In this document: one piece after another, positions 1 through 64,000 of the stretch | Layout: the number at the start of each line of letters is the position of its first letter | Numbering within the stretch: the stretch's first letter is position 1 | Assembly (NCBI RefSeq): GCF_009807095.1 | Contig: NZ_WUCC01000003.1 | Location: 310,001-374,000 of the forward strand | Length of the DNA stretch: 64,000 nucleotides | Direction: 5' to 3' | Source: Rathayibacter sp. VKM Ac-2754 | Lineage (GTDB): Bacteria > Actinomycetota > Actinomycetes > Actinomycetales > Microbacteriaceae | Notes under the pieces: model-generated | Told to the model about the DNA's origin: nothing | Seen by the model: only the letters and a program-made list of their open reading frames with translations | Databases searched by the model: none | Translations under genes and position numbers: made by a program

Positions 1-1
1 G

Positions 2-460
2 CGCACCGAGGGAGCGATCTACGGCACGGTCCTCGCGATCACGCTGATCGCCGTGGGCTGGGACAAGGACACCGATCTCGAAGTGCTGCTCTTCCTCCTC
101 GGCTCGGTCACCGTGTTCTGGATCGCGCATCTGTACGCGGGGACGATCGCGAGGCTGCCCGATTCCGAGCCCAGCCCGCGAACCGTGCTCGCCGCGGTGG
201 GCGACACCGCGCGGCACTCGATCGGCATGCTCGCTGCGATGATCGTGCCCGCCCTCTTCCTCGCGCTCGGTCCGCTCGGACTCGTCGAGGAGTACACGGC
301 CTACTACCTGGCGCTCGGCTCGGGGGTCGTGATCCTCGCCGTGCTCGGCTACGTGATGTCGGCGCGCCGGGGCAGTTCGCTCGCGCGGCGCCTCCTCAGC
401 ACGCTGATCACCACGCTGCTCGGCTTCGTCGTGGTCTGGCTGAGCACGTTGGTGCACTGA
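2..460 (+). CDS. multi-pass membrane protein, 5' end cut by window
   Basis: The reading frame is open from the window edge to a TGA at 458-460, leaving the last 152 residues of a protein whose start lies outside. About five hydrophobic segments are visible: near the start (YGTVLAITLIAV), VLLFLLGSVTVFWIAHLYAG, GMLAAMIVPALFLALG, YYLALGSGVVILAVLG and LLGFVVVWLSTLV. That makes it an integral membrane protein with short loops. I see no catalytic or transport signature and do not recognise the family. The stop is 26 bases before the aldo/keto reductase start and no hairpin separates them, so read-through is possible. Confidence 0.7.
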   Translation, partial: RTEGAIYGTVLAITLIAVGWDKDTDLEVLLFLLGSVTVFWIAHLYAGTIARLPDSEPSPRTVLAAVGDTARHSIGMLAAMIVPALFLALGPLGLVEEYTAYYLALGSGVVILAVLGYVMSARRGSSLARRLLSTLITTLLGFVVVWLSTLVH

Positions 461-486
461 ACCCCGAACACTGTCAGGCTGGCGGC

Positions 487-1455
487 ATGACATCGCAGTC
501 CAGCCTCCGTCCGTTCGGCCCGTCGGGCGCCTCCGTCACCCGGCTCACCCTCGGTACCTCGTGGAATCCCGAGCGCGTGCGCGACCTCGACCGGGTGCCG
601 GCGCTCGAGCGGGTCCTCGACTCCGCAGCGGGCAACCGCGCCGTCTCGGTGATCGACACGTCGAACGAGTACGCCCTCGGGCACAGCGAGCGCCTGATCG
701 GCGAGGCTCTGCGGGCGCGCGGCGGCGTGCCGGAGGGGATCACCGTGGTCACCAAGCTCGACCGCGATCCCCAGACCGGCAGCTTCTCGGCCGAGCGGAT
801 GCGGCGCAGCCTCGACGAGAGCCGCGAGCGTCTCGGGATGGACGTGCTGCCCCTGCTGTACCTGCACGACCCCGAGCGGATCTCGTACGACGAGGCGTTC
901 GCCGACGACGGCCCCGTGAAGGCGCTCGTCGCCATGAAGGAGGCGGGCGTCGCGCTGTCGATCGGCATCTCGGGCGGGCCGGCGCCGATGCTGCTGCACT
1001 ACGTCGAGACGGGGCTCTTCGACGCGGTGATCACGCACAACCGGTTCACGCTGGTCGACCGCTCGTCCGAGGAGCTGCTGGACGCCTCCGTCGACCGCGG
1101 CGTGGTCGTGGTGAACGCCGCCGTCTACGGCGGGGGCGCTCTCGCCCGCTGGCCGGAGCCGGTCAAGACCTACGCGTACCGCCCGGCTCCCGCCGAGGTC
1201 GTCGACGCGGTGGCCGCGATGGGAGCAGCCTGCGAGCGCGCCGGGGTGCCACTCGCCGCGGCGGCGCTGCAGTTCTCGACCCGCGACCCGCGGGTGACGA
1301 CGACGGTGGTCGGAGCGACGACGGCCGAGCACTACGACGCGTTCGTGGCCGACGACGCCCTCGAGATCCCCGACGCGCTGTTCGACGAGCTCGCCGCGCT
1401 CGCGCCGTCGAGCGACGCCTGGCAGGACGCTCCGGGTTCGACCTGGCCGCGCTGA
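487..1455 (+). CDS. aldo/keto reductase
   Basis: A 322-residue NAD(P)H-dependent oxidoreductase with an AKR (TIM-barrel) fold, predicted cytosolic. The canonical tetrad is visible as Asp57 and Tyr62 (in VIDTSNEYALGHSE), Lys90 (VVTKLD) and His127 (LYLHDPE). The C-terminal segment has the usual GATTAEHYDAF-type cofactor-binding region. Length is normal for the family. It resembles the L-fucose/D-threo-aldose dehydrogenase branch more than the classic xylose-reductase branch, but the substrate cannot be assigned from sequence. The ATG at 487 opens the conserved N-terminal strand (VTRLTLGTS). The next gene starts 60 bases downstream on the same strand and is also a flavin/nicotinamide reductase, so the two may be co-expressed. 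Confidence 0.88.
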   Translation: MTSQSSLRPFGPSGASVTRLTLGTSWNPERVRDLDRVPALERVLDSAAGNRAVSVIDTSNEYALGHSERLIGEALRARGGVPEGITVVTKLDRDPQTGSFSAERMRRSLDESRERLGMDVLPLLYLHDPERISYDEAFADDGPVKALVAMKEAGVALSIGISGGPAPMLLHYVETGLFDAVITHNRFTLVDRSSEELLDASVDRGVVVVNAAVYGGGALARWPEPVKTYAYRPAPAEVVDAVAAMGAACERAGVPLAAAALQFSTRDPRVTTTVVGATTAEHYDAFVADDALEIPDALFDELAALAPSSDAWQDAPGSTWPR

Positions 1456-1515
1456 AGCGGGCCCGGTTCGCACCGTCAGGGCATAGCCGGGCTCTGTTCC
1501 CGGTTACCCCTCTGC

Positions 1516-2595
1516 ATGACTGACGACGCTTCCGGGCCGGCCCTCTTCCGGCCGCTCACCCTCCGCTCCCGCACCGCTCGCAACCGACTGTGGGCGGCGC
1601 CGATGTGCCAGTACTCGGTCGAGGCGCAGGACGGCCGGCCGACCGGCTGGCACCTCGTGCACCTCGGCTCGATCGCCCGTGGCGGCGTCGGAGTCGTGAT
1701 CTCGGAGGCGACGGCCGTCACTCCCGAGGGCCGCATCAGCCCCTGGGACACCGGCCTCTGGGACGACGCGCAGCGCGACGCGTGGGCGCCGATCGTCGAC
1801 TTCGTGCACGAGCAGGGCTCGCTCGCCGGGGTGCAGCTGGCGCATGCCGGCCGCAAGGCGTCGACCTACCGCGAGTGGAGCGGGCGCGGCACCGTCCCCG
1901 CCGAGGAGGGCGGCTGGGACACCGTCGCCCCCTCGGCCGTGGCCTTCGACGGCTACGCGGAGCCGCGGGCGCTCGACGCCGGGGAGCTGCCGGGCCTCGT
2001 GGAGGCGTTCCGCGCCTCCGCTCGCCGCGCCGTCGAGGCGGGCTTCGATGTGATCGAGCTGCACGCCGCGCACGGCTACCTGCTGCACCAGTTCCTCTCG
2101 CCGCTCTCGAACCGGCGCGAGGACGGGTACGGCGGATCGCTCGAGAACCGGGCGCGCCTCCTCCTCGAGACCGTGCGGGCGGTGCGCGCCGAGATCGGCG
2201 AGCTGCCGTTGCTCGTCCGGTTCTCGGCCACCGACTGGGCCGAGGGCGGCTGGACGCTCGAGGAGACCATCCGCGTCGCGGAGTGGGCGCGCGAGGCGGG
2301 CGTCGACCTCTTCGACGTGTCGACCGGCGGGCTCGTCGGCGGCACGCACATCCCCGTCGCACCCCTCTACCAGGTGCCGTTCGCCCGCGAGCTGCGGCGG
2401 GCGACCGGTGCCCCGGTCGGCGCCGTCGGACTGATCACCACGGCCGAGCAGGCCGAGGGAGTCATCACTGCGGGTGACGCCGACGTGGTGCTGCTGGCAC
2501 GCGAGCTCCTGCGCGACCCGCACGCCGCGACGCGCATGGCGCACGAGCTCGGAGTCGACATCGCTCCCGCGCAGTACGCCCGCGCCTGGCGCTGA
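1516..2595 (+). CDS. NADH:flavin oxidoreductase, old yellow enzyme family (YqjM/NamA-like)
   Basis: A 359-residue FMN-binding TIM-barrel ene-reductase. Features of the YqjM subgroup can be read: Cys31 and Tyr33 in APMCQYS (the redox-tuning Cys and an active-site Tyr), HAGRK for FMN/phosphate contact, the His pair in ELHAAHGYLLHQFLSP, Arg in LVRFSATDW, and the GG-R phosphate loop near the C terminus (VVLLARELLRDP). Members reduce activated C=C bonds of enones or detoxify electrophiles with NAD(P)H; the physiological substrate is unknown. Length is typical (about 340-370). Transcription ends at a strong bidirectional hairpin 8 bases past the stop. It may share a transcript with the upstream aldo/keto reductase. 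Confidence 0.9.
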   Translation: MTDDASGPALFRPLTLRSRTARNRLWAAPMCQYSVEAQDGRPTGWHLVHLGSIARGGVGVVISEATAVTPEGRISPWDTGLWDDAQRDAWAPIVDFVHEQGSLAGVQLAHAGRKASTYREWSGRGTVPAEEGGWDTVAPSAVAFDGYAEPRALDAGELPGLVEAFRASARRAVEAGFDVIELHAAHGYLLHQFLSPLSNRREDGYGGSLENRARLLLETVRAVRAEIGELPLLVRFSATDWAEGGWTLEETIRVAEWAREAGVDLFDVSTGGLVGGTHIPVAPLYQVPFARELRRATGAPVGAVGLITTAEQAEGVITAGDADVVLLARELLRDPHAATRMAHELGVDIAPAQYARAWR

Positions 2596-2602
2596 GAACG
2601 AC

Positions 2603-2636
2603 GAAGGGCCGGGCGGATCAGTCCGCCCGGCCCTTC
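2603..2636. terminator. bidirectional hairpin terminator
   Basis: A perfect 15-bp stem (2603-2617 with 2622-2636, GC-rich with GAAGGG/CCCTTC ends) and a 4-base loop. It lies between the convergent OYE gene and the small acidic gene, so it can end transcription from both sides. Confidence 0.85.
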
Positions 2637-2643
2637 GGAGAAG

Positions 2644-2811
2644 TCACTTCTCGTCGGTATCGCTCTCGCTGTCCGCGGGGGCGTCCTCTTCGGGGTTGAA
2701 GTGCGAGTCACCCGACACACCGACGGCGAGGCCGTCCTCGGAGTCCGGGATGGTGCCCTCGGTGCCGACGCCGTCCTCTTCCGGAGGAGTGGCGCTCGTG
2801 GTGTCGCTCAT
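2644..2811 (-). CDS. small acidic protein, 55 aa
   Basis: A short frame with ATG at 2811-2809 and TGA at 2646-2644, starting 3 bases after the stop of the SRPBCC gene on the same strand. The product is very acidic and low-complexity (many Asp, Glu, Ser and Thr; ends in SDTDEK), with no membrane segment or cysteine. It is probably intrinsically disordered. The tight coupling to the upstream gene and the terminator directly after the stop support a real gene. I do not recognise a family; a partner or adaptor of the SRPBCC protein is a guess. Confidence 0.6.
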   Translation of the reverse strand: MSDTTSATPPEEDGVGTEGTIPDSEDGLAVGVSGDSHFNPEEDAPADSESDTDEK

Positions 2812-2814
2812 GGC

Positions 2815-3270
2815 TCAGGCCTTCACGTCGCCGCGCCAGGCGCCGTCCGGCGAGCCCTTCGACTCGATGTACTCCTTGAAGTTCTTCAGGTCCTTCTTCA
2901 CGGCGTGGCTTCCGGCGCCCACGAGCGAGCCGACGGTCTCGAGGAAGCCCTTGGGCTCCCAGTCGAGCTGCACGGTGACGCGGGTCTCGGCGTCCGAGAG
3001 CTTGTGGAAGGTGACGACACCGGCGTGGTCGGTCTCGCCTCCGGTGCTGTTCCAGGCGACGCGCTCGTCGGGGTGCTGCTCGGTGATGTTGGCTTCGAAC
3101 TCGCGCTCGACGGGGCCGACCTTGACCTTCCAGACGGTGAGGGTCTCGGTGACCTGCTGGATCGACTCGACCTCGTCGAGGAACTTCGGGAACTCCTCGA
3201 ACTGGGTCCACTGGTTGTACGCGACGGACACGGGGACGTTGACGTCGACGGTCTCGATGATCTGCGGCAC
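2815..3270 (-). CDS. SRPBCC (START-like) family protein
   Basis: A 151-residue protein of the polyketide-cyclase/START-like (SRPBCC) superfamily, which binds hydrophobic ligands in a deep beta-grip cavity. The typical start (IIETVDVNVPVSVAYNQWT), the FPKFLDEVESIQQV stretch, the central ITEQHPDERVAWNSTGG and the long C-terminal helix (LKNFKEYIESKG) are all present. This matches the actinobacterial cyclase/dehydrase-type proteins often annotated as stress-associated. GTG at 3270 was chosen because it opens the conserved domain and has AAGGAG 7 bases upstream; a longer frame is basic, Arg-rich and unlikely. The 148-base gap to the GH43 stop should hold its promoter. It is followed within 3 bases by the small acidic gene. 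Confidence 0.85.
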   Translation of the reverse strand: MPQIIETVDVNVPVSVAYNQWTQFEEFPKFLDEVESIQQVTETLTVWKVKVGPVEREFEANITEQHPDERVAWNSTGGETDHAGVVTFHKLSDAETRVTVQLDWEPKGFLETVGSLVGAGSHAVKKDLKNFKEYIESKGSPDGAWRGDVKA

Positions 3271-3418
3271 GGTGGTGCTCCTTGCTGTCTTCGATGGCGG
3301 CGATCCGCAGCTGCGGTCGTCTTCCTCGACGGTATTCGGGAGCCGCCTGGGAGTGCACCGGGTTGCGGGCGTGAGCAAACGTGGTAGAGACGGACGACTT
3401 CTCGTCGTCGGTACCCCT

Positions 3419-4960
3419 CTAGTCGTCGGTTCCGGAGTAGCGGTACGCCGAGAACGCCGGCGCACCCGTCACCGCGTACAGGCCGAGCACGCGGCCGGTG
3501 AACGAGGTCGCCGTCTCGGCGGTGAGGGAGCGGCCGTCGATCCGGGCGAGCGTGCGCGAGACGCCGCCCGCCTCCGCCCGCAGCACGACGAAGTCGCTCG
3601 TCATCTGCCCCGGTCCGAAGCCGACGCCGCCGTCGCGCTCCGACTCGAGCACCAGCGTCACCGGGCCCTCGGGCAGCTCGGCGGTCCACTCCTGCTCGAA
3701 GGAGGGGATCACCGCGCGGGCGGTCACCCGCGTCCCCGAGCCGGTCGACTCGGCCTCGATCGCGTAGAACGAGTCCTCGTCGTAGCGGACGGCCAGTCCG
3801 CCGACTCCGCTGGACACGTCGACGACCACGGACGCGGTCATCGTCTGCGTGAGCTGCCTGCGTCCCACAAAGGTCGGCTGAGGGTGACGGAGCGTCCGCC
3901 CCTCCCCCGCGATCACCAGCGCGCCGTCCTCGACCGCCGAGATCGCGGAGGGCAGGCGCCGCACCCCGATCCAGCCGGAGTCGAGCGGATTCGCGAAGTC
4001 GACGTCGTCGCGCAGCGGTCCGCGCGGAGCGAGCTGCACCGGCTCGGCGACCGGCCAGCCGTCGACCCACTCGACGCGCGTGACGAACGTCTCGCGGCCC
4101 AGCGCCGAGAAGGCGCGGGTGGCGCCGCGCGGGCGCACGCCGAGCATCACCAGGAGCGTGGAGCCGTCGGGGCCCTCGACGAGGTCGCCGTGCCCGGTGT
4201 TCTGCACCGGCCGCGTCGTGCCGCGCGCCGTCAGGAACGGATTGCTCGGCGCGGTCTCGAACGGGCCCGTCGGCGAATCGCCGCGTGCGATCGAGACGCC
4301 GTGGCCGCGCTCGGTGCCGCCCTCCGCGATGAGCAGGTACCAGGTGGAGCCCCGACGGTACAGGTGCGGAGCCTCCGGGAACCCGCCGCCGGTGCCCGAC
4401 CACAGCGAGCGCGGCTCCTCGAGGATCGTGCCGGTCGCGAGATCGACCCGCACCTGCTGGATCCCGAGGTGCTGCCCCGTGTCGGGGCCGTCGAGGATCA
4501 GTCCGGAGTAGGTGACGTACGCGGTGCCGTCCTCGTCCCAGGCCAGGTCGGGGTCGATGCCCTGGAGGCCCTCTCCGTCCGGGGAGCGCAGGACGGTGCC
4601 GTCGCTCCACGGGCCGGCGGGATCCTCCGTCGTGAACACCACGCAGCCGCGCCCGGCGGGCACCGTCACGATCACGTGGAAGAGCCCGTCGTGGTGGCGG
4701 ATCGTCGGCGCCCAGACTCCGAGACCCGTGGGGACCTCGTCGACCGCGATCTGCTCGGCGCGCGTCGCGACGTTGCCGATCCGCTCCCACGTCTCGAAAT
4801 CGGTGCTGCGGTAGACGGGCATGCCGGGCAGGTACTCGAACGTCGAGGTGACGAGGTGGTAGACGCCGTCGACGAGCACCACGCTCGGGTCGGGGTTGAA
4901 CCCGGGGATCAGCGGGTTGGGGAACGGGGCGCCCACAGAACCGGCAGGAGCGGTGCTCAT
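3419..4960 (-). CDS. glycoside hydrolase family 43 (beta-xylosidase/arabinosidase-like)
   Basis: A 513-residue predicted cytosolic glycosidase with no signal peptide. The N-terminal five-bladed propeller carries the GH43 trio: base Asp24 in NPDPS, pKa-modulating Asp136/138 in GIDPD, and acid Glu196 in GGFPEAPH. Residues about 330-513 form the second beta-sandwich (concanavalin-like) domain usual in family-43 xylosidases. Known members cleave terminal xylose or arabinose from short oligosaccharides. It overlaps the GH3 gene by 4 bases (ATGA), so translation is probably coupled, and it acts with GH3 on sugars imported by the upstream ABC transporter. Exact specificity cannot be read from sequence. 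Confidence 0.92.
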   Translation of the reverse strand: MSTAPAGSVGAPFPNPLIPGFNPDPSVVLVDGVYHLVTSTFEYLPGMPVYRSTDFETWERIGNVATRAEQIAVDEVPTGLGVWAPTIRHHDGLFHVIVTVPAGRGCVVFTTEDPAGPWSDGTVLRSPDGEGLQGIDPDLAWDEDGTAYVTYSGLILDGPDTGQHLGIQQVRVDLATGTILEEPRSLWSGTGGGFPEAPHLYRRGSTWYLLIAEGGTERGHGVSIARGDSPTGPFETAPSNPFLTARGTTRPVQNTGHGDLVEGPDGSTLLVMLGVRPRGATRAFSALGRETFVTRVEWVDGWPVAEPVQLAPRGPLRDDVDFANPLDSGWIGVRRLPSAISAVEDGALVIAGEGRTLRHPQPTFVGRRQLTQTMTASVVVDVSSGVGGLAVRYDEDSFYAIEAESTGSGTRVTARAVIPSFEQEWTAELPEGPVTLVLESERDGGVGFGPGQMTSDFVVLRAEAGGVSRTLARIDGRSLTAETATSFTGRVLGLYAVTGAPAFSAYRYSGTDD

Positions 4961-7443
4961 GCCAGGATCTCCAGCTCGGTGGCCAGCGGGACGTCTTCGA
5001 GCGAGGTGCCGATCCGCAGAGTGAACGCTCCCGCCTCGTACTCCCAGCCGTCGTTCCAGGTGGCGAGGAGGCGCGTCGGCACGGTCACCGCGATCTGCGC
5101 GGTGGCGCCGGCCTCGACGCTGGCGCTCTCGAAGCCGACCAGCCAGCGCACGGGGCGCTCGACGGCGGAGTCGCGTCGCTCGGCGTAGGCCTGCAGCACG
5201 ACCTTGCCCGCGCGCTCGCCCGTGTTGGCGACGTCGACCAGGAGCACCGCGTCCTCGCCCGCCGTCGCGGGGGCGGGCGTCGCGACCGAGAGCAGCTCGA
5301 ACGACGTGTAGCCGAGGCCGTGGCCGAAGCCGTAGGCCGGCTCGACCTCGCTCCGGAGCCACGCGCGGTAGCCGATGTGGATGCCCTCGTCGTAGTGCAG
5401 CTCGCCGTCGGTGGGGAGCGTCGAGAGGACGGGGACGTCCTCGATGGCGGCCGGCCAGGTGGTGGGCAGGCGTCCGCCGGGCTCGACGCGGCCGAGGAGG
5501 ATGTCGGCGACCGCGTCGCCCATCTCCTGCCCGCCGAAGTAGCCGACGAGCACGGCCGCGACCTCGTCGCGCCACGGCAGCAGCACGGGGGCTCCGGCGT
5601 TGACGACGACCACGGTGCGCGGGTTGACGGCGGCGACGGCGCGCACGAGCGCATCCTGCTCGCCGGGCAGGTCGAGGGAGCTGCGATCGTAGCCCTCCGA
5701 CTCGACGGCGGAGTTGGTGCCGACGACCACGAGGGCGACGTCGGCGTCGCGGGCGAGCGCCACCGCCTCCGCGATGAGCTCGTCGGCCGGGGTGTCGTCG
5801 GGCTCGAGGCCGTAGGTGAAGCCGAGCGCGCCGTCGAGGTCGCCCTCGGCGTGCACGATGTCGTACTCGATGCGGATGTCGACGGGTGTGCCCGCGGTGA
5901 CCGTGAGCGGGGCCGAGACCGACGGCGGCGCGAGCAGCGACGCGCCGAGGTCGTTGCCGACGGGCGACAGCGTCTCCTCGAGGAACAGCTCGCCGTCGAC
6001 GTAGACGCGGGCAGTGCCGGCGACGGCGAAGCCGAGGCGCACCGTGGCGTCGGCCGCGGGAGTCAGGATCGTCGAGAACTCGACGCGGGCCGAGGCGGCG
6101 ATGGGGGCCGTGCCGCCGAACCAGACGAGGGAGGTGGCGCGGCGGTCCTCGACGAACAGCTCGGCGCCGGACGCGTCGAGGAAGCGGACGCGCTGCCCGG
6201 GCTCGCCCGTGACCGGATTGGTGATGGTCTCGAGGACGAGCGGGGCGACTCCGTCCTGCACGACCGCGCCGAGCGCGTAGCCGACCCGGGCGTCGGGCAG
6301 CGCGGCGCGGACGCCGTCGAGCGGCGTGACGACCTTCTCGGGGAGCACGGTCGCCGATCCGCCGCCCTGGGTGCGGGCCTCGCGGGCGTTGTGGCCGATC
6401 ACGGCGACGGAGGAGAGGGCGCTCGCGTCCCACGGCAGCTCACCGGTGTTGCGCAGCAGCACGCTGCCCGCCGCGGCGGCCTCGCGGGCGAAGGTGCGGC
6501 CGTCCTCGACGAGCACCGGCTCGGCGACGGCGGGCGCGAAGCCCTCGAGGGCGCCGACGCGCGCGGCGAGGCGGAGGATGCGGCGGACCTTGCGGTCGAT
6601 CACCGACTCGTCGATCTCGCCGGAGCGGACGGCGGCGACCAGCGCGGCGCCCCACGGGCCGTCGGGGCCGGGCATGACGAGGTCCTGCGCGGCGCGGGCG
6701 CTGTCGACCGATCGCACGGCGGTCCAGTCGCTGATGACGACTCCGTCGAAGCCCCACTCGCTGTTCAGCGGGGTCTCGAGCAGGTCGTTCTCGGTCGCGG
6801 TGACGCCGTTGATCGAGTTGTACGAGCTCATCACGAGCCAGGCGCGGGTCTCGACGATCGCGCGCTCGAAGGCGAGCAGGTAGAGCTCGCGCAGAGCACG
6901 GTCGCCGACGCGCACGTCGACCGTGAAGCGGTCGGTCTCGGAGTCGTTGGCGATGTAGTGCTTCGGAGTGGCGCCGACGCCGTTCTCCTGCACGCCGCTC
7001 ACGTAGGCGGCGGCGAGATCCGCGGTGAGCACCGGGTCCTCGCTGAAGCCCTCGAAGTGGCGGCCGCCGAGCGGCGAGCGGTGCAGGTTGATGGTCGGGC
7101 CGAGGACGACGTCGACGTCCTTGCGGCGGGCCTCGACGGCGGCCGCGGCGCCGTAGCGCCGGGCGATCGAGCGGTCCCAGGAGGAGGAGAGCGCGGTCGC
7201 CGAGGGCAGGTTCAGCGAGGGCGAGCGCTCGTCCCAGACCTCGCCGCGCACGCCGGAGGGGCCGTCGGAGACGAGCATGCGGCGCAGGCCGATCTTCTCG
7301 ATCGGCCAGGTGGTCCAGAAGTCGCGGCCGGTGAGCAGCTGCACCTTCTCCTCGAGGTCGAGGCGCGCGATCAGTTCGCTGAGGCGGGCGTCGGCGTCGG
7401 GCCCTTCGGCCGAGATGACGGGGGCGGTGGAGGTGTCGGTCAC
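4957..7443 (-). CDS. glycoside hydrolase family 3 with PA14 insertion (beta-glucosidase/xylosidase-like)
   Basis: An 828-residue GH3 enzyme. The nucleophile is Asp239 in GVVISDWTA, the conserved Lys161-His162 pair sits in TPKHYIAND, and a likely acid/base Glu lies in ESEGYDRSS. A beta-rich PA14-like insert occupies roughly residues 410-535 (AELFVEDRRATSLVWFGG through RVYVDGELFLEE), which shapes the substrate pocket in characterised PA14-GH3 enzymes. A fibronectin-type domain ends the protein. No signal peptide, so cytosolic. GTG at 7443 was chosen because the preceding residues are Arg/Glu-rich and an AGAGAGAG purine tract lies just upstream. The gene follows the ABC transporter operon by 107 bases and has its own predicted operator at 7483-7505. 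Confidence 0.92.
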   Translation of the reverse strand: MTDTSTAPVISAEGPDADARLSELIARLDLEEKVQLLTGRDFWTTWPIEKIGLRRMLVSDGPSGVRGEVWDERSPSLNLPSATALSSSWDRSIARRYGAAAAVEARRKDVDVVLGPTINLHRSPLGGRHFEGFSEDPVLTADLAAAYVSGVQENGVGATPKHYIANDSETDRFTVDVRVGDRALRELYLLAFERAIVETRAWLVMSSYNSINGVTATENDLLETPLNSEWGFDGVVISDWTAVRSVDSARAAQDLVMPGPDGPWGAALVAAVRSGEIDESVIDRKVRRILRLAARVGALEGFAPAVAEPVLVEDGRTFAREAAAAGSVLLRNTGELPWDASALSSVAVIGHNAREARTQGGGSATVLPEKVVTPLDGVRAALPDARVGYALGAVVQDGVAPLVLETITNPVTGEPGQRVRFLDASGAELFVEDRRATSLVWFGGTAPIAASARVEFSTILTPAADATVRLGFAVAGTARVYVDGELFLEETLSPVGNDLGASLLAPPSVSAPLTVTAGTPVDIRIEYDIVHAEGDLDGALGFTYGLEPDDTPADELIAEAVALARDADVALVVVGTNSAVESEGYDRSSLDLPGEQDALVRAVAAVNPRTVVVVNAGAPVLLPWRDEVAAVLVGYFGGQEMGDAVADILLGRVEPGGRLPTTWPAAIEDVPVLSTLPTDGELHYDEGIHIGYRAWLRSEVEPAYGFGHGLGYTSFELLSVATPAPATAGEDAVLLVDVANTGERAGKVVLQAYAERRDSAVERPVRWLVGFESASVEAGATAQIAVTVPTRLLATWNDGWEYEAGAFTLRIGTSLEDVPLATELEILA

Positions 7444-7482
7444 GGTGACTCTCTCTCTTTCGAAGCGACGGCATCGTCGCTC

Positions 7483-7505
7483 AAAACCTAGCAGTAGTTG
7501 GTTTC
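7483..7505 (-). promoter_or_regulatory. predicted operator (site A) before GH3
   Basis: AAACC and GGTTT arms separated by 11 bases, 40-62 bases upstream of the GH3 start. Read on the minus strand it ends in TAGGTTT, where TAGGTT could also be a -10 element. The same layout recurs three times in the 12.9-13.1 kb promoter region. Confidence 0.5.
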
Positions 7506-7550
7506 TCACGGCAGAGGGTGCCGATCCCCCTCGCGAGGGTCGGCACTCCG

Positions 7551-8399
7551 TCAGGCGTGGGCGGCCGTGAACGCGCGGCGCTCCTCGCGACGCGCCTGCT
7601 GGCGCACGGGGTCGGCCACGGGCGCCGCCAGGAACAGGCGCTGCGTGTACTCGTGCTCCGGGCGCGCGGTGACCTGGTCGCCGTCGCCCCACTCCACGAT
7701 CTCACCGTGGTACATCACGGCGACGCGGTGCGAGAGGTGCCGCACGACGGCGAGGTCGTGCGAGACGAAGAGGTACGCGACTCCGGTGCGCTCCTGGATC
7801 TCGGTGAAGAGATCGAGCACGCGGGCCTGGGTCGAGAGGTCCAGCGCCGAGACGGGCTCGTCGCAGACGATCAGCCGCGGCTCGAGGGCGAGCGCCCGGG
7901 CGATCGCGATCCGCTGCCGCTGACCGCCCGAGAACTCGCGCGGGAGGCGGTCGGCGGCCGACTGCGGCAGGCCCACCTGGTCGAGCAGCTCGCGCACGCG
8001 CTTCGAGGCGACCTTGCCGTCGACCTTCCGCACGGTGAGCGGCTCGACCAGGATCTGCTCGATCGTCAGCGACGGGTTGAGCGAGGTGTACGGGTCCTGG
8101 AACACGACCTGGATCTCGGAGGAGAGCGCCCGGCGCTCGCGCCGGCTCAGGTGCGCGATGTCGCGGCCGTTGTAGACGATCTCGCCCCCGGTGACCGGGG
8201 CGAGCCCCAGCACCGCGCGGCCGAGCGTCGTCTTGCCCGAGCCCGACTCCCCCACGAGACCCACGGTCTCGCCGGGCCGGATGTCGAGCGAGACGCCCTT
8301 CAGAGCCTTGAACGGCGCGGCGCGGAACCCCTTGCCGGGGTACTCGACGACGACGTCCTTGACGTCCAGCAGGGTCTTGTTGGGCACGGTCTCGCTCAT
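7551..8399 (-). CDS. Dpp/Opp-type ABC transporter ATP-binding protein (DppF-like)
   Basis: A 282-residue ABC ATPase with Walker A GESGSGKTT, signature SGGQRQRIAIARAL, Walker B LIVCDEPVSALD and the H-loop SHDLAVV. The long C-terminal tail (HEYTQRLFLAAPV) is the oligopeptide/nickel-type extension (oligo_HPY) found in Dpp/Opp systems. It powers import together with the ATPase half of the upstream fusion protein. The ATG overlaps the upstream stop by 4 bases. Despite the 'peptide' family name, its neighbours (GH3, GH43, DUF5060 glycosidase) point to a glycoside or oligosaccharide substrate; this is inferred from context. Confidence 0.92.
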   Translation of the reverse strand: MSETVPNKTLLDVKDVVVEYPGKGFRAAPFKALKGVSLDIRPGETVGLVGESGSGKTTLGRAVLGLAPVTGGEIVYNGRDIAHLSRRERRALSSEIQVVFQDPYTSLNPSLTIEQILVEPLTVRKVDGKVASKRVRELLDQVGLPQSAADRLPREFSGGQRQRIAIARALALEPRLIVCDEPVSALDLSTQARVLDLFTEIQERTGVAYLFVSHDLAVVRHLSHRVAVMYHGEIVEWGDGDQVTARPEHEYTQRLFLAAPVADPVRQQARREERRAFTAAHA

Positions 8400-10279
8400 C
8401 GCGAGGTCTCCTTCGTGGCCGTGACGAGCGGTCCGCGCGCGGGCCCCTCCTCGAGGATCGCGTCGAACAGGGCGCGGGTGTACGGGTGGCGGGGGTCGGC
8501 GAAGATCGAGCGCACCGGCCCGGTCTCGACGATGCGTCCGTCGCGCATGACCGAGACGCGGTCGCACAGGTCGGCGACGACGCCGAAGTTGTGCGTGACG
8601 AGGATCATGCCCATGTCGAGCTCGGACTGCAGCTCGCGGAGCAGGTCGAGCACCTCGGCCTGCACCGTGACGTCGAGAGCGGTGGTCGGCTCGTCGGCGA
8701 TCAGCAGGTCGGGGTCGCACGAGACGGCGCCGGCGATGAGCACGCGCTGGGCCATGCCGCCCGAGACCTCGTGGGGGTACGCGTCGAAGGTCCGCTGCGG
8801 GTTCGGGATGCCCACCCGGGTGAGCAGCGCGATCGCCCGCTCCTTCGCCTCCGCCTTCGAGAGGCCCAGGCACACGCGCATCGGCTGCACGAGCTGGGTC
8901 CCGATGGTGAACGAGGGGTCGAGGTTCGACATCGGCTCCTGGGGGATGTACGCGATGCGCTTGCCGCGCAGCTTCGTCATCTCCTTCTCGGAGAGGTGCG
9001 CGAGATCCTGTCCGTCGAAGACGATCGAGCCGCCGGTGATCCGGCCGCCCTCGGGCAGCAGGCGCAGGACCGACCAGGCGGTCTGCGTCTTGCCCGAGCC
9101 CGACTCGCCGATCAGCCCGTGGATCTCGCCGCGGCGGACCGTGAGCGAGACGTCGTGCACGACGGTCTTCGTCGATCCGTCGCCCTGGCCGTAGCCGACC
9201 GAGAGGTTGGTGACGCGGAGCACTTCGGCGGCGCCGGCCTGCGAAGAACCGGAAGCGGACGTCTCCTCGTGCACGACGGTCTGCGGCGTCGCAGCGTCCT
9301 CGTCGAGCATCGTCTGGATGCCGATCGTCGAGAGGCTGGTCGGCACGGTGGCCGGCGCCGAGGCCGACTTGCGCTTCTTCGAGCGCTTGGCTCCGGAGGC
9401 GCTGCGCTCGAGCTCGTCCCGCATCGCATTGCCCAGCAGGGTCAGCGCGATCGAGGTGAGGCCGATCGCGAGGCTCGGCCAGAGCATCAGGATCGGGGCG
9501 TTGAACACGTTCGAGAAGCCGTCGTTGAGCATCGACCCCCAGGTCGGGATCGACAGGTCGCCGAGCCCGAGGAACTCGAGTCCGGCCTGGATCGCGATGG
9601 CGATGCCGGCGATGAGCGCCGCCTGGATGATGACGGGAGCGCGGACGACGGTGAGGATGTGCCGGGCGATGATCCGCCCGTTGCCGAGCCCCGAGACGCG
9701 GGCCGCGTCGACGAACAGCTCGCCGCGCACCGCGGTGACGGAGGCGTAGACCAGCCGGTGGAACGCGGGCGACAGCAGGACGCCGAAGATCGCCATCGAG
9801 AGCCACATCGACGGGCCGATGACGGCACGGGCGGCGAGGAGCACGACGATGCCGGGGAGCGCCATCAGGAGGCCGGTCGTCCAGGACGACACCGAGTCGA
9901 ACCAGCCGCCGAAGTAGCCGGCGAGCAGACCGCTCGTGACCCCGATGGCCATCGCGACGAGAAGGGCGACCAGGGCGCCGGCGAGGCTGAACTGCGTCGC
10001 GAAGAGCAGGCGCGAGAGCACGTCGCGGCCGGCGCTGTCGGCGCCGAGCAGGTGCGCGGCACCCGGCTCGGCGAGCACGTCCTGGAGCGACGCCTGGTTG
10101 GGGTCGGCCGGGGCGAGCAGGGGGGCGAGGACCGCCGAGAGGACGACGAGCACGAGGAACACGAGCGAGACGAGCCCGATCGGGTTGTGCAGGAGGCGGC
10201 GGAAGAGGTGCGTCCGGGCGGCTCGCTCCTCGACGGCGACGTCGAGGGCGGGGCCGGGCGGCGGAGAGATGGCGGTCAT
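8396..10279 (-). CDS. ABC transporter permease-ATPase fusion (DppC-DppD)
   Basis: A 627-residue single chain joining two normally separate subunits. Residues 1 to about 290 are a DppC-type permease: an N-terminal TM (LVSLVFLVLVVLSAVLAPLLAP), the GADSAGRDVLSRLLFATQFSL region, and the EAA-type loop (VDAARVSGLGNGRIIARHIL). A charged Lys/Ser/Ala linker covers about 290-345. The rest is an ABC ATPase with Walker A GESGSGKTQT, signature SGGMAQRV, Walker B LLIADEPTTALD and a C-terminal HPYTRALFDAI. The frame is continuous with no internal stop, so the fusion looks real. It overlaps both neighbours by 4 bases within the operon. Confidence 0.92.
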   Translation of the reverse strand: MTAISPPPGPALDVAVEERAARTHLFRRLLHNPIGLVSLVFLVLVVLSAVLAPLLAPADPNQASLQDVLAEPGAAHLLGADSAGRDVLSRLLFATQFSLAGALVALLVAMAIGVTSGLLAGYFGGWFDSVSSWTTGLLMALPGIVVLLAARAVIGPSMWLSMAIFGVLLSPAFHRLVYASVTAVRGELFVDAARVSGLGNGRIIARHILTVVRAPVIIQAALIAGIAIAIQAGLEFLGLGDLSIPTWGSMLNDGFSNVFNAPILMLWPSLAIGLTSIALTLLGNAMRDELERSASGAKRSKKRKSASAPATVPTSLSTIGIQTMLDEDAATPQTVVHEETSASGSSQAGAAEVLRVTNLSVGYGQGDGSTKTVVHDVSLTVRRGEIHGLIGESGSGKTQTAWSVLRLLPEGGRITGGSIVFDGQDLAHLSEKEMTKLRGKRIAYIPQEPMSNLDPSFTIGTQLVQPMRVCLGLSKAEAKERAIALLTRVGIPNPQRTFDAYPHEVSGGMAQRVLIAGAVSCDPDLLIADEPTTALDVTVQAEVLDLLRELQSELDMGMILVTHNFGVVADLCDRVSVMRDGRIVETGPVRSIFADPRHPYTRALFDAILEEGPARGPLVTATKETSR

Positions 10280-11217
10280 GAGAGTCGCACCTTCGGGTTG
10301 AGCCAGCCCTGGAGCAGGTCGATGAGCAGGTTGACGATGACGACGATGATCGCCGTGATGAGCACGAGGCCCATGACCAGCGGGATGTCGCCCTGGGTGG
10401 TCGCGGTGACCGCGACCTGGCCGAGACCCGGGATCGCGAAGATCTGCTCCACGATCACCGCGCCGCCGAGGAGGCCGATGAACTGCACCGCGAGCACCGC
10501 GAGAGCGGGGCCGCCGGCGTTGCGGAGCACGTGCTGGAAGACGACTCGGGAGGCGGGGATGCCGCGCGAGCGCAGCGTCCGCACGTAGTCCTGGCGGAGC
10601 GCGTCGATCACCGAGCCGCGGACCTGCTGCGCCACACCGGCGATGCCTCCGATCGCGAGGGCGATGATCGGCAGCGTGACGGTGGCGACCCAGCCCGCGA
10701 ACGAGTCGGTGAGGTTGACGTAGCCGGTCGGCTTGAACCAGCGGAGGTTGATGGCGAAGACCGTCACGAGGCCCAGCGCGATGAGGAAGCCGGGGATCGC
10801 GAAGCCGAGGACCGAGACCAGCTGCACGAGCTTGTCGGCCCAGCCGCGGCGGACCGCGGCCCAGACTCCGAGCACCACGGCGATGACCGCCGAGATGAGG
10901 GTGGCGCCGATGACCAGCGAGAGCGTGACGCTGACGCGGGTGCTGATGGCGGTGGCGACCGGCTGACCGGTGAACCACGAGTTGCCGAGGTCGCCGGTGA
11001 CAGCGCCGCCGAGCCAGCCGGCGTACTGGGTCCAGATCGGCTGGTCGAGGCCGAGCTGCGCGGCCCGCGCGGCCACCGCCTCCGGCGTCGCGTTCTGTCC
11101 GAGGATGCGGCGGGCGATGTCGCCGCCGCCGAGGTAGAGGAGTGCGTAGGCGACGACGGAGATCAGCACCACGAGGATGATCCCCGAGATGACGCGTCGC
11201 AGGATGAACCTGGTCAT
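10276..11217 (-). CDS. Dpp/Opp-type ABC transporter permease (DppB-like)
   Basis: A 313-residue inner-membrane permease with about six TM helices. The family N terminus (RFILRRVISGIILVVLISVVAY), the GDLGNSWFTGQPV segment and the EAA-loop (RQDYVRTLRSRGIPASRV) are present. It forms the translocation channel with the permease half of the downstream fusion. Its stop overlaps the next ATG by 4 bases. A 105-base gap with a hairpin separates it from the upstream solute-binding protein gene, a common way to lower permease expression relative to the binding protein. ATG at 11217 opens the conserved N-terminal helix. Confidence 0.93.
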   Translation of the reverse strand: MTRFILRRVISGIILVVLISVVAYALLYLGGGDIARRILGQNATPEAVAARAAQLGLDQPIWTQYAGWLGGAVTGDLGNSWFTGQPVATAISTRVSVTLSLVIGATLISAVIAVVLGVWAAVRRGWADKLVQLVSVLGFAIPGFLIALGLVTVFAINLRWFKPTGYVNLTDSFAGWVATVTLPIIALAIGGIAGVAQQVRGSVIDALRQDYVRTLRSRGIPASRVVFQHVLRNAGGPALAVLAVQFIGLLGGAVIVEQIFAIPGLGQVAVTATTQGDIPLVMGLVLITAIIVVIVNLLIDLLQGWLNPKVRLS

Positions 11218-11285
11218 CGGTGGTTCCTTCGATCGAGGAGAGCCGGCGCCCGCAGCGCCCACGAGGGCGACGGGCGGAGAAGGGG

Positions 11286-11311
11286 AGGGGCCGACCCGAG
11301 GGCCGGCCCCT
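11286..11311 (-). terminator. hairpin between binding protein and permease genes
   Basis: An 11-bp GC-rich stem with one mismatch (11286-11296 with 11301-11311) and a 4-base loop, 12 bases past the binding-protein stop. It probably acts as a partial terminator or RNA stabiliser, giving more binding protein than permease. Confidence 0.6.
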
Positions 11312-11322
11312 TCACGACCGGA

Positions 11323-12849
11323 TCAGGCCGGGGTGATGTTCCAGAGGTACGGGTAGGCGTTGCCCGTCTGGGTCTCGACCTTCGTGTTCGCATCCGTCAC
11401 GAAGCTCGACTGCTGGCGGTACCAGGGGGCGAACCAGGCGTTGTCGACGGTGTACTTGTTGACGGCCTGGACGGCGGCGGCGTAGTCGGCCTCGGGGGCG
11501 GTGCGCACGGCCTCGATCAGCGTCGCCAGCTCGGGGTCGGCGTTCTTGAACGGGTTGAAGATCGCGTTCTCGCTGAGCTCGAAGTTGATCAGCGCCCAGT
11601 CGGGGTCCTGCTGCAGCGTGAGCCAGGTGGCCGGGTACTTGGGCGTGAGCACGTCGGCGATGAAGTTGTTGCCGGCGTCGGTGTACTTCGCGGTGATGCC
11701 GACCTCCGAGAGCTGCTGCTCGATGAGGGTGAAGGTCGCGGAGCCGACGAGCGAGGAGGTGGGCATGGCCAGCTCGAAGCCGTCGGGGTAGCCGGCCTCG
11801 GCGAGCAGCTCCTTGGCCTTCTCGGGGTCGTAGGGGTAGTCGTCGTCGAGCGACTCGTCGTAGCCCTCGGAGGACGTCGGGAAGATCTGCGTCGTCGGGG
11901 TGCCGTAGCCCTGGCCGATCGCCGTGAGCAGCGCCTCCTTGTCGAACGCGTAGTTGATCGCCTGGCGGACGCGGACGTCCTTGAGCGCAGGAGCGAGCGT
12001 GCCGTCGCGGTCGAGCAGGAGGAGCCCGGTCCAGTTGAGCTCGAAGGCGTTGACGGTGAAGCCCGACGCCTCGATCTCCTTGAGGTCGTTGTTGTCGACG
12101 GTGTTGGCCGCGTTGACCTGGCCGCCCTTGATCGCGTTCACCAGTGCGGTGGAGTCGCTGTACACGTTGATCACGAGGTCGTCGTAGTGCTGCGACTCCT
12201 CGTCCCAGTAGCCGTCGCGCTTGGTGAAGGCGTAGGAGGTGCCGATGACGGTCTTCGCCGCGTCGAGCTCGTAGGGGCCGGATCCGACGGGGACCGTCTG
12301 GATGTCGGCGGACTCGAAGGCCGAGGGCGCCTCGACGAGGCCGGCGTTCTGCGTCAGGTAGAAGAGGAAGGTCGGGTTGGCCTGCTTGAGCGTGACCGTG
12401 ACGGTCGAGGCATCGGTCGCGACGGCGTCGGCGAGGTCGGCCATCTTGTTCGTGTCGGGCGAGGTGCCGTCGCGGAAGCGGATCAGGTTCTGGGCGACAG
12501 CGTCGGCGTCGAGCGTCGAGCCGTCCGAGAAGGTGACTCCGTCGCGGATCGTCAGCGTGAGGACGGTGCTGTCCTCGTTGTACTCCCACGCGGTGGCCAG
12601 GCCCTCGGTGATCGTGCCGTCGGGCTCGGCCCGGAGGACCGTGTCGTAGACGGCCTGCATGTAGGGCGACTCGTTGGCCCAGTACGAGTTCGCCGCGGCG
12701 AACGTCGACAGGGTCTGGATCGCACCGAGAGTGAGCGTGCCGCCCGAGCCCTCGGAGGATCCTCCTCCCGAGTCGGCAGCGCAGCTGGTCAAGCCGACCA
12801 TCGTGGTGATGGCGATCGCAGCGGCCGCCAGCCTCTTCCATCGGAACAT
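11323..12849 (-). CDS. ABC transporter solute-binding lipoprotein (SBP family 5)
   Basis: A 508-residue extracellular binding protein. The lipoprotein signal is clear: a basic N terminus (MFRWKRL), a hydrophobic core and the lipobox GLTSC with Cys23. A Gly/Ser-rich spacer follows, then the mature family-5 (Dpp/Opp/Nik-type) fold, with VYDTVLRAEPDGTITEGLATAW and SGPYELDAAKTVIGTSYAFTK-like segments. Members bind oligopeptides, nickel chelates or oligosaccharides; the glycosidase neighbours favour a glycoside here. It is the first gene of the transporter operon, starts 321 bases from the divergent TetR gene, and has two predicted operators (12910-12930 and 12940-12960) upstream. Confidence 0.93.
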   Translation of the reverse strand: MFRWKRLAAAAIAITTMVGLTSCAADSGGGSSEGSGGTLTLGAIQTLSTFAAANSYWANESPYMQAVYDTVLRAEPDGTITEGLATAWEYNEDSTVLTLTIRDGVTFSDGSTLDADAVAQNLIRFRDGTSPDTNKMADLADAVATDASTVTVTLKQANPTFLFYLTQNAGLVEAPSAFESADIQTVPVGSGPYELDAAKTVIGTSYAFTKRDGYWDEESQHYDDLVINVYSDSTALVNAIKGGQVNAANTVDNNDLKEIEASGFTVNAFELNWTGLLLLDRDGTLAPALKDVRVRQAINYAFDKEALLTAIGQGYGTPTTQIFPTSSEGYDESLDDDYPYDPEKAKELLAEAGYPDGFELAMPTSSLVGSATFTLIEQQLSEVGITAKYTDAGNNFIADVLTPKYPATWLTLQQDPDWALINFELSENAIFNPFKNADPELATLIEAVRTAPEADYAAAVQAVNKYTVDNAWFAPWYRQQSSFVTDANTKVETQTGNAYPYLWNITPA

Positions 12850-12909
12850 CTTCGGTCTCCAGGTTCTCCCGACTCGTCCATGAGCCGGTGCCGAGGAAGC
12901 TAACACGAA

Positions 12910-12960
12910 AAACAGATGACCCCTAGGTTTTCAGGGAAAAAACTTCCGGGCGTTAGGTTT
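12910..12960. promoter_or_regulatory. two predicted operators (sites B and C) in the divergent promoter region
   Basis: Site B (12910-12930) and site C (12940-12960) each have AAAC at one end and TAGGTTT at the other with identical spacing (AAAC-N-N11-GGTTT), set 30 bases apart, about three helical turns. They lie 61-111 bases upstream of the solute-binding protein start. The likely binder is the TetR regulator at 13171. Confidence 0.5.
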
Positions 12961-12970
12961 TCGTGATCCA

Positions 12971-12984
12971 CGTGACCGGTCACG
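12971..12984. promoter_or_regulatory. 14-bp perfect palindrome
   Basis: CGTGACC joined directly to GGTCACG, a perfect dyad 10 bases beyond site C in the same divergent region. It may be a second type of operator. A separate hairpin-forming repeat (12995-13004 with 13010-13020, CCCCGT...ACGGGG) follows. The rest of the 321-base gap holds sites B, C and D and no gene. Confidence 0.4.
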
Positions 12985-13061
12985 GGAAGCGCAACCCCGT
13001 TTCGTCCCGCGAAGACGGGGACGATTCTGAAATCCGACTACCCGCCAGTTTTTTGACTACG

Positions 13062-13082
13062 AAACCTCGACGGGTTAGGTTT
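13062..13082 (+). promoter_or_regulatory. predicted operator (site D) before the TetR gene
   Basis: AAACC-N11-GGTTT, extendable to a 7-base perfect arm pair (GAAACCT/AGGTTTC). It sits 89-109 bases upstream of the TetR start, and TAGGTT could serve as its -10. It is the most symmetric copy and supports autoregulation. Confidence 0.5.
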
Positions 13083-13170
13083 CTCGCACCGGGGGGACGA
13101 CGAGCGCTTCCCCGCCCCGCCTCACGGCGCCCGCACCACCACCTCGCAACGATGCGCCAGGAGGCACTTC

Positions 13171-13791
13171 ATGGCACTCCCCACCTCACCCCCGCGGCGC
13201 CCGCGCGGGCAGTACGCCAAGACAGCGGCCCGACGTGCCGAGATCGTCAGCGCGGGCCTCGAGGTGTTCTCGGCGAGCGGCTACCACGCCGCCTCCCTCC
13301 GCGAGATCGCCGAGAAGGTCGGGCTCAGCCAGGCCGGCGTGCTGCACCACTTCGCCAACAAGTGGGAGCTGCTCTCGGCCGTGCTCACCCTCCGCGACGA
13401 CCACTCGATCACCCGCGTCCCGAGCGGAGAGGCGGTTCCGGGAGTCGAGACCGTGCGCGCCCTGGTCGAGCTGGTCGCCTACAACACGCAGATCCCCGGC
13501 CTCGTCGAGCTGCAGTGCGTGCTCTCGGCCGAGGCGACCCACGCCGACCACCCGGCGCACGACTACTTCGCCGAGCGCTACCGCTACGTCGTCGACCTGT
13601 TCACCGCCGCCTTCGGCGACATGCTCACCCGGGGTCAGCTCGTGCCCGGAGTCGACCCGCGCAGCGCCGCCATCCGCACCGTCGCCACCATGGACGGCCT
13701 GCAGGTGCAGTGGCTGCTGCAGCGCGACTCGCTCGACATGCAGGCCGAGTTCCGCCGCAGCGTCCAGACCCTCGTCACCGTGGAGGTGTGA
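13171..13791 (+). CDS. TetR family transcriptional regulator
   Basis: A 206-residue regulator. The N-terminal HTH spans about residues 20-65 (IVSAGLEVFSASGYHAASLREIAEKVGLSQAGVLHHFANKWELL), the classic TetR arrangement with the LHHFxxKxxLL recognition-helix ending. The rest is an alpha-helical ligand-binding domain of unknown specificity. It is divergent from the ABC operon and leads a plus-strand operon with a DUF5060-type glycosidase and a nucleoside-hydrolase-like gene, so it is the natural candidate to bind the repeated AAAC/GGTTT sites and to sense the imported sugar or its breakdown product. ATG at 13171 gives a normal-length protein; GGAGG lies 9 bases upstream. Confidence 0.9.
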   Translation: MALPTSPPRRPRGQYAKTAARRAEIVSAGLEVFSASGYHAASLREIAEKVGLSQAGVLHHFANKWELLSAVLTLRDDHSITRVPSGEAVPGVETVRALVELVAYNTQIPGLVELQCVLSAEATHADHPAHDYFAERYRYVVDLFTAAFGDMLTRGQLVPGVDPRSAAIRTVATMDGLQVQWLLQRDSLDMQAEFRRSVQTLVTVEV

Positions 13792-13793
13792 GC

Positions 13794-15545
13794 ATGGCGT
13801 TCACCCGCGACTCGACCCTGGGCACCGTGCTCGATCACGCCGACGCGGCCGTCGTCGTCCGGCGGTTCGCGCCCGGAGTCGTCAACTCGCCGCTGCTCGT
13901 GCAGCTGCGCTCCGCCCCGCTCGGCCTGGTCGTCGGCATGGACCCGCTGCTGAAGACCGACCCGGCCCGCGAGGAGTCGTTCTGGGCGGCGCTCGGCGCG
14001 GTCGACGACTCCGGAGTCGCGGCCCCGCGCCCCGAGCGCGTCGCGGTCGTGCCCCGCGACGACTACGACGACGCGCCGCGGGGCTCCGCGCGGCTGCGCT
14101 CCAGCGTCTCCGGCACCGTGCAGGCGCCCTGCGAGATCGTCGTCGACGGCCCCTCGCACGGCAACCCGTTCGTCGACGTCGAGTTCTCGGCCGAGTTCCG
14201 GCTCGGCGATCTCGTCGTGCGCGCCGGCGGCTTCTACGACGGCGACGGCGTCTACCGCGCCCGCTTCCTGCCCCGCGAGGCGGGCACCTGGAGCGTCACC
14301 ACGGCGTCGACCGCGCGCTCGCTCGACGGCCTCCGCGGCACCGTCGTCGTCGAGGCGGCGCTCCCGGAGGCGCACGGCCCGGTCCGCGTCGCCGACACCT
14401 TCCACTTCGCCCACGAGGACGGCACGCGGCACGTCCCCCTCGGCACGACCGCCTACGCCTGGACGCACCAGGGCGCGGCCCTCGAGGAGGCGACCCTCGC
14501 CACGCTCGCGGAGGCTCCGTTCACCAAGGTGCGGATGTGCGTCTTCCCGAAGGCGTACCTGTACAACACGAACGAGCCCGACCTGTACCCGTTCTCGCGC
14601 GGTGCGGACGGCGAGTGGGACTTCGACCGCCCCGAGCCGGCGTTCTTCCGCCACCTCGAGGAGCGCGTCGCCGACCTCGCCCGCCTCGGGATCCAGGCCG
14701 ACCTGATCCTCTTCCACGCCTACGACCGCTGGGGCTTCTCGGACATGGGGCGCGCCGCCGACGACCTCTTCACCCGCTACGTCGTGCGGCGGCTGGCCGC
14801 GCATCCGAACGTCTGGTGGTCGCTGGCCAACGAGTACGACCTGCTCTGGTCGAAGTCGGTCGACGACTGGGAGCGGCTCGCCGCGATCGTCGTCGCCGAG
14901 GACCCGGTGGGGCACCTGCTCTCGATCCACAACTGCTTCGGCTTCTACGACTACACGCGCCCGTGGATCACTCACGCGAGCGTGCAGCGGATCGACGTCT
15001 ACCGCACCGCCGAGAACACCGACGCGTGGCGCGAGGAGTGGGGCAAGCCCGTCGTCATCGACGAGTGCGCCTACGAGGGCGACATCGACCAGGGCTGGGG
15101 CAACATCACCGGCGAGGAGATGACCCGGCGCTTCTGGGAGGGCGCCGTGCGCGGCGGCTACGTCGGGCACGGCGAGACGTACCTCAACGATCGCGAAGAG
15201 CTCTGGTGGTCGAAGGGCGGCGAGCTCGTCGGCGACAGCCCCGCGCGGATCGCGTTCCTCCGCCGCCTCACCGCCGAGATGCCGGACGGGCGGATCGACC
15301 CCCTGCCCTCGGACTGGGACGCCCCCTGGGGCGGATCGGGTGGCGTGCAGCTGGTCTACTTCGGCTTCAACCGGCCGAGCTTCCGGACGATCGTCCGCGA
15401 CCCCGCAGACGAGTGGATCGTCGACGTCGTCGACACCTGGGGCATGACCGTGTCGCGCGTGCCGGGGGTGTTCTCGGGATCGTTCCGCGTCGAGCTGCCG
15501 GCGCGGCAGTTCATGGCGATCCGGCTGACGAAGGTGCTGTCGTGA
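13794..15545 (+). CDS. DUF5060/DUF4038/DUF5605-type glycoside hydrolase
   Basis: A 583-residue putative glycosidase with no signal peptide. Residues 1 to about 95 are an unassigned helical N-terminal segment. About 100-195 is a beta-sandwich resembling DUF5060 (EIVVDGPSHGNPFVDVEF). About 200-480 is a TIM barrel resembling DUF4038/apiosidase-like enzymes (GTTAYAWTHQ, KVRMCVFPKAYLYN). The C terminus has a beta domain like DUF5605. Candidate catalytic glutamates are in SLANEYD and in VVIDECAYEG, the right places for a retaining clan-A enzyme. The ATG is 2 bases after the TetR stop; an in-frame GTG at 13788 overlapping that stop is an alternative. Context implies breakdown of the ABC-imported glycoside. 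Confidence 0.82.
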   Translation: MAFTRDSTLGTVLDHADAAVVVRRFAPGVVNSPLLVQLRSAPLGLVVGMDPLLKTDPAREESFWAALGAVDDSGVAAPRPERVAVVPRDDYDDAPRGSARLRSSVSGTVQAPCEIVVDGPSHGNPFVDVEFSAEFRLGDLVVRAGGFYDGDGVYRARFLPREAGTWSVTTASTARSLDGLRGTVVVEAALPEAHGPVRVADTFHFAHEDGTRHVPLGTTAYAWTHQGAALEEATLATLAEAPFTKVRMCVFPKAYLYNTNEPDLYPFSRGADGEWDFDRPEPAFFRHLEERVADLARLGIQADLILFHAYDRWGFSDMGRAADDLFTRYVVRRLAAHPNVWWSLANEYDLLWSKSVDDWERLAAIVVAEDPVGHLLSIHNCFGFYDYTRPWITHASVQRIDVYRTAENTDAWREEWGKPVVIDECAYEGDIDQGWGNITGEEMTRRFWEGAVRGGYVGHGETYLNDREELWWSKGGELVGDSPARIAFLRRLTAEMPDGRIDPLPSDWDAPWGGSGGVQLVYFGFNRPSFRTIVRDPADEWIVDVVDTWGMTVSRVPGVFSGSFRVELPARQFMAIRLTKVLS

Positions 15546-16468
15546 GCGGCGTGCCTCCGCGGGTCCGCGTGATCTCGGACAACGACTACTCCGGCGACCC
15601 CGACGGACTGGTGCAGCTGGCGCAGCACGCGCTGTCGCCCTCGGTCGAGCTCTCGCTCGTCATCGGCTCGCACCTGCGACCCGACGACCCCTTCGACCCG
15701 TCGGGCCGGTCGGCCGACAACGCGGCCTCGGCGGCGCGCACGGTGCTCGCGCTCTGCGGGCGCTCCGAGGTGCCGGTGATCGCCGGGTCGAACACGGCTG
15801 CCACCGAGCCGTCCGCCGCCGCCCACGCGATCGTCGCGGAGGCGCTGCGCGAGGATCCGCGCCCGCTCTACCTCTGCGCCGGCGCCGGCCTCACCGAGGT
15901 CGCGGCGGCCCTGCGCCTCGAGCCCGCGATCGCCTCGAGGATGACGCTCGTCTGGATCGGCGGCCCCGAGCATCCGTCGCTCGCCTCTCCCCCGCCGGGC
16001 GCGATGCCGATCGAGTACAACCTGCTCATCGACGTGCCCGCCGCCGCCGAGGTCTTCGCGTCGGAGCTTCCGATCGAGCAGTTCGCGCGCGACTCCTACC
16101 GCCAGGTGCTCGCCTCGACGGCCGAGCTGCGCGTGCGGATGCGCGGCGCGGGCGCCCTGGGGCGCCACCTCTTCGACGCCCTCGGCGCGGTGTCGGTGAT
16201 GGGGGCCGCTCACGGCCTGAGCTTCGGCGAGACCTACGCGCTCGGCGACAGCCCGCTCGTGCTCGCGACCGCGCTGCTCTCGGCGTTCGAGCCCGACACC
16301 TCGTCGAGCCGCAGCGTGCGCGTGCCGCGGCCGGGGATCTCGACCGGCGGGCAGTACGTGCCGGGGAACGGCGGGCCCGACGTGCGGGTGTACACCGCCG
16401 TCGACACGCGGCTGCTGCTCGAGGACCTCTACGCGAAGCTAGCGCTGGCGGGGCTCGACGCGCCCTGA
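15542..16468 (+). CDS. nucleoside hydrolase-like protein
   Basis: A 308-residue protein with the inosine/uridine nucleoside hydrolase fold signature: an N-terminal ISDNDYSGDPDGLVQLAQ that replaces the usual DxDxxxDD calcium/ribose site, a glycine-rich YLCAGAGLTEVAAALR, and IWIGGPEH-like strands. The altered acidic motif (DNDYSGDPDG) suggests a related glycosidase rather than a standard purine nucleoside hydrolase. Its GTG start overlaps the preceding stop (GTGA), so it is translationally coupled to the DUF5060-type enzyme and probably acts on the same N- or O-glycoside. A double hairpin follows the stop. Confidence 0.75.
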   Translation: MSGVPPRVRVISDNDYSGDPDGLVQLAQHALSPSVELSLVIGSHLRPDDPFDPSGRSADNAASAARTVLALCGRSEVPVIAGSNTAATEPSAAAHAIVAEALREDPRPLYLCAGAGLTEVAAALRLEPAIASRMTLVWIGGPEHPSLASPPPGAMPIEYNLLIDVPAAAEVFASELPIEQFARDSYRQVLASTAELRVRMRGAGALGRHLFDALGAVSVMGAAHGLSFGETYALGDSPLVLATALLSAFEPDTSSSRSVRVPRPGISTGGQYVPGNGGPDVRVYTAVDTRLLLEDLYAKLALAGLDAP

Positions 16469-16478
16469 CCTGCGGAGG

Positions 16479-16531
16479 CGCGCCCGACGCGACCGGGCGC
16501 GGAGCGGGGCCTCGGTGCCGGCTGAGCACCG
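16479..16531. terminator. double hairpin terminator
   Basis: Two stems in series: 7 bp (16479-16485 with 16495-16501) and 6 bp (16513-16518 with 16526-16531). They lie between the convergent nucleoside-hydrolase-like gene and the amidase gene. Confidence 0.6.
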
Positions 16532-16534
16532 GTC

Positions 16535-16620
16535 CGCGTCCACTCGCTCACGGCAGCGGCGGCGACTGGACCTCTAGGGGGCCCCGATGCGGATGCAGGA
16601 CGCGAACGGCGTCCACTCGC
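16535..16620. repeat. short repeats GCGTCCACTCGC downstream of amidase
   Basis: GCGTCCACTCGC occurs at 16535-16546 and 16609-16620, and an inverted 12-base version (CGAGTGGACGCC) lies at 18053-18064 on the other side of the amidase gene. CGACTGGAC also recurs near 16564 and 18127. Function unknown. Confidence 0.4.
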
Positions 16621-16631
16621 GTCCCCGGGGG

Positions 16632-17996
16632 TCACGGTCGGAGCGTGCGGGGCACCAGGCCCTCCTCCGCGAGCAGCCGCGCTGCCGCGAGCGTCGACAG
16701 GTCGTGGCCGTGGGCGCCGATGAGCTGGGCGCCGATCGGCAGGCCCGAGGAGGAGCCGAGCCCGATCGGGAGGACGGTCGACGGACCCGTCGCGAGATTC
16801 GCCACGTTGCTCCAGCGGCTGATCGCGCGCTCGTCCTCCGGGGCGACGGGGGCCGCAGGCGCCGCGAACGGCACGGTCGGGGCCAGCACGACGTCGACGT
16901 CGGCGAACACCTCCTTCCAGCGGTCGCGGAGGCGCAGCTGAGCGTCCCAGTCGGCCCAGACCTGCGCCGCCGGAGCTCCCGCGGCGGGGTCGCCGACGGA
17001 GTCGAGCCCCTCCGCCGTTCCGTCGAGCGCCGCGCCGTAGGCGATCTCGTGCTGCACGAGCCGGTCGAACAGCTGCTCGGCGTCGGGCGTCGCCAGAACC
17101 GAGTCGCGGATCACACGGGTCGTGACTCCCGCGGTGCCGAGCCGCTCCGCGAGCGCTTCGAGCGCCTCCGCCGTCTCGTCGTCGACCGGCGCCGACGCCT
17201 CCGACAGCCACAGCCCGACCCGAAGCTCACCGAGCGTCGCGAATCGCGGAGCCGGCAGCGCGAGCCGCCACGGACCGGGCGACGCCGTCCCGGCGAGCAC
17301 CCCGAAGAGCACCGCCAGGTCGTCCGCGCTCCGGGCGATCGGCCCCGCGACGGAGCAGGAGGGCTCGAGGAGCGTGCCCGTCCGCCAGGGCAGGTGCCCG
17401 CGCTTCGAGATCACCCCGTTGCTCGGCCGGTGCCCGCAGACCCCGTTCCACGCCGCGGGCACCCGGATCGAGCCGACGAGGTCGCTGCCCAGGTCGCCCC
17501 ACGACAGTCCGGAGGCGACGGCCGCCGCGGACCCGCCGGACGAGCCCCCGGCCGAGAGCCCCGCGCCCCACGGGTTCGGCGTGCGACCGTAGACGTCGTT
17601 GACCGTGTCGAGCGTGGCGAGGAAAGCGGGCACGTTCGTCTTGCCGAGGATCACCGCGTCGGCCGACCGCAGCGCGGCGACCGCGGGAGCGTCGCTCCGA
17701 GACGGGTGCAGGCTCCCGGGCGTGCCGACGCTGCCGACCAGCCCCTCGACCTCGAACGCGTCCTTGACCGTGATCGGCACCCCTGCCAGCGCCCCGAGCG
17801 GCTCACCCCGGCGCCTCCGCTCGTCGATCGACGCCGCCGCGCGCAGCACCGCCTCCGGATCGTGTGCCACCACCGTCGTCGGATGCTCGGCGACGGCCGC
17901 CAGCCGATCGGAGGCGACCTCGACGGCCGACACCTGTCCCGCGGCGAGCGCCGTCCGCAGCTCCGCGATGCTCGAGAACGGATCGATGGGGGTCAT
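16632..17996 (-). CDS. amidase (amidase signature family)
   Basis: A 454-residue cytosolic amidase. The Ser-cisSer-Lys triad can be placed: Lys78 (PITVKDAF), Ser152 in GGSSGGS and nucleophile Ser176 in LVGSIRVPA. The 24-residue spacing between the two serines matches the family (FAAH, GatA). The nucleophile loop reads GSDLVGSIRVPA instead of the more usual GTDTGGSIRxPA, a mild deviation. Substrate unknown; members hydrolyse small amides, nitrile-derived amides or carbamates. No Gat operon partner is nearby, so it is not GatA. ATG at 17996 has GGAAGAGG 6 bases upstream. Short inverted repeats flank the gene. Confidence 0.88.
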   Translation of the reverse strand: MTPIDPFSSIAELRTALAAGQVSAVEVASDRLAAVAEHPTTVVAHDPEAVLRAAASIDERRRRGEPLGALAGVPITVKDAFEVEGLVGSVGTPGSLHPSRSDAPAVAALRSADAVILGKTNVPAFLATLDTVNDVYGRTPNPWGAGLSAGGSSGGSAAAVASGLSWGDLGSDLVGSIRVPAAWNGVCGHRPSNGVISKRGHLPWRTGTLLEPSCSVAGPIARSADDLAVLFGVLAGTASPGPWRLALPAPRFATLGELRVGLWLSEASAPVDDETAEALEALAERLGTAGVTTRVIRDSVLATPDAEQLFDRLVQHEIAYGAALDGTAEGLDSVGDPAAGAPAAQVWADWDAQLRLRDRWKEVFADVDVVLAPTVPFAAPAAPVAPEDERAISRWSNVANLATGPSTVLPIGLGSSSGLPIGAQLIGAHGHDLSTLAAARLLAEEGLVPRTLRP

Positions 17997-18052
17997 GTGC
18001 GCCTCTTCCGTTGTCCACCGCGCCTCACAGGGCGGTGCGATTCTGTGGGGGT

Positions 18053-18064
18053 CGAGTGGACGCC
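18053..18064. repeat. inverted copy of the 12-base repeat upstream of amidase
   Basis: CGAGTGGACGCC is the reverse complement of the motif at 16609. It lies in the 195-base gap (17997-18191) between the amidase start and the permease stop. That gap otherwise holds GC-rich dyads and no gene. Confidence 0.35.
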
Positions 18065-18191
18065 TTCCGGTGTCCGCATCGCGATCCGAGCCCGGTTCGG
18101 GTCCAGTCGGAGGGGAGACCGGTGACGACTGGACGGCTCTCGGGGCCCGGGTCGCACCCAGGACCCGATTCGCGTCCGGTCGACGAGTTCC

Positions 18192-19517
18192 CTAGCGCCC
18201 CTGCGCGTCCCCGCCCAGCTGCCCGATCGCGGGCAGCGGCCCGCCGTCGTCCGCGCCCGTCCCGCGCCAGCGCGCGACCGCGTTGCCCAGGTGGTAGACC
18301 ACCAGCGCCGCGGCAGCGCCGAGCACGATCCCGCCGAGCTCGAAGCCGCCGGACGAGAACGCGAAGCCCGCGATCGCGATCACGAGCGACACCGCGGCCG
18401 TGTACTGGTTGACCGGGCGGGAGAAGTCGACGCGGTTGTCGATCCAGATCTTGATGCCGATGACCCCGATGAGGCCGTAGAGCGCGGTGGTCGCGCCTCC
18501 GAGGACCCCGGCCGGGATCGAGTTGAAGACGGCGCCGACCTTGGGCGAGAGGCTGAGCAGCACGGCCGTGACGCCGGCGACCCAGTAGGCGGCGGTCGAG
18601 TAGACGCGGGTCGCGGCCATCACGCCGATGTTCTCGCCGTAGGTGGTCGTGCCCGAGCCGCCGAAGGCGCCCGACACGGTGGTCGCGAGGCCGTCGGCGA
18701 TGAGCGCGCGGCCGGTGTGCGCGTTGACGGAGGAGTCGGTCATCGTCGCGACGCCGCGCACGTGCCCGACGTTCTCGGCGATGAGCACGAGCACCACGGG
18801 GAGGAACATCGCGATGCCCGACCACGTCGATCCGCTCGCGAAGTCGGGGAACGTGAACGGGGGCAGACCCACCCAGGCCGCGTCGGAGACGGCGGAGTAG
18901 TCGATCTCGTCGCGGACGAGCGCCACGACGTAGCCGATCACGACGCCGACGAAGATCGAGATGCGGCCGAGGAAGCCGCGGAAGAAGACGCTGCCGAAGA
19001 CGATCGCGGCGAGGGTGACGGTGCCCGTGACGGGCGCCTGCTGGAACGAGAGCCACGCCGTCGGCGCCAGGTTGAAGCCGATCAGCGCGACGATCGCACC
19101 CGACACGACCGGAGGCATCAGCCGGTCGATCCAGCCGAGGCCCGCGAACTGCACCACGACGCCGACCGCGGCGAGCAGGAGACCGACGGCGACGACTCCG
19201 GCGAGCGCCGACCCCGTGCCGCCGACGGCGGTCGCCGCGGTGACCGGGGCGATGAAGGCGAAGCTCGAGCCGAGGTAGCTGGGCAGCCTGTTGCGCGTGA
19301 TCACGAGGAAGAGCAGGGTGCCGACGCCCGAGAACAGCAGGGTCGTGGCGACCGGGAAGCCGGTGAGCACGGGCACGAGGAAGGTCGCGCCGAACATGGC
19401 GACGACGTGCTGGATGCCGATGGCGATCGTGGCGGGCCAGCTGAGCCGCTCGCCGGGAGCGACGACGGCGCCGGGTGCGACGGTGCGACCGTCGCCGTGC
19501 AGGGTCCAGATGGGCAT
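18192..19517 (-). CDS. uracil/xanthine permease, NCS2 family (UraA-like)
   Basis: A 441-residue nucleobase:cation symporter with about 12-14 TM segments. The family N terminus (RLSWPATIAIGIQHVVAMFGATFLVPVLTGF) is intact. The central GENIGHV-type helix (VLIAENVGHVRGVA) and the substrate-site region SGTTTYGENIGVMAATRVYS, with its catalytic Glu, point to a uracil-type transporter. ATG at 19517 has GAGGAG 5 bases upstream and opens the conserved region; the longer frame is Arg-rich and is generated by the repeat array at 19587-19781. The gene is divergent from the sigma factor gene. Transport of uracil is likely, xanthine possible. Confidence 0.9.
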   Translation of the reverse strand: MPIWTLHGDGRTVAPGAVVAPGERLSWPATIAIGIQHVVAMFGATFLVPVLTGFPVATTLLFSGVGTLLFLVITRNRLPSYLGSSFAFIAPVTAATAVGGTGSALAGVVAVGLLLAAVGVVVQFAGLGWIDRLMPPVVSGAIVALIGFNLAPTAWLSFQQAPVTGTVTLAAIVFGSVFFRGFLGRISIFVGVVIGYVVALVRDEIDYSAVSDAAWVGLPPFTFPDFASGSTWSGIAMFLPVVLVLIAENVGHVRGVATMTDSSVNAHTGRALIADGLATTVSGAFGGSGTTTYGENIGVMAATRVYSTAAYWVAGVTAVLLSLSPKVGAVFNSIPAGVLGGATTALYGLIGVIGIKIWIDNRVDFSRPVNQYTAAVSLVIAIAGFAFSSGGFELGGIVLGAAAALVVYHLGNAVARWRGTGADDGGPLPAIGQLGGDAQGR

Positions 19518-19586
19518 GGGGCTCCTCGGCGGAAGGTGCGGGTGGGGGCGGTCCAGAGTAGCGAGCCGGCCGGGTGCCGCCGTCGT

Positions 19587-19781
19587 CCGACCTCCGGCTC
19601 GCAGAAGCACGTTCGGCTCGCAGGAACACGCGGATACCGCGAGCCGAACCGGATTCCGCGAGCCGAAGCTGCGCCTCCGTCGCCGCCACGCACGCCCGAG
19701 CCGACCTCCGGCTCGCAGAAACACGCTCGGCTCGCAGAAACACGCGGATTCCACGAGCCGAACGCGATTCCACGAGCCGGA
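19587..19781. repeat. two tandem 81-bp palindromic units
   Basis: Units at 19587-19667 and 19701-19781 have the same length and are nearly identical. Each contains two direct copies of GGCTCGCAGAAACACG followed by two inverted GATTCCNCGAGCC elements, so each can fold into nested hairpins with CGGCTCG/CGAGCCG stems. They lie in the 359-base gap between the permease start and the sigma-factor start. No gene is seen in this gap. Confidence 0.8.
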
Positions 19782-19876
19782 CATGCCCCGACAGCGGCTG
19801 CGACGCGCCTCCGAGCCGCTCGCCGCGCCGGGTGAAAGCAGCGCCCGCCTCCCGGACACAAGGGAGCATGAGGAAC

Positions 19877-20395
19877 ATGCCAGCTCCCCTCGCGGGCCCC
19901 GACCGGTTCGCCGCGGTCGCCGCCGCGGTCGCCGATCCGGTCCGCCGCTACCTCTGGCGCCGCACCGACGAGGCGACGGCCGACGACGTCCTCGCCGCCA
20001 CCCTCTCGGTGCTCTGGCGCCGCCCCGACGACGTGCCGGAGGATCCCGTGCCGTGGGCGATCGGAGTCGCGCGCCTGCAGCTGCAGAACGCGCTGCGCAC
20101 CCAGCGCCGCCAGGTGCTCCTCGCGCAGCGCATCGCCGTGGTCGACCCGCCGCAGGTGCGCGTCGACGCCGAGCAGGGGCCGTCGGAGTCGGACGAGGCG
20201 GTGCGCCTGGTGCTCGCGCGGCTCCGCGAGTCGGATGCCGAGCTGCTCCGCCTCTGGGCGTGGGAGGAGCTCGACTCGCGGGCGATCGCGGAGGTGCTCG
20301 GCATCACCGCCAACGCCGCGTCGATCCGCCTGCACCGCGCCCGGCGGCGCTTCGCCGAGCTGTTCGAGCAGACCAGAGCAGGAGGATCCCGATGA
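19877..20395 (+). CDS. sigma-70 family RNA polymerase sigma factor (ECF-type)
   Basis: A 172-residue regulator with a sigma region-2-like N terminus (VADPVRRYLWRRTDEATADDVLAATLSVLWRRPDDVP) and a region-4 HTH near the C terminus (LLRLWAWEELDSRAIAEVLGITANAASIRLHRARRRF). It directs RNA polymerase to an unknown promoter set. ATG at 19877 was preferred because GGGAG lies 10 bases upstream; ATG at 19868 has almost no spacing. The next gene overlaps by 4 bases (ATGA) and encodes a single-TM protein in the position of an anti-sigma factor. The palindromic repeat array lies directly upstream. Confidence 0.85.
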   Translation: MPAPLAGPDRFAAVAAAVADPVRRYLWRRTDEATADDVLAATLSVLWRRPDDVPEDPVPWAIGVARLQLQNALRTQRRQVLLAQRIAVVDPPQVRVDAEQGPSESDEAVRLVLARLRESDAELLRLWAWEELDSRAIAEVLGITANAASIRLHRARRRFAELFEQTRAGGSR

Positions 20396-20982
20396 CCGGA
20401 ATCGACGACGACGAGGTCCGCTGGCGGATGCGCGCCGCCGACCCGGCGCGCGCCCTCGCGCCCCTGACCCCGGACGAGCTCAGCGCGCACATCGCCGCGG
20501 CGGTCGGCGAGCCCGCGCCCCGTCACACCCCCACCCGCCGCTCGCGCTGGATGATCGCCGGCGTGGGCGCCCTGAGCGCGGGCGCCGCCGCCTCCCTCCT
20601 GCTGCCGCTCGCCTTCGGGGTCGGGGGCGGAGCGGCGTCGACCCTCGAGCTGCCCTCGACCGGCGGCCCGATGGCGATGTGCGCCCCCGTCGACGCGGCG
20701 GCGCTCGAGCCCGCCGAGATCGCGTTCCGCGCGGAGGTGACCGGCATCGACCAGGGCGTCGTCACCCTGAGCGTCACCGACCGCTTCGCCGGCGAGGTGG
20801 CCGACACCGTCCAGGTCACGCAGTCGCCGGAGTCGGCGGTCGACGGCGCCCCGATCACCTTCGAGCCGGGAGTCGGCTACCTCGTCGCAGCCTCCGGAGG
20901 CGTCATCCTCACCTGCGGACTCAGCGGCCCCGACTCGGCCGCCCTCGGCGACCTCTACCGGGAGGCGTTCGCGCTGCGCTAG
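20392..20982 (+). CDS. single-TM protein, putative anti-sigma partner
   Basis: A 196-residue protein overlapping the sigma gene by 4 bases. The N-terminal ~55 residues are cytosolic (RMRAADPARALAPLTPDEL, as in proteins paired with such sigma factors). One TM helix follows at about 52-75 (WMIAGVGALSAGAAASLLLPLAF), then an extracytoplasmic beta-rich domain with two cysteines (MCAPVD and ILTCGL) that could form a disulfide. No zinc-binding HxxxCxxC anti-sigma motif is visible, so the anti-sigma role is inferred from position and topology. Its TAG stop shares the palindromic CTAG with the stop of the convergent gene. Confidence 0.7.
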   Translation: MTGIDDDEVRWRMRAADPARALAPLTPDELSAHIAAAVGEPAPRHTPTRRSRWMIAGVGALSAGAAASLLLPLAFGVGGGAASTLELPSTGGPMAMCAPVDAAALEPAEIAFRAEVTGIDQGVVTLSVTDRFAGEVADTVQVTQSPESAVDGAPITFEPGVGYLVAASGGVILTCGLSGPDSAALGDLYREAFALR

Positions 20983-21239
20983 ACGAGGAGCGTCAGCAGG
21001 CCGCCGAGCAGCGACGGGGCGACGCCGACCGCGAGCGCCCCGAGCCCGAGCACCACGCCCGCGAAGCTCGCGCGGCTGCCGCGGAGGGCGTCGTCGTCGC
21101 GCAGCCGTCGCCGGGCGCCGAGGCCGAGCACGATCGCGGTGACGGCGAGCACGGCCGCCACGATCGGGACCTGCATCGAGAACACCGCCGCGGCTCCGAT
21201 CACGGCGGCGGCGATCGCTCGGACGTCGTAGGGCCGCAT
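20979..21239 (-). CDS. small membrane protein (86 aa)
   Basis: Three hydrophobic segments (AIAAAVIGAAAVFSMQVPIVAAVLAVTAIVLG and AGVVLGLGALAVGVAPSLLGG) are separated by a charged loop (ARRRLRDDDALRGSRAS), resembling DUF4190-like small membrane proteins. ATG at 21239 is the only start that yields a membrane protein without a low-complexity extension. Its stop overlaps the convergent partner's stop at CTAG. Function unknown. Confidence 0.65.
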   Translation of the reverse strand: MRPYDVRAIAAAVIGAAAVFSMQVPIVAAVLAVTAIVLGLGARRRLRDDDALRGSRASFAGVVLGLGALAVGVAPSLLGGLLTLLV

Positions 21240-21363
21240 CGCTCCAGCCTGCCACGCCGGCAGCCGACACCTGTGGGGCACAGCCGACCCCTCCGTGGCA
21301 AGTCCCTTCGCAAGTGGGCGGAGCACGGCGGACGCTGGAAGCTCCCGATCCTTCCAGGAGGCA

Positions 21364-22320
21364 ATGGTGTTCTTCCACGTGCAGCGACTCATCAGCGACA
21401 TCGAGCAGGACGAGCCGGATCCGGCCGCCGCGAACGCGCTCCAGGAGGGGCTCGGCGGCCAGTTCGGCGAGATGCGCACGATGATGCAGTACCTCTTCCA
21501 GGCGATGAACTTCCGCGGCGCCGACGCGAAGCCCTACCGCGACCTCATCCAGGGCATCGGCACCGAGGAGATCAGCCACGTCGAGCTGATCGGCACCACC
21601 ATCTCGCGCCTGCTCGACGGCTCGCCGCAGTACCAGGGCAAGCCGACCGACCCGCTCGACAAGCCCGGTGCCGGCGGCGCGACTCCGCTCAACATCGCCC
21701 TCGACACGGGCAACATCCACCACTACCTCGTCGGCGCGCAGGGCGCACTGCCGGTCGACTCGGTGGGCAACCCGTGGAGCGGCAGCTACGTCTACAACTC
21801 GGGCAACCTCGTGCTCGACCTGCTCTACAACCTCATGCTCGAGTCGACCGGTCGCCTGCAGAAGTCGCGCATCTACGAGATGACGGCCAACAAGACGGCC
21901 CGCTCGACCATCGCGTACCTCATCGTCCGCGACCAGGCGCATGAGAACGCCTACGCGAAGGCGCTCGAGACCCTCGGCATCGACTGGAAGAAGACCCTGC
22001 CGATCCCGAAGACGAACGCCGACAAGTTCCCCGAGGTCAAGAAGCTCCTCGACCTGGGCCTGCAGAGCAAGCAGTACACCTTCGATCTCGAGGGCGCGTC
22101 CGAGGCGGGCAAGATCTTCCGCGGGGCCTCGCCGTCGAACGACGGCACCGACCTCGAGTCGAAGGAGCAGGCGCCCGAGGGCGTCCCCTCCGTCATCGCC
22201 CCCGAGCGCTTCGAGGAGTACGCGCCGGGTCTGGACCCCGATCTGCTCAAGCTCATCCAGACGACGGCCGAGATGGAGCTCGACGAGATCAGCTCCTTCT
22301 ACGGGCCGACCGCGAAGTAG
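21364..22320 (+). CDS. manganese catalase
   Basis: A 318-residue non-haem catalase that disproportionates hydrogen peroxide with a di-manganese centre, cytosolic. The four-helix-bundle ligand pattern is visible: Glu in QFGEMRTMMQYLFQ, Glu and His in GTEEISHVELIGT, Glu in NLMLESTGR, and Glu/His in VRDQAHENAYAKAL. The typical N terminus (VFFHVQRLISDI) and the helical C-terminal tail are intact, and length is normal. The ATG has GGAGG 5 bases upstream. The Mur ligase gene starts 20 bases after the stop on the same strand, so they may be co-transcribed. Confidence 0.95.
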   Translation: MVFFHVQRLISDIEQDEPDPAAANALQEGLGGQFGEMRTMMQYLFQAMNFRGADAKPYRDLIQGIGTEEISHVELIGTTISRLLDGSPQYQGKPTDPLDKPGAGGATPLNIALDTGNIHHYLVGAQGALPVDSVGNPWSGSYVYNSGNLVLDLLYNLMLESTGRLQKSRIYEMTANKTARSTIAYLIVRDQAHENAYAKALETLGIDWKKTLPIPKTNADKFPEVKKLLDLGLQSKQYTFDLEGASEAGKIFRGASPSNDGTDLESKEQAPEGVPSVIAPERFEEYAPGLDPDLLKLIQTTAEMELDEISSFYGPTAK

Positions 22321-22339
22321 CGGACGACCGGGTCCCCGC

Positions 22340-23857
22340 GTGCCCGTGTTCCGGCTCCTCGAGCCGCGACGCTGCGAGGGGGCCCGGCTCGACGTGATCG
22401 CGCGCGCCGTCGGGCTGGAGCTCGACGGCCGCGGCGACGTCGTGGCCGGGAGCGTCACCGTGTCGCATCGAGAGGTGCGGGCGGAGGCGCTCTTCGCCGC
22501 GCTCCCCGGCCGCCGGATGCACGGGGCCGACTTCGCCGTGCAGGCCGCCGCGGCCGGTGCCGTCGCGGTGCTGACCGACGAGGCGGGCAGCGCGGCGGCG
22601 CGCGCCTCCGGACTGCCCGTGCTGCTCGCCGCCGACCCGAGAGCGGCGCTGGGCTCCGTCGCGGCGGCGGTCTACGGCACCGATCGCGCGCGGCCGACGC
22701 TCCTCGGCGTGACCGGTACCAACGGCAAGACCAGCACGGTGCACCTGCTCGACGCGATCCTCCGCCGGCTCGGCGTGCCCTCGGGCTACAGCTCCACGGC
22801 CGAGCGCCGCAGCGCCGAGCACGTCGTCGCGAGCCGGCTCACCTCTCCGGAGGCGCCCGAGCTGCACGCGCTCCTCGCGCGCATGACCGAGGACGGCGTC
22901 GAGACCGCGGCGATCGAGGTGAGCGCTCAGGCGCTGGTCCGCTCGCGCGTCGAGGGCCTCGTCTTCGACGTCGCCGGCTTCACCAATCTCAGCCACGACC
23001 ACCTCGACGACTTCGGCGATCTGAGCACCTACCTCCGGGCGAAGCAGCGGCTGTTCCGGCCCGATCGGAGCCGCCGCGGAGTCGTCGTCGTCGACACAGC
23101 GGCGGGTCGCACGGTCGCGGCCGAGGCGGAGGTGCCCGTGGTCACCGTCGGCACGCGCGACGCCGACTGGACCGTCGACGTCCTCTCGTCGACCGCGACC
23201 GGCACGCGCCTGCGCCTCGTCGCCCCCGACGGCTGGTCGATGACCACCGCCGTCCCGCTGATCGGGCGGCACATGGCCTCGAACGCCGCCCTGGCGATCG
23301 TGATGCTGGTGGAGGCGGGCTACTCGCGGTCCGCGATCGCCGCGGCCCTCGCCTCCGGACTCGCCGTCTCGGTGCCCGGCCGCACGCTGCTCGTCTCGGG
23401 CGCCGAGGGCCCGCGCCTCTACGTCGACTTCTCGCACACCCCCGACTCGGTCGCCCGCACCGTCGACGCCCTCCGCGAGGTGACCCCCGGCCGCGTGCTC
23501 GTCATCCTCGGAGCCGACGGCGACCGCGACCCCAGCAAGCGCGCGCCGATGGGCCGCGCCGCCGCCGACCGCGCCGACCTCGTGATCGTCACCGACCACC
23601 ACCCGCGCTTCGAGGATCCGGCACAGATCCGCCGGGCGCTGCTCGAGGGCGCTCTCGGGCGCGGCTGCGAGGTGCGCGAGGTCGCCGAGCCGGCGCGAGC
23701 CGTCCGCGCCGCGCTCGGCGACGCGCGCGCCGACGACTCAATCCTCTGGGTCGGCCCCGGCGACACGGACTACCGCGTGGTGCTCGGCGCCGACCTCCCC
23801 TACTCGCCCCGCGCCGATGCGGCGCTCGCGCTGGCCGAGGCGGGCTGGGCGGTCTGA
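22340..23857 (+). CDS. Mur ligase, MurE-like (UDP-MurNAc-tripeptide synthetase paralogue)
   Basis: A 505-residue ATP-dependent amide ligase. The P-loop GVTGTNGKTST is at residues 123-133. MurE-type motifs follow: TSPEAPELHALL, EVSAQALVRSRVEG, DVAGFTNLSHDHLDDFGD, the carbamylated-Lys segment YLRAKQRLF, and a C-terminal ADGDRDPSKRAPMGR. The canonical MurE specificity motif DNPRxEDP reads HHPRFEDP here, so the added residue may differ from diaminopimelate or lysine. The gene is outside any cell-wall (dcw) cluster, next to Mn-catalase, which suggests a paralogue. GTG at 22340 was chosen; GTG at 22346 is equally possible, and no good ribosome site is visible for either. Confidence 0.85.
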   Translation: MPVFRLLEPRRCEGARLDVIARAVGLELDGRGDVVAGSVTVSHREVRAEALFAALPGRRMHGADFAVQAAAAGAVAVLTDEAGSAAARASGLPVLLAADPRAALGSVAAAVYGTDRARPTLLGVTGTNGKTSTVHLLDAILRRLGVPSGYSSTAERRSAEHVVASRLTSPEAPELHALLARMTEDGVETAAIEVSAQALVRSRVEGLVFDVAGFTNLSHDHLDDFGDLSTYLRAKQRLFRPDRSRRGVVVVDTAAGRTVAAEAEVPVVTVGTRDADWTVDVLSSTATGTRLRLVAPDGWSMTTAVPLIGRHMASNAALAIVMLVEAGYSRSAIAAALASGLAVSVPGRTLLVSGAEGPRLYVDFSHTPDSVARTVDALREVTPGRVLVILGADGDRDPSKRAPMGRAAADRADLVIVTDHHPRFEDPAQIRRALLEGALGRGCEVREVAEPARAVRAALGDARADDSILWVGPGDTDYRVVLGADLPYSPRADAALALAEAGWAV

Positions 23858-23902
23858 GCGCTCGGGTGCTTGACTGACCGGGTCGAGCATCGGAGGCGTG
23901 CA

Positions 23903-24610
23903 GTGTTCTCGAGCCTTCCCGTGCGCCGTGTGCAGCGCCATCCGGCATCGGAGGCGCCGCTCGACGTCTGGCCCGCGACCCTCGCGCCGGTGCGCCAGGT
24001 GCTCGCCGACGGCTGGGACCTCGGCACCGTGACGGTGCTGACCGGCGAGAACGGCGCGGGCAAGTCGACGCTGCTCGAGGCCCTCGCGCTCGCCTTCGGG
24101 CTGAACGCCGAGGGCGGTTCGACGGGCGCGATGCACGCGACGCGCGGCTCGGAGTCGGATCTCGCCGAGCAGCTGCAGCTCGTGCGCGGAGCCGGCGCCT
24201 CGAAGCGCGGCTTCTTCCTCCGTGCCGAGACCATGCACGGCTTCTTCTCGTATCTCGAGGACGTCGGCATCGACGGCGGCTACCACGAGCGGAGTCACGG
24301 CGAGTCGTTCCTCGACATCGTCACGAATCGCTCGCGCATCCGCGGGCTCTGGCTGCTCGACGAGCCGGAGTCGGCGCTCTCGGTCTCGGGCTGCCTCGCG
24401 CTGATCGGGCTGCTGCGCGACCTCGCCGCCGTGGGCTCGCAGGTGGTCCTGTCGACGCACTCGCCGATCCTCGCCGCTCTGCCGGGCGCCGACCTGTACG
24501 AGCTGGGCGACTTCGGGATGCGGCGGTGCGAGTACGACGAGCTGGATCTGGTGCGCACGTGGCGCGGGTTCCTGGAGGATCCGCGACGGTACCTGCGGCA
24601 TCTCGGGTGA
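23903..24610 (+). CDS. AAA/ABC-type ATPase
   Basis: A 235-residue soluble ATPase. Walker A is TGENGAGKSTLLE (near residue 45), Walker B is LWLLDEPESALS and the switch histidine is in VVLSTHSPILAALP. That is the layout of stand-alone RecF/SMC-like ATPases of the YbjD/OLD-related type rather than a transporter ATPase (no SGGQ signature; an SxxGCLALIGLL stretch instead). Similar proteins are widespread with unknown roles. GTG at 23903 has GGAGG 6 bases upstream; an upstream TTG at 23870 would add 11 residues. It is convergent with the lipoprotein gene across a long inverted repeat. Confidence 0.78.
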   Translation: MFSSLPVRRVQRHPASEAPLDVWPATLAPVRQVLADGWDLGTVTVLTGENGAGKSTLLEALALAFGLNAEGGSTGAMHATRGSESDLAEQLQLVRGAGASKRGFFLRAETMHGFFSYLEDVGIDGGYHERSHGESFLDIVTNRSRIRGLWLLDEPESALSVSGCLALIGLLRDLAAVGSQVVLSTHSPILAALPGADLYELGDFGMRRCEYDELDLVRTWRGFLEDPRRYLRHLG

Positions 24611-24618
24611 GCGGGCCG

Positions 24619-24686
24619 CACAACCAAGGCTGACCAGGCGGAAGTGCTGAGAATTCAGGGGAATCCGCCTGTCAGCCTTAGTTGTG
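24619..24686. terminator. long-armed inverted repeat between convergent genes
   Basis: 24619-24642 and 24664-24686 pair over 23-24 bases with one mismatch and one bulge (arms start CACAACCAAGG and end TTAGTTGTG), leaving a 21-base loop. It lies between the ATPase and lipoprotein genes. Probably a bidirectional terminator; no target-site duplication was seen. Confidence 0.6.
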
Positions 24687-24701
24687 AGCACGTTCCGGCG
24701 C

Positions 24702-25730
24702 TCACCGGCACGTCGGGGCGCTCAGACCGCTGTGCGGGAACGACTCGCCCGGGTGCGCCGGGCGGATCACCGCGTCGAGGTGCGCGAAGGCGGCCCGCGT
24801 CGTCGCGCCGCCTCCCGAGGGCGCGGCGCACATCATGCTCGACGACGCGAAGTCGTCGACCACTCGCCCCGAGCCGTCCGCCGCCTCGGCGTCGATCACT
24901 CCCCCGATCGCGTAGCCCGCACCCCGATCGGTCATCGCGGTCATGGTGGCCAGCACCGACGGCCAGACCGCGGAGTCGACCAGCGAGCGGGCCCCGTCGC
25001 CACCCTGCGGGCCCCGCACCTCGATGTTCAGGACCGACGGGCCCGTCTCGACCGCGGTGGCGCCGACGAAGGCGGCCTCCACCTCCTGCGCGAGGCGGAC
25101 CAGCTCGTCGGCGGGCCGGTCGTCGTGCACGACGACCTCGGACGACGGACGCCCACCGCCGGCGGGCCGGCCGATGGTCCACTCCGGGACACCGCGGGTG
25201 ATCGCCGTGTCGCTCGCGAGGAGCCGGGCGAGCGCCGTGATCGCCGTGTCGTCGCTGGTCGCCGCGAGCTCGACGTCGATCGCGGCGTCGCCCGCGGACG
25301 TCCGCACCGACACGCTCCCGTCGACGTCGCGGCGCAGCGCGTCCCAGCCCTCGAGCGCGGCGACGAGCGCCGGCCCCGCGGTGTGGACGTCGCCGACCGC
25401 GAGCACGTCGTCGCCGACGCGCTGGGTGTACTCGCTCGAGGTGCGCCAGGCGGGGACGCCGTCGAGCGCCTCCCCCGCCGCCTCGGCCACGGTGCTCGCG
25501 ATCACCGTCTGCTGCTCGAGCGTGCACTCCTCCGACACCGCCACGTCGACCTCGACGACCGCGGGAACCGACCGCGACAGCAGCGGCCTCGGGCTCGCGT
25601 CCACGGTGCTCTCGAGCACGCACGCGTTTTGCGCCAGCGCCGCGTCGAGCGCGCGCCCGTGGTCGGCCGAGCAGCCGGCGAGCGCCCCGACGAGCAGGGC
25701 CGCGCCGAGGAGTCGTCGGTACCGCGTCAT
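24702..25730 (-). CDS. lipoprotein of unknown function
   Basis: A 342-residue protein with a clear lipoprotein signal (MTRYRRLLGAALLVGALAGC, lipobox Cys at residue 20), so it is attached to the outer face of the membrane. The mature part is mixed alpha/beta with no catalytic motif that I recognise. Four cysteines outside the lipobox (NACVLES, EECTLEQ, MMCAAP, PTCR) could form disulfides. ATG at 25730 is required to expose the signal peptide; the longer frame is a shadow of the divergent DUF2975 gene. It is divergent from DUF2975-XRE across a palindromic operator and may share its regulation. Confidence 0.8.
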   Translation of the reverse strand: MTRYRRLLGAALLVGALAGCSADHGRALDAALAQNACVLESTVDASPRPLLSRSVPAVVEVDVAVSEECTLEQQTVIASTVAEAAGEALDGVPAWRTSSEYTQRVGDDVLAVGDVHTAGPALVAALEGWDALRRDVDGSVSVRTSAGDAAIDVELAATSDDTAITALARLLASDTAITRGVPEWTIGRPAGGGRPSSEVVVHDDRPADELVRLAQEVEAAFVGATAVETGPSVLNIEVRGPQGGDGARSLVDSAVWPSVLATMTAMTDRGAGYAIGGVIDAEAADGSGRVVDDFASSSMMCAAPSGGGATTRAAFAHLDAVIRPAHPGESFPHSGLSAPTCR

Positions 25731-25780
25731 CGTGTCGCCCGTCCCCGGAGGCGCCTTGCCGCCGGTCTCGAGAGGTGACA

Positions 25781-25797
25781 GTATCGACATTCGATAC
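25781..25797. promoter_or_regulatory. 17-bp perfect palindrome, predicted XRE operator
   Basis: GTATCGA-CAT-TCGATAC, with a further half site TTCGATAT at 25811-25818, in the 99-base gap between the lipoprotein and DUF2975 genes. It overlaps GATACT, a possible -10 for the lipoprotein gene. The likely binder is the HTH protein encoded at 26294. Confidence 0.5.
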
Positions 25798-25829
25798 GAA
25801 CCGCACGTTATTCGATATAGGAGCTTCCG

Positions 25830-26294
25830 ATGCCTCGACCCGTCCTCGTCGCGCTCCGCGCACTCCTCCTCCTGCTGCTGCTCGGCGGTGTGCTGATCCA
25901 GCTGAGCGTGGGCTCGATCGCGCTCGAGGCCCTCGACGGCGGACCCGTCGACGGCGTGCTGGTCGCCGTGGTCGTCGCCGGAGTGCTCTGCGTCGAGGTC
26001 GTCCTGGTGTCGATCTGGCGCCTGCTCACCCTGGCCCGCGACGACGCGCTGTTCGCCGGCGACCACCGCTCCGACCTGTGGGTCGACCTCGCGATCGGCG
26101 CCTTCGTCTCCGGCTCCGTCCTCGCCACGATCGGAGCGGTCGCCGCGTTCGCAGCGATGCCCGCGCCGCTCCCCGCGCTGGCCTTCGCCCTGGTGGCCGT
26201 CGCGAGCGCCGCCCTGGCGCTGCTCGTCGTCGTGATGCGCCGCCTCCTGCACCTCGCGATCGAGCAGCGCAGCGAGCTCGCCGAGGTCGTCTGA
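25830..26294 (+). CDS. DUF2975 family membrane protein
   Basis: A 154-residue membrane protein with four predicted TM helices (ALRALLLLLLLGGVLIQL; VLVAVVVAGVLCVEVVLVSI; AIGAFVSGSVLATIGAVAAFA; LAFALVAVASAALALLVVVM). The family pattern includes WRLLTLARDDALFAGDH between helices 2 and 3. DUF2975 genes are typically followed by a tiny XRE regulator, as here, where stop and start share one base. The molecular role is unknown; membrane sensing that modulates the HTH partner is a common suggestion. The palindromic operator lies 33-49 bases upstream. Confidence 0.85.
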   Translation: MPRPVLVALRALLLLLLLGGVLIQLSVGSIALEALDGGPVDGVLVAVVVAGVLCVEVVLVSIWRLLTLARDDALFAGDHRSDLWVDLAIGAFVSGSVLATIGAVAAFAAMPAPLPALAFALVAVASAALALLVVVMRRLLHLAIEQRSELAEVV

Positions 26295-26545
26295 TGGCCA
26301 TCGTCATCAACCTCGACGTCGAGCTGGCCAAGCGCAAGATGTCGGTCACCGACCTCGCCGCCGCGGTCGGCATCACCACCGCCAACATCTCGATCCTCAA
26401 GAACGGCCGCGCCAAGGCCGTCCGCTTCTCGACCCTCGACGCCATCTGCGAGGTCCTCGGCTGCCAGCCGGGCGACATCCTGACGCACGTGGGCGACGAT
26501 GTCGGGAGCAGTGCGGATCTGCTCGATGACCGAGCAGCCCGCTGA
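26294..26545 (+). CDS. small XRE/Cro-type HTH regulator
   Basis: An 83-residue DNA-binding protein of the YozG-like type. The start IVINLDVELAKRKMSVTDLA is followed by the HTH AAAVGITTANISILKNGRAKAVRFSTLDAICEVLGCQPGDIL, the classic pattern of regulators paired with DUF2975. Its ATG overlaps the DUF2975 stop (TGATG), so the two are coupled. It probably binds the TATCGA/TCGATA palindrome upstream of its own operon and also affects the divergent lipoprotein gene. The next gene begins inside its last 20 bases. Confidence 0.9.
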   Translation: MAIVINLDVELAKRKMSVTDLAAAVGITTANISILKNGRAKAVRFSTLDAICEVLGCQPGDILTHVGDDVGSSADLLDDRAAR

Positions 26546-27176
26546 CGCGCCGCGACTCGGAGGTCGCCTGCTCGCCGCGGGCGTCGTGCAGCTCGTGGCC
26601 GTGGTGGCGCTCGGCGTACTGGGGCCGATCGCACCCCTCTACCGCGTCGCCGGCCTGAGTGCTCAGGAGGCGCTGGGCTGGGGGACGATCGTGATCGGCC
26701 CCCTCGTCCCGACGCTCTTCGGGATCGAGCTCGTCCTCCTCGCGGGCGGCGTGGTCTCGGTGCTGGTCGGCCTCGTGCTCCCGGCGGCTCCGCGCGCCGA
26801 CTCCTGGATCCGCACCGCGATCGGCGTCGCCGGGGCGCTCCTGCTGATCCTCTGCGTTCCGTGCGCGGTCTTCTTCTCGCTCCTGTTCACGACGAGCTGG
26901 TACTCCGTCCTCCCGTCGGCGAGCGAGGGCGGCTGCCGCATCGTCGTGCGCGAGTTCGGGTTCCTCCGCGCAGGCGGAGGATCGGTGGGAGTGGTGCGGT
27001 CCGGCTCCGCGGCCGCGGAGTGGGTCGAGGACTACGGGGCGGACGACGGCTACCAGCCCTTCAGCGCCGACGACTACGACCTGCGGTGGACCGGGGAGCA
27101 GGCTCACCTGCGCCTCGGAGTGAAGGGCGGCGAAAGCGTCTCGATGGCCGACGACGGTGTGATCGACTGCCGCTGA
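26526..27176 (+). CDS. membrane protein of unknown function
   Basis: A 216-residue protein with three or four TM helices (LLAAGVVQLVAVVALGVLGPI; TIVIGPLVPTLFGIELVLLAGGVVSVLVGLVL; IGVAGALLLILCVPCAVFFSLLF) and a C-terminal extracytoplasmic domain of about 80 residues with two cysteines (GGCRIVV and VIDCR at the very end). ATG at 26526 lies within the HTH gene, giving a 20-base overlap and suggesting coupled translation in one operon with DUF2975-XRE. No family recognised. Confidence 0.7.
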   Translation: MTEQPADAPRLGGRLLAAGVVQLVAVVALGVLGPIAPLYRVAGLSAQEALGWGTIVIGPLVPTLFGIELVLLAGGVVSVLVGLVLPAAPRADSWIRTAIGVAGALLLILCVPCAVFFSLLFTTSWYSVLPSASEGGCRIVVREFGFLRAGGGSVGVVRSGSAAAEWVEDYGADDGYQPFSADDYDLRWTGEQAHLRLGVKGGESVSMADDGVIDCR

Positions 27177-27209
27177 GTCACGTCGCGGCGGAAGCAGTCC
27201 TCTCGAGCA

Positions 27210-27304
27210 CCCCCGCGAAGGGGGACATCGCGCGCGCTCGATCGACCCGGGACGGAAACAGGGCGGCAACACGCGCCCCCGAAACTGGGGAGGCTCCAAG
27301 CCCC
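27210..27304 (+). other. series of GC-rich hairpins before the secreted amidase
   Basis: Three stems in the 154-base gap: CCCCC-GCGAA-GGGGG (27210-27224, probably terminating the upstream gene), GGGCG/CGCCC (27261-27278), and GGGG...CCCC (27287-27304). The last two would lie in the 5' leader of the amidase mRNA. I could not match a known riboswitch. Confidence 0.35.
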
Positions 27305-27330
27305 CTCCCACTCCGTTCGAAGGTGTTCGC

Positions 27331-29241
27331 TTGTCCCACTCCCCCCTCCGGAGGGTCGCCCGACTCTCCGCCGCCACCGCCCTCTGCTCCGGTCTCGCCC
27401 TGAGCGCCGCCCTCGCCGCCCCCTCGGCGTTCGGCGCGACCACCGCTCCGACCCCGGCCGTCACCGCCCCCGCGGTCGTCGACCTCAGCATCACCGACGC
27501 CCTCGCGCTGCTCGAGTCGGGAGCGACCACGTCGGTCGCCCTCACCCAGCGCTACCTCGACCGCATCGCCGCCTACGACGACCCCTACGGCGACCAGCCC
27601 GGGCTCGCCGCCGTGATCCTCGCCAACCCGGAGGCGCTCAGCACGGCCGCCGCCCTCGACGCCGAGCGCGCGGCCGGCACGATCCGCGGACCGCTGCACG
27701 GCATCCCGATCCTGGTGAAGGACAACTACGCCACGTTCGACATGCCGACGACCGCCGGCAGCGCCTCCCTGCACACGTACCAGACGAAGCTCGACTCGAC
27801 AGCGGTCGAGCGACTCCGTGCGGCCGGCGCGATCATCCTCGCGAAGACCAACATGTCCGAGTTCGCCTGGCACGGCACCTACACGCTCAGCTCCGAGCGC
27901 GGCCGCACGAACAACCCCTACAACCAGGCCAACAGCGCCAGCGGCTCGAGCGGAGGCACCGGCGCGGCCGTCGCCGCCGGCTACGCCCCCGCGGGCCTCG
28001 GCACCGACACCTGCGGCTCGATCGTCGGACCGAGCGCGCACCAGAGTCTCGTCGGCTACCGCCCCACCATGGGCCTGACCAGCGTCACGGGCATCGTCCC
28101 GCTGTCGCCCCGCCAGGACGTCTCGGGTCCGATGACGACGACCGTGACGGATGCGGCACTGCTGATGGAGGTGCTCGCCGGCTACGACCCGACCGACCCG
28201 CTGACGGTCATCGCCGACGAGCAGGACAGCTCGGCCTACGTCGAGGGGCTCAGCGACACTGCCCTCGAGGGCAAGCGCATCGGCTACGTGCAGTGGGACT
28301 ACGAGGAGGATCCGGCCCGCCCGGGCCTCACCGAGACGACGGCGCTCATCGATCAGGCCGTCCGCGACCTCGCTGCGCAGGGCGCCGAGATCGTGCCGGT
28401 GCCGACCTTCACCCGCGAGTTCGTCTCGGACACGCTGGTGAGCGGCGGCTACCTCGACATGCGCCCGAGCATCGACTCGTTCTTCGCCACGACGGAGGCG
28501 ACCTGGCCCGACGGCCTCGCCGCCCTCACCGAGCCGGTCGACGCGCTGACCTTCTCCGATGTCATGAAGGACGGGAAGACCTCGCTGCTGCCGGAGGACG
28601 TCGAGTTCTTCGAGAGCAACGAGGACATCCCGAACCCCGCCTACGACGCGGCGATCGCCGCGCAGGACGCGGGCAAGATCGCGATGGACCAGTTCTTCGT
28701 CGACAACGACCTCGACGCCCTCGCCATGCCGACCAGCGCCACCTCGGCCGCGCCCGACTGGGCGGGCACGACGTTCTGCGACGTCGGCGCCAACACGGGC
28801 GTCCCGACGGTCTCGCTGCCGGCAGGCTTCACCTCAACCGGAGCCGCCGCCGGCCTCGAACTGGCCGCCCCGCGCAGCCAGGACGCGGCGCTGCTCGCGA
28901 TGTCGTACGACTACGAGCAGGCGACGCTGCACCGCGTGGCCCCGGCCTCGACTCCGGAGCTGCCGGTGACGGAGCCGACGCCGCAGCCGACCGCGGAGCC
29001 GACGGCTGAGCCCACGGCCGAGCCCACCGTTGAGCCCACCGCCGAGCCGACCGCGACCGCCGTGCCCGTGGTGCCGGCGCCGTCCGCGACTCCCACCGCC
29101 ACCGCGAAGCCGACCGCGGCCCTCGCGCACACCGGCACCGAGGGGACGACCGGGCTCGCCGCCCTGGCGTTCGCGCTCGTGGCCGGAGGCGCGGGTGCGC
29201 TGGCGCTGACCGCGACGCGCAGGCGGACCGCGCAGAAGTAA
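27331..29241 (+). CDS. secreted amidase with cell-wall sorting-like tail
   Basis: A 636-residue exported amidase-signature enzyme. A Sec signal (RRVARLSAATALCSGLALSAALAAPSAFGA) precedes the catalytic domain with the triad Lys130, Ser206 and Ser230 (the last in GTDTCGS); the 24-residue serine spacing fits the family. A Pro-Thr-Glu-rich stalk (repeats of AEPT) leads to LAHTG near residue 598, a hydrophobic helix and RRRTAQK, the layout of a sortase signal with L-A replacing L-P. It therefore probably stays on the cell surface and cleaves an external amide. The start is TTG at 27331, placed just before the signal peptide, with GAAGG upstream. Confidence 0.88.
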   Translation: MSHSPLRRVARLSAATALCSGLALSAALAAPSAFGATTAPTPAVTAPAVVDLSITDALALLESGATTSVALTQRYLDRIAAYDDPYGDQPGLAAVILANPEALSTAAALDAERAAGTIRGPLHGIPILVKDNYATFDMPTTAGSASLHTYQTKLDSTAVERLRAAGAIILAKTNMSEFAWHGTYTLSSERGRTNNPYNQANSASGSSGGTGAAVAAGYAPAGLGTDTCGSIVGPSAHQSLVGYRPTMGLTSVTGIVPLSPRQDVSGPMTTTVTDAALLMEVLAGYDPTDPLTVIADEQDSSAYVEGLSDTALEGKRIGYVQWDYEEDPARPGLTETTALIDQAVRDLAAQGAEIVPVPTFTREFVSDTLVSGGYLDMRPSIDSFFATTEATWPDGLAALTEPVDALTFSDVMKDGKTSLLPEDVEFFESNEDIPNPAYDAAIAAQDAGKIAMDQFFVDNDLDALAMPTSATSAAPDWAGTTFCDVGANTGVPTVSLPAGFTSTGAAAGLELAAPRSQDAALLAMSYDYEQATLHRVAPASTPELPVTEPTPQPTAEPTAEPTAEPTVEPTAEPTATAVPVVPAPSATPTATAKPTAALAHTGTEGTTGLAALAFALVAGGAGALALTATRRRTAQK

Positions 29242-29293
29242 GAGTGAGACCGAGGCGGGGTCGGCGGTTCGTCCGCTGGCCCCGCTTCTGCGC

Positions 29294-29363
29294 GCGCAAC
29301 ATCAGCCGAGAGTGGCTCTCGCGCACCATCGTGCGTGAGCGGCGTCCTCAGCTGATGTTGTGC
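29294..29363. terminator. inverted repeat between convergent genes
   Basis: Arms 29294-29306 (GCGCAACATCAGC) and 29351-29363 (GCTGATGTTGTGC) pair with one G:U-type mismatch. An inner stem (GCGCAC/GTGCGT near 29321-29336) sits inside. It separates the surface amidase and the membrane protein genes and is a likely bidirectional terminator. Confidence 0.55.
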
Positions 29364-29368
29364 ACCCG

Positions 29369-30481
29369 TCAGGCGACCGTCGCGCTCGCGACCGGTCGCA
29401 TCGGCACCCGCGGCGCCCAGCCCAGCGCGATCGCCGCGCCCGCCCACGCGACCTGACCGAGCAGCGGAAGCGCCGCCGAGACGATCGAGGCGTCCCCGCC
29501 GTTGGTGTAGAAGGTGTCGGCGATCGACATCCCGATGCCGAAGCCGGTGAAGAAGCGGAAGAAGATCGCGGCCCCCACCAGCGAGAGCATCACGATCGCG
29601 AGGCGTCGCGGAGTGAGGATCCGGCCGGAGGGGTGGAGGGCGAGCCCCGCCACGAGCAGCGCCGGGACGCTCCAGAACACGGCCCAGATCACCAGCGCGA
29701 CGACAGTGCCCGTGAGCGAGAAGCCGTCGCGCTCGGCCATCAGCGCGTAGATCGTCGCGAGGTCGGTGCCGGGAACCTTCGTCAGAGGGTTCCAGACCAG
29801 CAGGTCGATCCCGCCGACCACGACCACCGCGAGCACCAGCGCCGCGCCGCCGAGGGCGATCGGCACGCGCTGCCGCCGGGTCGCCTCCCGGTGCGCGACC
29901 GCGACCGGACGCGTGCCCCCGATCACGGCGAGCCCGGTGGCCAGCCCGGCGAGCACCACGACGAAGCCCAGCAGCGGCAGCCACCAGGGCGCTCCCGGCA
30001 CCAGCACCCCGACGACGACCGCTGCGGGTCCCGCGATGGCCGCGAGCAGCGACACGCGAGCGGTGCGGGTCTCGGCGGAGCGGGCGGCTCCGACCAGGTG
30101 CGCGACTCCGACGACCCCGGCCACGAGCGCCAGCGCCGTGACGACCCGGCCGCTCGTCTGCAGCGCCGTGAGCACTCCCGCCGACGCCCCCTCGGGCACG
30201 ATGCCCCCGCCGGTGAGGTAGACGCCGATCAGCACGAAGGCCGCCGCCGCCAGCAGTCCCAGACCGCGCCGGGCGAGTCGGCGCGGCCGGAGGAACCGCG
30301 GCTCGCCCGAGTGCGCGGGCAGCGCCCGGTCGAGGGTGGCGCTGAGGACGAGCGCCCCGATCACGATGTCGCGTCGGTGCTCGGGCGCACCGGCGACGTC
30401 GGCGCGCCACTCCTCGAGGTAGCGCTCGCGCGCGAGCGGTGGGAGGAGGCGGGCCAGGAGGCGCAGCAGCAGGTCGATCAC
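29369..30481 (-). CDS. multi-pass membrane protein paired with PadR regulator
   Basis: A 370-residue protein whose N terminus (LARLLPPLARERYLEEWRADVA) resembles the permease-prefix segment common in actinobacterial proteins encoded beside PadR regulators. About eight to nine TM helices follow (for example GLGLLAAAAFVLIGVYLTGG and VALVIWAVFWSVPALLVAGLAL). No ATPase or transport signature is visible; function unknown. The GTG start overlaps the PadR stop (GTGA), so it is co-translated with the regulator that probably controls it. Confidence 0.75.
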   Translation of the reverse strand: MIDLLLRLLARLLPPLARERYLEEWRADVAGAPEHRRDIVIGALVLSATLDRALPAHSGEPRFLRPRRLARRGLGLLAAAAFVLIGVYLTGGGIVPEGASAGVLTALQTSGRVVTALALVAGVVGVAHLVGAARSAETRTARVSLLAAIAGPAAVVVGVLVPGAPWWLPLLGFVVVLAGLATGLAVIGGTRPVAVAHREATRRQRVPIALGGAALVLAVVVVGGIDLLVWNPLTKVPGTDLATIYALMAERDGFSLTGTVVALVIWAVFWSVPALLVAGLALHPSGRILTPRRLAIVMLSLVGAAIFFRFFTGFGIGMSIADTFYTNGGDASIVSAALPLLGQVAWAGAAIALGWAPRVPMRPVASATVA

Positions 30482-30789
30482 GCGGTCACCCCCGCGGTGC
30501 CGACGGCCCGGGCCGGGGCGGCGGCGCGCGCGATCGCCGCGGGTGCCGCCTCCGCCCCCTCGCCCGTGAGCTCGTAGAGCCGGCGCCGCGGGCCGCTGCG
30601 CTCGGAGTCCGACTCCCAGACCGAGGTCACCCAGCCCGCGCCCTCGAGCCGCTCGAGGATCGGGTAGACGCTGCCGGCCGGGCGGCCCGTGGCCTTGATG
30701 ACGAGCATCCCCCAGGTCGGGGCGTCGGAGTCGAGGAGGACGCGCAGCACGTCCGCGGTGGCGGCGGTGATGCGGGCGAGCGGAGTCAT
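30478..30789 (-). CDS. PadR family transcriptional regulator
   Basis: A 103-residue winged-helix regulator: ITAATADVLRVLLDSDAPTWGMLVIKATGRPAGSVYPILERLEGAGWVTSVWES, then the GPRRRLYELTGEG wing and helix, all classic PadR features. The C-terminal dimerisation helix is short (PadR-s2 type). It is first in a two-gene operon with the membrane protein. The predicted promoter places the transcription start at or next to the ATG, so the mRNA is probably leaderless, and a CTATATAG palindrome lies in the promoter spacer, consistent with autorepression. Confidence 0.9.
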   Translation of the reverse strand: MTPLARITAATADVLRVLLDSDAPTWGMLVIKATGRPAGSVYPILERLEGAGWVTSVWESDSERSGPRRRLYELTGEGAEAAPAAIARAAAPARAVGTAGVTA

Positions 30790-30795
30790 GCGGCG

Positions 30796-30825
30796 AGGCT
30801 ACCTATATAGAGATGGCGCGGTCAA
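30796..30825 (-). promoter_or_regulatory. promoter of the padR operon with embedded palindrome
   Basis: On the minus strand: -35 TTGACC (30825-30820), an 18-base spacer containing the palindrome CTATATAG (30803-30810), and -10 TAGCCT (30801-30796). The predicted start is about at the ATG (30789), so the mRNA would be leaderless. The palindrome is a likely PadR site. Confidence 0.5.
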
Positions 30826-30880
30826 TCGCCGGGCGGCCCATCAAGGCTCAGCGGATCCGCCCGGCTGCGATACTCGCCGC

Positions 30881-31546
30881 ATGACCCTGTACAACCCCGC
30901 CGTGTTCCCCGAGCCCACTCCCGGCCAGGGCCCCGGCCCGACTCCCGCCAAGACGGGCAACGGCCTCGGACTCGCCTCGCTCATCATCGGCATCCTCGCC
31001 CTCGTCGGCGCCGTGATCCCGATCGTCAACTACGTCTCGGGCTTCCTCGCCTTCATCGGCCTGGTGCTGGGCATCGTCGCGCTGTTCCTCAAGAACCGCA
31101 CCCGCGGCACCGCGATCGCCGGAGTGATCCTGAACGCGGTCGCGCTGATCCTGTCGATCATCCTGGCCATCGTCTACACCGCCGGGTTCGCGACCGGCGT
31201 CTCGAACGCGATCCAGACCGCGCAGGCCGACGCGACCGACGGCCCCACCGTGCCCCTCGTCTACGAGGTCACCGGCACGGGCACCACCGCCACCGTCGTC
31301 TACTCGACCCTCGACGGCGTCGGCTCCGGAGTCGAGCAGGCCACCGACGTCGCCCTCCCCTTCACCGAGGAGCTGCAGGTGCAGGACGACGGCACCCCCG
31401 CCTTCCAGGCCTTCACCCTCACCGCGACGAACGGCGCCGACGACGAGGGCGACATCACCTGCCGCATCACCCTCGACGGCACCGTCATCGCCGAGCAGAC
31501 GAGCACCGGCGCCTTCGCGACGGCGCTCTGCACGGCGACGCCGTAG
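30881..31546 (+). CDS. membrane protein with MmpS-like C-terminal domain
   Basis: A 221-residue protein. The N-terminal ~35 residues are Pro/Gly-rich; two TM segments follow (LASLIIGILALVGAVIPIV and AFIGLVLGIVALFL), then a third (AGVILNAVALILSIILAIVYTAGF), as in DUF4190-type proteins. The C-terminal ~100 residues (VPLVYEVTGTGTTATVVYST ... ITCRITLDGTVIAEQTSTG) resemble the beta-sandwich of MmpS transport-accessory proteins, including the paired Cys. ATG at 30881 was chosen as the start of the Pro-rich leader. The exact role is unknown; no MmpL gene is nearby. Confidence 0.7.
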   Translation: MTLYNPAVFPEPTPGQGPGPTPAKTGNGLGLASLIIGILALVGAVIPIVNYVSGFLAFIGLVLGIVALFLKNRTRGTAIAGVILNAVALILSIILAIVYTAGFATGVSNAIQTAQADATDGPTVPLVYEVTGTGTTATVVYSTLDGVGSGVEQATDVALPFTEELQVQDDGTPAFQAFTLTATNGADDEGDITCRITLDGTVIAEQTSTGAFATALCTATP

Positions 31547-31561
31547 GGGCTGCTCGAACGA

Positions 31562-31630
31562 CGAAGGATGGATGCGTCCTGCGGCGCCCGACCCTGCGGT
31601 CCGGCGCGAGGTTCCCGCATCCATCCTTCG
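31562..31630. terminator. 15-bp perfect inverted repeat with long loop
   Basis: 31562-31576 (CGAAGGATGGATGCG) pairs perfectly with 31616-31630 across a 39-base GC-rich loop. It lies between the MmpS-like gene and the convergent 184-aa gene. Probable bidirectional terminator, although the loop is unusually long. Confidence 0.55.
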
Positions 31631-31670
31631 CTCTCGACCCGCGCCGCCGCACGGGCGCACCCGAGACCTG

Positions 31671-32225
31671 CTACTTGCGGAACATCCGCGCCGTGGTCTC
31701 GAACAGGCCCTTGATCGGGCGCTGCTGCTCGCCCTGCTGGGCGCCGAGGATGATGATGACCGAGGTCAGCACCGGGATCAGCCACTGAGTGACCTTCTGC
31801 ACGCGCAGCGCGGTGGTCAGCTCCGGCGTGTTGCTCGCCGACGCCTCGGTGACACCCTTGGCGCCCTCGTCGATGTGCTTCGCCTGGGTCGCGCCGGCGA
31901 TCGCGGCGGTGACGGAGGCGGCGCCGGCGAGGCCGGTCACGACGGTCTTGATGATCGTGTTGGTGCGGCTCTCCTGCTGGTTCTTCAGGCGCTCCTTGTT
32001 CGACAGGATGAGGCCGATGCCTCCGACGCCGTGGGCGGCGATGGCCGCGAGCTGCACGGGGGTCCAGCGGGCCCAGCCCACGGAGGCGACGCGGAGGCGC
32101 TCGGACGGGTCGGACGAGGTGGCGGCGGCTCCGTTGAGGCCGACGGCGCCCATGAGGGAGCCCCCGAACCAGGCGGCGGCACCGAGGTCGTGGAGGCTGC
32201 GGACGAGCGTGTTGCGTGAGGGCAT
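31671..32225 (-). CDS. membrane protein of unknown function (184 aa)
   Basis: The N terminus (RNTLVRSLHDLGAAAWFGGSLMGAVGLNGAA) begins a membrane protein with about four TM helices. The WARWTPVQLAAIAAHGVGGIGLILSNKERL segment is recognisable from a widespread actinobacterial hypothetical family. The last TM (LIPVLTSVIIILGAQQGE) is followed by a short cytosolic tail (GLFETTARMFRK). ATG at 32225 opens this conserved region; the longer frame is not supported. It is divergent from the DUF3140 gene. Function unknown. Confidence 0.75.
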   Translation of the reverse strand: MPSRNTLVRSLHDLGAAAWFGGSLMGAVGLNGAAATSSDPSERLRVASVGWARWTPVQLAAIAAHGVGGIGLILSNKERLKNQQESRTNTIIKTVVTGLAGAASVTAAIAGATQAKHIDEGAKGVTEASASNTPELTTALRVQKVTQWLIPVLTSVIIILGAQQGEQQRPIKGLFETTARMFRK

Positions 32226-32376
32226 GGCTGCCTCTTCTCTGATCGTGGTCGCGCTAGTGCGGACGCTTTCGACGCTACGTCCGCCGATGCGCAGGGGCAC
32301 GGGGCTTGACCTCTCGGCGACGGGGCGCTCGAGTGGAGGCGTACCCCATCCCGGGGTCGCGAGCGAGGGACCGACG

Positions 32377-32718
32377 ATGACGACAGACGACGAGAAGCGC
32401 ACGATCCGCGACGAGTTCCACGACGCCGTGAACATGACCGCGAAGCAGCTCGAGGACTGGCTGGCGAAGGACGAGTCGAAGGAGGTCGGCCAGAAGCCCG
32501 CCGGCGGAGGCGAGTCCACCGGCCACGAGAGCGGCCGCCGCATCATCGACATCCTCGGTACCAAGCAGGCCGATCTCACGGACGACGACTACGCGCACAT
32601 GAAGAAGGTCACGGCGTACGTGGCGCGGCACTCGAAGCAGCGGCCGTCGGGGGACGTGACGGAGACGAAGTGGCGGTACTCGCTGATGAACTGGGGGAAC
32701 GACCCGCTCAAGAAGTGA
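32377..32718 (+). CDS. DUF3140 family protein
   Basis: A 113-residue soluble protein with the DUF3140 layout: TIRDEFHDAVNMTAKQLEDWL, a Gly/Ser spacer (GGGESTGHESGRRIIDIL), then DDDYAHMKKVTAYVARHSKQRP and a Trp-containing end (YSLMNWGNDPLKK). Members are short, common in actinobacteria and sometimes called DNA-binding, without experimental support known to me. It is the last clearly backbone gene before the lower-GC island. Confidence 0.85.
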   Translation: MTTDDEKRTIRDEFHDAVNMTAKQLEDWLAKDESKEVGQKPAGGGESTGHESGRRIIDILGTKQADLTDDDYAHMKKVTAYVARHSKQRPSGDVTETKWRYSLMNWGNDPLKK

Positions 32719-32794
32719 GAACGGCTGGGGGAAGCAGTGCCATCCTGTCCTTGCTGTCCCCATTTTCGGGGTGGCTCAGTGGGAGGCGGCACAC

Positions 32795-33031
32795 ATGGCG
32801 AGAATCAGGTCGTTGCGAGTCGGAACACAGAACGTCAGCGTCCACCAGACGGAGGTGGACTGCAGTTATCAGGAAGTCGTCGCCGAGGACGGAAGCAGGT
32901 ACATCCATCTCTCGACCTTCGGATCGGACGATCGCAAGTCCGGTCCGAAGAGCAGTCAGACGCTTCAGATGGACGAACGAGCGGCACGCGAGCTGATCGA
33001 GATCCTCATCTCGACTTTCCACCTGGACTGA
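32795..33031 (+). CDS. small hypothetical protein at the island edge (78 aa)
   Basis: A short frame with GGGAGG 8 bases before ATG 32795 (GTG at 32771 would add 8 residues). The product is MARIRSLRVGTQNVSV... with a beta-rich first half and a C-terminal helix (DERAARELIEILISTF). No cysteines of note, no membrane segment, no family recognised. It stops 8 bases before the Vsr gene stop on the other strand and has the lower GC of the island, so it probably arrived with the defence genes. Confidence 0.6.
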   Translation: MARIRSLRVGTQNVSVHQTEVDCSYQEVVAEDGSRYIHLSTFGSDDRKSGPKSSQTLQMDERAARELIEILISTFHLD

Positions 33032-33038
33032 GCGCGGT

Positions 33039-33488
33039 CTACGGAACTTCTGCTTGCACCAGGGCGTCGCTCCAGCGAGACCGGATCTCCGCAGCTATCA
33101 GCTCGGGAGCCTCGTGCTCCCAGTAGCGCAGCACAGTCCAGCCTGCAGCGGTCAATCGGGCGTCGGTGTCACGATCACGCTCCACGTTGGTGGCGAGCTT
33201 CGGCAGCCAGTACTCGGCATTCTGCTTGGGGGTAGTCGCGTGGAGGGGGCAGCTGTGCCAGAAGCACCCGTCGATGAAGACCGCGATCCGCCTGCGGGTG
33301 AAGACGATGTCCGCGCGTCTGCGCAACCCGGGCACGGGCGGATGGTCGATTCGATACCGCAAGCCCATCGCGTGGAGCCTGCGGCGGACCGCGAGCTCCG
33401 GCGCGGTGTCCTTGCGCTTGTTGCCGCGCATCGAGCGACGAGCTCCGTCAGACGACGCCCATGAGGACGTCTCGACCGCGCGTGCCAT
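33039..33488 (-). CDS. vsr: Vsr very-short-patch-repair DNA nicking endonuclease
   Basis: A 149-residue nuclease of the Vsr family, which nicks next to T:G mismatches created by deamination of 5-methylcytosine. The N-terminal MRGNKRKDTAPELAVRRRLHAMGLRYR, the core RADIVFTRRRIAVFIDGCFWHSCPLH (catalytic Asp, metal/zinc-contact Cys and His) and the C-terminal DTDARLTAAGWTVLRYWEHE are all family hallmarks. It starts 11 bases after the methyltransferase stop on the same strand, the usual pairing with a Dcm-type enzyme whose side effects it repairs. In some restriction systems Vsr-like proteins serve as the restriction nuclease instead. Confidence 0.92.
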   Translation of the reverse strand: MARAVETSSWASSDGARRSMRGNKRKDTAPELAVRRRLHAMGLRYRIDHPPVPGLRRRADIVFTRRRIAVFIDGCFWHSCPLHATTPKQNAEYWLPKLATNVERDRDTDARLTAAGWTVLRYWEHEAPELIAAEIRSRWSDALVQAEVP

Positions 33489-33499
33489 GACGACTCGAC

Positions 33500-34597
33500 T
33501 CAGCGGCCTGCAGGGGTCCTGATCACGGTTGCGACCGAGCGGGGCAGATTCGTATGCGTCGTCTCGTAGCCGATCCCGAGGAAGGACTTGAAGAGGGACG
33601 AGAAGACCACCTCTGCTCCCTCGACCGGAACGGCCATTCCGATCTGACGCCGCACGCTGTCCCGCCCGCCGACGAACTCGTACTCATCCGGGAAGGTCTG
33701 CAGCCTCGCCCGCTCGCGATTCGTGAGCGCGCGAGGCTCGTCCCAGTGGTAGACGTGCGTCCCACCGCCACCCGATCCGGTGACGGTGTAAGAGGGCTTG
33801 TCGCGCTCCAACCGCTTGTAGATCTGGCTGATCGTCGCGCCTGTGACGTTGAGCCGCAGGTGCTCGGGGAGCTCGGCAGTGAAAGCGCTCTGACCCGGCT
33901 TGATGTGCGTCAGCCTTTCGATGACCCACGGCTTCTGCTTCGCCAGCTCATTCTGCGTGACGAGCGGCCCGATCGGAGGGTTCTCGAGCCTGTTGCCCGC
34001 CGAGTTGTCGATGTGGGCGTAGGGCTCGGTCGCGGGGATGCGGAACTCCACGTCGAGGTCCTTTCGGATGCCGACGATGAGAATGCGGTGTCGACGTTGC
34101 GGAAGGCCGTACTGCTCGAACTTGTACAGGTGCGGCGTGAGGACGTACCCGCCCTGGTCGCCCGCCCGCTCGAGCTCCCGGAGGATCTGGCGGAAGGAGT
34201 GCCCGTCGTTGGAGCCTTTCAGATCACCGACGTTCTCGGCGACGAACCAGGCCGGCGAGTGCTCATTCAGCACGTTCACGCCGTACTTGTAGAGCGGCCC
34301 GAAGCGACCCATCATGCCCTTGCGCTCGCCCACTCGACTGAAGTCGTTGCAGGGGAAGCCGAAGGCGAAGCCGTCGATCGGGGCGAGGGACGAGGTCTCG
34401 AGGACTCGGACGTCGGCGTGGATCACAGACTCTGCTGTCGCGCCGGGGATATTGGAACGGTACGTCGCGCAGGTATCGGCGTCGTAGTCGTTCGCCCAGG
34501 CATGCCGGAGATCGACACCGAGCTCCTGAGCAGCTCGATGAGCGCCCAGAGCCATCCCGCCAGGGCCGCAGAAGAGCTCACCCATTCTGAATTCCAC
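33500..34597 (-). CDS. DNA (cytosine-5-)-methyltransferase
   Basis: A 365-residue C5 methyltransferase. Motif I GELFCGPGGMALG binds AdoMet. Motif IV is GFPCNDFS with catalytic Cys83 (PCN in place of the usual PCQ). Motif VI is AENVGDL, motif VIII is LPQRRHRILIVG, the target region includes VTGSGGGGTHVYHW, and motif X is RRQIGMAVPV. GTG at 34597 was chosen because GAGAGG lies 6-11 bases upstream and motif I starts at residue 6; ATG at 34633 is an alternative. It would protect host DNA in the adjoining ATPase-helicase-nuclease system. Recognition sequence unknown. GC is well below backbone. Confidence 0.92.
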   Translation of the reverse strand: MEFRMGELFCGPGGMALGAHRAAQELGVDLRHAWANDYDADTCATYRSNIPGATAESVIHADVRVLETSSLAPIDGFAFGFPCNDFSRVGERKGMMGRFGPLYKYGVNVLNEHSPAWFVAENVGDLKGSNDGHSFRQILRELERAGDQGGYVLTPHLYKFEQYGLPQRRHRILIVGIRKDLDVEFRIPATEPYAHIDNSAGNRLENPPIGPLVTQNELAKQKPWVIERLTHIKPGQSAFTAELPEHLRLNVTGATISQIYKRLERDKPSYTVTGSGGGGTHVYHWDEPRALTNRERARLQTFPDEYEFVGGRDSVRRQIGMAVPVEGAEVVFSSLFKSFLGIGYETTHTNLPRSVATVIRTPAGR

Positions 34598-34818
34598 GTG
34601 CTGCCTCTCGTTCTGCCCCGCGTCAGTGTGCATCCAGCTACCGACATCGGCGGATTCACGCCACCAGGCGTTCCGCAAGCATCCGATCGAGCGAGTGCTC
34701 GACGAGACGATCCAGCCGCCGGGGAGTAGGAGCAGCTTACCTCTCTGCCGGCCCCTGAGCCGTCCCTAGCGCCAGGACCCCGGCGCGGTGCCGCAGGGTT
34801 AGGAAGAAATACGCATGC

Positions 34819-34828
34819 ATGGATCCAT
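34819..34828. promoter_or_regulatory. palindrome and possible promoter between methyltransferase and ATPase operons
   Basis: ATGGATCCAT (34819-34828) is a 10-bp perfect palindrome in the 292-base divergent gap 34598-34889. TAGGCT at 34858-34863 could be the -10 of the rightward operon. Nothing else is seen in the gap. Confidence 0.3.
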
Positions 34829-34889
34829 CCGTGCGCGGGAGCCCTGCATCCGGCACGTAGGCTGTGCTCAGGTTCATCAAGGGGGCGGC

Positions 34890-36353
34890 TTGGAGCACGA
34901 GATCCTGGTTCCCGGCGTGGAGCTCCTGGAGTCGATGCGCTCTGTCGGCTACTCGTTCCAGGCCGCGATCGCCGACCTCGTTGATAACAGCATCAGTGCG
35001 GACGCTCGACGCATCGAGATCACCGGCGATCCGATCGATTCCTCGTTCCTCACCATCCTCGACGACGGTGCGGGGATGACTCCGGATGACGCACGCACCG
35101 CGCTCCAGCTCGCTGGAAGCGCACGCACCGGAGCGCGGGCAGGCTCCGACTTGGGCCGGTTCGGCCTCGGGCTCAAGACCGCCTCACTCTCCCAGGCGAG
35201 GCGGCTGACGGTCCTCACCCGCAAGAATGGTGAGACGTCCGCCCTCCAATGGGATATCGATCACGTGCTTGCCACTGGGCAGTGGTCGTTGAGCATCCTG
35301 AGCGCGAGCGAGTACGCCGATCTGCCCCGCGCAGAGACCCTGCTGACGCGGGAGGCCGGCACTCTGGTGATCTGGCAGGAGCTTGACTACATGCTCGGAG
35401 CCGCAGCCCGGCCCGATGTCGTGATGGCCGAGCGTCTGCAGGACCTCAGGGGTCACCTGTCGCTCACCTTCCATCGGTTCCTCGATGATGGAACGAGGAA
35501 TCCGCTCGTGATCTCCGTGAATGGCATCAACGTGGCCGCACTGGATCCCTTCCTCTCGAAGAATCCGAAGACGCAGGAGTCCTATCGGGAGCCTCTGACG
35601 ATCGAGGGGCAGCGGATCGAATTCCAGTCGTACACGCTTCCTCACCCGTCCGCGCTTTCGAAGAAGGAGCGGGAGCGCTGGGATCTCGGCGCCGGCATGC
35701 GAGAGCGGCAGGGCTTCTACATCTACCGGAACCGCCGGCTCATCTCCTACGGCCACTGGTTCGGATTGTCCCGACGCGAGGAGCTGTCCAAGCAGTCCCG
35801 CGTGATGGTCGACATCCCGAACACCGTGGATCACCTGTGGCAGCTGGACATCAAGAAGTCTCGGGCCGAGCCGCCCCAGGCCTTCCGAACCCACTTCAGG
35901 CGAGTGATGGACCAGGTCATCGGGAAGAGCAAGCGGGTGCACACCTTCCGGGGGCGGCGGGCAACGGGCGATGCGATCGCGCGGATGTGGGAGAAGGTGA
36001 CGGAGCGCGACGGGTACCGGTATCAGGTCAATGCGGATCATCCACTCGTCAATGCCCTCCAGGAGTCGATGACAGACGAGCAGCGGCGACAGCTCGGCCG
36101 CCTGCTCGCCGACCTCGGCCAGACCTTTCCTACTGCGGACCTCTACATCGAGGCGGCGAAGGGCCAGACCAGCTCTGCACCGCTGGTCACCACCTCGGAC
36201 GTATTGGAGCAGCTCTCGGCGCTCCACCGCTCAGGCGGCTTCGGAAATCTCTCAGCGACGCAGGTCGCGTCGACACTTCGGGCCATCGAGCCCTTCGATC
36301 GCGTCGAGGATCTCGACGAACTCATCAAGCAGGTATGGAGCGCAAGCGCATGA
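34890..36353 (+). CDS. MutL/MORC-like GHKL ATPase of a restriction/defence module
   Basis: A 487-residue ATPase. The GHKL fold is marked by the N box AAIADLVDNSI (Asn33 for Mg), the G1 box LDDGAGM (residues 57-63) and the G2 region GRFGLGLKTAS, with an S5-type middle domain after residue 200. It matches prokaryotic MutL/MORC-related ATPases in restriction operons. TTG at 34890 is preferred because the conserved domain begins immediately (HEILVPGVELLESM) and AAGGGGG lies 4 bases upstream; ATG at 34815 would add 25 residues and has AGGAAG 8 bases upstream. The stop overlaps the Z1 start (ATGA). It probably uses an ATP-driven clamp to sense or hold foreign DNA. Confidence 0.9.
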   Translation: MEHEILVPGVELLESMRSVGYSFQAAIADLVDNSISADARRIEITGDPIDSSFLTILDDGAGMTPDDARTALQLAGSARTGARAGSDLGRFGLGLKTASLSQARRLTVLTRKNGETSALQWDIDHVLATGQWSLSILSASEYADLPRAETLLTREAGTLVIWQELDYMLGAAARPDVVMAERLQDLRGHLSLTFHRFLDDGTRNPLVISVNGINVAALDPFLSKNPKTQESYREPLTIEGQRIEFQSYTLPHPSALSKKERERWDLGAGMRERQGFYIYRNRRLISYGHWFGLSRREELSKQSRVMVDIPNTVDHLWQLDIKKSRAEPPQAFRTHFRRVMDQVIGKSKRVHTFRGRRATGDAIARMWEKVTERDGYRYQVNADHPLVNALQESMTDEQRRQLGRLLADLGQTFPTADLYIEAAKGQTSSAPLVTTSDVLEQLSALHRSGGFGNLSATQVASTLRAIEPFDRVEDLDELIKQVWSASA

Positions 36354-39139
36354 CGAGCTCGGCAATCAGCACCCAGAAGAAGATCCTCCTCGACGCTCTG
36401 AACGGGATGCTGTTCAACGACGAGTCGATCCCGCTGGACGATCTCGAGACAAGGGCGCGACAACTCGCTCCTATTCTCGCACCCCAGCTCGCCGCGAACG
36501 ATGTCGACGACGTGGTTGCTCGAGTGACCGAGTTGCAGAACGTCGTAATCGATCTTGTTCCTATCGTCGTCGACTCGGCCACGTTCAAGGAGTGGCTCGC
36601 GGAGCGAAGCGCCACGACGGACACGAAGCGGTGGAACGCCTACCGGCAGCTCCTAGTCAATCGCGAGTGGAGCCCGAATGTCATCCGCAAGCTCGACGAG
36701 CTGACGGACATCGTCGTAGAGCACATGGGCGATCCAAAGCGCTCCGGTGAGTGGGCTCGACGAGGACTCGTCATCGGAGAGGTGCAGTCGGGCAAGACCG
36801 CCACCTACCTGGGCATACTGAATAAGGCGATCGATTACGGCTACAAGATCGTCGTCGTCATCGGCGGGCACACGGAGGAACTCCGGCGTCAGACGCAACA
36901 GCGACTCGACAAGGACATGACCGGTGTCGACTCCGTCTACATCGCGGACAACATCGACTCCAGGTACGCGAACATGCGCATCGGCGTCGGGAAGATCGAC
37001 TCCACGATCCAGAGCAACATCCTGACGACCACACGCTCGGATTTCAGCGCCGCCAGCAAGAACGCCGGTGTCGTCGCCCTCGAGGGCGACACCCCCACGA
37101 TTTTCGTCGTCAAGAAGAACGCCAAGGTCCTCGCGAATCTCGCCAACTACCTTGTCGGACAGGCGCAGAACGGCAAATTGAATGCGCCGCTGGTCGTGCT
37201 GGACGATGAAGCGGACTGGGCGTCCGTGAACACGAAGACCGAGGAAGACGCGGCCGCCGTAAACAAGGTGATCCGTCGACTGCTCGCCGCTTCCAGTCGC
37301 AGCTCGTACCTGGCCATCACAGCGACTCCTTTCGCGAATGTGCTGATCGATGACTCTGTCGACGAAGACCTCTTCCCCCGCGACTTCATCCAGGCTCTCG
37401 AGAGCCCGTCGAACTACACCGGGGTCGAGTCCTACTTCGGTCGGGAGACCGCACCGGACGCGCCGAAGCGCATCCGCACCGACGTGCAGGACTGTCTGGA
37501 CGTCCTTCCCTTCAGTCACAAGCGCACGGCGCAACTGGAGGAGTTGCCGGACAGCATGATCAAGGCGCTGAGCGCTTTTCTCGTGGGCACTGCGATCCGA
37601 CGGGTGCGAGACGAGGAGACCCGTCCTGCATCGATGATGATCAACGTCTCCCGATTCAACGATGTTCAGGAGAACGTGACGGCGGAGGTCAAGCACTTCG
37701 TCGACGAGGTCACGCGAGCAGTGCTCGCCGAGTATGCGTTGCCGGAGGATGAGCTGGCAGACGGCAAGTCCCCAGCCTCTGTGCTCAGGGAGGTCTTCGA
37801 GGAGGAGTATCCGGGGACAGCCTCCTGGGAGGAGCTGCGACCGCACCTCCTCGACATCGCAGCCGAGGTCACAGTCGTCCTGGTCAACAGCGGCACTATG
37901 GGCCCTCGGAACAAGCGCTTGAGTGAGATGTCGCGGGAGGACCGTGAGGCCGAATCCCGGCTGCCCACGATCTTCGTCGGCGGCGACGTCCTCGCGCGAG
38001 GCCTCACACTCGACGGACTCCAGGTGAGCTACTTCGTCAGGAAGGCAGCCGCCGCGGACACCCTGCTCCAGATGGGACGGTGGTTCGGCTATAGACCGGG
38101 TTACGAGGACCTCGTGCGAGTCTGGATCGATTCTGCTGTCGTGGACCTCTTCAAGTATGTCGCAGACGTCTCGGACGATCTTCGTGGGTCCCTCCGCCTG
38201 ATGAATTCTCTGAAGATGACACCGGAGCAGTTCGGGTTGAAGATGCGCAGGCACCCCGAGGCCTTCCTGATCACGGCAGCAAACAAGCAGAAGAATGCTT
38301 TGCAGATCGAGGGTGAGGTCGATATCAACGGCGCATCCTTCGAGTCTTATGTGCTGTCGGCGGCGAGTGATGACCTGAACCGGAACTCGAAAGCAGCAGT
38401 CGATCTGGTCGAGACCCTGAAGACCCTCGGGGGCCCCGCAGAGGACCGGGGGGCACTCGTTTGGGACAGCGTGCCTGCAGAAGTGGTCGTGCGCTTCTTC
38501 GCGCAGTTCAGAGGTCACGACACTGAGACATTCTTCGGTCGCACAGCCAAGAGCGACAAGGCTCAGCTTTCCGCACACCTGGCTGATGCCGTGAATGCAG
38601 AGAGCTGGGATGTCGGCTTCGTCTCCGGTTCCGGGGATCAGTCGAGTGCTCTCGGACTTCCGGGTGACCCGAAGACCAGCCTCCGGGCGGGAGTCGAGGC
38701 AAGCTCGGGCATGTCGTTGCGCTTCGGGAATCGACGCGTCGCCGCAGGTTCCGACATAAAGAACGCGATGAAGCGGGACGTCATCCGCAAGCTTGAGGCC
38801 GATCTCGGAGTTGGCGAGCGGCTATCGGAGCCCACGATCATCCGCCATGCGTTGGAGCGCCCCTTGCTCCTCGTCTACAGCGTGATCACTCAGACCTACT
38901 CTGAGGCGAAAACTGAAGAAGAGCATGGCGCCGTGGTGAAGGACGACAAGCGCCCGAAGATACGAGCAAATAAACCGCTGATCGCAGTCGTTGTGGCCTT
39001 CCCGGTCTCCTCCGACGATCAAGAGCGAGCAGGAAGCAAGAAGGGCCGGGTAGCCCGCTTTGTAGCGAACACGGTTTACGCGCGCATGAATCTGAACTTG
39101 CCGACGGCAGACGAGGAATCAGATGAGGGTGCCGCGTGA
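36350..39139 (+). CDS. Z1 domain-containing superfamily II helicase/ATPase
   Basis: A 929-residue helicase-like ATPase. Motif I is GEVQSGKTAT (Lys149), motif II is LDDEADWAS, motif III is ITATPFANVL, and the Z1 signature FVGGDVLARGLTLDGL and QMGRWFGYRPGYEDL stands for motifs V and VI. The N-terminal ~130 residues are helical and the last ~250 form the C-terminal domain usual for the family. Z1 proteins are almost always found beside a GHKL ATPase and a nuclease in antiphage loci and probably translocate on DNA. Start and stop overlap both neighbours by 4 bases (ATGA and GTGA). Sampled GC is about 53-55%. Confidence 0.93.
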   Translation: MTSSAISTQKKILLDALNGMLFNDESIPLDDLETRARQLAPILAPQLAANDVDDVVARVTELQNVVIDLVPIVVDSATFKEWLAERSATTDTKRWNAYRQLLVNREWSPNVIRKLDELTDIVVEHMGDPKRSGEWARRGLVIGEVQSGKTATYLGILNKAIDYGYKIVVVIGGHTEELRRQTQQRLDKDMTGVDSVYIADNIDSRYANMRIGVGKIDSTIQSNILTTTRSDFSAASKNAGVVALEGDTPTIFVVKKNAKVLANLANYLVGQAQNGKLNAPLVVLDDEADWASVNTKTEEDAAAVNKVIRRLLAASSRSSYLAITATPFANVLIDDSVDEDLFPRDFIQALESPSNYTGVESYFGRETAPDAPKRIRTDVQDCLDVLPFSHKRTAQLEELPDSMIKALSAFLVGTAIRRVRDEETRPASMMINVSRFNDVQENVTAEVKHFVDEVTRAVLAEYALPEDELADGKSPASVLREVFEEEYPGTASWEELRPHLLDIAAEVTVVLVNSGTMGPRNKRLSEMSREDREAESRLPTIFVGGDVLARGLTLDGLQVSYFVRKAAAADTLLQMGRWFGYRPGYEDLVRVWIDSAVVDLFKYVADVSDDLRGSLRLMNSLKMTPEQFGLKMRRHPEAFLITAANKQKNALQIEGEVDINGASFESYVLSAASDDLNRNSKAAVDLVETLKTLGGPAEDRGALVWDSVPAEVVVRFFAQFRGHDTETFFGRTAKSDKAQLSAHLADAVNAESWDVGFVSGSGDQSSALGLPGDPKTSLRAGVEASSGMSLRFGNRRVAAGSDIKNAMKRDVIRKLEADLGVGERLSEPTIIRHALERPLLLVYSVITQTYSEAKTEEEHGAVVKDDKRPKIRANKPLIAVVVAFPVSSDDQERAGSKKGRVARFVANTVYARMNLNLPTADEESDEGAA

Positions 39140-40080
39140 AGCTTGAAGAAGCCTTCGCAACCGCCCTCCGAGGGGAGGACGGCAAGGTCGTCAGGCTTCG
39201 TCATTTGTGGCTTCGCGTCTTCGTTCAGAACAGTCAGCGGCATCCGGCTCTCGTGATTGAGCTCCCGTCGACACTCGACTACTTCATCGACGGTGGGCGT
39301 GGCTTCTCAGTCCAGGTCTCGCAGGCCCCTCAGTCGGGACTCACTTATCTGCGGATCACCTCCCTCGAGCCGGAACTCGACCCCGCGTTCCTCGTGCTCT
39401 GCCGGTACCTCCTCGAAGAGAGTCAGCGGGTCGACGGCGCAGAGGCGAGCGTGGAGGCGTTCGCACGCAGTCTCGAGGCGTTCCGGGACTTCCTCGCGAA
39501 GCCGCGCGGTCGACTTGGGGAGGACGCACTGCGAGGGCTGATGGCCGAGCTGACGATCCTCGAGATGATCCTCACCGCGGGAAAGACGCCGTCCACTGCC
39601 CTCCGGGACTGGAGCGGCCCCTTCGGCAACAGCAAGGACTTCATCTTCCCCTCCGGGCACTGCGTCGAGGTGAAGTCGGCCCACCGGCCGTCCATGGAAG
39701 TGACGATCTCGAGCCTGCAGCAGCTGGAACCGGCCAACACCACGCTCCAGCTCGCAGTCGTGCCCATGGAGAGATCCGACCCATCCGACGCGGAGGCTCG
39801 CAATCTGCTCCAGCTCTTCGATGCCCTGGCGGCCGAGGCTGATCACGACCCAGGCTCAAGGAAGCTCTGGAGCGATGCCGTCCACGCCCTCGGTTTCGAC
39901 CGTGAGGACAGCTACTACGCCGACTGGTGGTTCCGGATCGGGGACATCCTGGCTTTCGATGTCGTGGACGAATTCCCGCGTGTGCGCGCAGTCTCGGTTC
40001 CGGCCGCAGTGACGAGCGTCACCTACCGTTTGAACATCGCGTCGCTTGCGGACTACGCGGGCAGTCTCCGACTGCACTGA
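39136..40080 (+). CDS. PD-(D/E)XK motif nuclease (DUF4420-like)
   Basis: A 314-residue predicted endonuclease. Residues 138-180 hold the core: Glu138 in LMAELTILE, Asp168 in SKDFIFP, and Glu178-Lys180 in CVEVKSAHRP, giving D-x9-ExK. This is the DUF4420 type called 'PD-(D/E)XK motif protein' in defence operons. It is the best candidate for the DNA-cleaving subunit of the module. GTG start overlaps the Z1 stop (GTGA). The AIPR gene follows after 21 bases. Confidence 0.9.
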   Translation: MKLEEAFATALRGEDGKVVRLRHLWLRVFVQNSQRHPALVIELPSTLDYFIDGGRGFSVQVSQAPQSGLTYLRITSLEPELDPAFLVLCRYLLEESQRVDGAEASVEAFARSLEAFRDFLAKPRGRLGEDALRGLMAELTILEMILTAGKTPSTALRDWSGPFGNSKDFIFPSGHCVEVKSAHRPSMEVTISSLQQLEPANTTLQLAVVPMERSDPSDAEARNLLQLFDALAAEADHDPGSRKLWSDAVHALGFDREDSYYADWWFRIGDILAFDVVDEFPRVRAVSVPAAVTSVTYRLNIASLADYAGSLRLH

Positions 40081-40101
40081 GCACCCACCGGAGTACAACG
40101 A

Positions 40102-42168
40102 ATGACTTTCGAGGAAGCACTGCGCGAGCGCATCGCCCTGAGGGCAGAGGGCTCGTCCTCGTTCGCCGTGCAGGCCTTCGGCGAGGAGCTGGTCGCTCGT
40201 CTTCAAGAGGCTGAAGTCGTCTTCGACGCGACGGTCGAGCCCCTGCGCTGCTCTGGGCGGCGATCGAAGAAGCTCGAGATCCTCGGGTACGCGGAGGACA
40301 CCGCGGACGACTCCCTGGTCGTGATCGTCGGAGCGCACTACGACTCTCCGGGCTCGGTCCTCACGAGGACGGAGGCGCGGAAGATCTTCGGCGCTGGAGA
40401 GGCGTACCTGGAGCACTCGGTCGACGGCTGGCTCTCCGACAACCTCGAGATCAGCTCCCGCGAAGCCGAGTACGCGATCTACTTCAGGGAGAACCTCGCG
40501 AAGTACAACCGCCTGAAGTTCATCCTCGTCACCGATGCGACGCTCAGTTCTCGCGTCACAACGATCGAGGACGAAGTCGTCGCAGGCAAGCCCGCGTCCT
40601 ACTCCATCTGGGACCTCCGGCGATTCGACGAGCTCGCTGCTTCGGAGAGCGGCCGGGACGACATTCGGATCGATCTCACCGAGTGGATGCCGGAGGGGCT
40701 GCCCTGCCTCATCGGGGCGGAGAACGGTGCTGCCGCGACGAGTTACCTGGCAGTACTTCCCGGGCGTCTGCTTGCAGATGCCTTCCAGCGCTACGGCAGC
40801 CAATTGCTCGAGTCCAATGTGCGGACGTTCCTCAGCGCACGCGGGAAGGTCAACAAGGGAATTCAGACCACTCTGGCCGATGAGCCGGACATGTTCCTGG
40901 CCTACAACAACGGGCTCACCACGACAGCCACGGGCGTCACAGTCGAGCAGAGGGAGGGCGCGAACTTCATCACCTCGATCGACAACTGGCAGATCGTGAA
41001 CGGCGGTCAGACGACTTCTTCTCTTGCTCACTTCGTGCGGCAGACGAAGGACCGCTCATTGGAGGGCGTCTTCGTTCAGATGAAGCTCGTGACGGTCGCA
41101 CCTGCTCAAGCAGCCGATCTCGTCGCGAAGGTGTCGCGCTTCGCCAACAGCCAGAACAAGGTCAGCGAGGCCGACTTCTTCTCGAACAGCCCGTTCCACA
41201 TCCGTCTCGAGCAGATCAGCCTTCGCGTGAAGGCGCCCGCACAGGACGGCGTCCAGTTCGGCACCGGGTGGTTCTACGAGAGGACCCGCGGACAGTACGA
41301 GAACACGAAGAATGCGCGGACGGCCGCGGAACAGCGGCGCTTCGAGCTCGAATTCCCCAAGAACCAGGTCGTCACGAAGACGGACTGGGCGAAGTTCGCT
41401 TTCGCCTGGGACCAGAAGCCTCACGAGGTCAGCCGAGGTGCGCAGAGCAACTTCATGGCCTACGCGGTGGAGACCGACCGCCTCTGGGAGCAGTCGGCCG
41501 ATGCGGTGAACGACGAGTACTACCGGCAGAGCGTCGCCAAGGTCATCATGTACAACCGCCTCCGGACCGCCGTCATGCAGTCGGACTGGTACGAGGGCGG
41601 CTATCTCGCGAACATCGTCGCCTATGCGATCTCGAAGTTCGCCTTCGAGCTCGGCCGCAAGATGCCCGATCACCGCTTCGACTTCGATCGGGTGTGGCGC
41701 GAGCAGGCGATCGGCCCTGTCGCCGAGGAAACGCTGCTCACGCTGGCTCGGGCGATGCACGCGGTGCTCACCGATCGCGACCGGCCTCAAGGAAACGTGA
41801 CCCAGTGGGCGAAGCAGAACGCTTGCTGGGACGCCGCGCAGAAGAAGCGGGTCGTCTTGAATCCTGCGCTCGTCGATGAGCTCGTGCCGACCAGCGCGGC
41901 CCACGCCGCGCCGAGCGCCCCGAGCTCGACCACTCCCGCGGGGTCGGTCGTAGAAGCTGTCGCGCGCGTCCTCCGGGTGAAACCGGCTGTCTGGGCAGCG
42001 GTTCTAGGCGAGGGCGTCGAGCGAGGCGTGGTCAGCCCCATCGAGCGCGCTCTCATCGAGCGTCTCGCCGTCCCCGGGACCGTGCCGAGCGAGCGCCAGG
42101 CGGCGCGGGCGCTCGCTGCGCTCGACCGCAGCGCCGAGCACGACCTCGTCGCGACCGACGCCTACTGA
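40102..42168 (+). CDS. AIPR (abortive infection phage resistance) family protein
   Basis: A 688-residue protein. The AIPR core is seen from about residue 230: VRTFLSARGKVNKGI, then FLAYNNGLTTTATG and WQIVNGGQTTSSLAHF, followed by a long helical region. The N-terminal ~150 residues (including VVIVGAHYDSPGSVLTRTEA) probably form the preceding domain. AIPR proteins accompany GHKL-Z1-nuclease modules; their biochemical role is not settled. It is the last gene of the four-gene operon, and its stop lies in the stem of a hairpin shared with the convergent gene. The last ~70 residues (ALIERLAVPGTVPSERQAARALAALD) look like a small helical add-on. Confidence 0.9.
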   Translation: MTFEEALRERIALRAEGSSSFAVQAFGEELVARLQEAEVVFDATVEPLRCSGRRSKKLEILGYAEDTADDSLVVIVGAHYDSPGSVLTRTEARKIFGAGEAYLEHSVDGWLSDNLEISSREAEYAIYFRENLAKYNRLKFILVTDATLSSRVTTIEDEVVAGKPASYSIWDLRRFDELAASESGRDDIRIDLTEWMPEGLPCLIGAENGAAATSYLAVLPGRLLADAFQRYGSQLLESNVRTFLSARGKVNKGIQTTLADEPDMFLAYNNGLTTTATGVTVEQREGANFITSIDNWQIVNGGQTTSSLAHFVRQTKDRSLEGVFVQMKLVTVAPAQAADLVAKVSRFANSQNKVSEADFFSNSPFHIRLEQISLRVKAPAQDGVQFGTGWFYERTRGQYENTKNARTAAEQRRFELEFPKNQVVTKTDWAKFAFAWDQKPHEVSRGAQSNFMAYAVETDRLWEQSADAVNDEYYRQSVAKVIMYNRLRTAVMQSDWYEGGYLANIVAYAISKFAFELGRKMPDHRFDFDRVWREQAIGPVAEETLLTLARAMHAVLTDRDRPQGNVTQWAKQNACWDAAQKKRVVLNPALVDELVPTSAAHAAPSAPSSTTPAGSVVEAVARVLRVKPAVWAAVLGEGVERGVVSPIERALIERLAVPGTVPSERQAARALAALDRSAEHDLVATDAY

Positions 42169-42196
42169 GGACCAATTGCGGGTCGGCGTCCTCAGT
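42164..42196. terminator. hairpin containing both stop codons
   Basis: ACTGAGGAC (42164-42172) pairs perfectly with GTCCTCAGT (42188-42196) across 15 bases. The TGA stops of the AIPR gene and of the convergent regulator-like gene lie inside the two arms. Likely bidirectional terminator. Confidence 0.6.
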
Positions 42197-44297
42197 CGTC
42201 CGCTTGTGCGCGCAGGAGCGCGGCCAGGTCGGCCTCGCCGCGTTCCTCCACGCGCATGAGCAGGTCCGATGCGGAGGCCTCCATATCAAGGCCGACAGCG
42301 ACCGCCAGCGCGCGAGGATCGTCGACGCCCGTCAGCGCGCGGACGTCCTGCGGGTCGTCCACCGCAGCGATGGTGACCTGGTCCCCGACGAATAGGAGAC
42401 GCGCGATGTCGCCGCCGGCGCTGTCGATCGTTGCGAGAGCTGCGCGAAGAGTGCCCATCTGGGGCTGGGTGCCCTCCCATGTCACCGTGACGCCCCAGTC
42501 GTCTCCGTGCCAGCGCTTCCTCTCACCGGGCGCGAGCCCGAGAGCCAGTGCAACTCCCGAGGAGAGCACCGTCCCACTCCCCCGGAGGTGCTCGGCTGTC
42601 ACCTCGAGGCGGAAGGCGACGCCGCCGTCATCGAGGAAGTAGAGGTTCTTCGTGAGGCCGGGCCTCTTCCGGACAGCGGCCCGTCGTTCCGCGAAGCGGA
42701 CGACCCCGCCGCGAGTGACAAAGGGCCAACCTGACGCGTATCCGCGAACACTGCTCGCGGCCACCGAGAGCCTTTGAGGAAGAGCCTCGAGGAGCGAATC
42801 GAGGGCGATGGCGCCGTCGTTGCGCTCGATCTCGGCCGCGATCGCGTCCTTGATGCTCGTGTAGGCCTCCCCGCCCCACTCCACGAGCCCCCAGTCACCG
42901 CGGCCGACGCGCACCAGCCGCTCGTCGAGCGCGAGAGCGTTCCGGATCGACTGCACCGCGCGCTGTCCCTCGAAGGCAGCTTCGATCCAATCGATCGGCC
43001 TCGGCTCACCCTCGTTGCTGAGAAGTGCCACCGTGAGGTCAGGAATCGAGGCACGACGCGTCCGCGCCCAGACATCGCCGATGCGGACGTGACCGAGCAA
43101 CGTCATCCATTCGACGACTCGCTTCTCCGAAAGCCCCGTCCATTCTGCGAAGGACGCGACGACTTCACTGTGCGGGGCGCCTCCGTGCTGGTCGACCAGG
43201 TCGGCGAATCGGGTCTCCGACTCGGCCCGAGCAGCTCCCAGTGACGGGACCGCGAACCATTCGCCATCACCCTCGAAGCCGTCGTCGACTGCGTCCAGAA
43301 CCGCGAGAGCAGTGGTCCCATCAACATCGACAGACTCCAGGACTCCGGGGACCTCAGCGAGCGTCTCGATGTGCGAGAGCGATCCGATCCGCGATCTCAC
43401 TGCGGCCGCTCGGAAGGCCAGCGCTTCGTCGCGCTCGAGCCAGGTGGACAGCGAGTCCCGCACCTTGCTCTCGATCTGCCTCACGCGCTCGCGCGTCACG
43501 CCGAGCCGCTCGCCGAGCTGGTCCAGTGTCGCCCGCCGACCTTGAACATGCCGCTCCAGAAGGATAATCCGCCTCCGCTCGTCGAGGTCGGCAAGGTGGA
43601 CTCCGATCTGCTGTGCAAGAGAAGCGGCCTCGGCACCCGTCCCGATCCAGTCATCGGACGTCAGCGAGTCGAGCAGACTCCACGCCTCGATGACGGCGAG
43701 CGGCGCCGAGCCTGCGTCTCGCGGCGCGGAGAGCAGAGGAGCCGCACCCTGACCGAGAGCCTGATTCCAGGAGGACACAACCTGCACCGCGTCGAGCAGC
43801 CTCGACCGCGGCGTCGCGTCCGCCGCTCGACGGAGGCGCCGGGAAGTAGCCTGCGTTTCTGCGACCGGCTCGGTCGACGAGCCGACCGAGCTGAGCGCCT
43901 CCCCGACCAGCCAGGCCAGCAGGTCCGTCACACTCCGGGCACCCATGCCGCGGAGCACCATCACACCCCGTACTCGCAGCGGAGCGAGCGACTCGAAGTC
44001 GGTCAGCGCTTCCCGAAGCAGTACGTTCCGGAGTCGCACGCTCTGCACTCGATCGGGCACATCCCTGCTGCGCACGGTCGGGAACAGCTCGCGCATGGTC
44101 GACGAGCTGCGGTATTCGACGATGTGCTCGACGATGGCGGCCCGAGCCGCTGGATCATCGGGAGCGGCAGCGACCAGCAGCGATCGCAGCTCGGCCCTGT
44201 CAGCGGTGGCGTGCCCCTCGAGCCACGGGAATGCGCGACTCCAGACGGCCGGCAGAACCGTCTCGTAGTCGAAGTCCTCGTTCGCGCTCCCGGCCAT
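42192..44297 (-). CDS. large putative transcription regulator: alpha-CTD-like, sigma region-4-like and winged-helix segments
   Basis: A 701-residue protein with no family I can name as a whole. About residues 100-135 (LRVRGVMVLRGMGARSVTDLLAWL) resemble the RNA polymerase alpha C-terminal helix-hairpin-helix. About 240-290 (RRRIILLERHVQGRRATLDQLG, then ERLGVTRERVRQIESKV) is an unmistakable sigma region-4 HTH. About 430-560 contain two HARE/winged-helix-like segments (LLSNEGEPRPIDWIEAAF; EIERNDGAIALDSLLEALP). The C-terminal 130 residues are an unassigned alpha/beta domain. It is convergent with the AIPR operon. ATG has GAGGGGG upstream. GC (about 68% in a sampled line) lies between island and backbone. 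A regulator of the defence island is the simplest inference. Confidence 0.75.
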   Translation of the reverse strand: MAGSANEDFDYETVLPAVWSRAFPWLEGHATADRAELRSLLVAAAPDDPAARAAIVEHIVEYRSSSTMRELFPTVRSRDVPDRVQSVRLRNVLLREALTDFESLAPLRVRGVMVLRGMGARSVTDLLAWLVGEALSSVGSSTEPVAETQATSRRLRRAADATPRSRLLDAVQVVSSWNQALGQGAAPLLSAPRDAGSAPLAVIEAWSLLDSLTSDDWIGTGAEAASLAQQIGVHLADLDERRRIILLERHVQGRRATLDQLGERLGVTRERVRQIESKVRDSLSTWLERDEALAFRAAAVRSRIGSLSHIETLAEVPGVLESVDVDGTTALAVLDAVDDGFEGDGEWFAVPSLGAARAESETRFADLVDQHGGAPHSEVVASFAEWTGLSEKRVVEWMTLLGHVRIGDVWARTRRASIPDLTVALLSNEGEPRPIDWIEAAFEGQRAVQSIRNALALDERLVRVGRGDWGLVEWGGEAYTSIKDAIAAEIERNDGAIALDSLLEALPQRLSVAASSVRGYASGWPFVTRGGVVRFAERRAAVRKRPGLTKNLYFLDDGGVAFRLEVTAEHLRGSGTVLSSGVALALGLAPGERKRWHGDDWGVTVTWEGTQPQMGTLRAALATIDSAGGDIARLLFVGDQVTIAAVDDPQDVRALTGVDDPRALAVAVGLDMEASASDLLMRVEERGEADLAALLRAQADD

Positions 44298-44375
44298 CGG
44301 GGCCCCCTCTCAGCTCAGCCATTCTCGCCCGGACGACCGACAAATGTCGTGCGGCAGGCGCTCCCGTTCTCGCGG

Positions 44376-45227
44376 TCAGGAGGCGCAAGCGAGGAGGATC
44401 GTCTCAGCGGCGGCCCGGTCCGCTTCACCGACACCCAATCCGTATGCGCTCACCACCCCCACGAACTGCTCCACATACCCGCACCGCAGCTCCCGCTCCG
44501 GCGGCAGCCACTCCCCCGGCCCGGCGTCGCTCTTCGACTGGTTCGTCTCCTCCGAGGCCGCGACGAGGTTCGCCGGGTCGTTCGCGAACATCAGGCGCTG
44601 CTCGTCCGTCCATGCCCAAGCCCCGTGGTGCCAGGCCCAGCCGAGGGCGACGACGTGGTCGATCTGCACCAGGCGCGAGGTGTCGGAGCCGGAGACGAAG
44701 GAGACGGCGGTGCCGTCGTAGGGGTCGATCAGGGTGCCCGAGAGGACCTTGCAGTCGCGGGTGCCGGGCTTGAACACCGGGTCGAGGAGGTCGCGGCCGA
44801 GGATGTCGTTGCGGGTGTCGCAGCCGTTGCGGTCGATGTCGGACCAGGCCTGGCCGAACAGGTCGCGGTCGTAGGGCAGGTCGGCGAAGCCGTCGTCGGT
44901 CGGGATCGCGGCGAGGGCGGCGAGCGCGGAGGCAGCGGGTCCGTCGGCAGGAGGGTCCGTCGGTGATGCGGCAGGCGAAGCGGATGGCGAAGCGACAGGC
45001 GAAGCGGACGCCGAGACGACAGGCGCGGGAGACGCCGCGACCGGCCCACCGACCGTCTCCTCCACTCCCACCACCGCGAACGCGACAGCGACGGCCCCCA
45101 CCGCCGCGACAACGAACGCCCACCACGGCGTACGCCGACGCACGCCACGCGCCGGCACACCACCCCGAAGCACCGGAGGCGCCACCCGCCGCGGCGCTTC
45201 CGGTCGCGGCGGCGGAGGTGCTCCCAC
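44376..45227 (-). CDS. membrane-tethered HNH endonuclease (DUF1524/GmrSD-type C-terminal fold)
   Basis: A 283-residue protein: a Pro/Arg-rich cytosolic N terminus, one TM helix at about 35-58 (WWAFVVAAVGAVAVAFAVVG), a Ser/Pro/Ala linker, then an HNH nuclease domain with IDHVVALGWAWHHGAW, FANDPANLVAASEETNQSKSD and GEWLPP. His of DHV and the downstream Asn/Lys residues form the expected metal site. The nuclease domain should face outside, as in exported actinobacterial HNH nucleases. GTG at 45227 begins 2 bases after the stop of the two-TM protein, making this the last gene of the tubulin-like/vWA operon. Cys residues (NGCDTR, RDCKVL, LRCGYV, LLACAS) fit an oxidised compartment. Confidence 0.85.
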   Translation of the reverse strand: MGAPPPPRPEAPRRVAPPVLRGGVPARGVRRRTPWWAFVVAAVGAVAVAFAVVGVEETVGGPVAASPAPVVSASASPVASPSASPAASPTDPPADGPAASALAALAAIPTDDGFADLPYDRDLFGQAWSDIDRNGCDTRNDILGRDLLDPVFKPGTRDCKVLSGTLIDPYDGTAVSFVSGSDTSRLVQIDHVVALGWAWHHGAWAWTDEQRLMFANDPANLVAASEETNQSKSDAGPGEWLPPERELRCGYVEQFVGVVSAYGLGVGEADRAAAETILLACAS

Positions 45228-45229
45228 CG

Positions 45230-48200
45230 CTAGACCCCCGAGTCGCCCTCGGGCGCGACGACCGGCGCCGCCACCGAGCGCGCCCCGTCCCACAGCCGGA
45301 TCGCCGCGCGCGGCACCGGCCCGACGACGTCCACGCGCCACACCAGGTCCACCGGCGCACCCGTCGCGCCCTCGTACGGCACCACATGGATCGGCGCCGA
45401 CGGGTCGAACCGCAGCCGCTCCTGCAGCCGCGACGGCGCGACGAGGAAGCTCGTCACGCGCTCGTGGTACCGCTCCCCCACCTGCAGCTCCGTGAGCACC
45501 GTCGCGCTCACCGGCGTCATCGGGTCGGCGCGGGTCAGCGACTCGAGCAGGAAGTCGTCCCACGGGAGGTCGAGCTCGACGCCGTCGTAGTCCTCGGGGC
45601 GGCGGAGGGCGTTCAGAGGGTTCACGCCCATCGGGCGCACGCGCGGGCGGGCGATCGACTCCTCGTCGCGCTGCACGGAGGCGACGATGTCGGCCAGGCG
45701 CGGGGCGGCGATCCGCGTGAGCAGGGACTCGTCGTCCAACGCTCGCAACAGCATCCGCCGGGTGTGGTTGGACGAGTGCGGGAGGTCCTCGTCCAGCGCC
45801 GAGAGGCCGAAGCCCTGGCCCGCTCCGTAGTCGGCGGCCATCTCCTGCACGAGGGCCTCGAAGGCCTCGTGGCGCCAGCCGCGGCGGACCAGCTTCGACG
45901 TCATCGCGGCGCGCATGCGGGCGACGGCGGCGGTCTCCTCGCCGCTGACGGTGGCGAGGCGCACGGCGAAGGGCATGTGGCCGCGCTCGACGTCGAAGGT
46001 CTCGTGCTGCGTCCACACGGGCGGCACGTGCCACGGCCGGTGGATCGCCTTCGACAGCAGCACCAGCCAGTCCACGGCCTGGCGGTGCACCGAGCGGAGG
46101 CGCGCGGCCTCCTCGCGGGCGCGCCGGGCACTCGCTCCGTAGTGGGCGAGGCGGGTGCGCTCGACCTCGATGCGGCGCTCGAAGCGCGACCAGCCGGAGT
46201 GGTAGCGCACGAGCGAGACCAGAGTGATGAGCAGCGCGGCGCCTCCGAGGCCCACGAGCATCCACGAGAGCAGCGAGGTCAGGATGCGCGGATCGAACGA
46301 GTCGGTGCGCGTCGCGTAGTCGTTGACGAACCAGATGCCGACGCCGACGGCGAGCGCCAGGGCGACGACAGTGACCCAGCCGACGAGCATCGAGCGGTGG
46401 AAGTCGCGGCGCAGCGCCAGCAGCTCCCCCGCGCGCTGGGGGCGGATCGCGTCGATCTCGCCGACCAGGTACGCGACCTCGTCCTCGGCGCGGCGGCGCT
46501 CGGCGCCGATCCGGTCGAGGAAGCGCCAGACGAACGACGAGCTCTGCGCGCCGGCCCAGAGGTCGTACTCGGCGAGCGCCTGCAGACGGCCGGAGCGGCG
46601 CGCCTCGGGGTCGACGGGCGGCGCGACGGGCTCCTCCGCCGGCAGCTCGATCTGCACGACGGGGCGCTCCGGCTCCGCATCCGGCTCGACCAGCGACTCC
46701 TGAGCGGGCGGGTCGAATGCGGGAGGCTCCTCCACAGCGACGGGATCCTCCACAGCGACCGGCGCGGGCACCTCCGCGGCGACCGACGCCTCCGACGCCG
46801 TCACCCAGTTCTGCAGCTTCACTCGCGGATCCTCGAGCGCCAGCGCATACCAGTCCACCCGAGAAGGGAACCCGGGCGGCACGTCGTGCGCGCCCGCCTC
46901 CCACGGCCCGTCGGGCAGCGCGAGCACGTCGCCCACGCGCCCGAAGACGGGCACCGCGCCCTCGACGGGCACGAAGCCCGCGTCGCGCAGGTCGGCGCTG
47001 CCGTCGAGCGCGCCGAAGACGAGCTCGCGGAGTCCGGCCCACAGCTGCGGTGTCGTGCGCACGTGCGCCATCGCGGCGGGCGCCCCTGCCTCGGCCCGCG
47101 CGCGGCCCTCGTCGTCGCGGAGGCGCTCGAGGTCGGCGAGCAGCAGGCGGTCGCGCACATCCAGCACCTCGTCGAGCTGCGAGCCGACCACGGCCGAGCC
47201 CTCGGCGGTGTGCAGCGCGCGGGTCATTGAGCGGTTGGCGCTCGACGAGAGCCAGCGGGCGCTCCAGCGCGGCATCTGCACGAGCTTGCCGGCCGAGAAC
47301 GAGAAGAAGCGGCCGATCTGCGCGAAGAAGCCGATCCGAGAAGGCTCGGGCACGTCGAGCGCGCCTGCGGAGTCGTAGGTGAGCGCTCCGCCGTCCAGGC
47401 GCAGCGCCCCCTCGACCATCCCGTCGACGTAGCCGGCGATCTGGCCGTCCTCGATGAAGGCGGTGCCGGGGGGCGGCGGGCTGACGCTGGGGTCGATCAG
47501 CAGGGAGTCGGGGCGGGCCGCGTTCTCGAGGACGCCGGCGGCGACGCGGCGGCCGAGCGACTCCGTCAGCACCGCGTTGAGGAACACGCGCGAGATCCAG
47601 ACGGAGTCGCCGCCGTCGCTCTCGCGGCTCATCAGCTCGACGCTGCCGTCGGTCACGCCGTTCCACAGCCCCGCGACGCTGGCCAGATGGGTCAGCGTGA
47701 AGCCGGTGAAGCGCTCGTCGTCGCGCACGAACGCGTCGCCCGACCAGGGGCTCGAGCGGTCCTCGGGCGAGGCGATCACGATGAAGCCGTGCTCGTGCGC
47801 CTCCACGCGCTCGCGCAGCTGGAAGGCCGTGGGCGCGCAGATCAGGGTGACCCGGCGCAGCTCGGTTGTCTGGTCGGCGAGGGTCGCGGAGGGGTTCGGC
47901 AGCGGCATCGAGGTGCGCACCCAGCGGCTCACCAGCTCGGCGACCGCGTCCTGCGCGGCGTCGGTCTGGCGCTCGGGCAGAGCCGAGCGGAGGGTGACCA
48001 GCCGCACCAGGGCGAGCTGCTCCTCCGCCAGCGCCTCGAAGAGGTCGACCGAGATCGCGACCGACTCGAGGTCGGCGCCCACCCCGAGCACGACGGCCTC
48101 GATCTGCGGAGGCGCGTACTCGGAGGTCTTCACGTGCTCGGGCAGCACCCAGAGCGCCTGGCCGAGGAGGCCGGTCTTCGTCCACTGCGCGGCGAGCTCG

Positions 48201-48295
48201 AGCAGGGTCTCGCCCTGCGCGCCGCTGGGCAGCAGGACGATCGCCGCCTTGCCGTCGGGCCAGAAGCCGTCCGAGCGGGAGTCTTCGGAAGGCAC
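45230..48295 (-). CDS. large two-TM protein of the tubulin-like operon, function unknown
   Basis: A 1021-residue protein without a recognised family. It begins with an alpha/beta region (KAAIVLLPSGAQGETLLELAA). An acidic Pro/Val/Glu-rich linker precedes a charged helical stretch and two TM helices at about 637-657 (LVGWVTVVALALAVGVGIWF) and 670-693 (SLLSWMLVGLGGAALLITLVSL). A long, probably coiled-coil segment follows (FERRIEVERTRLAHYGASARRAREEAARL), then a soluble C-terminal domain. No Walker motif was found. GTG at 48295 is 2 bases after the tubulin-like gene's stop, with GGAG 8 bases upstream. It probably links the GTPase to the membrane. Confidence 0.75.
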   Translation of the reverse strand: MPSEDSRSDGFWPDGKAAIVLLPSGAQGETLLELAAQWTKTGLLGQALWVLPEHVKTSEYAPPQIEAVVLGVGADLESVAISVDLFEALAEEQLALVRLVTLRSALPERQTDAAQDAVAELVSRWVRTSMPLPNPSATLADQTTELRRVTLICAPTAFQLRERVEAHEHGFIVIASPEDRSSPWSGDAFVRDDERFTGFTLTHLASVAGLWNGVTDGSVELMSRESDGGDSVWISRVFLNAVLTESLGRRVAAGVLENAARPDSLLIDPSVSPPPPGTAFIEDGQIAGYVDGMVEGALRLDGGALTYDSAGALDVPEPSRIGFFAQIGRFFSFSAGKLVQMPRWSARWLSSSANRSMTRALHTAEGSAVVGSQLDEVLDVRDRLLLADLERLRDDEGRARAEAGAPAAMAHVRTTPQLWAGLRELVFGALDGSADLRDAGFVPVEGAVPVFGRVGDVLALPDGPWEAGAHDVPPGFPSRVDWYALALEDPRVKLQNWVTASEASVAAEVPAPVAVEDPVAVEEPPAFDPPAQESLVEPDAEPERPVVQIELPAEEPVAPPVDPEARRSGRLQALAEYDLWAGAQSSSFVWRFLDRIGAERRRAEDEVAYLVGEIDAIRPQRAGELLALRRDFHRSMLVGWVTVVALALAVGVGIWFVNDYATRTDSFDPRILTSLLSWMLVGLGGAALLITLVSLVRYHSGWSRFERRIEVERTRLAHYGASARRAREEAARLRSVHRQAVDWLVLLSKAIHRPWHVPPVWTQHETFDVERGHMPFAVRLATVSGEETAAVARMRAAMTSKLVRRGWRHEAFEALVQEMAADYGAGQGFGLSALDEDLPHSSNHTRRMLLRALDDESLLTRIAAPRLADIVASVQRDEESIARPRVRPMGVNPLNALRRPEDYDGVELDLPWDDFLLESLTRADPMTPVSATVLTELQVGERYHERVTSFLVAPSRLQERLRFDPSAPIHVVPYEGATGAPVDLVWRVDVVGPVPRAAIRLWDGARSVAAPVVAPEGDSGV

Positions 48296-48297
48296 GC

Positions 48298-51200
48298 TCA
48301 CACTCCGGTGTCCCGGGGACCGGTCGACAGCACCGACGACACGAGCGCGCGGATCGCGTCCTGGAACTGCTCCCGCATCTCCCACGTCACGGGGTAGTCG
48401 TAGACCGACACCATCTCGTCCTGCTGCACGATCTCGCTGTCGAAGCGGGCGAGCTCGTTCGAGAGGTAGGCCTGCACGGCGGCGCGGCGCGAGGCGAGGT
48501 CGCCGTCGGCCGAGCCGGCGCGGGACGCCTCCGGGACCGGTGCGCCGGTGGGCAGCGACCCGGTCTGCAGCCACTCGGCCAGCTCGGTCTCCTCGCCGCG
48601 GCTGCCGCCGAGCGAGGTGAGCACGCGGTAGGCGGCGAGCGGGGCGAGGGTGCCCTCGACGTTGCAGAGCGCCATCGCGATGGCGAGCGACTGCAGCACG
48701 ACGCCCGGGAAGTCCGCCGGGCGGGCGTTCCGCTCGCTGAGCAGCGGGTGCGGGAAGTCGGCGAAGCCGCGGGTCGACGGGTCCCAGACCGAGAGCTTCG
48801 GGCCCTTCTCGCCCTGCGTCGAGTCGACGGCGAGACGGCCGAGGGCCTTGGCGACGTACCAGCCGCGGATCATCGACTCGATGGCGCGGGGATCGGCGGG
48901 GATGCTCTCGCCGAGCAGGCGCGCGCGCTTGAACTTCCAGAAGGCCTCGCGGCTGTCCTGGGTGTTCGACTGCGCGAGCCAGCCGCGGGCGATGGGCTCC
49001 ATCACCGAGTCCATCACGATCGGCTGGTACGGGAAGCCCGACATCGCGAAGACCTCGATGCCGTCGACCTTCTGGTCCTGGAACCACGACTCGCTGGTCG
49101 CGTCGTCCCAGACGCCCATCTGGCCGAGCACGCCCTTGGTCACCTCGTACATCTCGGTGCCCTGGCGGAACGGGATCGAGCTGAAGACGAGCGAGGTGTC
49201 CTGGTTGATCGCCTTGCCGTGCACGGCGCGCAGCAGTGCGGGGTTCAGCTTCACCAGCGGCTCACTCGCGCCGAGGGCGGCCTGGAGCTGCTCGCGGTAG
49301 CGGTCGCGGCGCGCGGCGAACACGTCCGGCGGCAGGATCTCCCTGTCGAAGAAGCCGAGCAGGTCCTCGCCGATGTAGGCGGCGAACGGGGTGCCGTCGC
49401 GCTTCATCCACGCGCGGGCCCGGGCGACGTAGGTCTCGGGGTCGGTGGCGAGCTCGAAGGAGGCGCGCTGCGCCGGGTTCGCGACGGCCGGGTCGGCGGT
49501 CACGGTGGGCTTCCACGTGCGCGGGTTGCCGACGAGCGACCAGGCGCCCGCCTCCGACTCGGTGTCGGGGCTCACGCCGACGAGCTGGTCGGTGATGACC
49601 CGCAGCACGGCGTCCTGGTACTTGGCGTCGCCGTCGACCGAGGCGCGCACCAGCTTCTGGAACTCGCCGGGGTACTTCTCGGGCTCGATCAGCATCCGCT
49701 CGTTGGGCGCCGAGATGTACTTGCGCGGCACGGTGTCGTCGACGCGGCGCGGCCAGAACTCGTAGGCGTTCTCGCGGTCGTCGCTCGTCTTGCGCGAGTG
49801 CACGCGCTGCAGCAGCGCAGTGCGGGAGCCGTCGAGGTAGTCGGCGAGCGGGCCGAGGAAGGTCTCGCGGAGCTCGGCGAGCAGGGCCCACGCGGAGTCG
49901 CGCAGCGCCGCCTCCGACGACCACTCGAGCGCCTGCCCGAGCCGCTGGATCGCGAACTGCACCGCCTCCTGATCGGGGCGGATCGACTGCTGGTTGGCCG
50001 AGGTGCGCAGCTCGTCGGACACGAGCGAGCTCAGCGTGCCCACCCACTCCTCGTGCTGGCGGGCCTCGACGCGCAGCGCGTCGACGGTGCCCTTGAGGCC
50101 GCGCTCGAGGCGGCGGAGCATCGCGACGACCACGGGGAGGCCGTCCTGCGCCACGTAGCGCGAGACGGTCTCGAGGATGTGGCCGGGCATCGTGCGGGTC
50201 CACTCGTCGAGGCGCTGCTGGCGGGCCTCGCGATCGCGGTGCAGGAGGCGGGGGCTCGCCCGGGTGTACTCGTTGACCAGGCGGTCGGTCCACGTGGTGA
50301 TGTCGGTGCCGCCCTGGCGGTCGAGCGACTCGGGGCGGCTGAGCTCGTCGTCGGCGGTGCGCTGCAGCTCGGACTTGATCAGGTCGAGGGTCGCGGTGTC
50401 GCGCAGCGCGTCGGTGACGTCGTTGTGCTCGGCGGTCTCCTCGTTCAGCCGCAGCTCGCGGAGGAAGCGCTGGTACTCGCTGTCGGCCGACTTCTCGATG
50501 TACTCGCGCTCGGTCATCCGCTCGAACTGCGGGTCCTCCTCCGCGTGGGCGTAGAGCATCCGGTCGATCGCCGAGCGGGCGAAGCGCTCGGCCGAGTACT
50601 CGAGGAACCGCTCGCGGCCGAGGGTGACGCGGCCGAAGCCGATCGAGGAGAAGGGCGGCGAGTGGTGCGCGGGGCTCATGAGCCCTGAGTTGTCGGGCAG
50701 CACGTTCGCGGCCGAGCGGGCCTGCCAGTTGCCCGAGGAGTAGGCGATCATGTCGTCCTGCACGCGCTCGTCGATCATCCACGCGGTGAGGCTGGTGGCG
50801 ACCGCGTCGTAGACGGCGTTCTGGTCCTCGAAGGTGACCTTGCTGTTGCTGCGGCCGATGATGAACGGGTACGCGGCACCGACGCGGTCCATCGCGGCTC
50901 CGTACGAGGGCGCGACGCCCTTGGTGCGCAGGAGCTCGAGGGTCGCGGGCGACGGAGTGTCGGTCCAGAAGCCGTTCATCGTCTCGGAGATCGAGGCGAG
51001 CGCGTTGCCGGGCATGCCGGCGGTCACGTTCAGCTGGTCGAAGACGTCGGGCGCGTAGAGCATGCTGAAGAACTGGTTCGACCACGGGTACTGCTTGGCG
51101 GTCGACTTGACGATCTCGATCACGTCGAGGAACTGGCCCGCTCCCGAGCCGCCGGCGACCGACGAGATGACGATGACGATCGGGCTGCCGTCTCCGCCGT

Positions 51201-51699
51201 CGTCGCGGGCGTTCAGGCGCGCACCGAGCGTCTGCAGCTCGGCGAGCGCCTCCGCGTCGTTCATGCGGCCGATGGCGGTGCGCGCGGCCTGAGCGATCTC
51301 CTTCGTCGCGGCGAGCGCGACGGCGCGGCCGACCGCGCGGTACTGGCCGGCGCCCTTGGTCACGTCGACCTTCACCAGCCGCGGGTCGGGCAGCTGGCGC
51401 TCGATGTCGTGGCGCATCGCGTTGTTGGTCGCGTGCGCGCTCGTGATCGAGCCGTGCACGATGTCGAACGTCGCCGCGGTGCTGACGAGCCCGCGGTAGT
51501 CCTGCCGGGGCAGGAACGGCGCCTGGTACTCCATGCCGTCCTGGACGGTGGGGGTGTCGAAGTGCAGGAAGCGCCAGGCGGCGGGGATGCCGCCCTCCCA
51601 GCCGAGCTGCTGGAGCTTGAGCTCGAGCTGGTACTTGATGCCGCGGAGGGTCTTGCCGCCGGAGCCGCCGACTCCGATGAGGAGGAAGGGTTTGAGCAT
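48298..51699 (-). CDS. tubulin/FtsZ-like GTPase (Tubulin_2-type), 1133 aa
   Basis: A very long cytosolic protein whose N terminus (MLKPFLLIGVGGSGGKTLRGIKY) is the nucleotide-binding loop 1 of tubulin-like GTPases. The tubulin signature equivalent SSVAGGSGAGQFLDVIEIV lies near residues 177-195 (GGSGAG standing for GGGTGTG). Later segments (FSMLYAPDVFD, NAVYDAVATSLTAWM) fit the same fold. The C-terminal ~700 residues are mainly helical and unassigned. Related long FtsZ-like proteins sit beside vWA membrane proteins in diverse bacteria and have been proposed to remodel membranes. ATG at 51699 has GGAGGAAGG about 10 bases upstream. It is the third gene of the five-gene operon. Confidence 0.88.
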   Translation of the reverse strand: MLKPFLLIGVGGSGGKTLRGIKYQLELKLQQLGWEGGIPAAWRFLHFDTPTVQDGMEYQAPFLPRQDYRGLVSTAATFDIVHGSITSAHATNNAMRHDIERQLPDPRLVKVDVTKGAGQYRAVGRAVALAATKEIAQAARTAIGRMNDAEALAELQTLGARLNARDDGGDGSPIVIVISSVAGGSGAGQFLDVIEIVKSTAKQYPWSNQFFSMLYAPDVFDQLNVTAGMPGNALASISETMNGFWTDTPSPATLELLRTKGVAPSYGAAMDRVGAAYPFIIGRSNSKVTFEDQNAVYDAVATSLTAWMIDERVQDDMIAYSSGNWQARSAANVLPDNSGLMSPAHHSPPFSSIGFGRVTLGRERFLEYSAERFARSAIDRMLYAHAEEDPQFERMTEREYIEKSADSEYQRFLRELRLNEETAEHNDVTDALRDTATLDLIKSELQRTADDELSRPESLDRQGGTDITTWTDRLVNEYTRASPRLLHRDREARQQRLDEWTRTMPGHILETVSRYVAQDGLPVVVAMLRRLERGLKGTVDALRVEARQHEEWVGTLSSLVSDELRTSANQQSIRPDQEAVQFAIQRLGQALEWSSEAALRDSAWALLAELRETFLGPLADYLDGSRTALLQRVHSRKTSDDRENAYEFWPRRVDDTVPRKYISAPNERMLIEPEKYPGEFQKLVRASVDGDAKYQDAVLRVITDQLVGVSPDTESEAGAWSLVGNPRTWKPTVTADPAVANPAQRASFELATDPETYVARARAWMKRDGTPFAAYIGEDLLGFFDREILPPDVFAARRDRYREQLQAALGASEPLVKLNPALLRAVHGKAINQDTSLVFSSIPFRQGTEMYEVTKGVLGQMGVWDDATSESWFQDQKVDGIEVFAMSGFPYQPIVMDSVMEPIARGWLAQSNTQDSREAFWKFKRARLLGESIPADPRAIESMIRGWYVAKALGRLAVDSTQGEKGPKLSVWDPSTRGFADFPHPLLSERNARPADFPGVVLQSLAIAMALCNVEGTLAPLAAYRVLTSLGGSRGEETELAEWLQTGSLPTGAPVPEASRAGSADGDLASRRAAVQAYLSNELARFDSEIVQQDEMVSVYDYPVTWEMREQFQDAIRALVSSVLSTGPRDTGV

Positions 51700-51750
51700 G
51701 ACTGTCTGCTTTCGTCGTGTCGCGAGTCGAGGCGCTGAGTGGAGTCGCTG

Positions 51751-54489
51751 TCAGCGACCGCGGGGCGGAGGGGTTCGAGGGCCGGATCGGCCGGGCGGCG
51801 GGGGCGGTGTCGCGCCTCCGGGGCGGGGTGGGGGCGGTGAGCTCGGGCGGCCGGGGGCGCCTCCGGATCGCGGAGGCGGGGTGCCGGGGCGCGGGGGCGA
51901 GGTCGGGCGGGACGGGACGGACGGGGCACTCGCGCGGGCGGGCGCACCGTCGCGCGGGGCGGGGCGCTGCGGCTCCGGGGGCTCGGGTCGCCTCGCCGCG
52001 CGCTCGCGACGCAGCGTGTCGACGGTGACCCACGCGGGGGCTCCGGAGTCGCGGAGCAGGTCGTCGAGGCGACGGTCGTACTGGCCCTCGTCGTCGCGGT
52101 CGACGCGGTGGTAGAGCACGGCGGTCGCGCGGACGGGGTCGTCGCCGCGCGGCCGGTCGAGCTCCTGCTCGGGGACGACGAGCGCCCAGAAGGCGTCGAG
52201 CGGGAGCGACGTGAACTCGGCGTGACCGGCCACGAGCTTCGCGGAGGACGACTTCCGTGTGCCGGTCCGTGAGGCGACGACGACGCCTCCCGCGGGCGGG
52301 CCCACCCGGTAGCTCGGTGCCTTGAGCGGCCACCACGGCACGTGCGCGCGCAGCCGCCCCAGCTCGGGATCGGCGAGCTCGCGCACACCGGTCTCGCTGC
52401 GGAGGTAGCGGAAGCGCTCGTCGAGGCGGGTCGCGGTCGGCGCCGCACGCACCCCCTCCGGCGTGATCTCGACCGGGATCGTGCCGCGCTGGAACGAGCC
52501 CACCATCGCGATGCGCGTGTTGCGGCGGTTGAAGAGCCAGAGCAGCAGGAGCGGGAGGAGCACGCCGAGCAGGAGCAGCACGAGCGAGACCAGCCCGATC
52601 GCGGCCGCGTTGACCGGGAACGTCGAGGGGAAGGAGAGCGCGATCGTCTGCGGCGCGCTGCTGCCGGCCGCGGTGCGGATGTCGAGCGGGAGGGTCGCGG
52701 TGACGGAGGAGTCGGCGGCGACGGCGTTCTCGGCGGTCACGGCGAGCGTGCGGGTCGCGCCCTGGGAGACGGTCACGCACGCCCCCGGCGCGAGGGCCGC
52801 ACCGGTGTCGTCGGTGAAGGTCCAGGCCCAGGAGTCCGCGCGGTCGGCGTTGTCGCTCGTCACGGTCGGCGGCTCGGCGAGGCAGACCTGGCCGTCGCCT
52901 CCCGCGGTCGGCCCCTGGATCGCGAGGGTCCCCTCCGCTCGCCCCTCGGACCCGGTGAGCTCGGAGAGCACGACCGGCGACGAGACGCTGGGGAACGAGG
53001 CCGGGAGCACGGTGGTGACGGTCTGCTGCGTCGTGACGGGCGCGAGCGCGACCTGGTGCGGCGCGGTCGTCAGCGGCTCGACGGAGGCGGTGACGAGGAT
53101 CTCGGAGGCCGTCACGTCGGCGGGCAGCGGCACGGTGATCGCTCCGGTGGCCTCGTCGATGCGGGCGTCGGGCAGCGCGGTCGTGCTGCCGTCGGCGGTG
53201 GCGGTCGCGGTGAAGACGGCCTGGTCGAAGACCGACAGGTCGGCGGGCGAGCCGTCGGCGTTCTCCACGCGGGCGGTGAGGCTGGCCGCGAGCGAGCCGT
53301 CGTCGCCGCGCTCGACCTGGTTCGCCTCGTCGAAGACGATGCGGAGATCGGAGAAGTAGAAGACGCTGTCGGCGCCGGTGAGGGTCCACTGGCCCTGCAG
53401 CTCGGGGCGGTCGACGGTCAGCTCGACGAGCTGCGCGCCGGAGGAGCCGCTGACCTGCACCTCGGGCGAGGTCGCGGACAGGGTGCCGAGACCCGAGCCG
53501 GCCGGCGGGGTGAGGGTCCACGCCGGATCCGTGACGACGGCCTGGATCCGCGAGACGCCGCCGTCGATCCAGAAGGTGCCGTCGGCCGCGAGGCCCTGCT
53601 GGGCTCCGCCGCCGATGCGGGCGCCGAGCTCGAGGAACACCGACGCGAGCGCCGCGGGGTCGGAGGCGTCGACCACGGCGCCGCGGACGGAGCCCTCGGG
53701 GGCCGTCGCGGGCCCGCAGGTGGCGGTGCCGCCTCCGTAGGCGCCGCTGCCCTCGACCAGCGGCCACATGACCCTCGCCTCCTCCCGCTGCTCGCCGTCG
53801 GCCAGGAGTGTGCCGATCACGACGACTCCGGCCTGGCGGAGCGCGGCGAGCACGCCGAAGCCGCCCGGCTCGTCACCGTCGGGGTCGATGCGCGCGCCGC
53901 AGAGGGCGTTGGTGGCGTCGGCGGTGGCCTGCGCCGAGCCGAGGTCGATCTCGCCGTCGGTCAGCCAGATGACGAGCTGGCAGGCGGAGCCGGCGCTCGG
54001 CTGGCTCTGCAGCGCCGACTGGACTCCCTGCAGGCCGGCGAGCCAGTTGGTGCCTCCGCCGGGCGTCTTGGCGCGGATGGTGTCGGCGAGCGCGGCCGGG
54101 CTGTCGCCGGTCCACTGCTGCCAGTCGACGGCGGGCTCGAAGGCGCGGCTGAAGAACGCGGCGCCCCAGTTGACCGTGAGGTCGTCGCGGAGGCCGCCGA
54201 GCTCGGCGAGGCTGCCCGCGAGGATGTCGGCGCGCGCGACATCCGGGTCGGAGCCGCGACCGTCGTCGCCGCCGGTGTTCAGCGATCCGGAGTTGTCGAC
54301 GAGGTAGTAGACGTTGAGGACGTCGGAGGAGGAGAGGCAGGTGCGGAGGTCCTCGATCGCGCCGCGACCGATGTCGGTGAGCGAGGCGGTCGGGGCGGTG
54401 GTCGTGGTGGTGGCCGCTTGTGCAGCGGCTCCGAAGCCCAGGACGAGGAGGAGCGCGGTGACGACGACCGCGAGCGCGCGGCGGATCAC
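51751..54489 (-). CDS. vWA-domain membrane protein
   Basis: A 912-residue exported protein. The signal peptide (VIRRALAVVVTALLLVLGFGAAAQA) is followed by a von Willebrand A domain at about 45-270 with MIDAS residues in YYLVDNSGSLN, GGGTNW and IWLTDGEID. Beta-sandwich repeats cover about 280-610. A TM helix at about 624-651 (NAAAIGLVSLVLLLLGVLLP) leads to a cytosolic domain and a long Pro/Arg-rich disordered tail from about 840. The external vWA can bind ligands through a divalent metal while the tail can reach cytosolic partners. GTG at 54489 overlaps the upstream stop (GTGA). 51 bases separate it from the tubulin-like gene. Confidence 0.88.
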   Translation of the reverse strand: MIRRALAVVVTALLLVLGFGAAAQAATTTTTAPTASLTDIGRGAIEDLRTCLSSSDVLNVYYLVDNSGSLNTGGDDGRGSDPDVARADILAGSLAELGGLRDDLTVNWGAAFFSRAFEPAVDWQQWTGDSPAALADTIRAKTPGGGTNWLAGLQGVQSALQSQPSAGSACQLVIWLTDGEIDLGSAQATADATNALCGARIDPDGDEPGGFGVLAALRQAGVVVIGTLLADGEQREEARVMWPLVEGSGAYGGGTATCGPATAPEGSVRGAVVDASDPAALASVFLELGARIGGGAQQGLAADGTFWIDGGVSRIQAVVTDPAWTLTPPAGSGLGTLSATSPEVQVSGSSGAQLVELTVDRPELQGQWTLTGADSVFYFSDLRIVFDEANQVERGDDGSLAASLTARVENADGSPADLSVFDQAVFTATATADGSTTALPDARIDEATGAITVPLPADVTASEILVTASVEPLTTAPHQVALAPVTTQQTVTTVLPASFPSVSSPVVLSELTGSEGRAEGTLAIQGPTAGGDGQVCLAEPPTVTSDNADRADSWAWTFTDDTGAALAPGACVTVSQGATRTLAVTAENAVAADSSVTATLPLDIRTAAGSSAPQTIALSFPSTFPVNAAAIGLVSLVLLLLGVLLPLLLLWLFNRRNTRIAMVGSFQRGTIPVEITPEGVRAAPTATRLDERFRYLRSETGVRELADPELGRLRAHVPWWPLKAPSYRVGPPAGGVVVASRTGTRKSSSAKLVAGHAEFTSLPLDAFWALVVPEQELDRPRGDDPVRATAVLYHRVDRDDEGQYDRRLDDLLRDSGAPAWVTVDTLRRERAARRPEPPEPQRPAPRDGAPARASAPSVPSRPTSPPRPGTPPPRSGGAPGRPSSPPPPRPGGATPPPPPGRSGPRTPPPRGR

Positions 54490-54890
54490 AGGCCGAGCCA
54501 GTCGGACACGGGGACGCTGATGTTGAGGATGTGCCACGCGCCGAGGACGAGGGCGGCGCCCGAGAGCCAGAGCAGCCAGCGGGTGAGGCGCGGGTCGGGC
54601 GCGAAGTGCCGGGCGTCGCGGAGGGAGTTCGCGCGCTGGGAGGAGAGGTCCCAGCCGGCCGCGAGGAAGACGAGCAGCGGAGTGAGCAGGTAGCCGACGA
54701 CGCTCATCCAGACGGCGCCGCCGCGCACCAGGGGCAGCGGGACGCCGAGCACGCGGACCGGCGCGGCGGCCGTCGACGCGGCCAGGATCGCCAGCGCGAG
54801 GCTCACCAGAAGACCCGCCACGCCCAGCCAGAGAGGCAGGGCGCTGGCGGTCCGGCGGGCGGCGGGGGCCCGGTTGCGCACGGTCGACAC
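54486..54890 (-). CDS. small membrane protein, first gene of the tubulin-like operon
   Basis: A 134-residue protein with three TM segments (ALPLWLGVAGLLVSLALAILAAS; GAVWMSVVGYLLTPLLVFLAAGW; LLWLSGAALVLGAWHIL) separated by a charged loop (DLSSQRANSLRDARHFAPDPR). GTG at 54890 was chosen because GGAGGG lies 8-10 bases upstream; GTG at 54881 is possible. The stop overlaps the vWA start (GTGA), implying stoichiometric expression. No family recognised; probably a membrane partner of the vWA protein. Confidence 0.72.
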   Translation of the reverse strand: MSTVRNRAPAARRTASALPLWLGVAGLLVSLALAILAASTAAAPVRVLGVPLPLVRGGAVWMSVVGYLLTPLLVFLAAGWDLSSQRANSLRDARHFAPDPRLTRWLLWLSGAALVLGAWHILNISVPVSDWLGL

Positions 54891-54944
54891 CGCTCCACCC
54901 TCCGCTGTCGCAGCTGAACGCTCCCTGTTGGGGGCGGCTGCTTC

Positions 54945-54974
54945 AGTATGCAGAGTCGCCCCGCGAGCGGCCAA
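54945..54974 (-). promoter_or_regulatory. predicted promoter of the tubulin-like operon
   Basis: On the minus strand: -35 TTGGCC (54974-54969), an 18-base spacer and -10 CATACT (54950-54945), about 55-84 bases before the first start codon. One GGGGCGACT element (54962-54954) lies inside the spacer, where a bound repressor would block polymerase. Confidence 0.5.
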
Positions 54975-55013
54975 ACCCCCGTGGGGCGACTGTGCTTCCC
55001 GCGCGGGGCGACT
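54954..55013. repeat. three GGGGCGACT elements in the divergent promoter
   Basis: The 9-mer occurs inverted at 54954-54962 and directly at 54983-54991 and 55005-55013; the two direct copies are 22 bases apart (about two helical turns). Extended similarity (GGGGCGACTGYGCTYCCCGCG) links the direct copies. Possible regulator binding sites for both divergent transcripts. Confidence 0.5.
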
Positions 55014-55063
55014 GCGCTCCCCGCGGAGGACCTCTGTGCTTCCCTCTCTGCTTCACTGAGCGG

Positions 55064-56044
55064 ATGGAGATCGCGCTCGGACTGCTCGGACTGCTCGTCG
55101 CCGCGGTGGCGGGAGCGGGCGTGGTGGCCGGGCGGCGGCGGGCGGCGCCGACCGCGCTGGTCGACGTCGTGGTGCGGCTCGCCCACGCCGGCGACGACTG
55201 GTGGCGGGTGACCGCCACGGTCCGCAATCGCGGCGTCGCCGACATCCCGCCGACCGCCTACACCGACGCGCGGCCGATCACGGTCGCCCTCGACGGCTCG
55301 CAGGCGGCCGCCTGGTACGGCGAGGCGCCGCTCGGCTGGTCGCTCGACTCCGCGGGATCGCTCGTGCTCTCGCCGACGCTCCTGCCCCGCTCCGTCGATC
55401 TGAGCGCGACCGTGGTCGTGCGCGGTCGGCCCGGGGTGCGGATCGACGTGCCGCTGCGGTCGGTTCCGGTGCGCGAGGAGGTCGTCGAGACGGCGGCTCC
55501 GCAGGGCTGGGCCGCATCCGCCCCGGCCGTGGTGGCGCCCGCTCGCCGGCTCGTCGACGCGCCCGTCGAAGCGCTGCCCGTCCGCGAGACCCTGCTGCGG
55601 GGCGGGTTCGGGGTCTGGGCGGCGATGGTGGCGGGGGTGCTCGGAGCCGTGCTGATGGCGGTCGGCATCGCCCTGTCGATGAACGAGGCCGCGACGACCG
55701 CCGTAGGCACGCCCGGAGTGATCCTGATCCTGGTCGCGGTGGTCGGGATCCTCGGGACCCTCGCGGTCCGCCTCCTCCGCCGCTGGCTCGAGCCGCCCGC
55801 GCTCTGGCGGACGCCCGCGCAGCGGCTGCGGCGCCCCGGCACGATCGCGTCGCTCGTCCCCACCTACGCGGGCGTGTTCCTCTTCTGCCTCGAGTTCGTC
55901 GTGCAGGAGCGCGCGGGCGACACGACCTGGGTCGCGGGTGTGGGCCTGGTGCTGCTGGTCTCGGGCGGAGTGACCGCGGCGATCACGGGGCTCGTGCGTC
56001 TGATCGCCGTGGTGCGGGCGCGGCGATCGGCGTCGGCGAGCTGA
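55064..56044 (+). CDS. membrane protein divergent from the tubulin-like operon
   Basis: A 326-residue protein: an N-terminal TM (IALGLLGLLVAAVAGAGVVAG), an extracytoplasmic beta-rich domain (about 30-150; VDVVVRLAHAGDDWWRVTATVRNRGVADIPPTAYTDARPI), then four TM helices (VWAAMVAGVLGAVLMAVGIAL; GVILILVAVVGILGTLAVRLL; ASLVPTYAGVFLFCLEFVV; WVAGVGLVLLVSGGVTAAITGLV). No family recognised. It shares its promoter region and the GGGGCGACT repeats with the tubulin-like operon and is likely co-regulated. ATG at 55064 has only a weak ribosome site. Confidence 0.72.
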   Translation: MEIALGLLGLLVAAVAGAGVVAGRRRAAPTALVDVVVRLAHAGDDWWRVTATVRNRGVADIPPTAYTDARPITVALDGSQAAAWYGEAPLGWSLDSAGSLVLSPTLLPRSVDLSATVVVRGRPGVRIDVPLRSVPVREEVVETAAPQGWAASAPAVVAPARRLVDAPVEALPVRETLLRGGFGVWAAMVAGVLGAVLMAVGIALSMNEAATTAVGTPGVILILVAVVGILGTLAVRLLRRWLEPPALWRTPAQRLRRPGTIASLVPTYAGVFLFCLEFVVQERAGDTTWVAGVGLVLLVSGGVTAAITGLVRLIAVVRARRSASAS

Positions 56045-56157
56045 GTGGACCCGCGAATGCGGTCGATGGTGCCCTCACAGGCGCTCGTCGGGGTCGAGTC
56101 GTCGCGTTCGGGCGCTGAGGCGGGCTCGGTGTCGGTGGTCGCTGCTTCAATACTCGT

Positions 56158-57495
56158 ATGGATGAAGCAGATGGGACAGGGACGGCGGAGGCGCGACTCG
56201 GCGCGATCGCCGCGCTGACCGGGCTCGCCGCGCGCGCGGGGTTCGCGTCGGCGCAGCTGCTGTTCGCGAGGGCCTGCGCCCTGCACGGGGCCTACCGGAC
56301 GGGTCTCACGATCCCGGAGTCGTTCGCACGCGGCGGCCGCCTCTCGCGCAGCGAAACGCACGAACTCGTCGAGCGCTCCCTCCGCGCCGAGCTCGCCGTC
56401 GGCGCGGGGATGACGGAGCGGGCCGTGACGCGGACCCTCGAGCTGGCCCAGCTGCTGATCGAGGACCTGCCTCGCACCCGCGCCGCTCTGGCCGAGGGGC
56501 GACTGCTGTGGGAGGCGAGCACGGTCATCTGCGACGCCGCCGCCACCCTTCCCGCCGCGGCCCGGGCCGCTCTGGACGAGCGCGCACTCGAGGCGGCCCT
56601 GACGAAGAACCCGACCCAGCTGCGGCGGGCCGTCGCGCGGATGCGGGACGAGCTGCACGACGAGCCGCTGGCCGTGCGGCACGTCCGCGCCCGCAAGGAC
56701 CGGGGCGTGTGGGTCTCGCCGGAGGTCGACGGGATGGCCACCCTCTGCGCGCTGCTGCCCGCACCCGCCGCGATGGGCGCCTACCACCGCCTCGACCGCA
56801 TCGCCCGCACCCTCCGCGACGGCGCCGACGACGAGCCGGGCGACGAGCGCACGCTCGCGCAGCTTCGGGCCGACGCGCTCGCCGACCTGCTCTGCGACGG
56901 GGACATCGCCGGCACCACCCCGCCCGGCGACGGCCCGAGCACCCCGCCGACCTTCGTCCCCGGGGTGCGCGCGGAGGTGCGCCTGACGCTCGCCGCGAGC
57001 ACCGCCTCCGGGGCCGACGACGCCCCGGCCGACCTCGACGGCTACGGCCTCGTCCCCGCCGACGTGGCCCGCGAGCTCGTGGGCGTCGGCGCCTCGTTCA
57101 CCCGGATCCTCACCGACCCCGCCACCGGCGCGGTCGCCTCCGTCGGGCGCACCCACCGCGTCCCACCCCCGCGGATGCGCCTCCACCTGCAGCTGCGCGA
57201 CCGGACCTGCCGCTTCCCCGGCTGCACCCGCCCCGCCTCCACCGCCGAAGCCGACCACACCCTCGAATGGCGCAACGGCGGCCACACCGCCCTCGACAAC
57301 CTCGCCTCGCTCTGCACGAGCCACCACCACGTCCGCCACGGCGACCGCTGGACCTACCGCCTCCACCCCGACGGCACCACCGACTGGACCACCCCCACCG
57401 GACGACGCGTCACCACCCACCCACCCGCCCTCCCCGGACGACCACCGGAGCCACCCCCACGACCGCGGTTCGTCGACACCCCGCCACCGTTCTGA
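56158..57495 (+). CDS. DUF222 domain HNH endonuclease
   Basis: A 445-residue protein with an N-terminal helical DUF222 domain (about 1-330) and a C-terminal HNH nuclease at about 350-395: CRFPGC, then EADHTLEWRNGGHTALDNLASLC and HHHVRH, including the metal-binding CxxC/C cysteines and the D-H-N triad. This family is multicopy in actinobacteria; the role is uncertain, and mobile-element-like or intron-like behaviour has been suggested. A Pro-rich tail follows. No Shine-Dalgarno is visible; AATACT lies 7 bases before the ATG, suggesting a leaderless mRNA. The palindromic repeat array begins 56 bases after the stop. Confidence 0.9.
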   Translation: MDEADGTGTAEARLGAIAALTGLAARAGFASAQLLFARACALHGAYRTGLTIPESFARGGRLSRSETHELVERSLRAELAVGAGMTERAVTRTLELAQLLIEDLPRTRAALAEGRLLWEASTVICDAAATLPAAARAALDERALEAALTKNPTQLRRAVARMRDELHDEPLAVRHVRARKDRGVWVSPEVDGMATLCALLPAPAAMGAYHRLDRIARTLRDGADDEPGDERTLAQLRADALADLLCDGDIAGTTPPGDGPSTPPTFVPGVRAEVRLTLAASTASGADDAPADLDGYGLVPADVARELVGVGASFTRILTDPATGAVASVGRTHRVPPPRMRLHLQLRDRTCRFPGCTRPASTAEADHTLEWRNGGHTALDNLASLCTSHHHVRHGDRWTYRLHPDGTTDWTTPTGRRVTTHPPALPGRPPEPPPRPRFVDTPPPF

Positions 57496-57551
57496 TCGGC
57501 ACTCAGCCCGCTCCGCGGGCGATCCTCCGCGCGTGCGCCCCCATCCCCCCT

Positions 57552-57682
57552 CTCGCTGATCGAGTAGCCCGCACAGCGGGCGTATCGAGATCCCCGTCCG
57601 TCAGAAGACGAGGCGTGCAGACCTCCCTGCTGAAGCTGGCGGGTCTCGATACGCCGCCTGCGGCGGCTACTCGACCAACGAG
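57552..57682. repeat. palindromic repeat unit 1 (131 bp)
   Basis: 18-bp terminal inverted repeats (CTCGCTGATCGAGTAGCC and GGCTACTCGACCAACGAG, 16 of 18 paired) enclose inner repeats GCGGGCGTATCGAGA and TCTCGATACGCC and a non-palindromic core (CAGAAG, GCGTGCAGACCTCC). Part of the array filling the 748-base gap 57496-58243, which holds no gene. Confidence 0.85.
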
Positions 57683-57716
57683 CTCGCGGGCATCAGTCCG
57701 CCCCTTCCCCCTCCCT

Positions 57717-57846
57717 CTCGCTGATCGAGTAGCCCGCACAGCGGGCGTATCGAGATCCCCGTCCGCCAGAAGGCACGGCGTGCAGACCTCCCCGCTGAAG
57801 ATGGCGGGTCTCGATACGCCCCTGCGGCGGCTACTCGACCAGCGAG
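57717..57846. repeat. palindromic repeat unit 2 (130 bp)
   Basis: Same architecture as unit 1 with ends CTCGCTGATCGAG and CTCGACCAGCGAG; core reads CCAGAAGGCACGGCGTGCAG. About 35 bases separate it from unit 1. Confidence 0.85.
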
Positions 57847-57917
57847 CTTGCGAGCGGCAGTCGGCCCCTTCCCTCCTCGCCGATCGCGAGCGAGCTCGCA
57901 GGCGTCAGTCCGCCCCC

Positions 57918-58046
57918 CTCGCTGGTCGAGTAGCCCGCACAGCGGGCGTATCGAGATCCCCGTCCGCCAGAAGGCACGGCGTGCAGACCTCCCCGCTGAA
58001 GATGGCGGGTCTCGATACGCCCCTGCGGGGCTACTCGACCAGCGAG
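57918..58046. repeat. palindromic repeat unit 3 (129 bp)
   Basis: Ends CTCGCTGGTCGAG/CTCGACCAGCGAG are a perfect 13-bp match. The core is the same as in unit 2, with small deletions near CCTGCGGGGCTACTC. Confidence 0.85.
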
Positions 58047-58069
58047 CTCGCGAGCGGCAGTCCGCCCCC

Positions 58070-58200
58070 CTCGCTGATCGAGTAGCCCGCGCAGCGGGCG
58101 TATCGAGATCCACGTCCGTCAGAAGGCACGGCGTGCAGACCTCCCTCCTGAAGCGAGTGGGTCTCGATACGCCGCCTGCGGCGGCTACTCGACCAGCGAG
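58070..58200. repeat. palindromic repeat unit 4 (131 bp)
   Basis: Same ends and inner arms; the core differs slightly (CTCCTGAAGCGAGTGG). It starts 24 bases after unit 3. Confidence 0.85.
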
Positions 58201-58205
58201 CTCGC

Positions 58206-58238
58206 GGGCGTATCGAGATCCACGTCCGCCAGAAGGCG
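58206..58238. repeat. truncated repeat unit 5
   Basis: Only the inner left part remains (CGGGCGTATCGAGATCCACG through AGAAGGC); it stops 5 bases before the LacI gene's stop codon. Confidence 0.75.
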
Positions 58239-58243
58239 AGCGC

Positions 58244-59293
58244 TCACGCCTGATCTGCGGACGCGGGCAGGGCCGGCGGCGCCGTCGACTCGCGGATGAC
58301 GAGGGTCGTGGCGAGCTCGATGCGGTGCGAGATCGGCGCGATGCCGTCGTGCATCCGGACGAGGGTGTCGACGGCGAGGCGGCCGATGTCGTGCATCGGG
58401 GTGCGCACGGTCGAGAGCAGGGGCGCGGTGGGCAGCACGGCGAAGGTGTCGTCGTAGCCCATCACGCTGACGTCACCCGGGACGGTGAGACCGGCGCCGA
58501 CGACCGCGCGGATCGCCTGGAACGCGTCGGCGTCGTTCGTGGCGACGATCGCGGTCGGAGGGTCGTCGAGGGCGAGCAGACCGGGGACGATCCACTCGGC
58601 ACTCGCCATGCCGTGCTCCGAGACCAGGGCCGGATCCTCCGCGATGCCCGCCGAGGCCAGCGCCTCGCGGTAGCCGCCGTAGCGCGCCCGGAGCCCTGGA
58701 TTGCGGGCGTCGCCGCCGACGAACGCGATCCGCCGGTGCCCGAGCGAGACGAGGTGCTCGGTCGACTGCTGGCCGCCGACCCAGTGGTTCGAGCCGATGC
58801 TCACCACGGAGGGGTCGAGCGGGTTGGGCGCGTCGACCGCGACGAGCGGCAGCGACACCTCCTCGCATGCGGCGAGGATCTCGGCGTCGATCGCGGTGGT
58901 GACGGCGAGGATCCCCAGGTGGCCCTTCGTCGCGACGGAGCGGACGAAGGAGCGGTCGAAGCGCAGGCCCTCGTCCGCCGAGCCGCCGGGAGCCAGGACG
59001 CCGGTCGTGACGTCGACGCGCTCGCTCTGCGCGCCTCCGACGATGCCCTCGAGCACGCGCAGCGAGTAGAGGCTGAGCAGGGTGTCGAAGACGACGGTGA
59101 TGCCGCCGCCGACGCGGGAGGGACGCGTGCTCGGGGAGTAGCCGAGGTCGTGGATCGCCTGCTCGACGCGCGCCCGGGTGGTCGACGAGGCTCCCGGCCG
59201 GCCGTTGAGCACCTTGGACGCGGTCGCCTTCGAGACGCCCGCGCGCGCGGCGACCTGATCGAGGGTGACGCGGGTGTCGGGGGTGCGAGCCAC
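58244..59293 (-). CDS. LacI family transcriptional regulator
   Basis: A 349-residue sugar-responsive repressor. The N-terminal HTH (VTLDQVAARAGVSKATASKVLNG) and hinge (ARVEQAIHDLGYSPS) are canonical; the periplasmic-binding-like effector domain follows (LPLVAVDAPNPLDPSVVSIGSN, HRRIAFVGG, VMGYDDTFAVLPTAPLLSTV). GTG at 59293 opens the HTH region with AAAGG 8 bases upstream. It is divergent from the MFS transporter and should repress both genes through two matching GAAACA-type palindromes at 59334 and 59428. The effector is probably a glycoside or its breakdown product. The repeat array abuts its 3' end. Confidence 0.93.
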   Translation of the reverse strand: MARTPDTRVTLDQVAARAGVSKATASKVLNGRPGASSTTRARVEQAIHDLGYSPSTRPSRVGGGITVVFDTLLSLYSLRVLEGIVGGAQSERVDVTTGVLAPGGSADEGLRFDRSFVRSVATKGHLGILAVTTAIDAEILAACEEVSLPLVAVDAPNPLDPSVVSIGSNHWVGGQQSTEHLVSLGHRRIAFVGGDARNPGLRARYGGYREALASAGIAEDPALVSEHGMASAEWIVPGLLALDDPPTAIVATNDADAFQAIRAVVGAGLTVPGDVSVMGYDDTFAVLPTAPLLSTVRTPMHDIGRLAVDTLVRMHDGIAPISHRIELATTLVIRESTAPPALPASADQA

Positions 59294-59333
59294 GGGAGGG
59301 CCTTTCGAGAGCGGATGTCGCCCCACTGTAGAC

Positions 59334-59344
59334 GAAACAGTTTC
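59334..59344. promoter_or_regulatory. LacI operator copy 1
   Basis: GAAACAGTTTC, a perfect 11-bp dyad 41-51 bases upstream of the LacI start. It is nearly identical to copy 2 and likely mediates autoregulation. Confidence 0.6.
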
Positions 59345-59427
59345 TTCGACCCCGAGGGCCCGCTCGACGTCGTTGCTTGCAGTCGTTCTGCCGCCGGCAT
59401 ACTCTGAACCAGCCCAGGAAACCTAAA

Positions 59428-59438
59428 GAAATTGTTTC
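59428..59438. promoter_or_regulatory. LacI operator copy 2
   Basis: GAAATTGTTTC, the reverse complement of GAAACAATTTC and one base different from copy 1. It lies 24-34 bases upstream of the MFS start. The copies are 94 bases apart, close to nine helical turns, which would allow looping. Confidence 0.6.
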
Positions 59439-59461
59439 CACCATTCCCGAGAAGGACGACG

Positions 59462-60754
59462 ATGTCGCAGATCCCTCGCCTCCACGCACCTCAGCCCGAC
59501 GACCTGACCGTCGGCAACGTGACGGTCGGGGCCGTCTCGCTCTCGCGCTTCAACTGGCGCCTCGCGACCGCCCTCTTCCTCGCCGGGATCCTCTGGATCG
59601 GACCGTACGTCGGGTCGGTCGGAGTGGTGATGCCCGCTCTGGTCGCCGAGGTCGCGCCCGAGGAGCGCGTCGGACTGGTGGCCACGATGGGACTCGCCGG
59701 AGCCTTCCTCTCGCTCCTGTCGAACATCGTGTTCGGGGCGCTCTCCGACCTCACCCGCTCGCCGATCGGAGCTCGCGCGCCGTGGATCCTGCTGGGCTCG
59801 GTCGGCACCTCGATCGGCCTGTGGGGCCTCCACTCCGCGACGACGACCACCACCCTGGTCGTCTGGTGGTGCGTCTACATGCTCTTCCTCAACGCGATCA
59901 TCGCGCCGATGGTGGCCGTCATCTCGGACCGCGTGCCGAGCAAGTACCGCGGCACCGTCTCCTCCATCTACGGAGTGGGCATGGTGCTCGGCGCGTCGAT
60001 CGGGCAGATCGTGGGCGCGGGCTTCGTCTCGGACCCGACCGTCGGCATCCAGGTCTTCGCGGTGGTGTCGCTCGTGAGCGGCGTGTTCTTCGTCGTCGTC
60101 GCCCCCGAGAAGTCCAACCGCGCAGAGGCGCGCGCGAAGCTCTCGGGGCGCCGGCTGCTGCACTCGTTCGCGCTCCCCCGCCGCGGGTCCCGCGACTTCT
60201 ACCTGGCGCTCTTCGGCAAGTTCGCCCTCATCGCCGGCATGTACGCGATCACCAACTACCAGCTGTACATCCTCATCGACCACATCGGGCTCGACCAGGG
60301 CGGTGCCGCCGGGATCATCGCGATCATGGCCGGCATCCAGCTCGTCACGGCCCTCGTCTTCGGGCTCGGCTCCGGCCCGCTCTCCGATCGTCTCGGGCGG
60401 CGGAAGCCGTTCATCATCGTCGCCGCGCTGCTCGTGGGCGTCGGGATCCTGGTGCCGTTCCTCGCCCCGTTCGCCTGGGGGATGATCGTCTTCTCGGTGC
60501 TCGCGGGCATCGGCAACGGAGTCTTCACCTCGGTCGACCAGGCGCTCAACATCGAGGTGCTACCCGATCCGAAGACGGCCGCGAAGGACCTCGGACTGCT
60601 CAACATGGCGAACTCGGGCGGGCAGATGCTCGGCCCGGTGGTCACCTCCCTCGTCGTCGCGACCACGGGCGGCTACCAGCTCGCCTTCGTCGCGGCGTTC
60701 GTCCTCCTCGTGATCTCGGCGATCCTGATCGTCCCGATCCGCTCGGTGCGCTGA
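59462..60754 (+). CDS. MFS transporter
   Basis: A 430-residue permease with 12 predicted TM helices. The N-terminal half has LFLAGILWIGPYVGSVGVVMPALVAEVAP and the loop GALSDLTRSPIGARAPWI (the A-like motif between TM2 and TM3). The second half repeats it as GPLSDRLGRRKPFI. It resembles sugar-uptake MFS members of the SLC45/GPH-like type often found beside LacI regulators, though the substrate is not certain. ATG at 59462 has AAGGAC 7 bases upstream. A LacI operator covers the promoter region. Confidence 0.88.
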   Translation: MSQIPRLHAPQPDDLTVGNVTVGAVSLSRFNWRLATALFLAGILWIGPYVGSVGVVMPALVAEVAPEERVGLVATMGLAGAFLSLLSNIVFGALSDLTRSPIGARAPWILLGSVGTSIGLWGLHSATTTTTLVVWWCVYMLFLNAIIAPMVAVISDRVPSKYRGTVSSIYGVGMVLGASIGQIVGAGFVSDPTVGIQVFAVVSLVSGVFFVVVAPEKSNRAEARAKLSGRRLLHSFALPRRGSRDFYLALFGKFALIAGMYAITNYQLYILIDHIGLDQGGAAGIIAIMAGIQLVTALVFGLGSGPLSDRLGRRKPFIIVAALLVGVGILVPFLAPFAWGMIVFSVLAGIGNGVFTSVDQALNIEVLPDPKTAAKDLGLLNMANSGGQMLGPVVTSLVVATTGGYQLAFVAAFVLLVISAILIVPIRSVR

Positions 60755-60832
60755 TCGCGTGCGCCCTGCCTATCGACTCCCGGCGTCACATCGATTCGAC
60801 CAGCACTGCCACCGACTGGTTCACTACCTAGC

Positions 60833-62056
60833 ATGAGTCGGGATGTGGTCGTCGTCGGCGCGGGGCTGTTCGGGACGGCCACCGCGCTCCACCTCGCGCG
60901 GTCGGGCGCCCACGTCACGCTGGTCGAGTCGGGGGCGGCGGCGAGCGCCACCACCGCGGCCGGCGCCGGCTTCGTCGGCCTCTGGGCCGCCGGCTACGCC
61001 TGGTACTGGAACGAGTCGGAGCGCGATCTCGAGCAGTACGGCATCGACTTCTACCGCGCGCTGGCAGCCCATCCCGACGGCGTCGACATCCTGCTCCGCG
61101 AGACCGGCAGCGCCTGGCTCGCGGTCACCGACGACGGCGTCCGCGATCACCTCGGCCCGCTCGCCGACCACCCGCTCCGGCCCGAGGGGTCGCGCTCGCT
61201 CACCCCTGACGAAGCCGCGGAGCTGATCCCCGGCCTCGACCCCGCGGCCGTCACGGGCGGATTCCTCCAGCCCGGCGGCATCCAGATCAGCGCGCCCGAC
61301 GCGGCGCTCGCCCTCGTCGCCGTCGCCCGCGCGGCCGGAGTCGAGATCGTCGAGCACGCGCCCGTCACCGAGGTCCTCGCCGCCGACGGCCGCGCGAGCG
61401 GCGTCCGCACCGCCGACGGCCGCACGTTCACGGGCGACTCCGTGGTCCTCGCCGCCGGCTCGTGGACGAACGAGCTGCTCGCACCGCTCGGCCGCCGCCT
61501 CCCTCTCGCCCGCGTCGTCGCGAGCCGCCTGACCACCGCGCCGTTCGGCCTCCCGCCGCTGCCGACGCTGATGCTGCCCGAGCTCGACGGCCTCTGGGTC
61601 CGCGAGCACCGGGGCGGGCTCACCTTCGGCAACGGCGTGGGCTACGAGCCGCTCGGCGAGGCCGAGGCCGACCGGCGCCCGCGGCGCACCGACCTGGTCG
61701 AGGCGATGGACGCGCACCTCGCGCCGATCCTCGCGCGACTGCTGCCCGCCTCCGCCGACGCGGTGCGCGAGACGGAGTGGACCCAGGGCGTGGTCTCGTA
61801 CACGGCCGACCGCCGCTTCCTCGCAGGTCCCGTCCCCGAGCTGCCCGGGCTGTTCGTCGCCGCGGGCGACAACGAGTCCGGAGTGACCCACGGGCCGGGC
61901 CTCGGCCGCCTGGTCGCCGAGCTCGTGCTCGAGGGCCGCTCGTCGCTCGGCGACCCCGACCGGTACGCGCCGTCGCGGTTCGCGCCGCAGCCCTTCGCCG
62001 ACGAGGCCGCGGTGCTGGCCGCGATGCCTCCGCGCCGCGAGGTCGACGCCCGATGA
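60833..62056 (+). CDS. FAD-dependent oxidoreductase (D-amino-acid/glycine oxidase-like, DAO family)
   Basis: A 407-residue flavoenzyme. The dinucleotide-binding start VVVVGAGLFGTATALHLARSGAHVTLVES carries GxGxxG and the acidic end of beta-2. The second FAD motif (VVLAAGSWTNELLAPLGRRLPL) and the C-terminal GDNESGVTHGPGLGRLVAELV complete the DAO pattern. Likely substrates are secondary amines or N-substituted amino acids. No Shine-Dalgarno is visible upstream of the ATG, so initiation may be leaderless. It overlaps the next oxidase gene by 4 bases (ATGA). Confidence 0.87.
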   Translation: MSRDVVVVGAGLFGTATALHLARSGAHVTLVESGAAASATTAAGAGFVGLWAAGYAWYWNESERDLEQYGIDFYRALAAHPDGVDILLRETGSAWLAVTDDGVRDHLGPLADHPLRPEGSRSLTPDEAAELIPGLDPAAVTGGFLQPGGIQISAPDAALALVAVARAAGVEIVEHAPVTEVLAADGRASGVRTADGRTFTGDSVVLAAGSWTNELLAPLGRRLPLARVVASRLTTAPFGLPPLPTLMLPELDGLWVREHRGGLTFGNGVGYEPLGEAEADRRPRRTDLVEAMDAHLAPILARLLPASADAVRETEWTQGVVSYTADRRFLAGPVPELPGLFVAAGDNESGVTHGPGLGRLVAELVLEGRSSLGDPDRYAPSRFAPQPFADEAAVLAAMPPRREVDAR

Positions 62057-63147
62057 CCGGCCGCGATGTCGTCGTCGTGGGCGCGGGAATCGTCGGAGCC
62101 GCAGCTGCCCGCACCCTCGCCGAGCGCGGCGACCGCGTGCTCGTCCTCGAGCGCTTCGAGCGCGGCCACGACCGCGGCTCGTCGCACGGCGAGACGCGCA
62201 TCTTCCGCCGCGGCTACGTCGAGGACGACTACCGCGCGCTGACCGGTCGTGCGGCGACCGAGTGGGCGCGGCTCGAGGCCGAGTCGGGTCGGCGCCTGTT
62301 CACCCCGACCGGCGCGATCGACCACGGCGACGCCTCCGCCCTGCTCGCGATCGAGGAGGCCTTCGCCCGCGACGGCATCCCCGTCGAGCGCCTCGACGCG
62401 GCGGAGGCGTCGCGCCGCTGGCCGGGACTGCGCTTCGAGACCGACGTGCTGCTGCACCCGGAGGGCGGCCGGCTCGACGCCGCCGCCGCGATCGAGGCGC
62501 TGCTCGAGTCGGCGCAGGCCCACGGGGCGACCGTGCGGGCGAGCGTCGGCGTCCACGAGATCCGCGAGCGCGACGGAGGCGTCCGCCTCGTCACCGACGA
62601 GGGACCGATCACCGCGGACGCCGTCGTCGTCGCCGCCGGCTCCTGGACCCCGGGACTCGTCGGCGACCTCGTCTCGACCGCCGGACTGGGGATCCCCGAG
62701 GTGCGCGTCACCCAGGAGGAGCCGGCCCACTTCGCGACCGGTCTCGACGGCTGGCCGAGCTTCGTGCACCACCGCGGCGCGCTGCCCACGATCTACGGCC
62801 TCGCGACCCCCGGAGTCGGCGTGAAGGTCGGCGAGCACGGCACGGGCCGCGTCATCGATCCCGACCAGCGCGGCGACCGCCGTCCCGAGCCCGAGGCGCT
62901 CGCCCGCCTGCAGCGCTACGTCGCCGAGTGGGTGCCCGGGGCGGATGCGGCGAGCGCCGACCCGATCAGCTGCCTCTACGACACCACTCCCACCGAGGAC
63001 TTCGTGCTCGACCGGGTCGGCCGCGTCACCCTCGCGACCGGCTTCTCGGGGCACGGCTTCAAGTTCGGCCCCGTGCTCGGCGAGCTCCTCGCCGACCTCG
63101 CCGACGGGGCGGAGGCGCTCGAGCGCTTCCGCCTCACCCCCTCCTGA
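62053..63147 (+). CDS. N-methyl amino acid oxidase (SolA/monomeric sarcosine oxidase-like)
   Basis: A 364-residue FAD enzyme of the MSOX/SolA family. GxGxxG is in VVVVGAGIVGAAAARTLAERG; the diagnostic GSSHGETRIFRRGY follows. Cys in ISCLYDTTPTEDFVLD is at the position of the covalent flavin link, and Lys in GVKVGEHG is near the oxygen-activating site. The end (ATGFSGHGFKFGPVLGELLADL) is typical. It would oxidise N-methyl or related amino acids, releasing aldehyde and peroxide. The ATG overlaps the upstream oxidase. The downstream ABC binding protein may import the substrate. Confidence 0.9.
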   Translation: MTGRDVVVVGAGIVGAAAARTLAERGDRVLVLERFERGHDRGSSHGETRIFRRGYVEDDYRALTGRAATEWARLEAESGRRLFTPTGAIDHGDASALLAIEEAFARDGIPVERLDAAEASRRWPGLRFETDVLLHPEGGRLDAAAAIEALLESAQAHGATVRASVGVHEIRERDGGVRLVTDEGPITADAVVVAAGSWTPGLVGDLVSTAGLGIPEVRVTQEEPAHFATGLDGWPSFVHHRGALPTIYGLATPGVGVKVGEHGTGRVIDPDQRGDRRPEPEALARLQRYVAEWVPGADAASADPISCLYDTTPTEDFVLDRVGRVTLATGFSGHGFKFGPVLGELLADLADGAEALERFRLTPS

Positions 63148-63173
63148 CTCCCCACCCTCACGAAAGCAGCAGC

Positions 63174-64000
63174 ATGCACTCCTTCCGCGCGCTCGGCGCC
63201 CTCGCGGTGCTCGGCACCACCGTCGCCCTGGCCGGCTGCACCGGCGCGTCCGGCGGCTCTGCGGCGAGCGACCGCCTCGTCATCGGCACCACCGACTCGA
63301 TCGTCTCGCTCGACCCGGCCGGAGCCTGGGACCGCGGCAGCTTCACGCCGCAGAACCAGATCTACCAGCACCTCCTCACCTACGAGAACGGCGACACCAC
63401 GCCCGTCCCCGAGGTCGCCGAGGCCTGCGACTACGACAGCGCGACCACCTACCGCTGCTCGATCACGCCGGATCTGACCTTCTCGAACGGCGACGAGCTC
63501 ACCGCCTCCGACGTCGTCTTCTCGTTCCAGCGCGTCCTCGACATCGCCGCCGACACCGGCCCCTCGCCGCTGCTCGCGAACATGGAGTCGGTCGCGCAGG
63601 ACGGCGACGACGTGGTCTTCACCCTCGCGGTGCCGAACGACCAGACCTGGCCGTCGGTGCTGACCAGCATGGCCGGGCCGATCGTCGACGAGGAGGTGTT
63701 CCCCGCCGACGCGCTGCTCGAGGACGCCGATGTGATCGGCTCGGGCCCCTACGCCGTCGGGAGCTACGAGGACGGCGGGCTGCTGCAGCTCACCGCGAAC
63801 TCCTCCTACTCGGGCACCGCCCCCGAGACGGACGAGGTCGTCCTCCGCCCGTACACCTCGTCGACCAACCTGCGCCTCGACGTCGAGAACGGCGCCGTCG
63901 ACGTGGCCTACCGCTCGCTCACCGCGACCGACGTCGAGGACCTGAAGGGGAACTCCGACCTGCAGGTCGTCGACGGACCCGGCGGCTCGGTGCGCTTCCT
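63174..64000 (+). CDS. ABC transporter solute-binding lipoprotein (SBP family 5), 3' end cut by window
   Basis: The frame starts at ATG 63174 and runs open to the window edge (275 codons). A lipoprotein signal is clear: MHSFRALGALAVLGTTVALAGC, with Cys22 as the lipid anchor. The mature part is a family-5 (Dpp/Opp-type) binding protein (RLVIGTTDSIVSLDPAGAWD, LTFSNGDELTASDVVFSFQRV, ADVIGSGPYAVGSYEDGG). It begins 26 bases after the oxidase stop and probably leads a Dpp-type transporter operon continuing outside. Context suggests uptake of an N-substituted amino acid or small peptide for the two oxidases. The ribosome site is weak (GAAAGCAGC). Confidence 0.88.
   Translation, partial: MHSFRALGALAVLGTTVALAGCTGASGGSAASDRLVIGTTDSIVSLDPAGAWDRGSFTPQNQIYQHLLTYENGDTTPVPEVAEACDYDSATTYRCSITPDLTFSNGDELTASDVVFSFQRVLDIAADTGPSPLLANMESVAQDGDDVVFTLAVPNDQTWPSVLTSMAGPIVDEEVFPADALLEDADVIGSGPYAVGSYEDGGLLQLTANSSYSGTAPETDEVVLRPYTSSTNLRLDVENGAVDVAYRSLTATDVEDLKGNSDLQVVDGPGGSVRF

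Follow-up and report, generated by a model that had tools for sequence, protein, structure and literature searches.

A membrane-associated tubulin-family operon of actinobacteria with a probable second, degenerate tubulin fold and a recurrently linked nuclease

Introduction

In the window, the whole 64,000-nucleotide stretch of Rathayibacter DNA analysed here, five adjacent genes encode a small membrane protein (SMALL), a vWA protein (VWA), a Tubulin_2/FtsZl1 protein (TUB), a membrane-anchored protein that is probably a second, degenerate tubulin (TM2) and a GmrSD_C/HNH nuclease (HNH). The operon represents a GAP1-free, often nuclease-linked branch of a known system, and this branch, termed type A below, is new. 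For the operon as a whole we favour, at only a little short of an even chance, a membrane-embedded two-tubulin machine operating as an envelope conflict (defence) system with a surface nuclease, its function being putative. The architecture that we tentatively propose is a hetero-tubulin with a transmembrane (TM) hairpin partner and a lineage-specific tail code, one branch of which would often carry an outward-facing, DNA-screening nuclease. The operon had been picked out in a first-pass annotation made from the sequence alone; the observation holds, and its interest exceeds what was claimed there.

Operon Layout and Protein Components

The genes lie on the minus strand in the order SMALL, VWA, TUB, TM2 and HNH, from 54890 down to 44376 (Table 1), and all five open reading frames were found where the first pass had placed them. 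The spacing is as tight as had been claimed: VWA overlaps SMALL by 4 bases (GTGA), and gaps of 51, 2 and 2 bases separate VWA from TUB, TUB from TM2 and TM2 from HNH; an alternative TM2 start at 48301 would overlap TUB. The claim of a single predicted promoter was not borne out by a sigma-70 scan, itself poorly suited to high-GC actinobacteria, which yielded 0 candidates (mean of 0.1 in shuffled sequences).

Table 1. Positions of the operon genes and their main features in the window.
Feature	Position	Strand	Basis
SMALL, first gene; small membrane protein of 134 aa	54486..54890	-	ORF
VWA, predicted exported vWA protein; one TM segment, a cytosolic portion and a Pro-rich tail	51751..54489	-	ORF, Pfam, hydropathy
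vWA domain, predicted outside	53950..54309	-	PF13519 match at residues 62-181, below cut-off
VWA Pro-rich C-tail, predicted cytosolic, end PPPRGR	51754..51930	-	sequence, alignment
TUB, Tubulin_2/FtsZl1 protein, 1133 aa	48298..51699	-	PF13809
TUB T1 loop GVGGSGG	51655..51675	-	conserved in alignment
TUB T4 loop AGGSGAG (tubulin signature position)	51136..51156	-	conserved in alignment
TUB C-terminal tail, DTGV before the stop	48301..48312	-	matches TM2 tail
TM2, membrane-anchored (1021 aa); degenerate tubulin fold predicted, interrupted by a long insert	45230..48295	-	model
TM2 predicted transmembrane hairpin, residues 636-696	46208..46390	-	hydropathy; sits between the model's two fold parts
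TM2 C-terminal tail, DSGV before the stop	45233..45244	-	in stretch with pLDDT < 50
HNH, predicted membrane-tethered GmrSD_C/HNH nuclease, 283 aa	44376..45227	-	PF07510, 5.2e-13
HNH Pro-rich N-tail, predicted cytosolic (GAPPPPRPEAPRR)	45120..45227	-	sequence
HNH nuclease domain, predicted outside	44442..44819	-	PF07510 on residues 137-262

The earlier view of an operon whose products span the envelope is supported by the topologies predicted for VWA, TM2, HNH and SMALL from hydropathy and flanking charges. SMALL is predicted to carry two strong TM segments and perhaps a third; it yielded no named family in the profile searches made, and an HMM match to it occurs 5' of VWA in most type-A loci. 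VWA is predicted to start with a signal peptide, to expose its vWA part on the outside, to cross the membrane once at about residues 632-650 and to end in a Pro-rich tail in the cytosol. Its match to PF13519 (1.1e-4) falls below the curated cut-off, and the MIDAS residues D66, S68, S70, T148 and D179 (DxSxS, T, D) are invariant across 21 aligned sequences. TM2 is predicted to form an N-in/C-in hairpin, and HNH to have a cytosolic Pro-rich N-tail, a TM segment at residues 37-55 and its nuclease domain outside.

TUB matches the PF13809 (Tubulin_2) profile with an E-value of 5.3e-39 and 134.9 bits, well above the curated cut-off of 27. This profile match, the Gly-rich T1 and T4 nucleotide loops and the vWA gene in the operon together place TUB in the FtsZl1 family, and the kinship with FtsZl1/vWA systems (Makarova and Koonin 2010) pointed out in the first pass is thereby supported. 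This tubulin-family protein is predicted to reside in the cytosol; both of its nucleotide loops are intact, and its filament formation and GTPase activity are putative. Sequence searches of the PDB with TUB, TM2 and HNH gave no meaningful relative. In a search for carriage by phages and plasmids, no phage record matched and two Rhodococcus megaplasmids matched at 25% identity.

Distribution and Two Operon Types

The loci named here are the best 80 of 148 from one scan, together with further loci, all annotated by HMM. A vWA-TUB-TM2 core is common to two operon types, A and B, across the actinobacteria, and a TM2 match adjoins TUB in all annotated TUB loci except L019, L020 and L067. The gene order recurs across genera, which is more than chance.

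Type B operons show the order small protein, VWA, TUB, TM2, X, GAP1, Z and GTPase, and occur in, for example, Mycobacterium, Rhodococcus, Gordonia, Corynebacterium, Arthrobacter and Propioniferax. Pfam matches in their representatives are to GAP1-N2 (PF20013/PF20014), GAP1-M and DO-GTPase2 (PF19993), and TerD-like genes occur near 13 type-B loci. A control genome of Corynebacterium glutamicum matches both PF13809 and GAP1-N2 and so probably has a type-B locus as well. Type A operons consist of SMALL, VWA, TUB and TM2, with no X-GAP1-Z-GTPase gene matched in the loci; genera include Rathayibacter, Clavibacter, Microbacterium, Subtercola, Cellulosimicrobium, Georgenia and Occultella, of which the first two contain plant pathogens. 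In the TUB tree, where type A means that no X or GAP1 match lies in the available stretch, 35 type-A rows stand apart (support 87, or 99 with one Acidimicrobiia row), two of them (L035 and L060), which end inside TM2, being typed by tree position only. On the other side are 50 rows, comprising type B and two cut loci (support 99).

The absence of GAP1-N2 extends beyond the loci: it was found genome-wide in none of 29 type-A genomes, against 3/3 type-B controls, and the genome of the window has none. Within the genus it occurs in 2/15 genomes, the two with a type-B TUB, and in G203, which has both types, it lies beside the type-B copy. DO-GTPase was not detected in the type-A loci, which were searched with a home-made HMM from three type-B proteins.

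Among the 15 Rathayibacter genomes, nine carry PF13809 and eight TM2. The HNH query matches in 9/15, seven of them at at least 75% identity and beside the operon, and in the eighth TM2-bearing genome the contig ends within TM2 (L035). A LacI-type neighbour, typed by eye, occurs in those eight TM2 genomes plus one, and since it is co-distributed in this way the operon appears largely to follow one vertical subclade, so that co-occurrence within the genus is not independent. More widely, PF13809 is present in 10/199 genomes of the family sample, and TUB matches occur in 21/396 genomes of an order-level sample. Neighbourhoods were covered for 19 of these 21 (G357 and G450 were left out); nine of the 19 are type A, five of which (G000, G106, G242, G412 and G327) were already in the earlier set, and HNH lies within the examined stretch in seven of the nine, the exceptions being G327, with no HNH in that stretch, and G241, on a short contig.

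TM2 as a Probable Second Tubulin

The first-pass annotation described a 1021-aa protein with two TM segments, and the hairpin is indeed predicted; the protein is, however, probably a second tubulin fold with decayed nucleotide loops, a split fold carrying the membrane hairpin, which was not visible without tools. This rests on a structural model; profile searches gave TM2 no named family and no similarity to tubulin or to TUB. When the model was compared with known folds, the top 16 rows were tubulin or microtubule entries, followed by FtsZ, and their lead over the highest-scoring small GTPase reached 3.7 Z units. It extends over model residues 15-1013 against tubulin residues 1-403, takes in both N- and C-terminal parts and has a layout resembling that of TUB itself, such that the predicted fold would place TM2 in the tubulin superfamily. 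It would be a degenerate member, since a GGGTGS-like T4 signature is absent and the position reads ICAPTxFQL or other.

Sequence-level homology between TM2 and TUB gained no significant support: hhalign gave a probability of 0.3 for the whole alignments and a best P of about 0.04 for domain pairs, and for the N-terminal 50 residues 52 of 100 column shuffles were equally high, not above controls. This lack of sequence signal, together with the decayed loops, an rmsd of about 5 A and a shallow alignment of 32 sequences, would suit the reading that TM2 is not a tubulin and that the match reflects a chance arrangement of an alpha/beta domain and a small C-terminal sheet. We consider that somewhat unlikely, given that tubulins and FtsZ head the comparison, ahead of the small GTPases, and that the match covers both ends of the protein in a TUB-like layout.

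Among the PDB rows of the fold comparison that gave the TUB layout are 2btq, 5o09 and 9f6v, which we take to be the BtubA/B and Asgard AtubA/B tubulin heterodimers. BtubA/B and AtubA/B each comprise two tubulin-fold partners encoded together and are not known to include a membrane protein bearing a long insert; TM2 differs from them in its decayed nucleotide loops and predicted TM hairpin.

Matching C-Terminal Tails of TUB and TM2

TUB and TM2 from one locus tend to be alike in their five C-terminal residues, as exemplified by DTGV/DSGV, REFL/REFL and LDDTF/LDETF. In a first set of 40 hand-chosen representatives, the 17 of type A gave a mean BLOSUM sum of 10.18, against 0.68 (sd 1.73) for shuffled pairings with 0/5000 as high, and the 23 of type B gave 4.26, against 1.83 (sd 0.89) with 22/5000 as high. 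The control stretch from -10 to -6 showed no signal in this set (3156 and 2876 of 5000), and pairs of TUB or TM2 with VWA, X, GAP1 or Z gave no comparable signal, the strongest being TM2-Z (241/5000). Twelve further loci, several of them congeners of earlier loci or of each other, yielded 8.08 against -3.23 (sd 1.89; 0/20000 as high), with the control stretch somewhat raised (208/20000). L138, L140 and L143, from genomes already used, and two loci with a cut TM2 were left out of this second set. With near-copies included, 87 TUB-TM2 pairs average 6.52, as compared with -4.46 for 740 other adjacent same-strand pairs, and sums of at least 8 are reached by 46% of the former and 3.4% of the latter. 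Tail sums of zero or below were obtained for L050, L051, L055, L069, L071, L072, L073, L084, L093, L102 and L114 in the first set and for L145, L150 and L153 in the further one.

The possibility that the match is a by-product at the DNA level, with a ribosome-binding site in the last codons, was rejected. The codons, compared over 26 loci, differ between genes and lineages, which places the match at the protein level, and the TM2 tail is kept where no gene closely follows. Because VWA, TUB and TM2 are shared by types A and B, the receptor for the tails is probably one of these three or a housekeeping protein. Type-B TUB tails (e.g., L092 and L089) often end in a [VI]P[DE]GGxF-like peptide, presumably reminiscent of the FtsZ C-terminal peptide.

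The Linked HNH Nuclease

PF07510 is the sole Pfam match of HNH above cut-off. The coupling of such a nuclease to the tubulin operon, singled out in the first pass as the new element, is genuine, but it is common rather than obligatory and its position varies. A linked HNH occurs in 19 of the 35 type-A rows of the TUB tree, as against 3/48 type-B rows, where it is divergent, in Williamsia, and beside TerD. Of the 16 type-A rows without one, three (L035, L051 and L060) come from loci truncated by the end of a contig. Second copies of genomes (L041, L046, L052, L066, L024, L025 and L026) were left out of the count, and L022, L023 and L027 were not entered in the tree, which places G116 and G045, both with HNH, outside it. 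Homologues of TUB are thus not consistently without TM2 and HNH, the outcome named in the first pass as telling against the unit: TM2 is nearly always beside TUB, and HNH is linked in the above proportion.

Linked genes are found 3' on the same strand, 5' divergent and 5' on the same strand. Seventeen lines have HNH directly 3' of TM2, two of them (L028 and L052) from a single genome; measured from the TM2 stop, the earliest HNH start falls between -1 and +14 nt in 16 of these lines and at +74 in L029. A greater distance separates TM2 from the HNH of L043 and from the second L032 copy, and in L018 the HNH gene, as called, overlaps TM2 by 32 nt. Linkage requires seven gains or losses on the TUB tree and at least three forced changes on the nuclease tree. 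In the latter, 26 linked and 19 unlinked rows, the unlinked being 18 hand-picked among the PF07510 matches listed plus L034, need four changes against 14.7 in shuffles. The window HNH falls within a 12-row clade of linked rows only (100/99), the Rathayibacter/Clavibacter/Microbacterium/G106 group, and further linked groups lie outside it; the linked nucleases come from several nuclease lineages.

PPP occurs in the N-tail before the TM segment in 11 linked loci by script and, by eye, in four more (the window, L028, L031 and L052, L028 and L052 being one genome), and in 0/18 of the hand-picked unlinked nucleases among the matches listed. It was not seen in the linked L018, L020, L029, L049, L053, L055, L056, L062, L072, L075 and L090. 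A PPP-type motif like that of the HNH N-tail often closes the VWA C-tail, a likeness that is suggestive only, since the motif is of low complexity.

Nucleases of this kind are common, with PF07510 present in 148/199 family genomes, and HNH might therefore be a neighbour by chance or island traffic, unconnected to the tubulin machine. The 16 type-A rows with no linked copy would agree with this, as would L043, whose nuclease groups with an unlinked one from the same genus, so that this linkage may be incidental. We nevertheless regard such a chance association as improbable. The 63 PF07510 matches in 32 genomes amount to about two copies per genome, from which rough arithmetic puts chance linkage within a 23-kb neighbourhood at roughly 1%. 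Moreover, the 12-row clade is wholly TUB-linked, judged against 18 hand-picked unlinked rows, the nuclease starts near the TM2 stop across genera, linkage recurs in differing positions, and PPP N-tails distinguish many linked nucleases from the unlinked ones.

At L020 (G009), the Tubulin_2 protein is a distant one, and at some 2.4 kb from it the opposite strand encodes a PF07510 nuclease.

Comparison with Known Systems and Proposed Mode of Action

The operon's nearest kin in the literature is the tubulin theme described for actinobacteria among the GAP1-N2 systems, GTPase-centric systems which are classed as conflict systems in the cited passages of Kaur et al. 2020 (PMC7159879). As described there, the theme combines one tubulin with a helical region and a membrane-bound vWA protein, with predicted action near the membrane, and the window operon has both of these components; the type-B loci agree with this theme, and a TM2 homologue is likewise present in these GAP1-N2-bearing loci. 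Type A differs in lacking GAP1-N2 (0/29 genomes) and X or GTPase (loci), and in the outward nuclease that is often linked. TM2, its predicted tubulin fold and the tail match do not figure in those passages (PMC7159879). Conflict or defence is favoured over DNA uptake because of this relationship, which bears out one part of the functional guess made in the first pass, while its other part, DNA uptake or delivery, has gained no support of its own.

Membrane remodelling was proposed for the FtsZl1/vWA operons by Makarova and Koonin 2010 (PMC2875224), whose reply to a reviewer, in the part cited, adds that FtsZl1 seems to be without some filament elements. Those operons share with ours PF13809, a vWA partner with MIDAS and a membrane-linked setting; no nuclease is named in the cited parts of that paper, and in the TUB model, unlike the FtsZl1 description there, the tubulin-matching residues lie far downstream, past a helical insert. 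A housekeeping machine for membrane remodelling or vesicle formation, with the surface nuclease only scavenging or clearing external DNA, would accord with that proposal; the two-tubulin, membrane-anchored anatomy predicted here would suit a force or scaffold role, and the core persists with no linked HNH in many lineages. We judge this somewhat unlikely, since the patchy presence (10/199 family genomes with PF13809) and the repeated linkage to one nuclease type look accessory, and the GAP1/DO-GTPase kin are classed, in the passages cited above, as conflict systems.

The remaining alternative is a competence-like machine for DNA uptake, in which the outside nuclease would process DNA for import. 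Competence nucleases provide a precedent, a membrane nuclease on the outside being compatible with DNA uptake. A pilin- or DNA-channel-like match was named by the Pfam and profile searches in none of the five proteins, the type-A neighbours were inspected by eye or length, and the kin belong to conflict systems as far as the cited description goes; we consider uptake very improbable.

SNIPE (Saxton et al. 2026, PMC13190303) is described in the cited passages as a membrane-bound nuclease acting on phage DNA during injection, and resembles HNH in working at the envelope. In SNIPE, however, the nuclease lies in the cytosol and belongs to a different family, GIY-YIG with DUF4041, neither of which Pfam found above cut-off in HNH, and SNIPE therefore serves as the nearest analogy for an envelope nuclease and not as a system to which the operon belongs; the window HNH is a GmrSD_C/HNH protein, predicted to lie outside and tied to a tubulin operon. 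PADLOC 2.0 gave no clear model match for the five proteins, the only one being PD-T4-6 at 0.0094 on HNH residues 27-100.

For the favoured reading of a defence machine in the envelope, we consider it probable that TUB and TM2 assemble with one another at the cytosolic side of the membrane, in the manner of alpha/beta-type tubulin pairs, and that a single site receives both of their matching C-tails. Outside, the vWA ectodomain may sense or adhere, its Pro-rich tail lying inside, and HNH would be tethered in the opposite orientation, with a similar Pro-rich tail inside and the catalytic domain outside. These tails could bring the vWA protein and the nuclease to the cytosolic scaffold, whose nucleotide-driven assembly would most likely place or activate the surface nuclease, and the target would be DNA crossing or lying at the envelope, outside the membrane.

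If this is correct, bacteria possess paired tubulins of which one is anchored in the membrane by a segment of its own, an arrangement of which we found no report in the open-access literature. The short tail code would offer a handle on FtsZl1-type tubulin assembly, which the cited parts of the 2010 paper (PMC2875224) left open, and the GAP1-free, nuclease-linked branch would represent, on a small and testable scale, a conflict system that is predicted to be large.

Genomic Surroundings

An insert of about 11.7 kb (32720-44400) adjoins the operon on the far side of HNH and carries the MZA-like genes B, C, D and E together with a sigma-like gene and a Dcm methylase. An MZA-like anti-phage island occupies positions 34815-44297, with matches to MzaB, MzaC, MzaD and MzaE at E-values of 1e-18 to 1e-116, all below the NCBI curated cut-offs, and its divergent sigma-like gene resembles MzaA over a short stretch only. 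The Dcm-type cytosine methylase (33067-34426; TIGR00675, 9.9e-36) lies in the same insert beside a frame that, by eye, resembles a Vsr very-short-patch endonuclease. The island was rejected as a part of the tubulin system: the insert is strain-specific, and in two close relatives (L028 and L031) only about 1.7 kb separates the same flanking matches. Its content suggests a site at which defence genes are acquired; this accords with a defence role of the operon and does not prove one.

TerD domains are encoded beside type-B operons at L077:3411-5303 and L075:5922-6500, in L077 as part of a fusion with an RNase_T exonuclease and a BRCT domain. Just upstream of the window operon, at 56158-57495, is a gene whose product belongs to DUF222 (PF02720, 1.1e-25) and also has an HNH match below the threshold.
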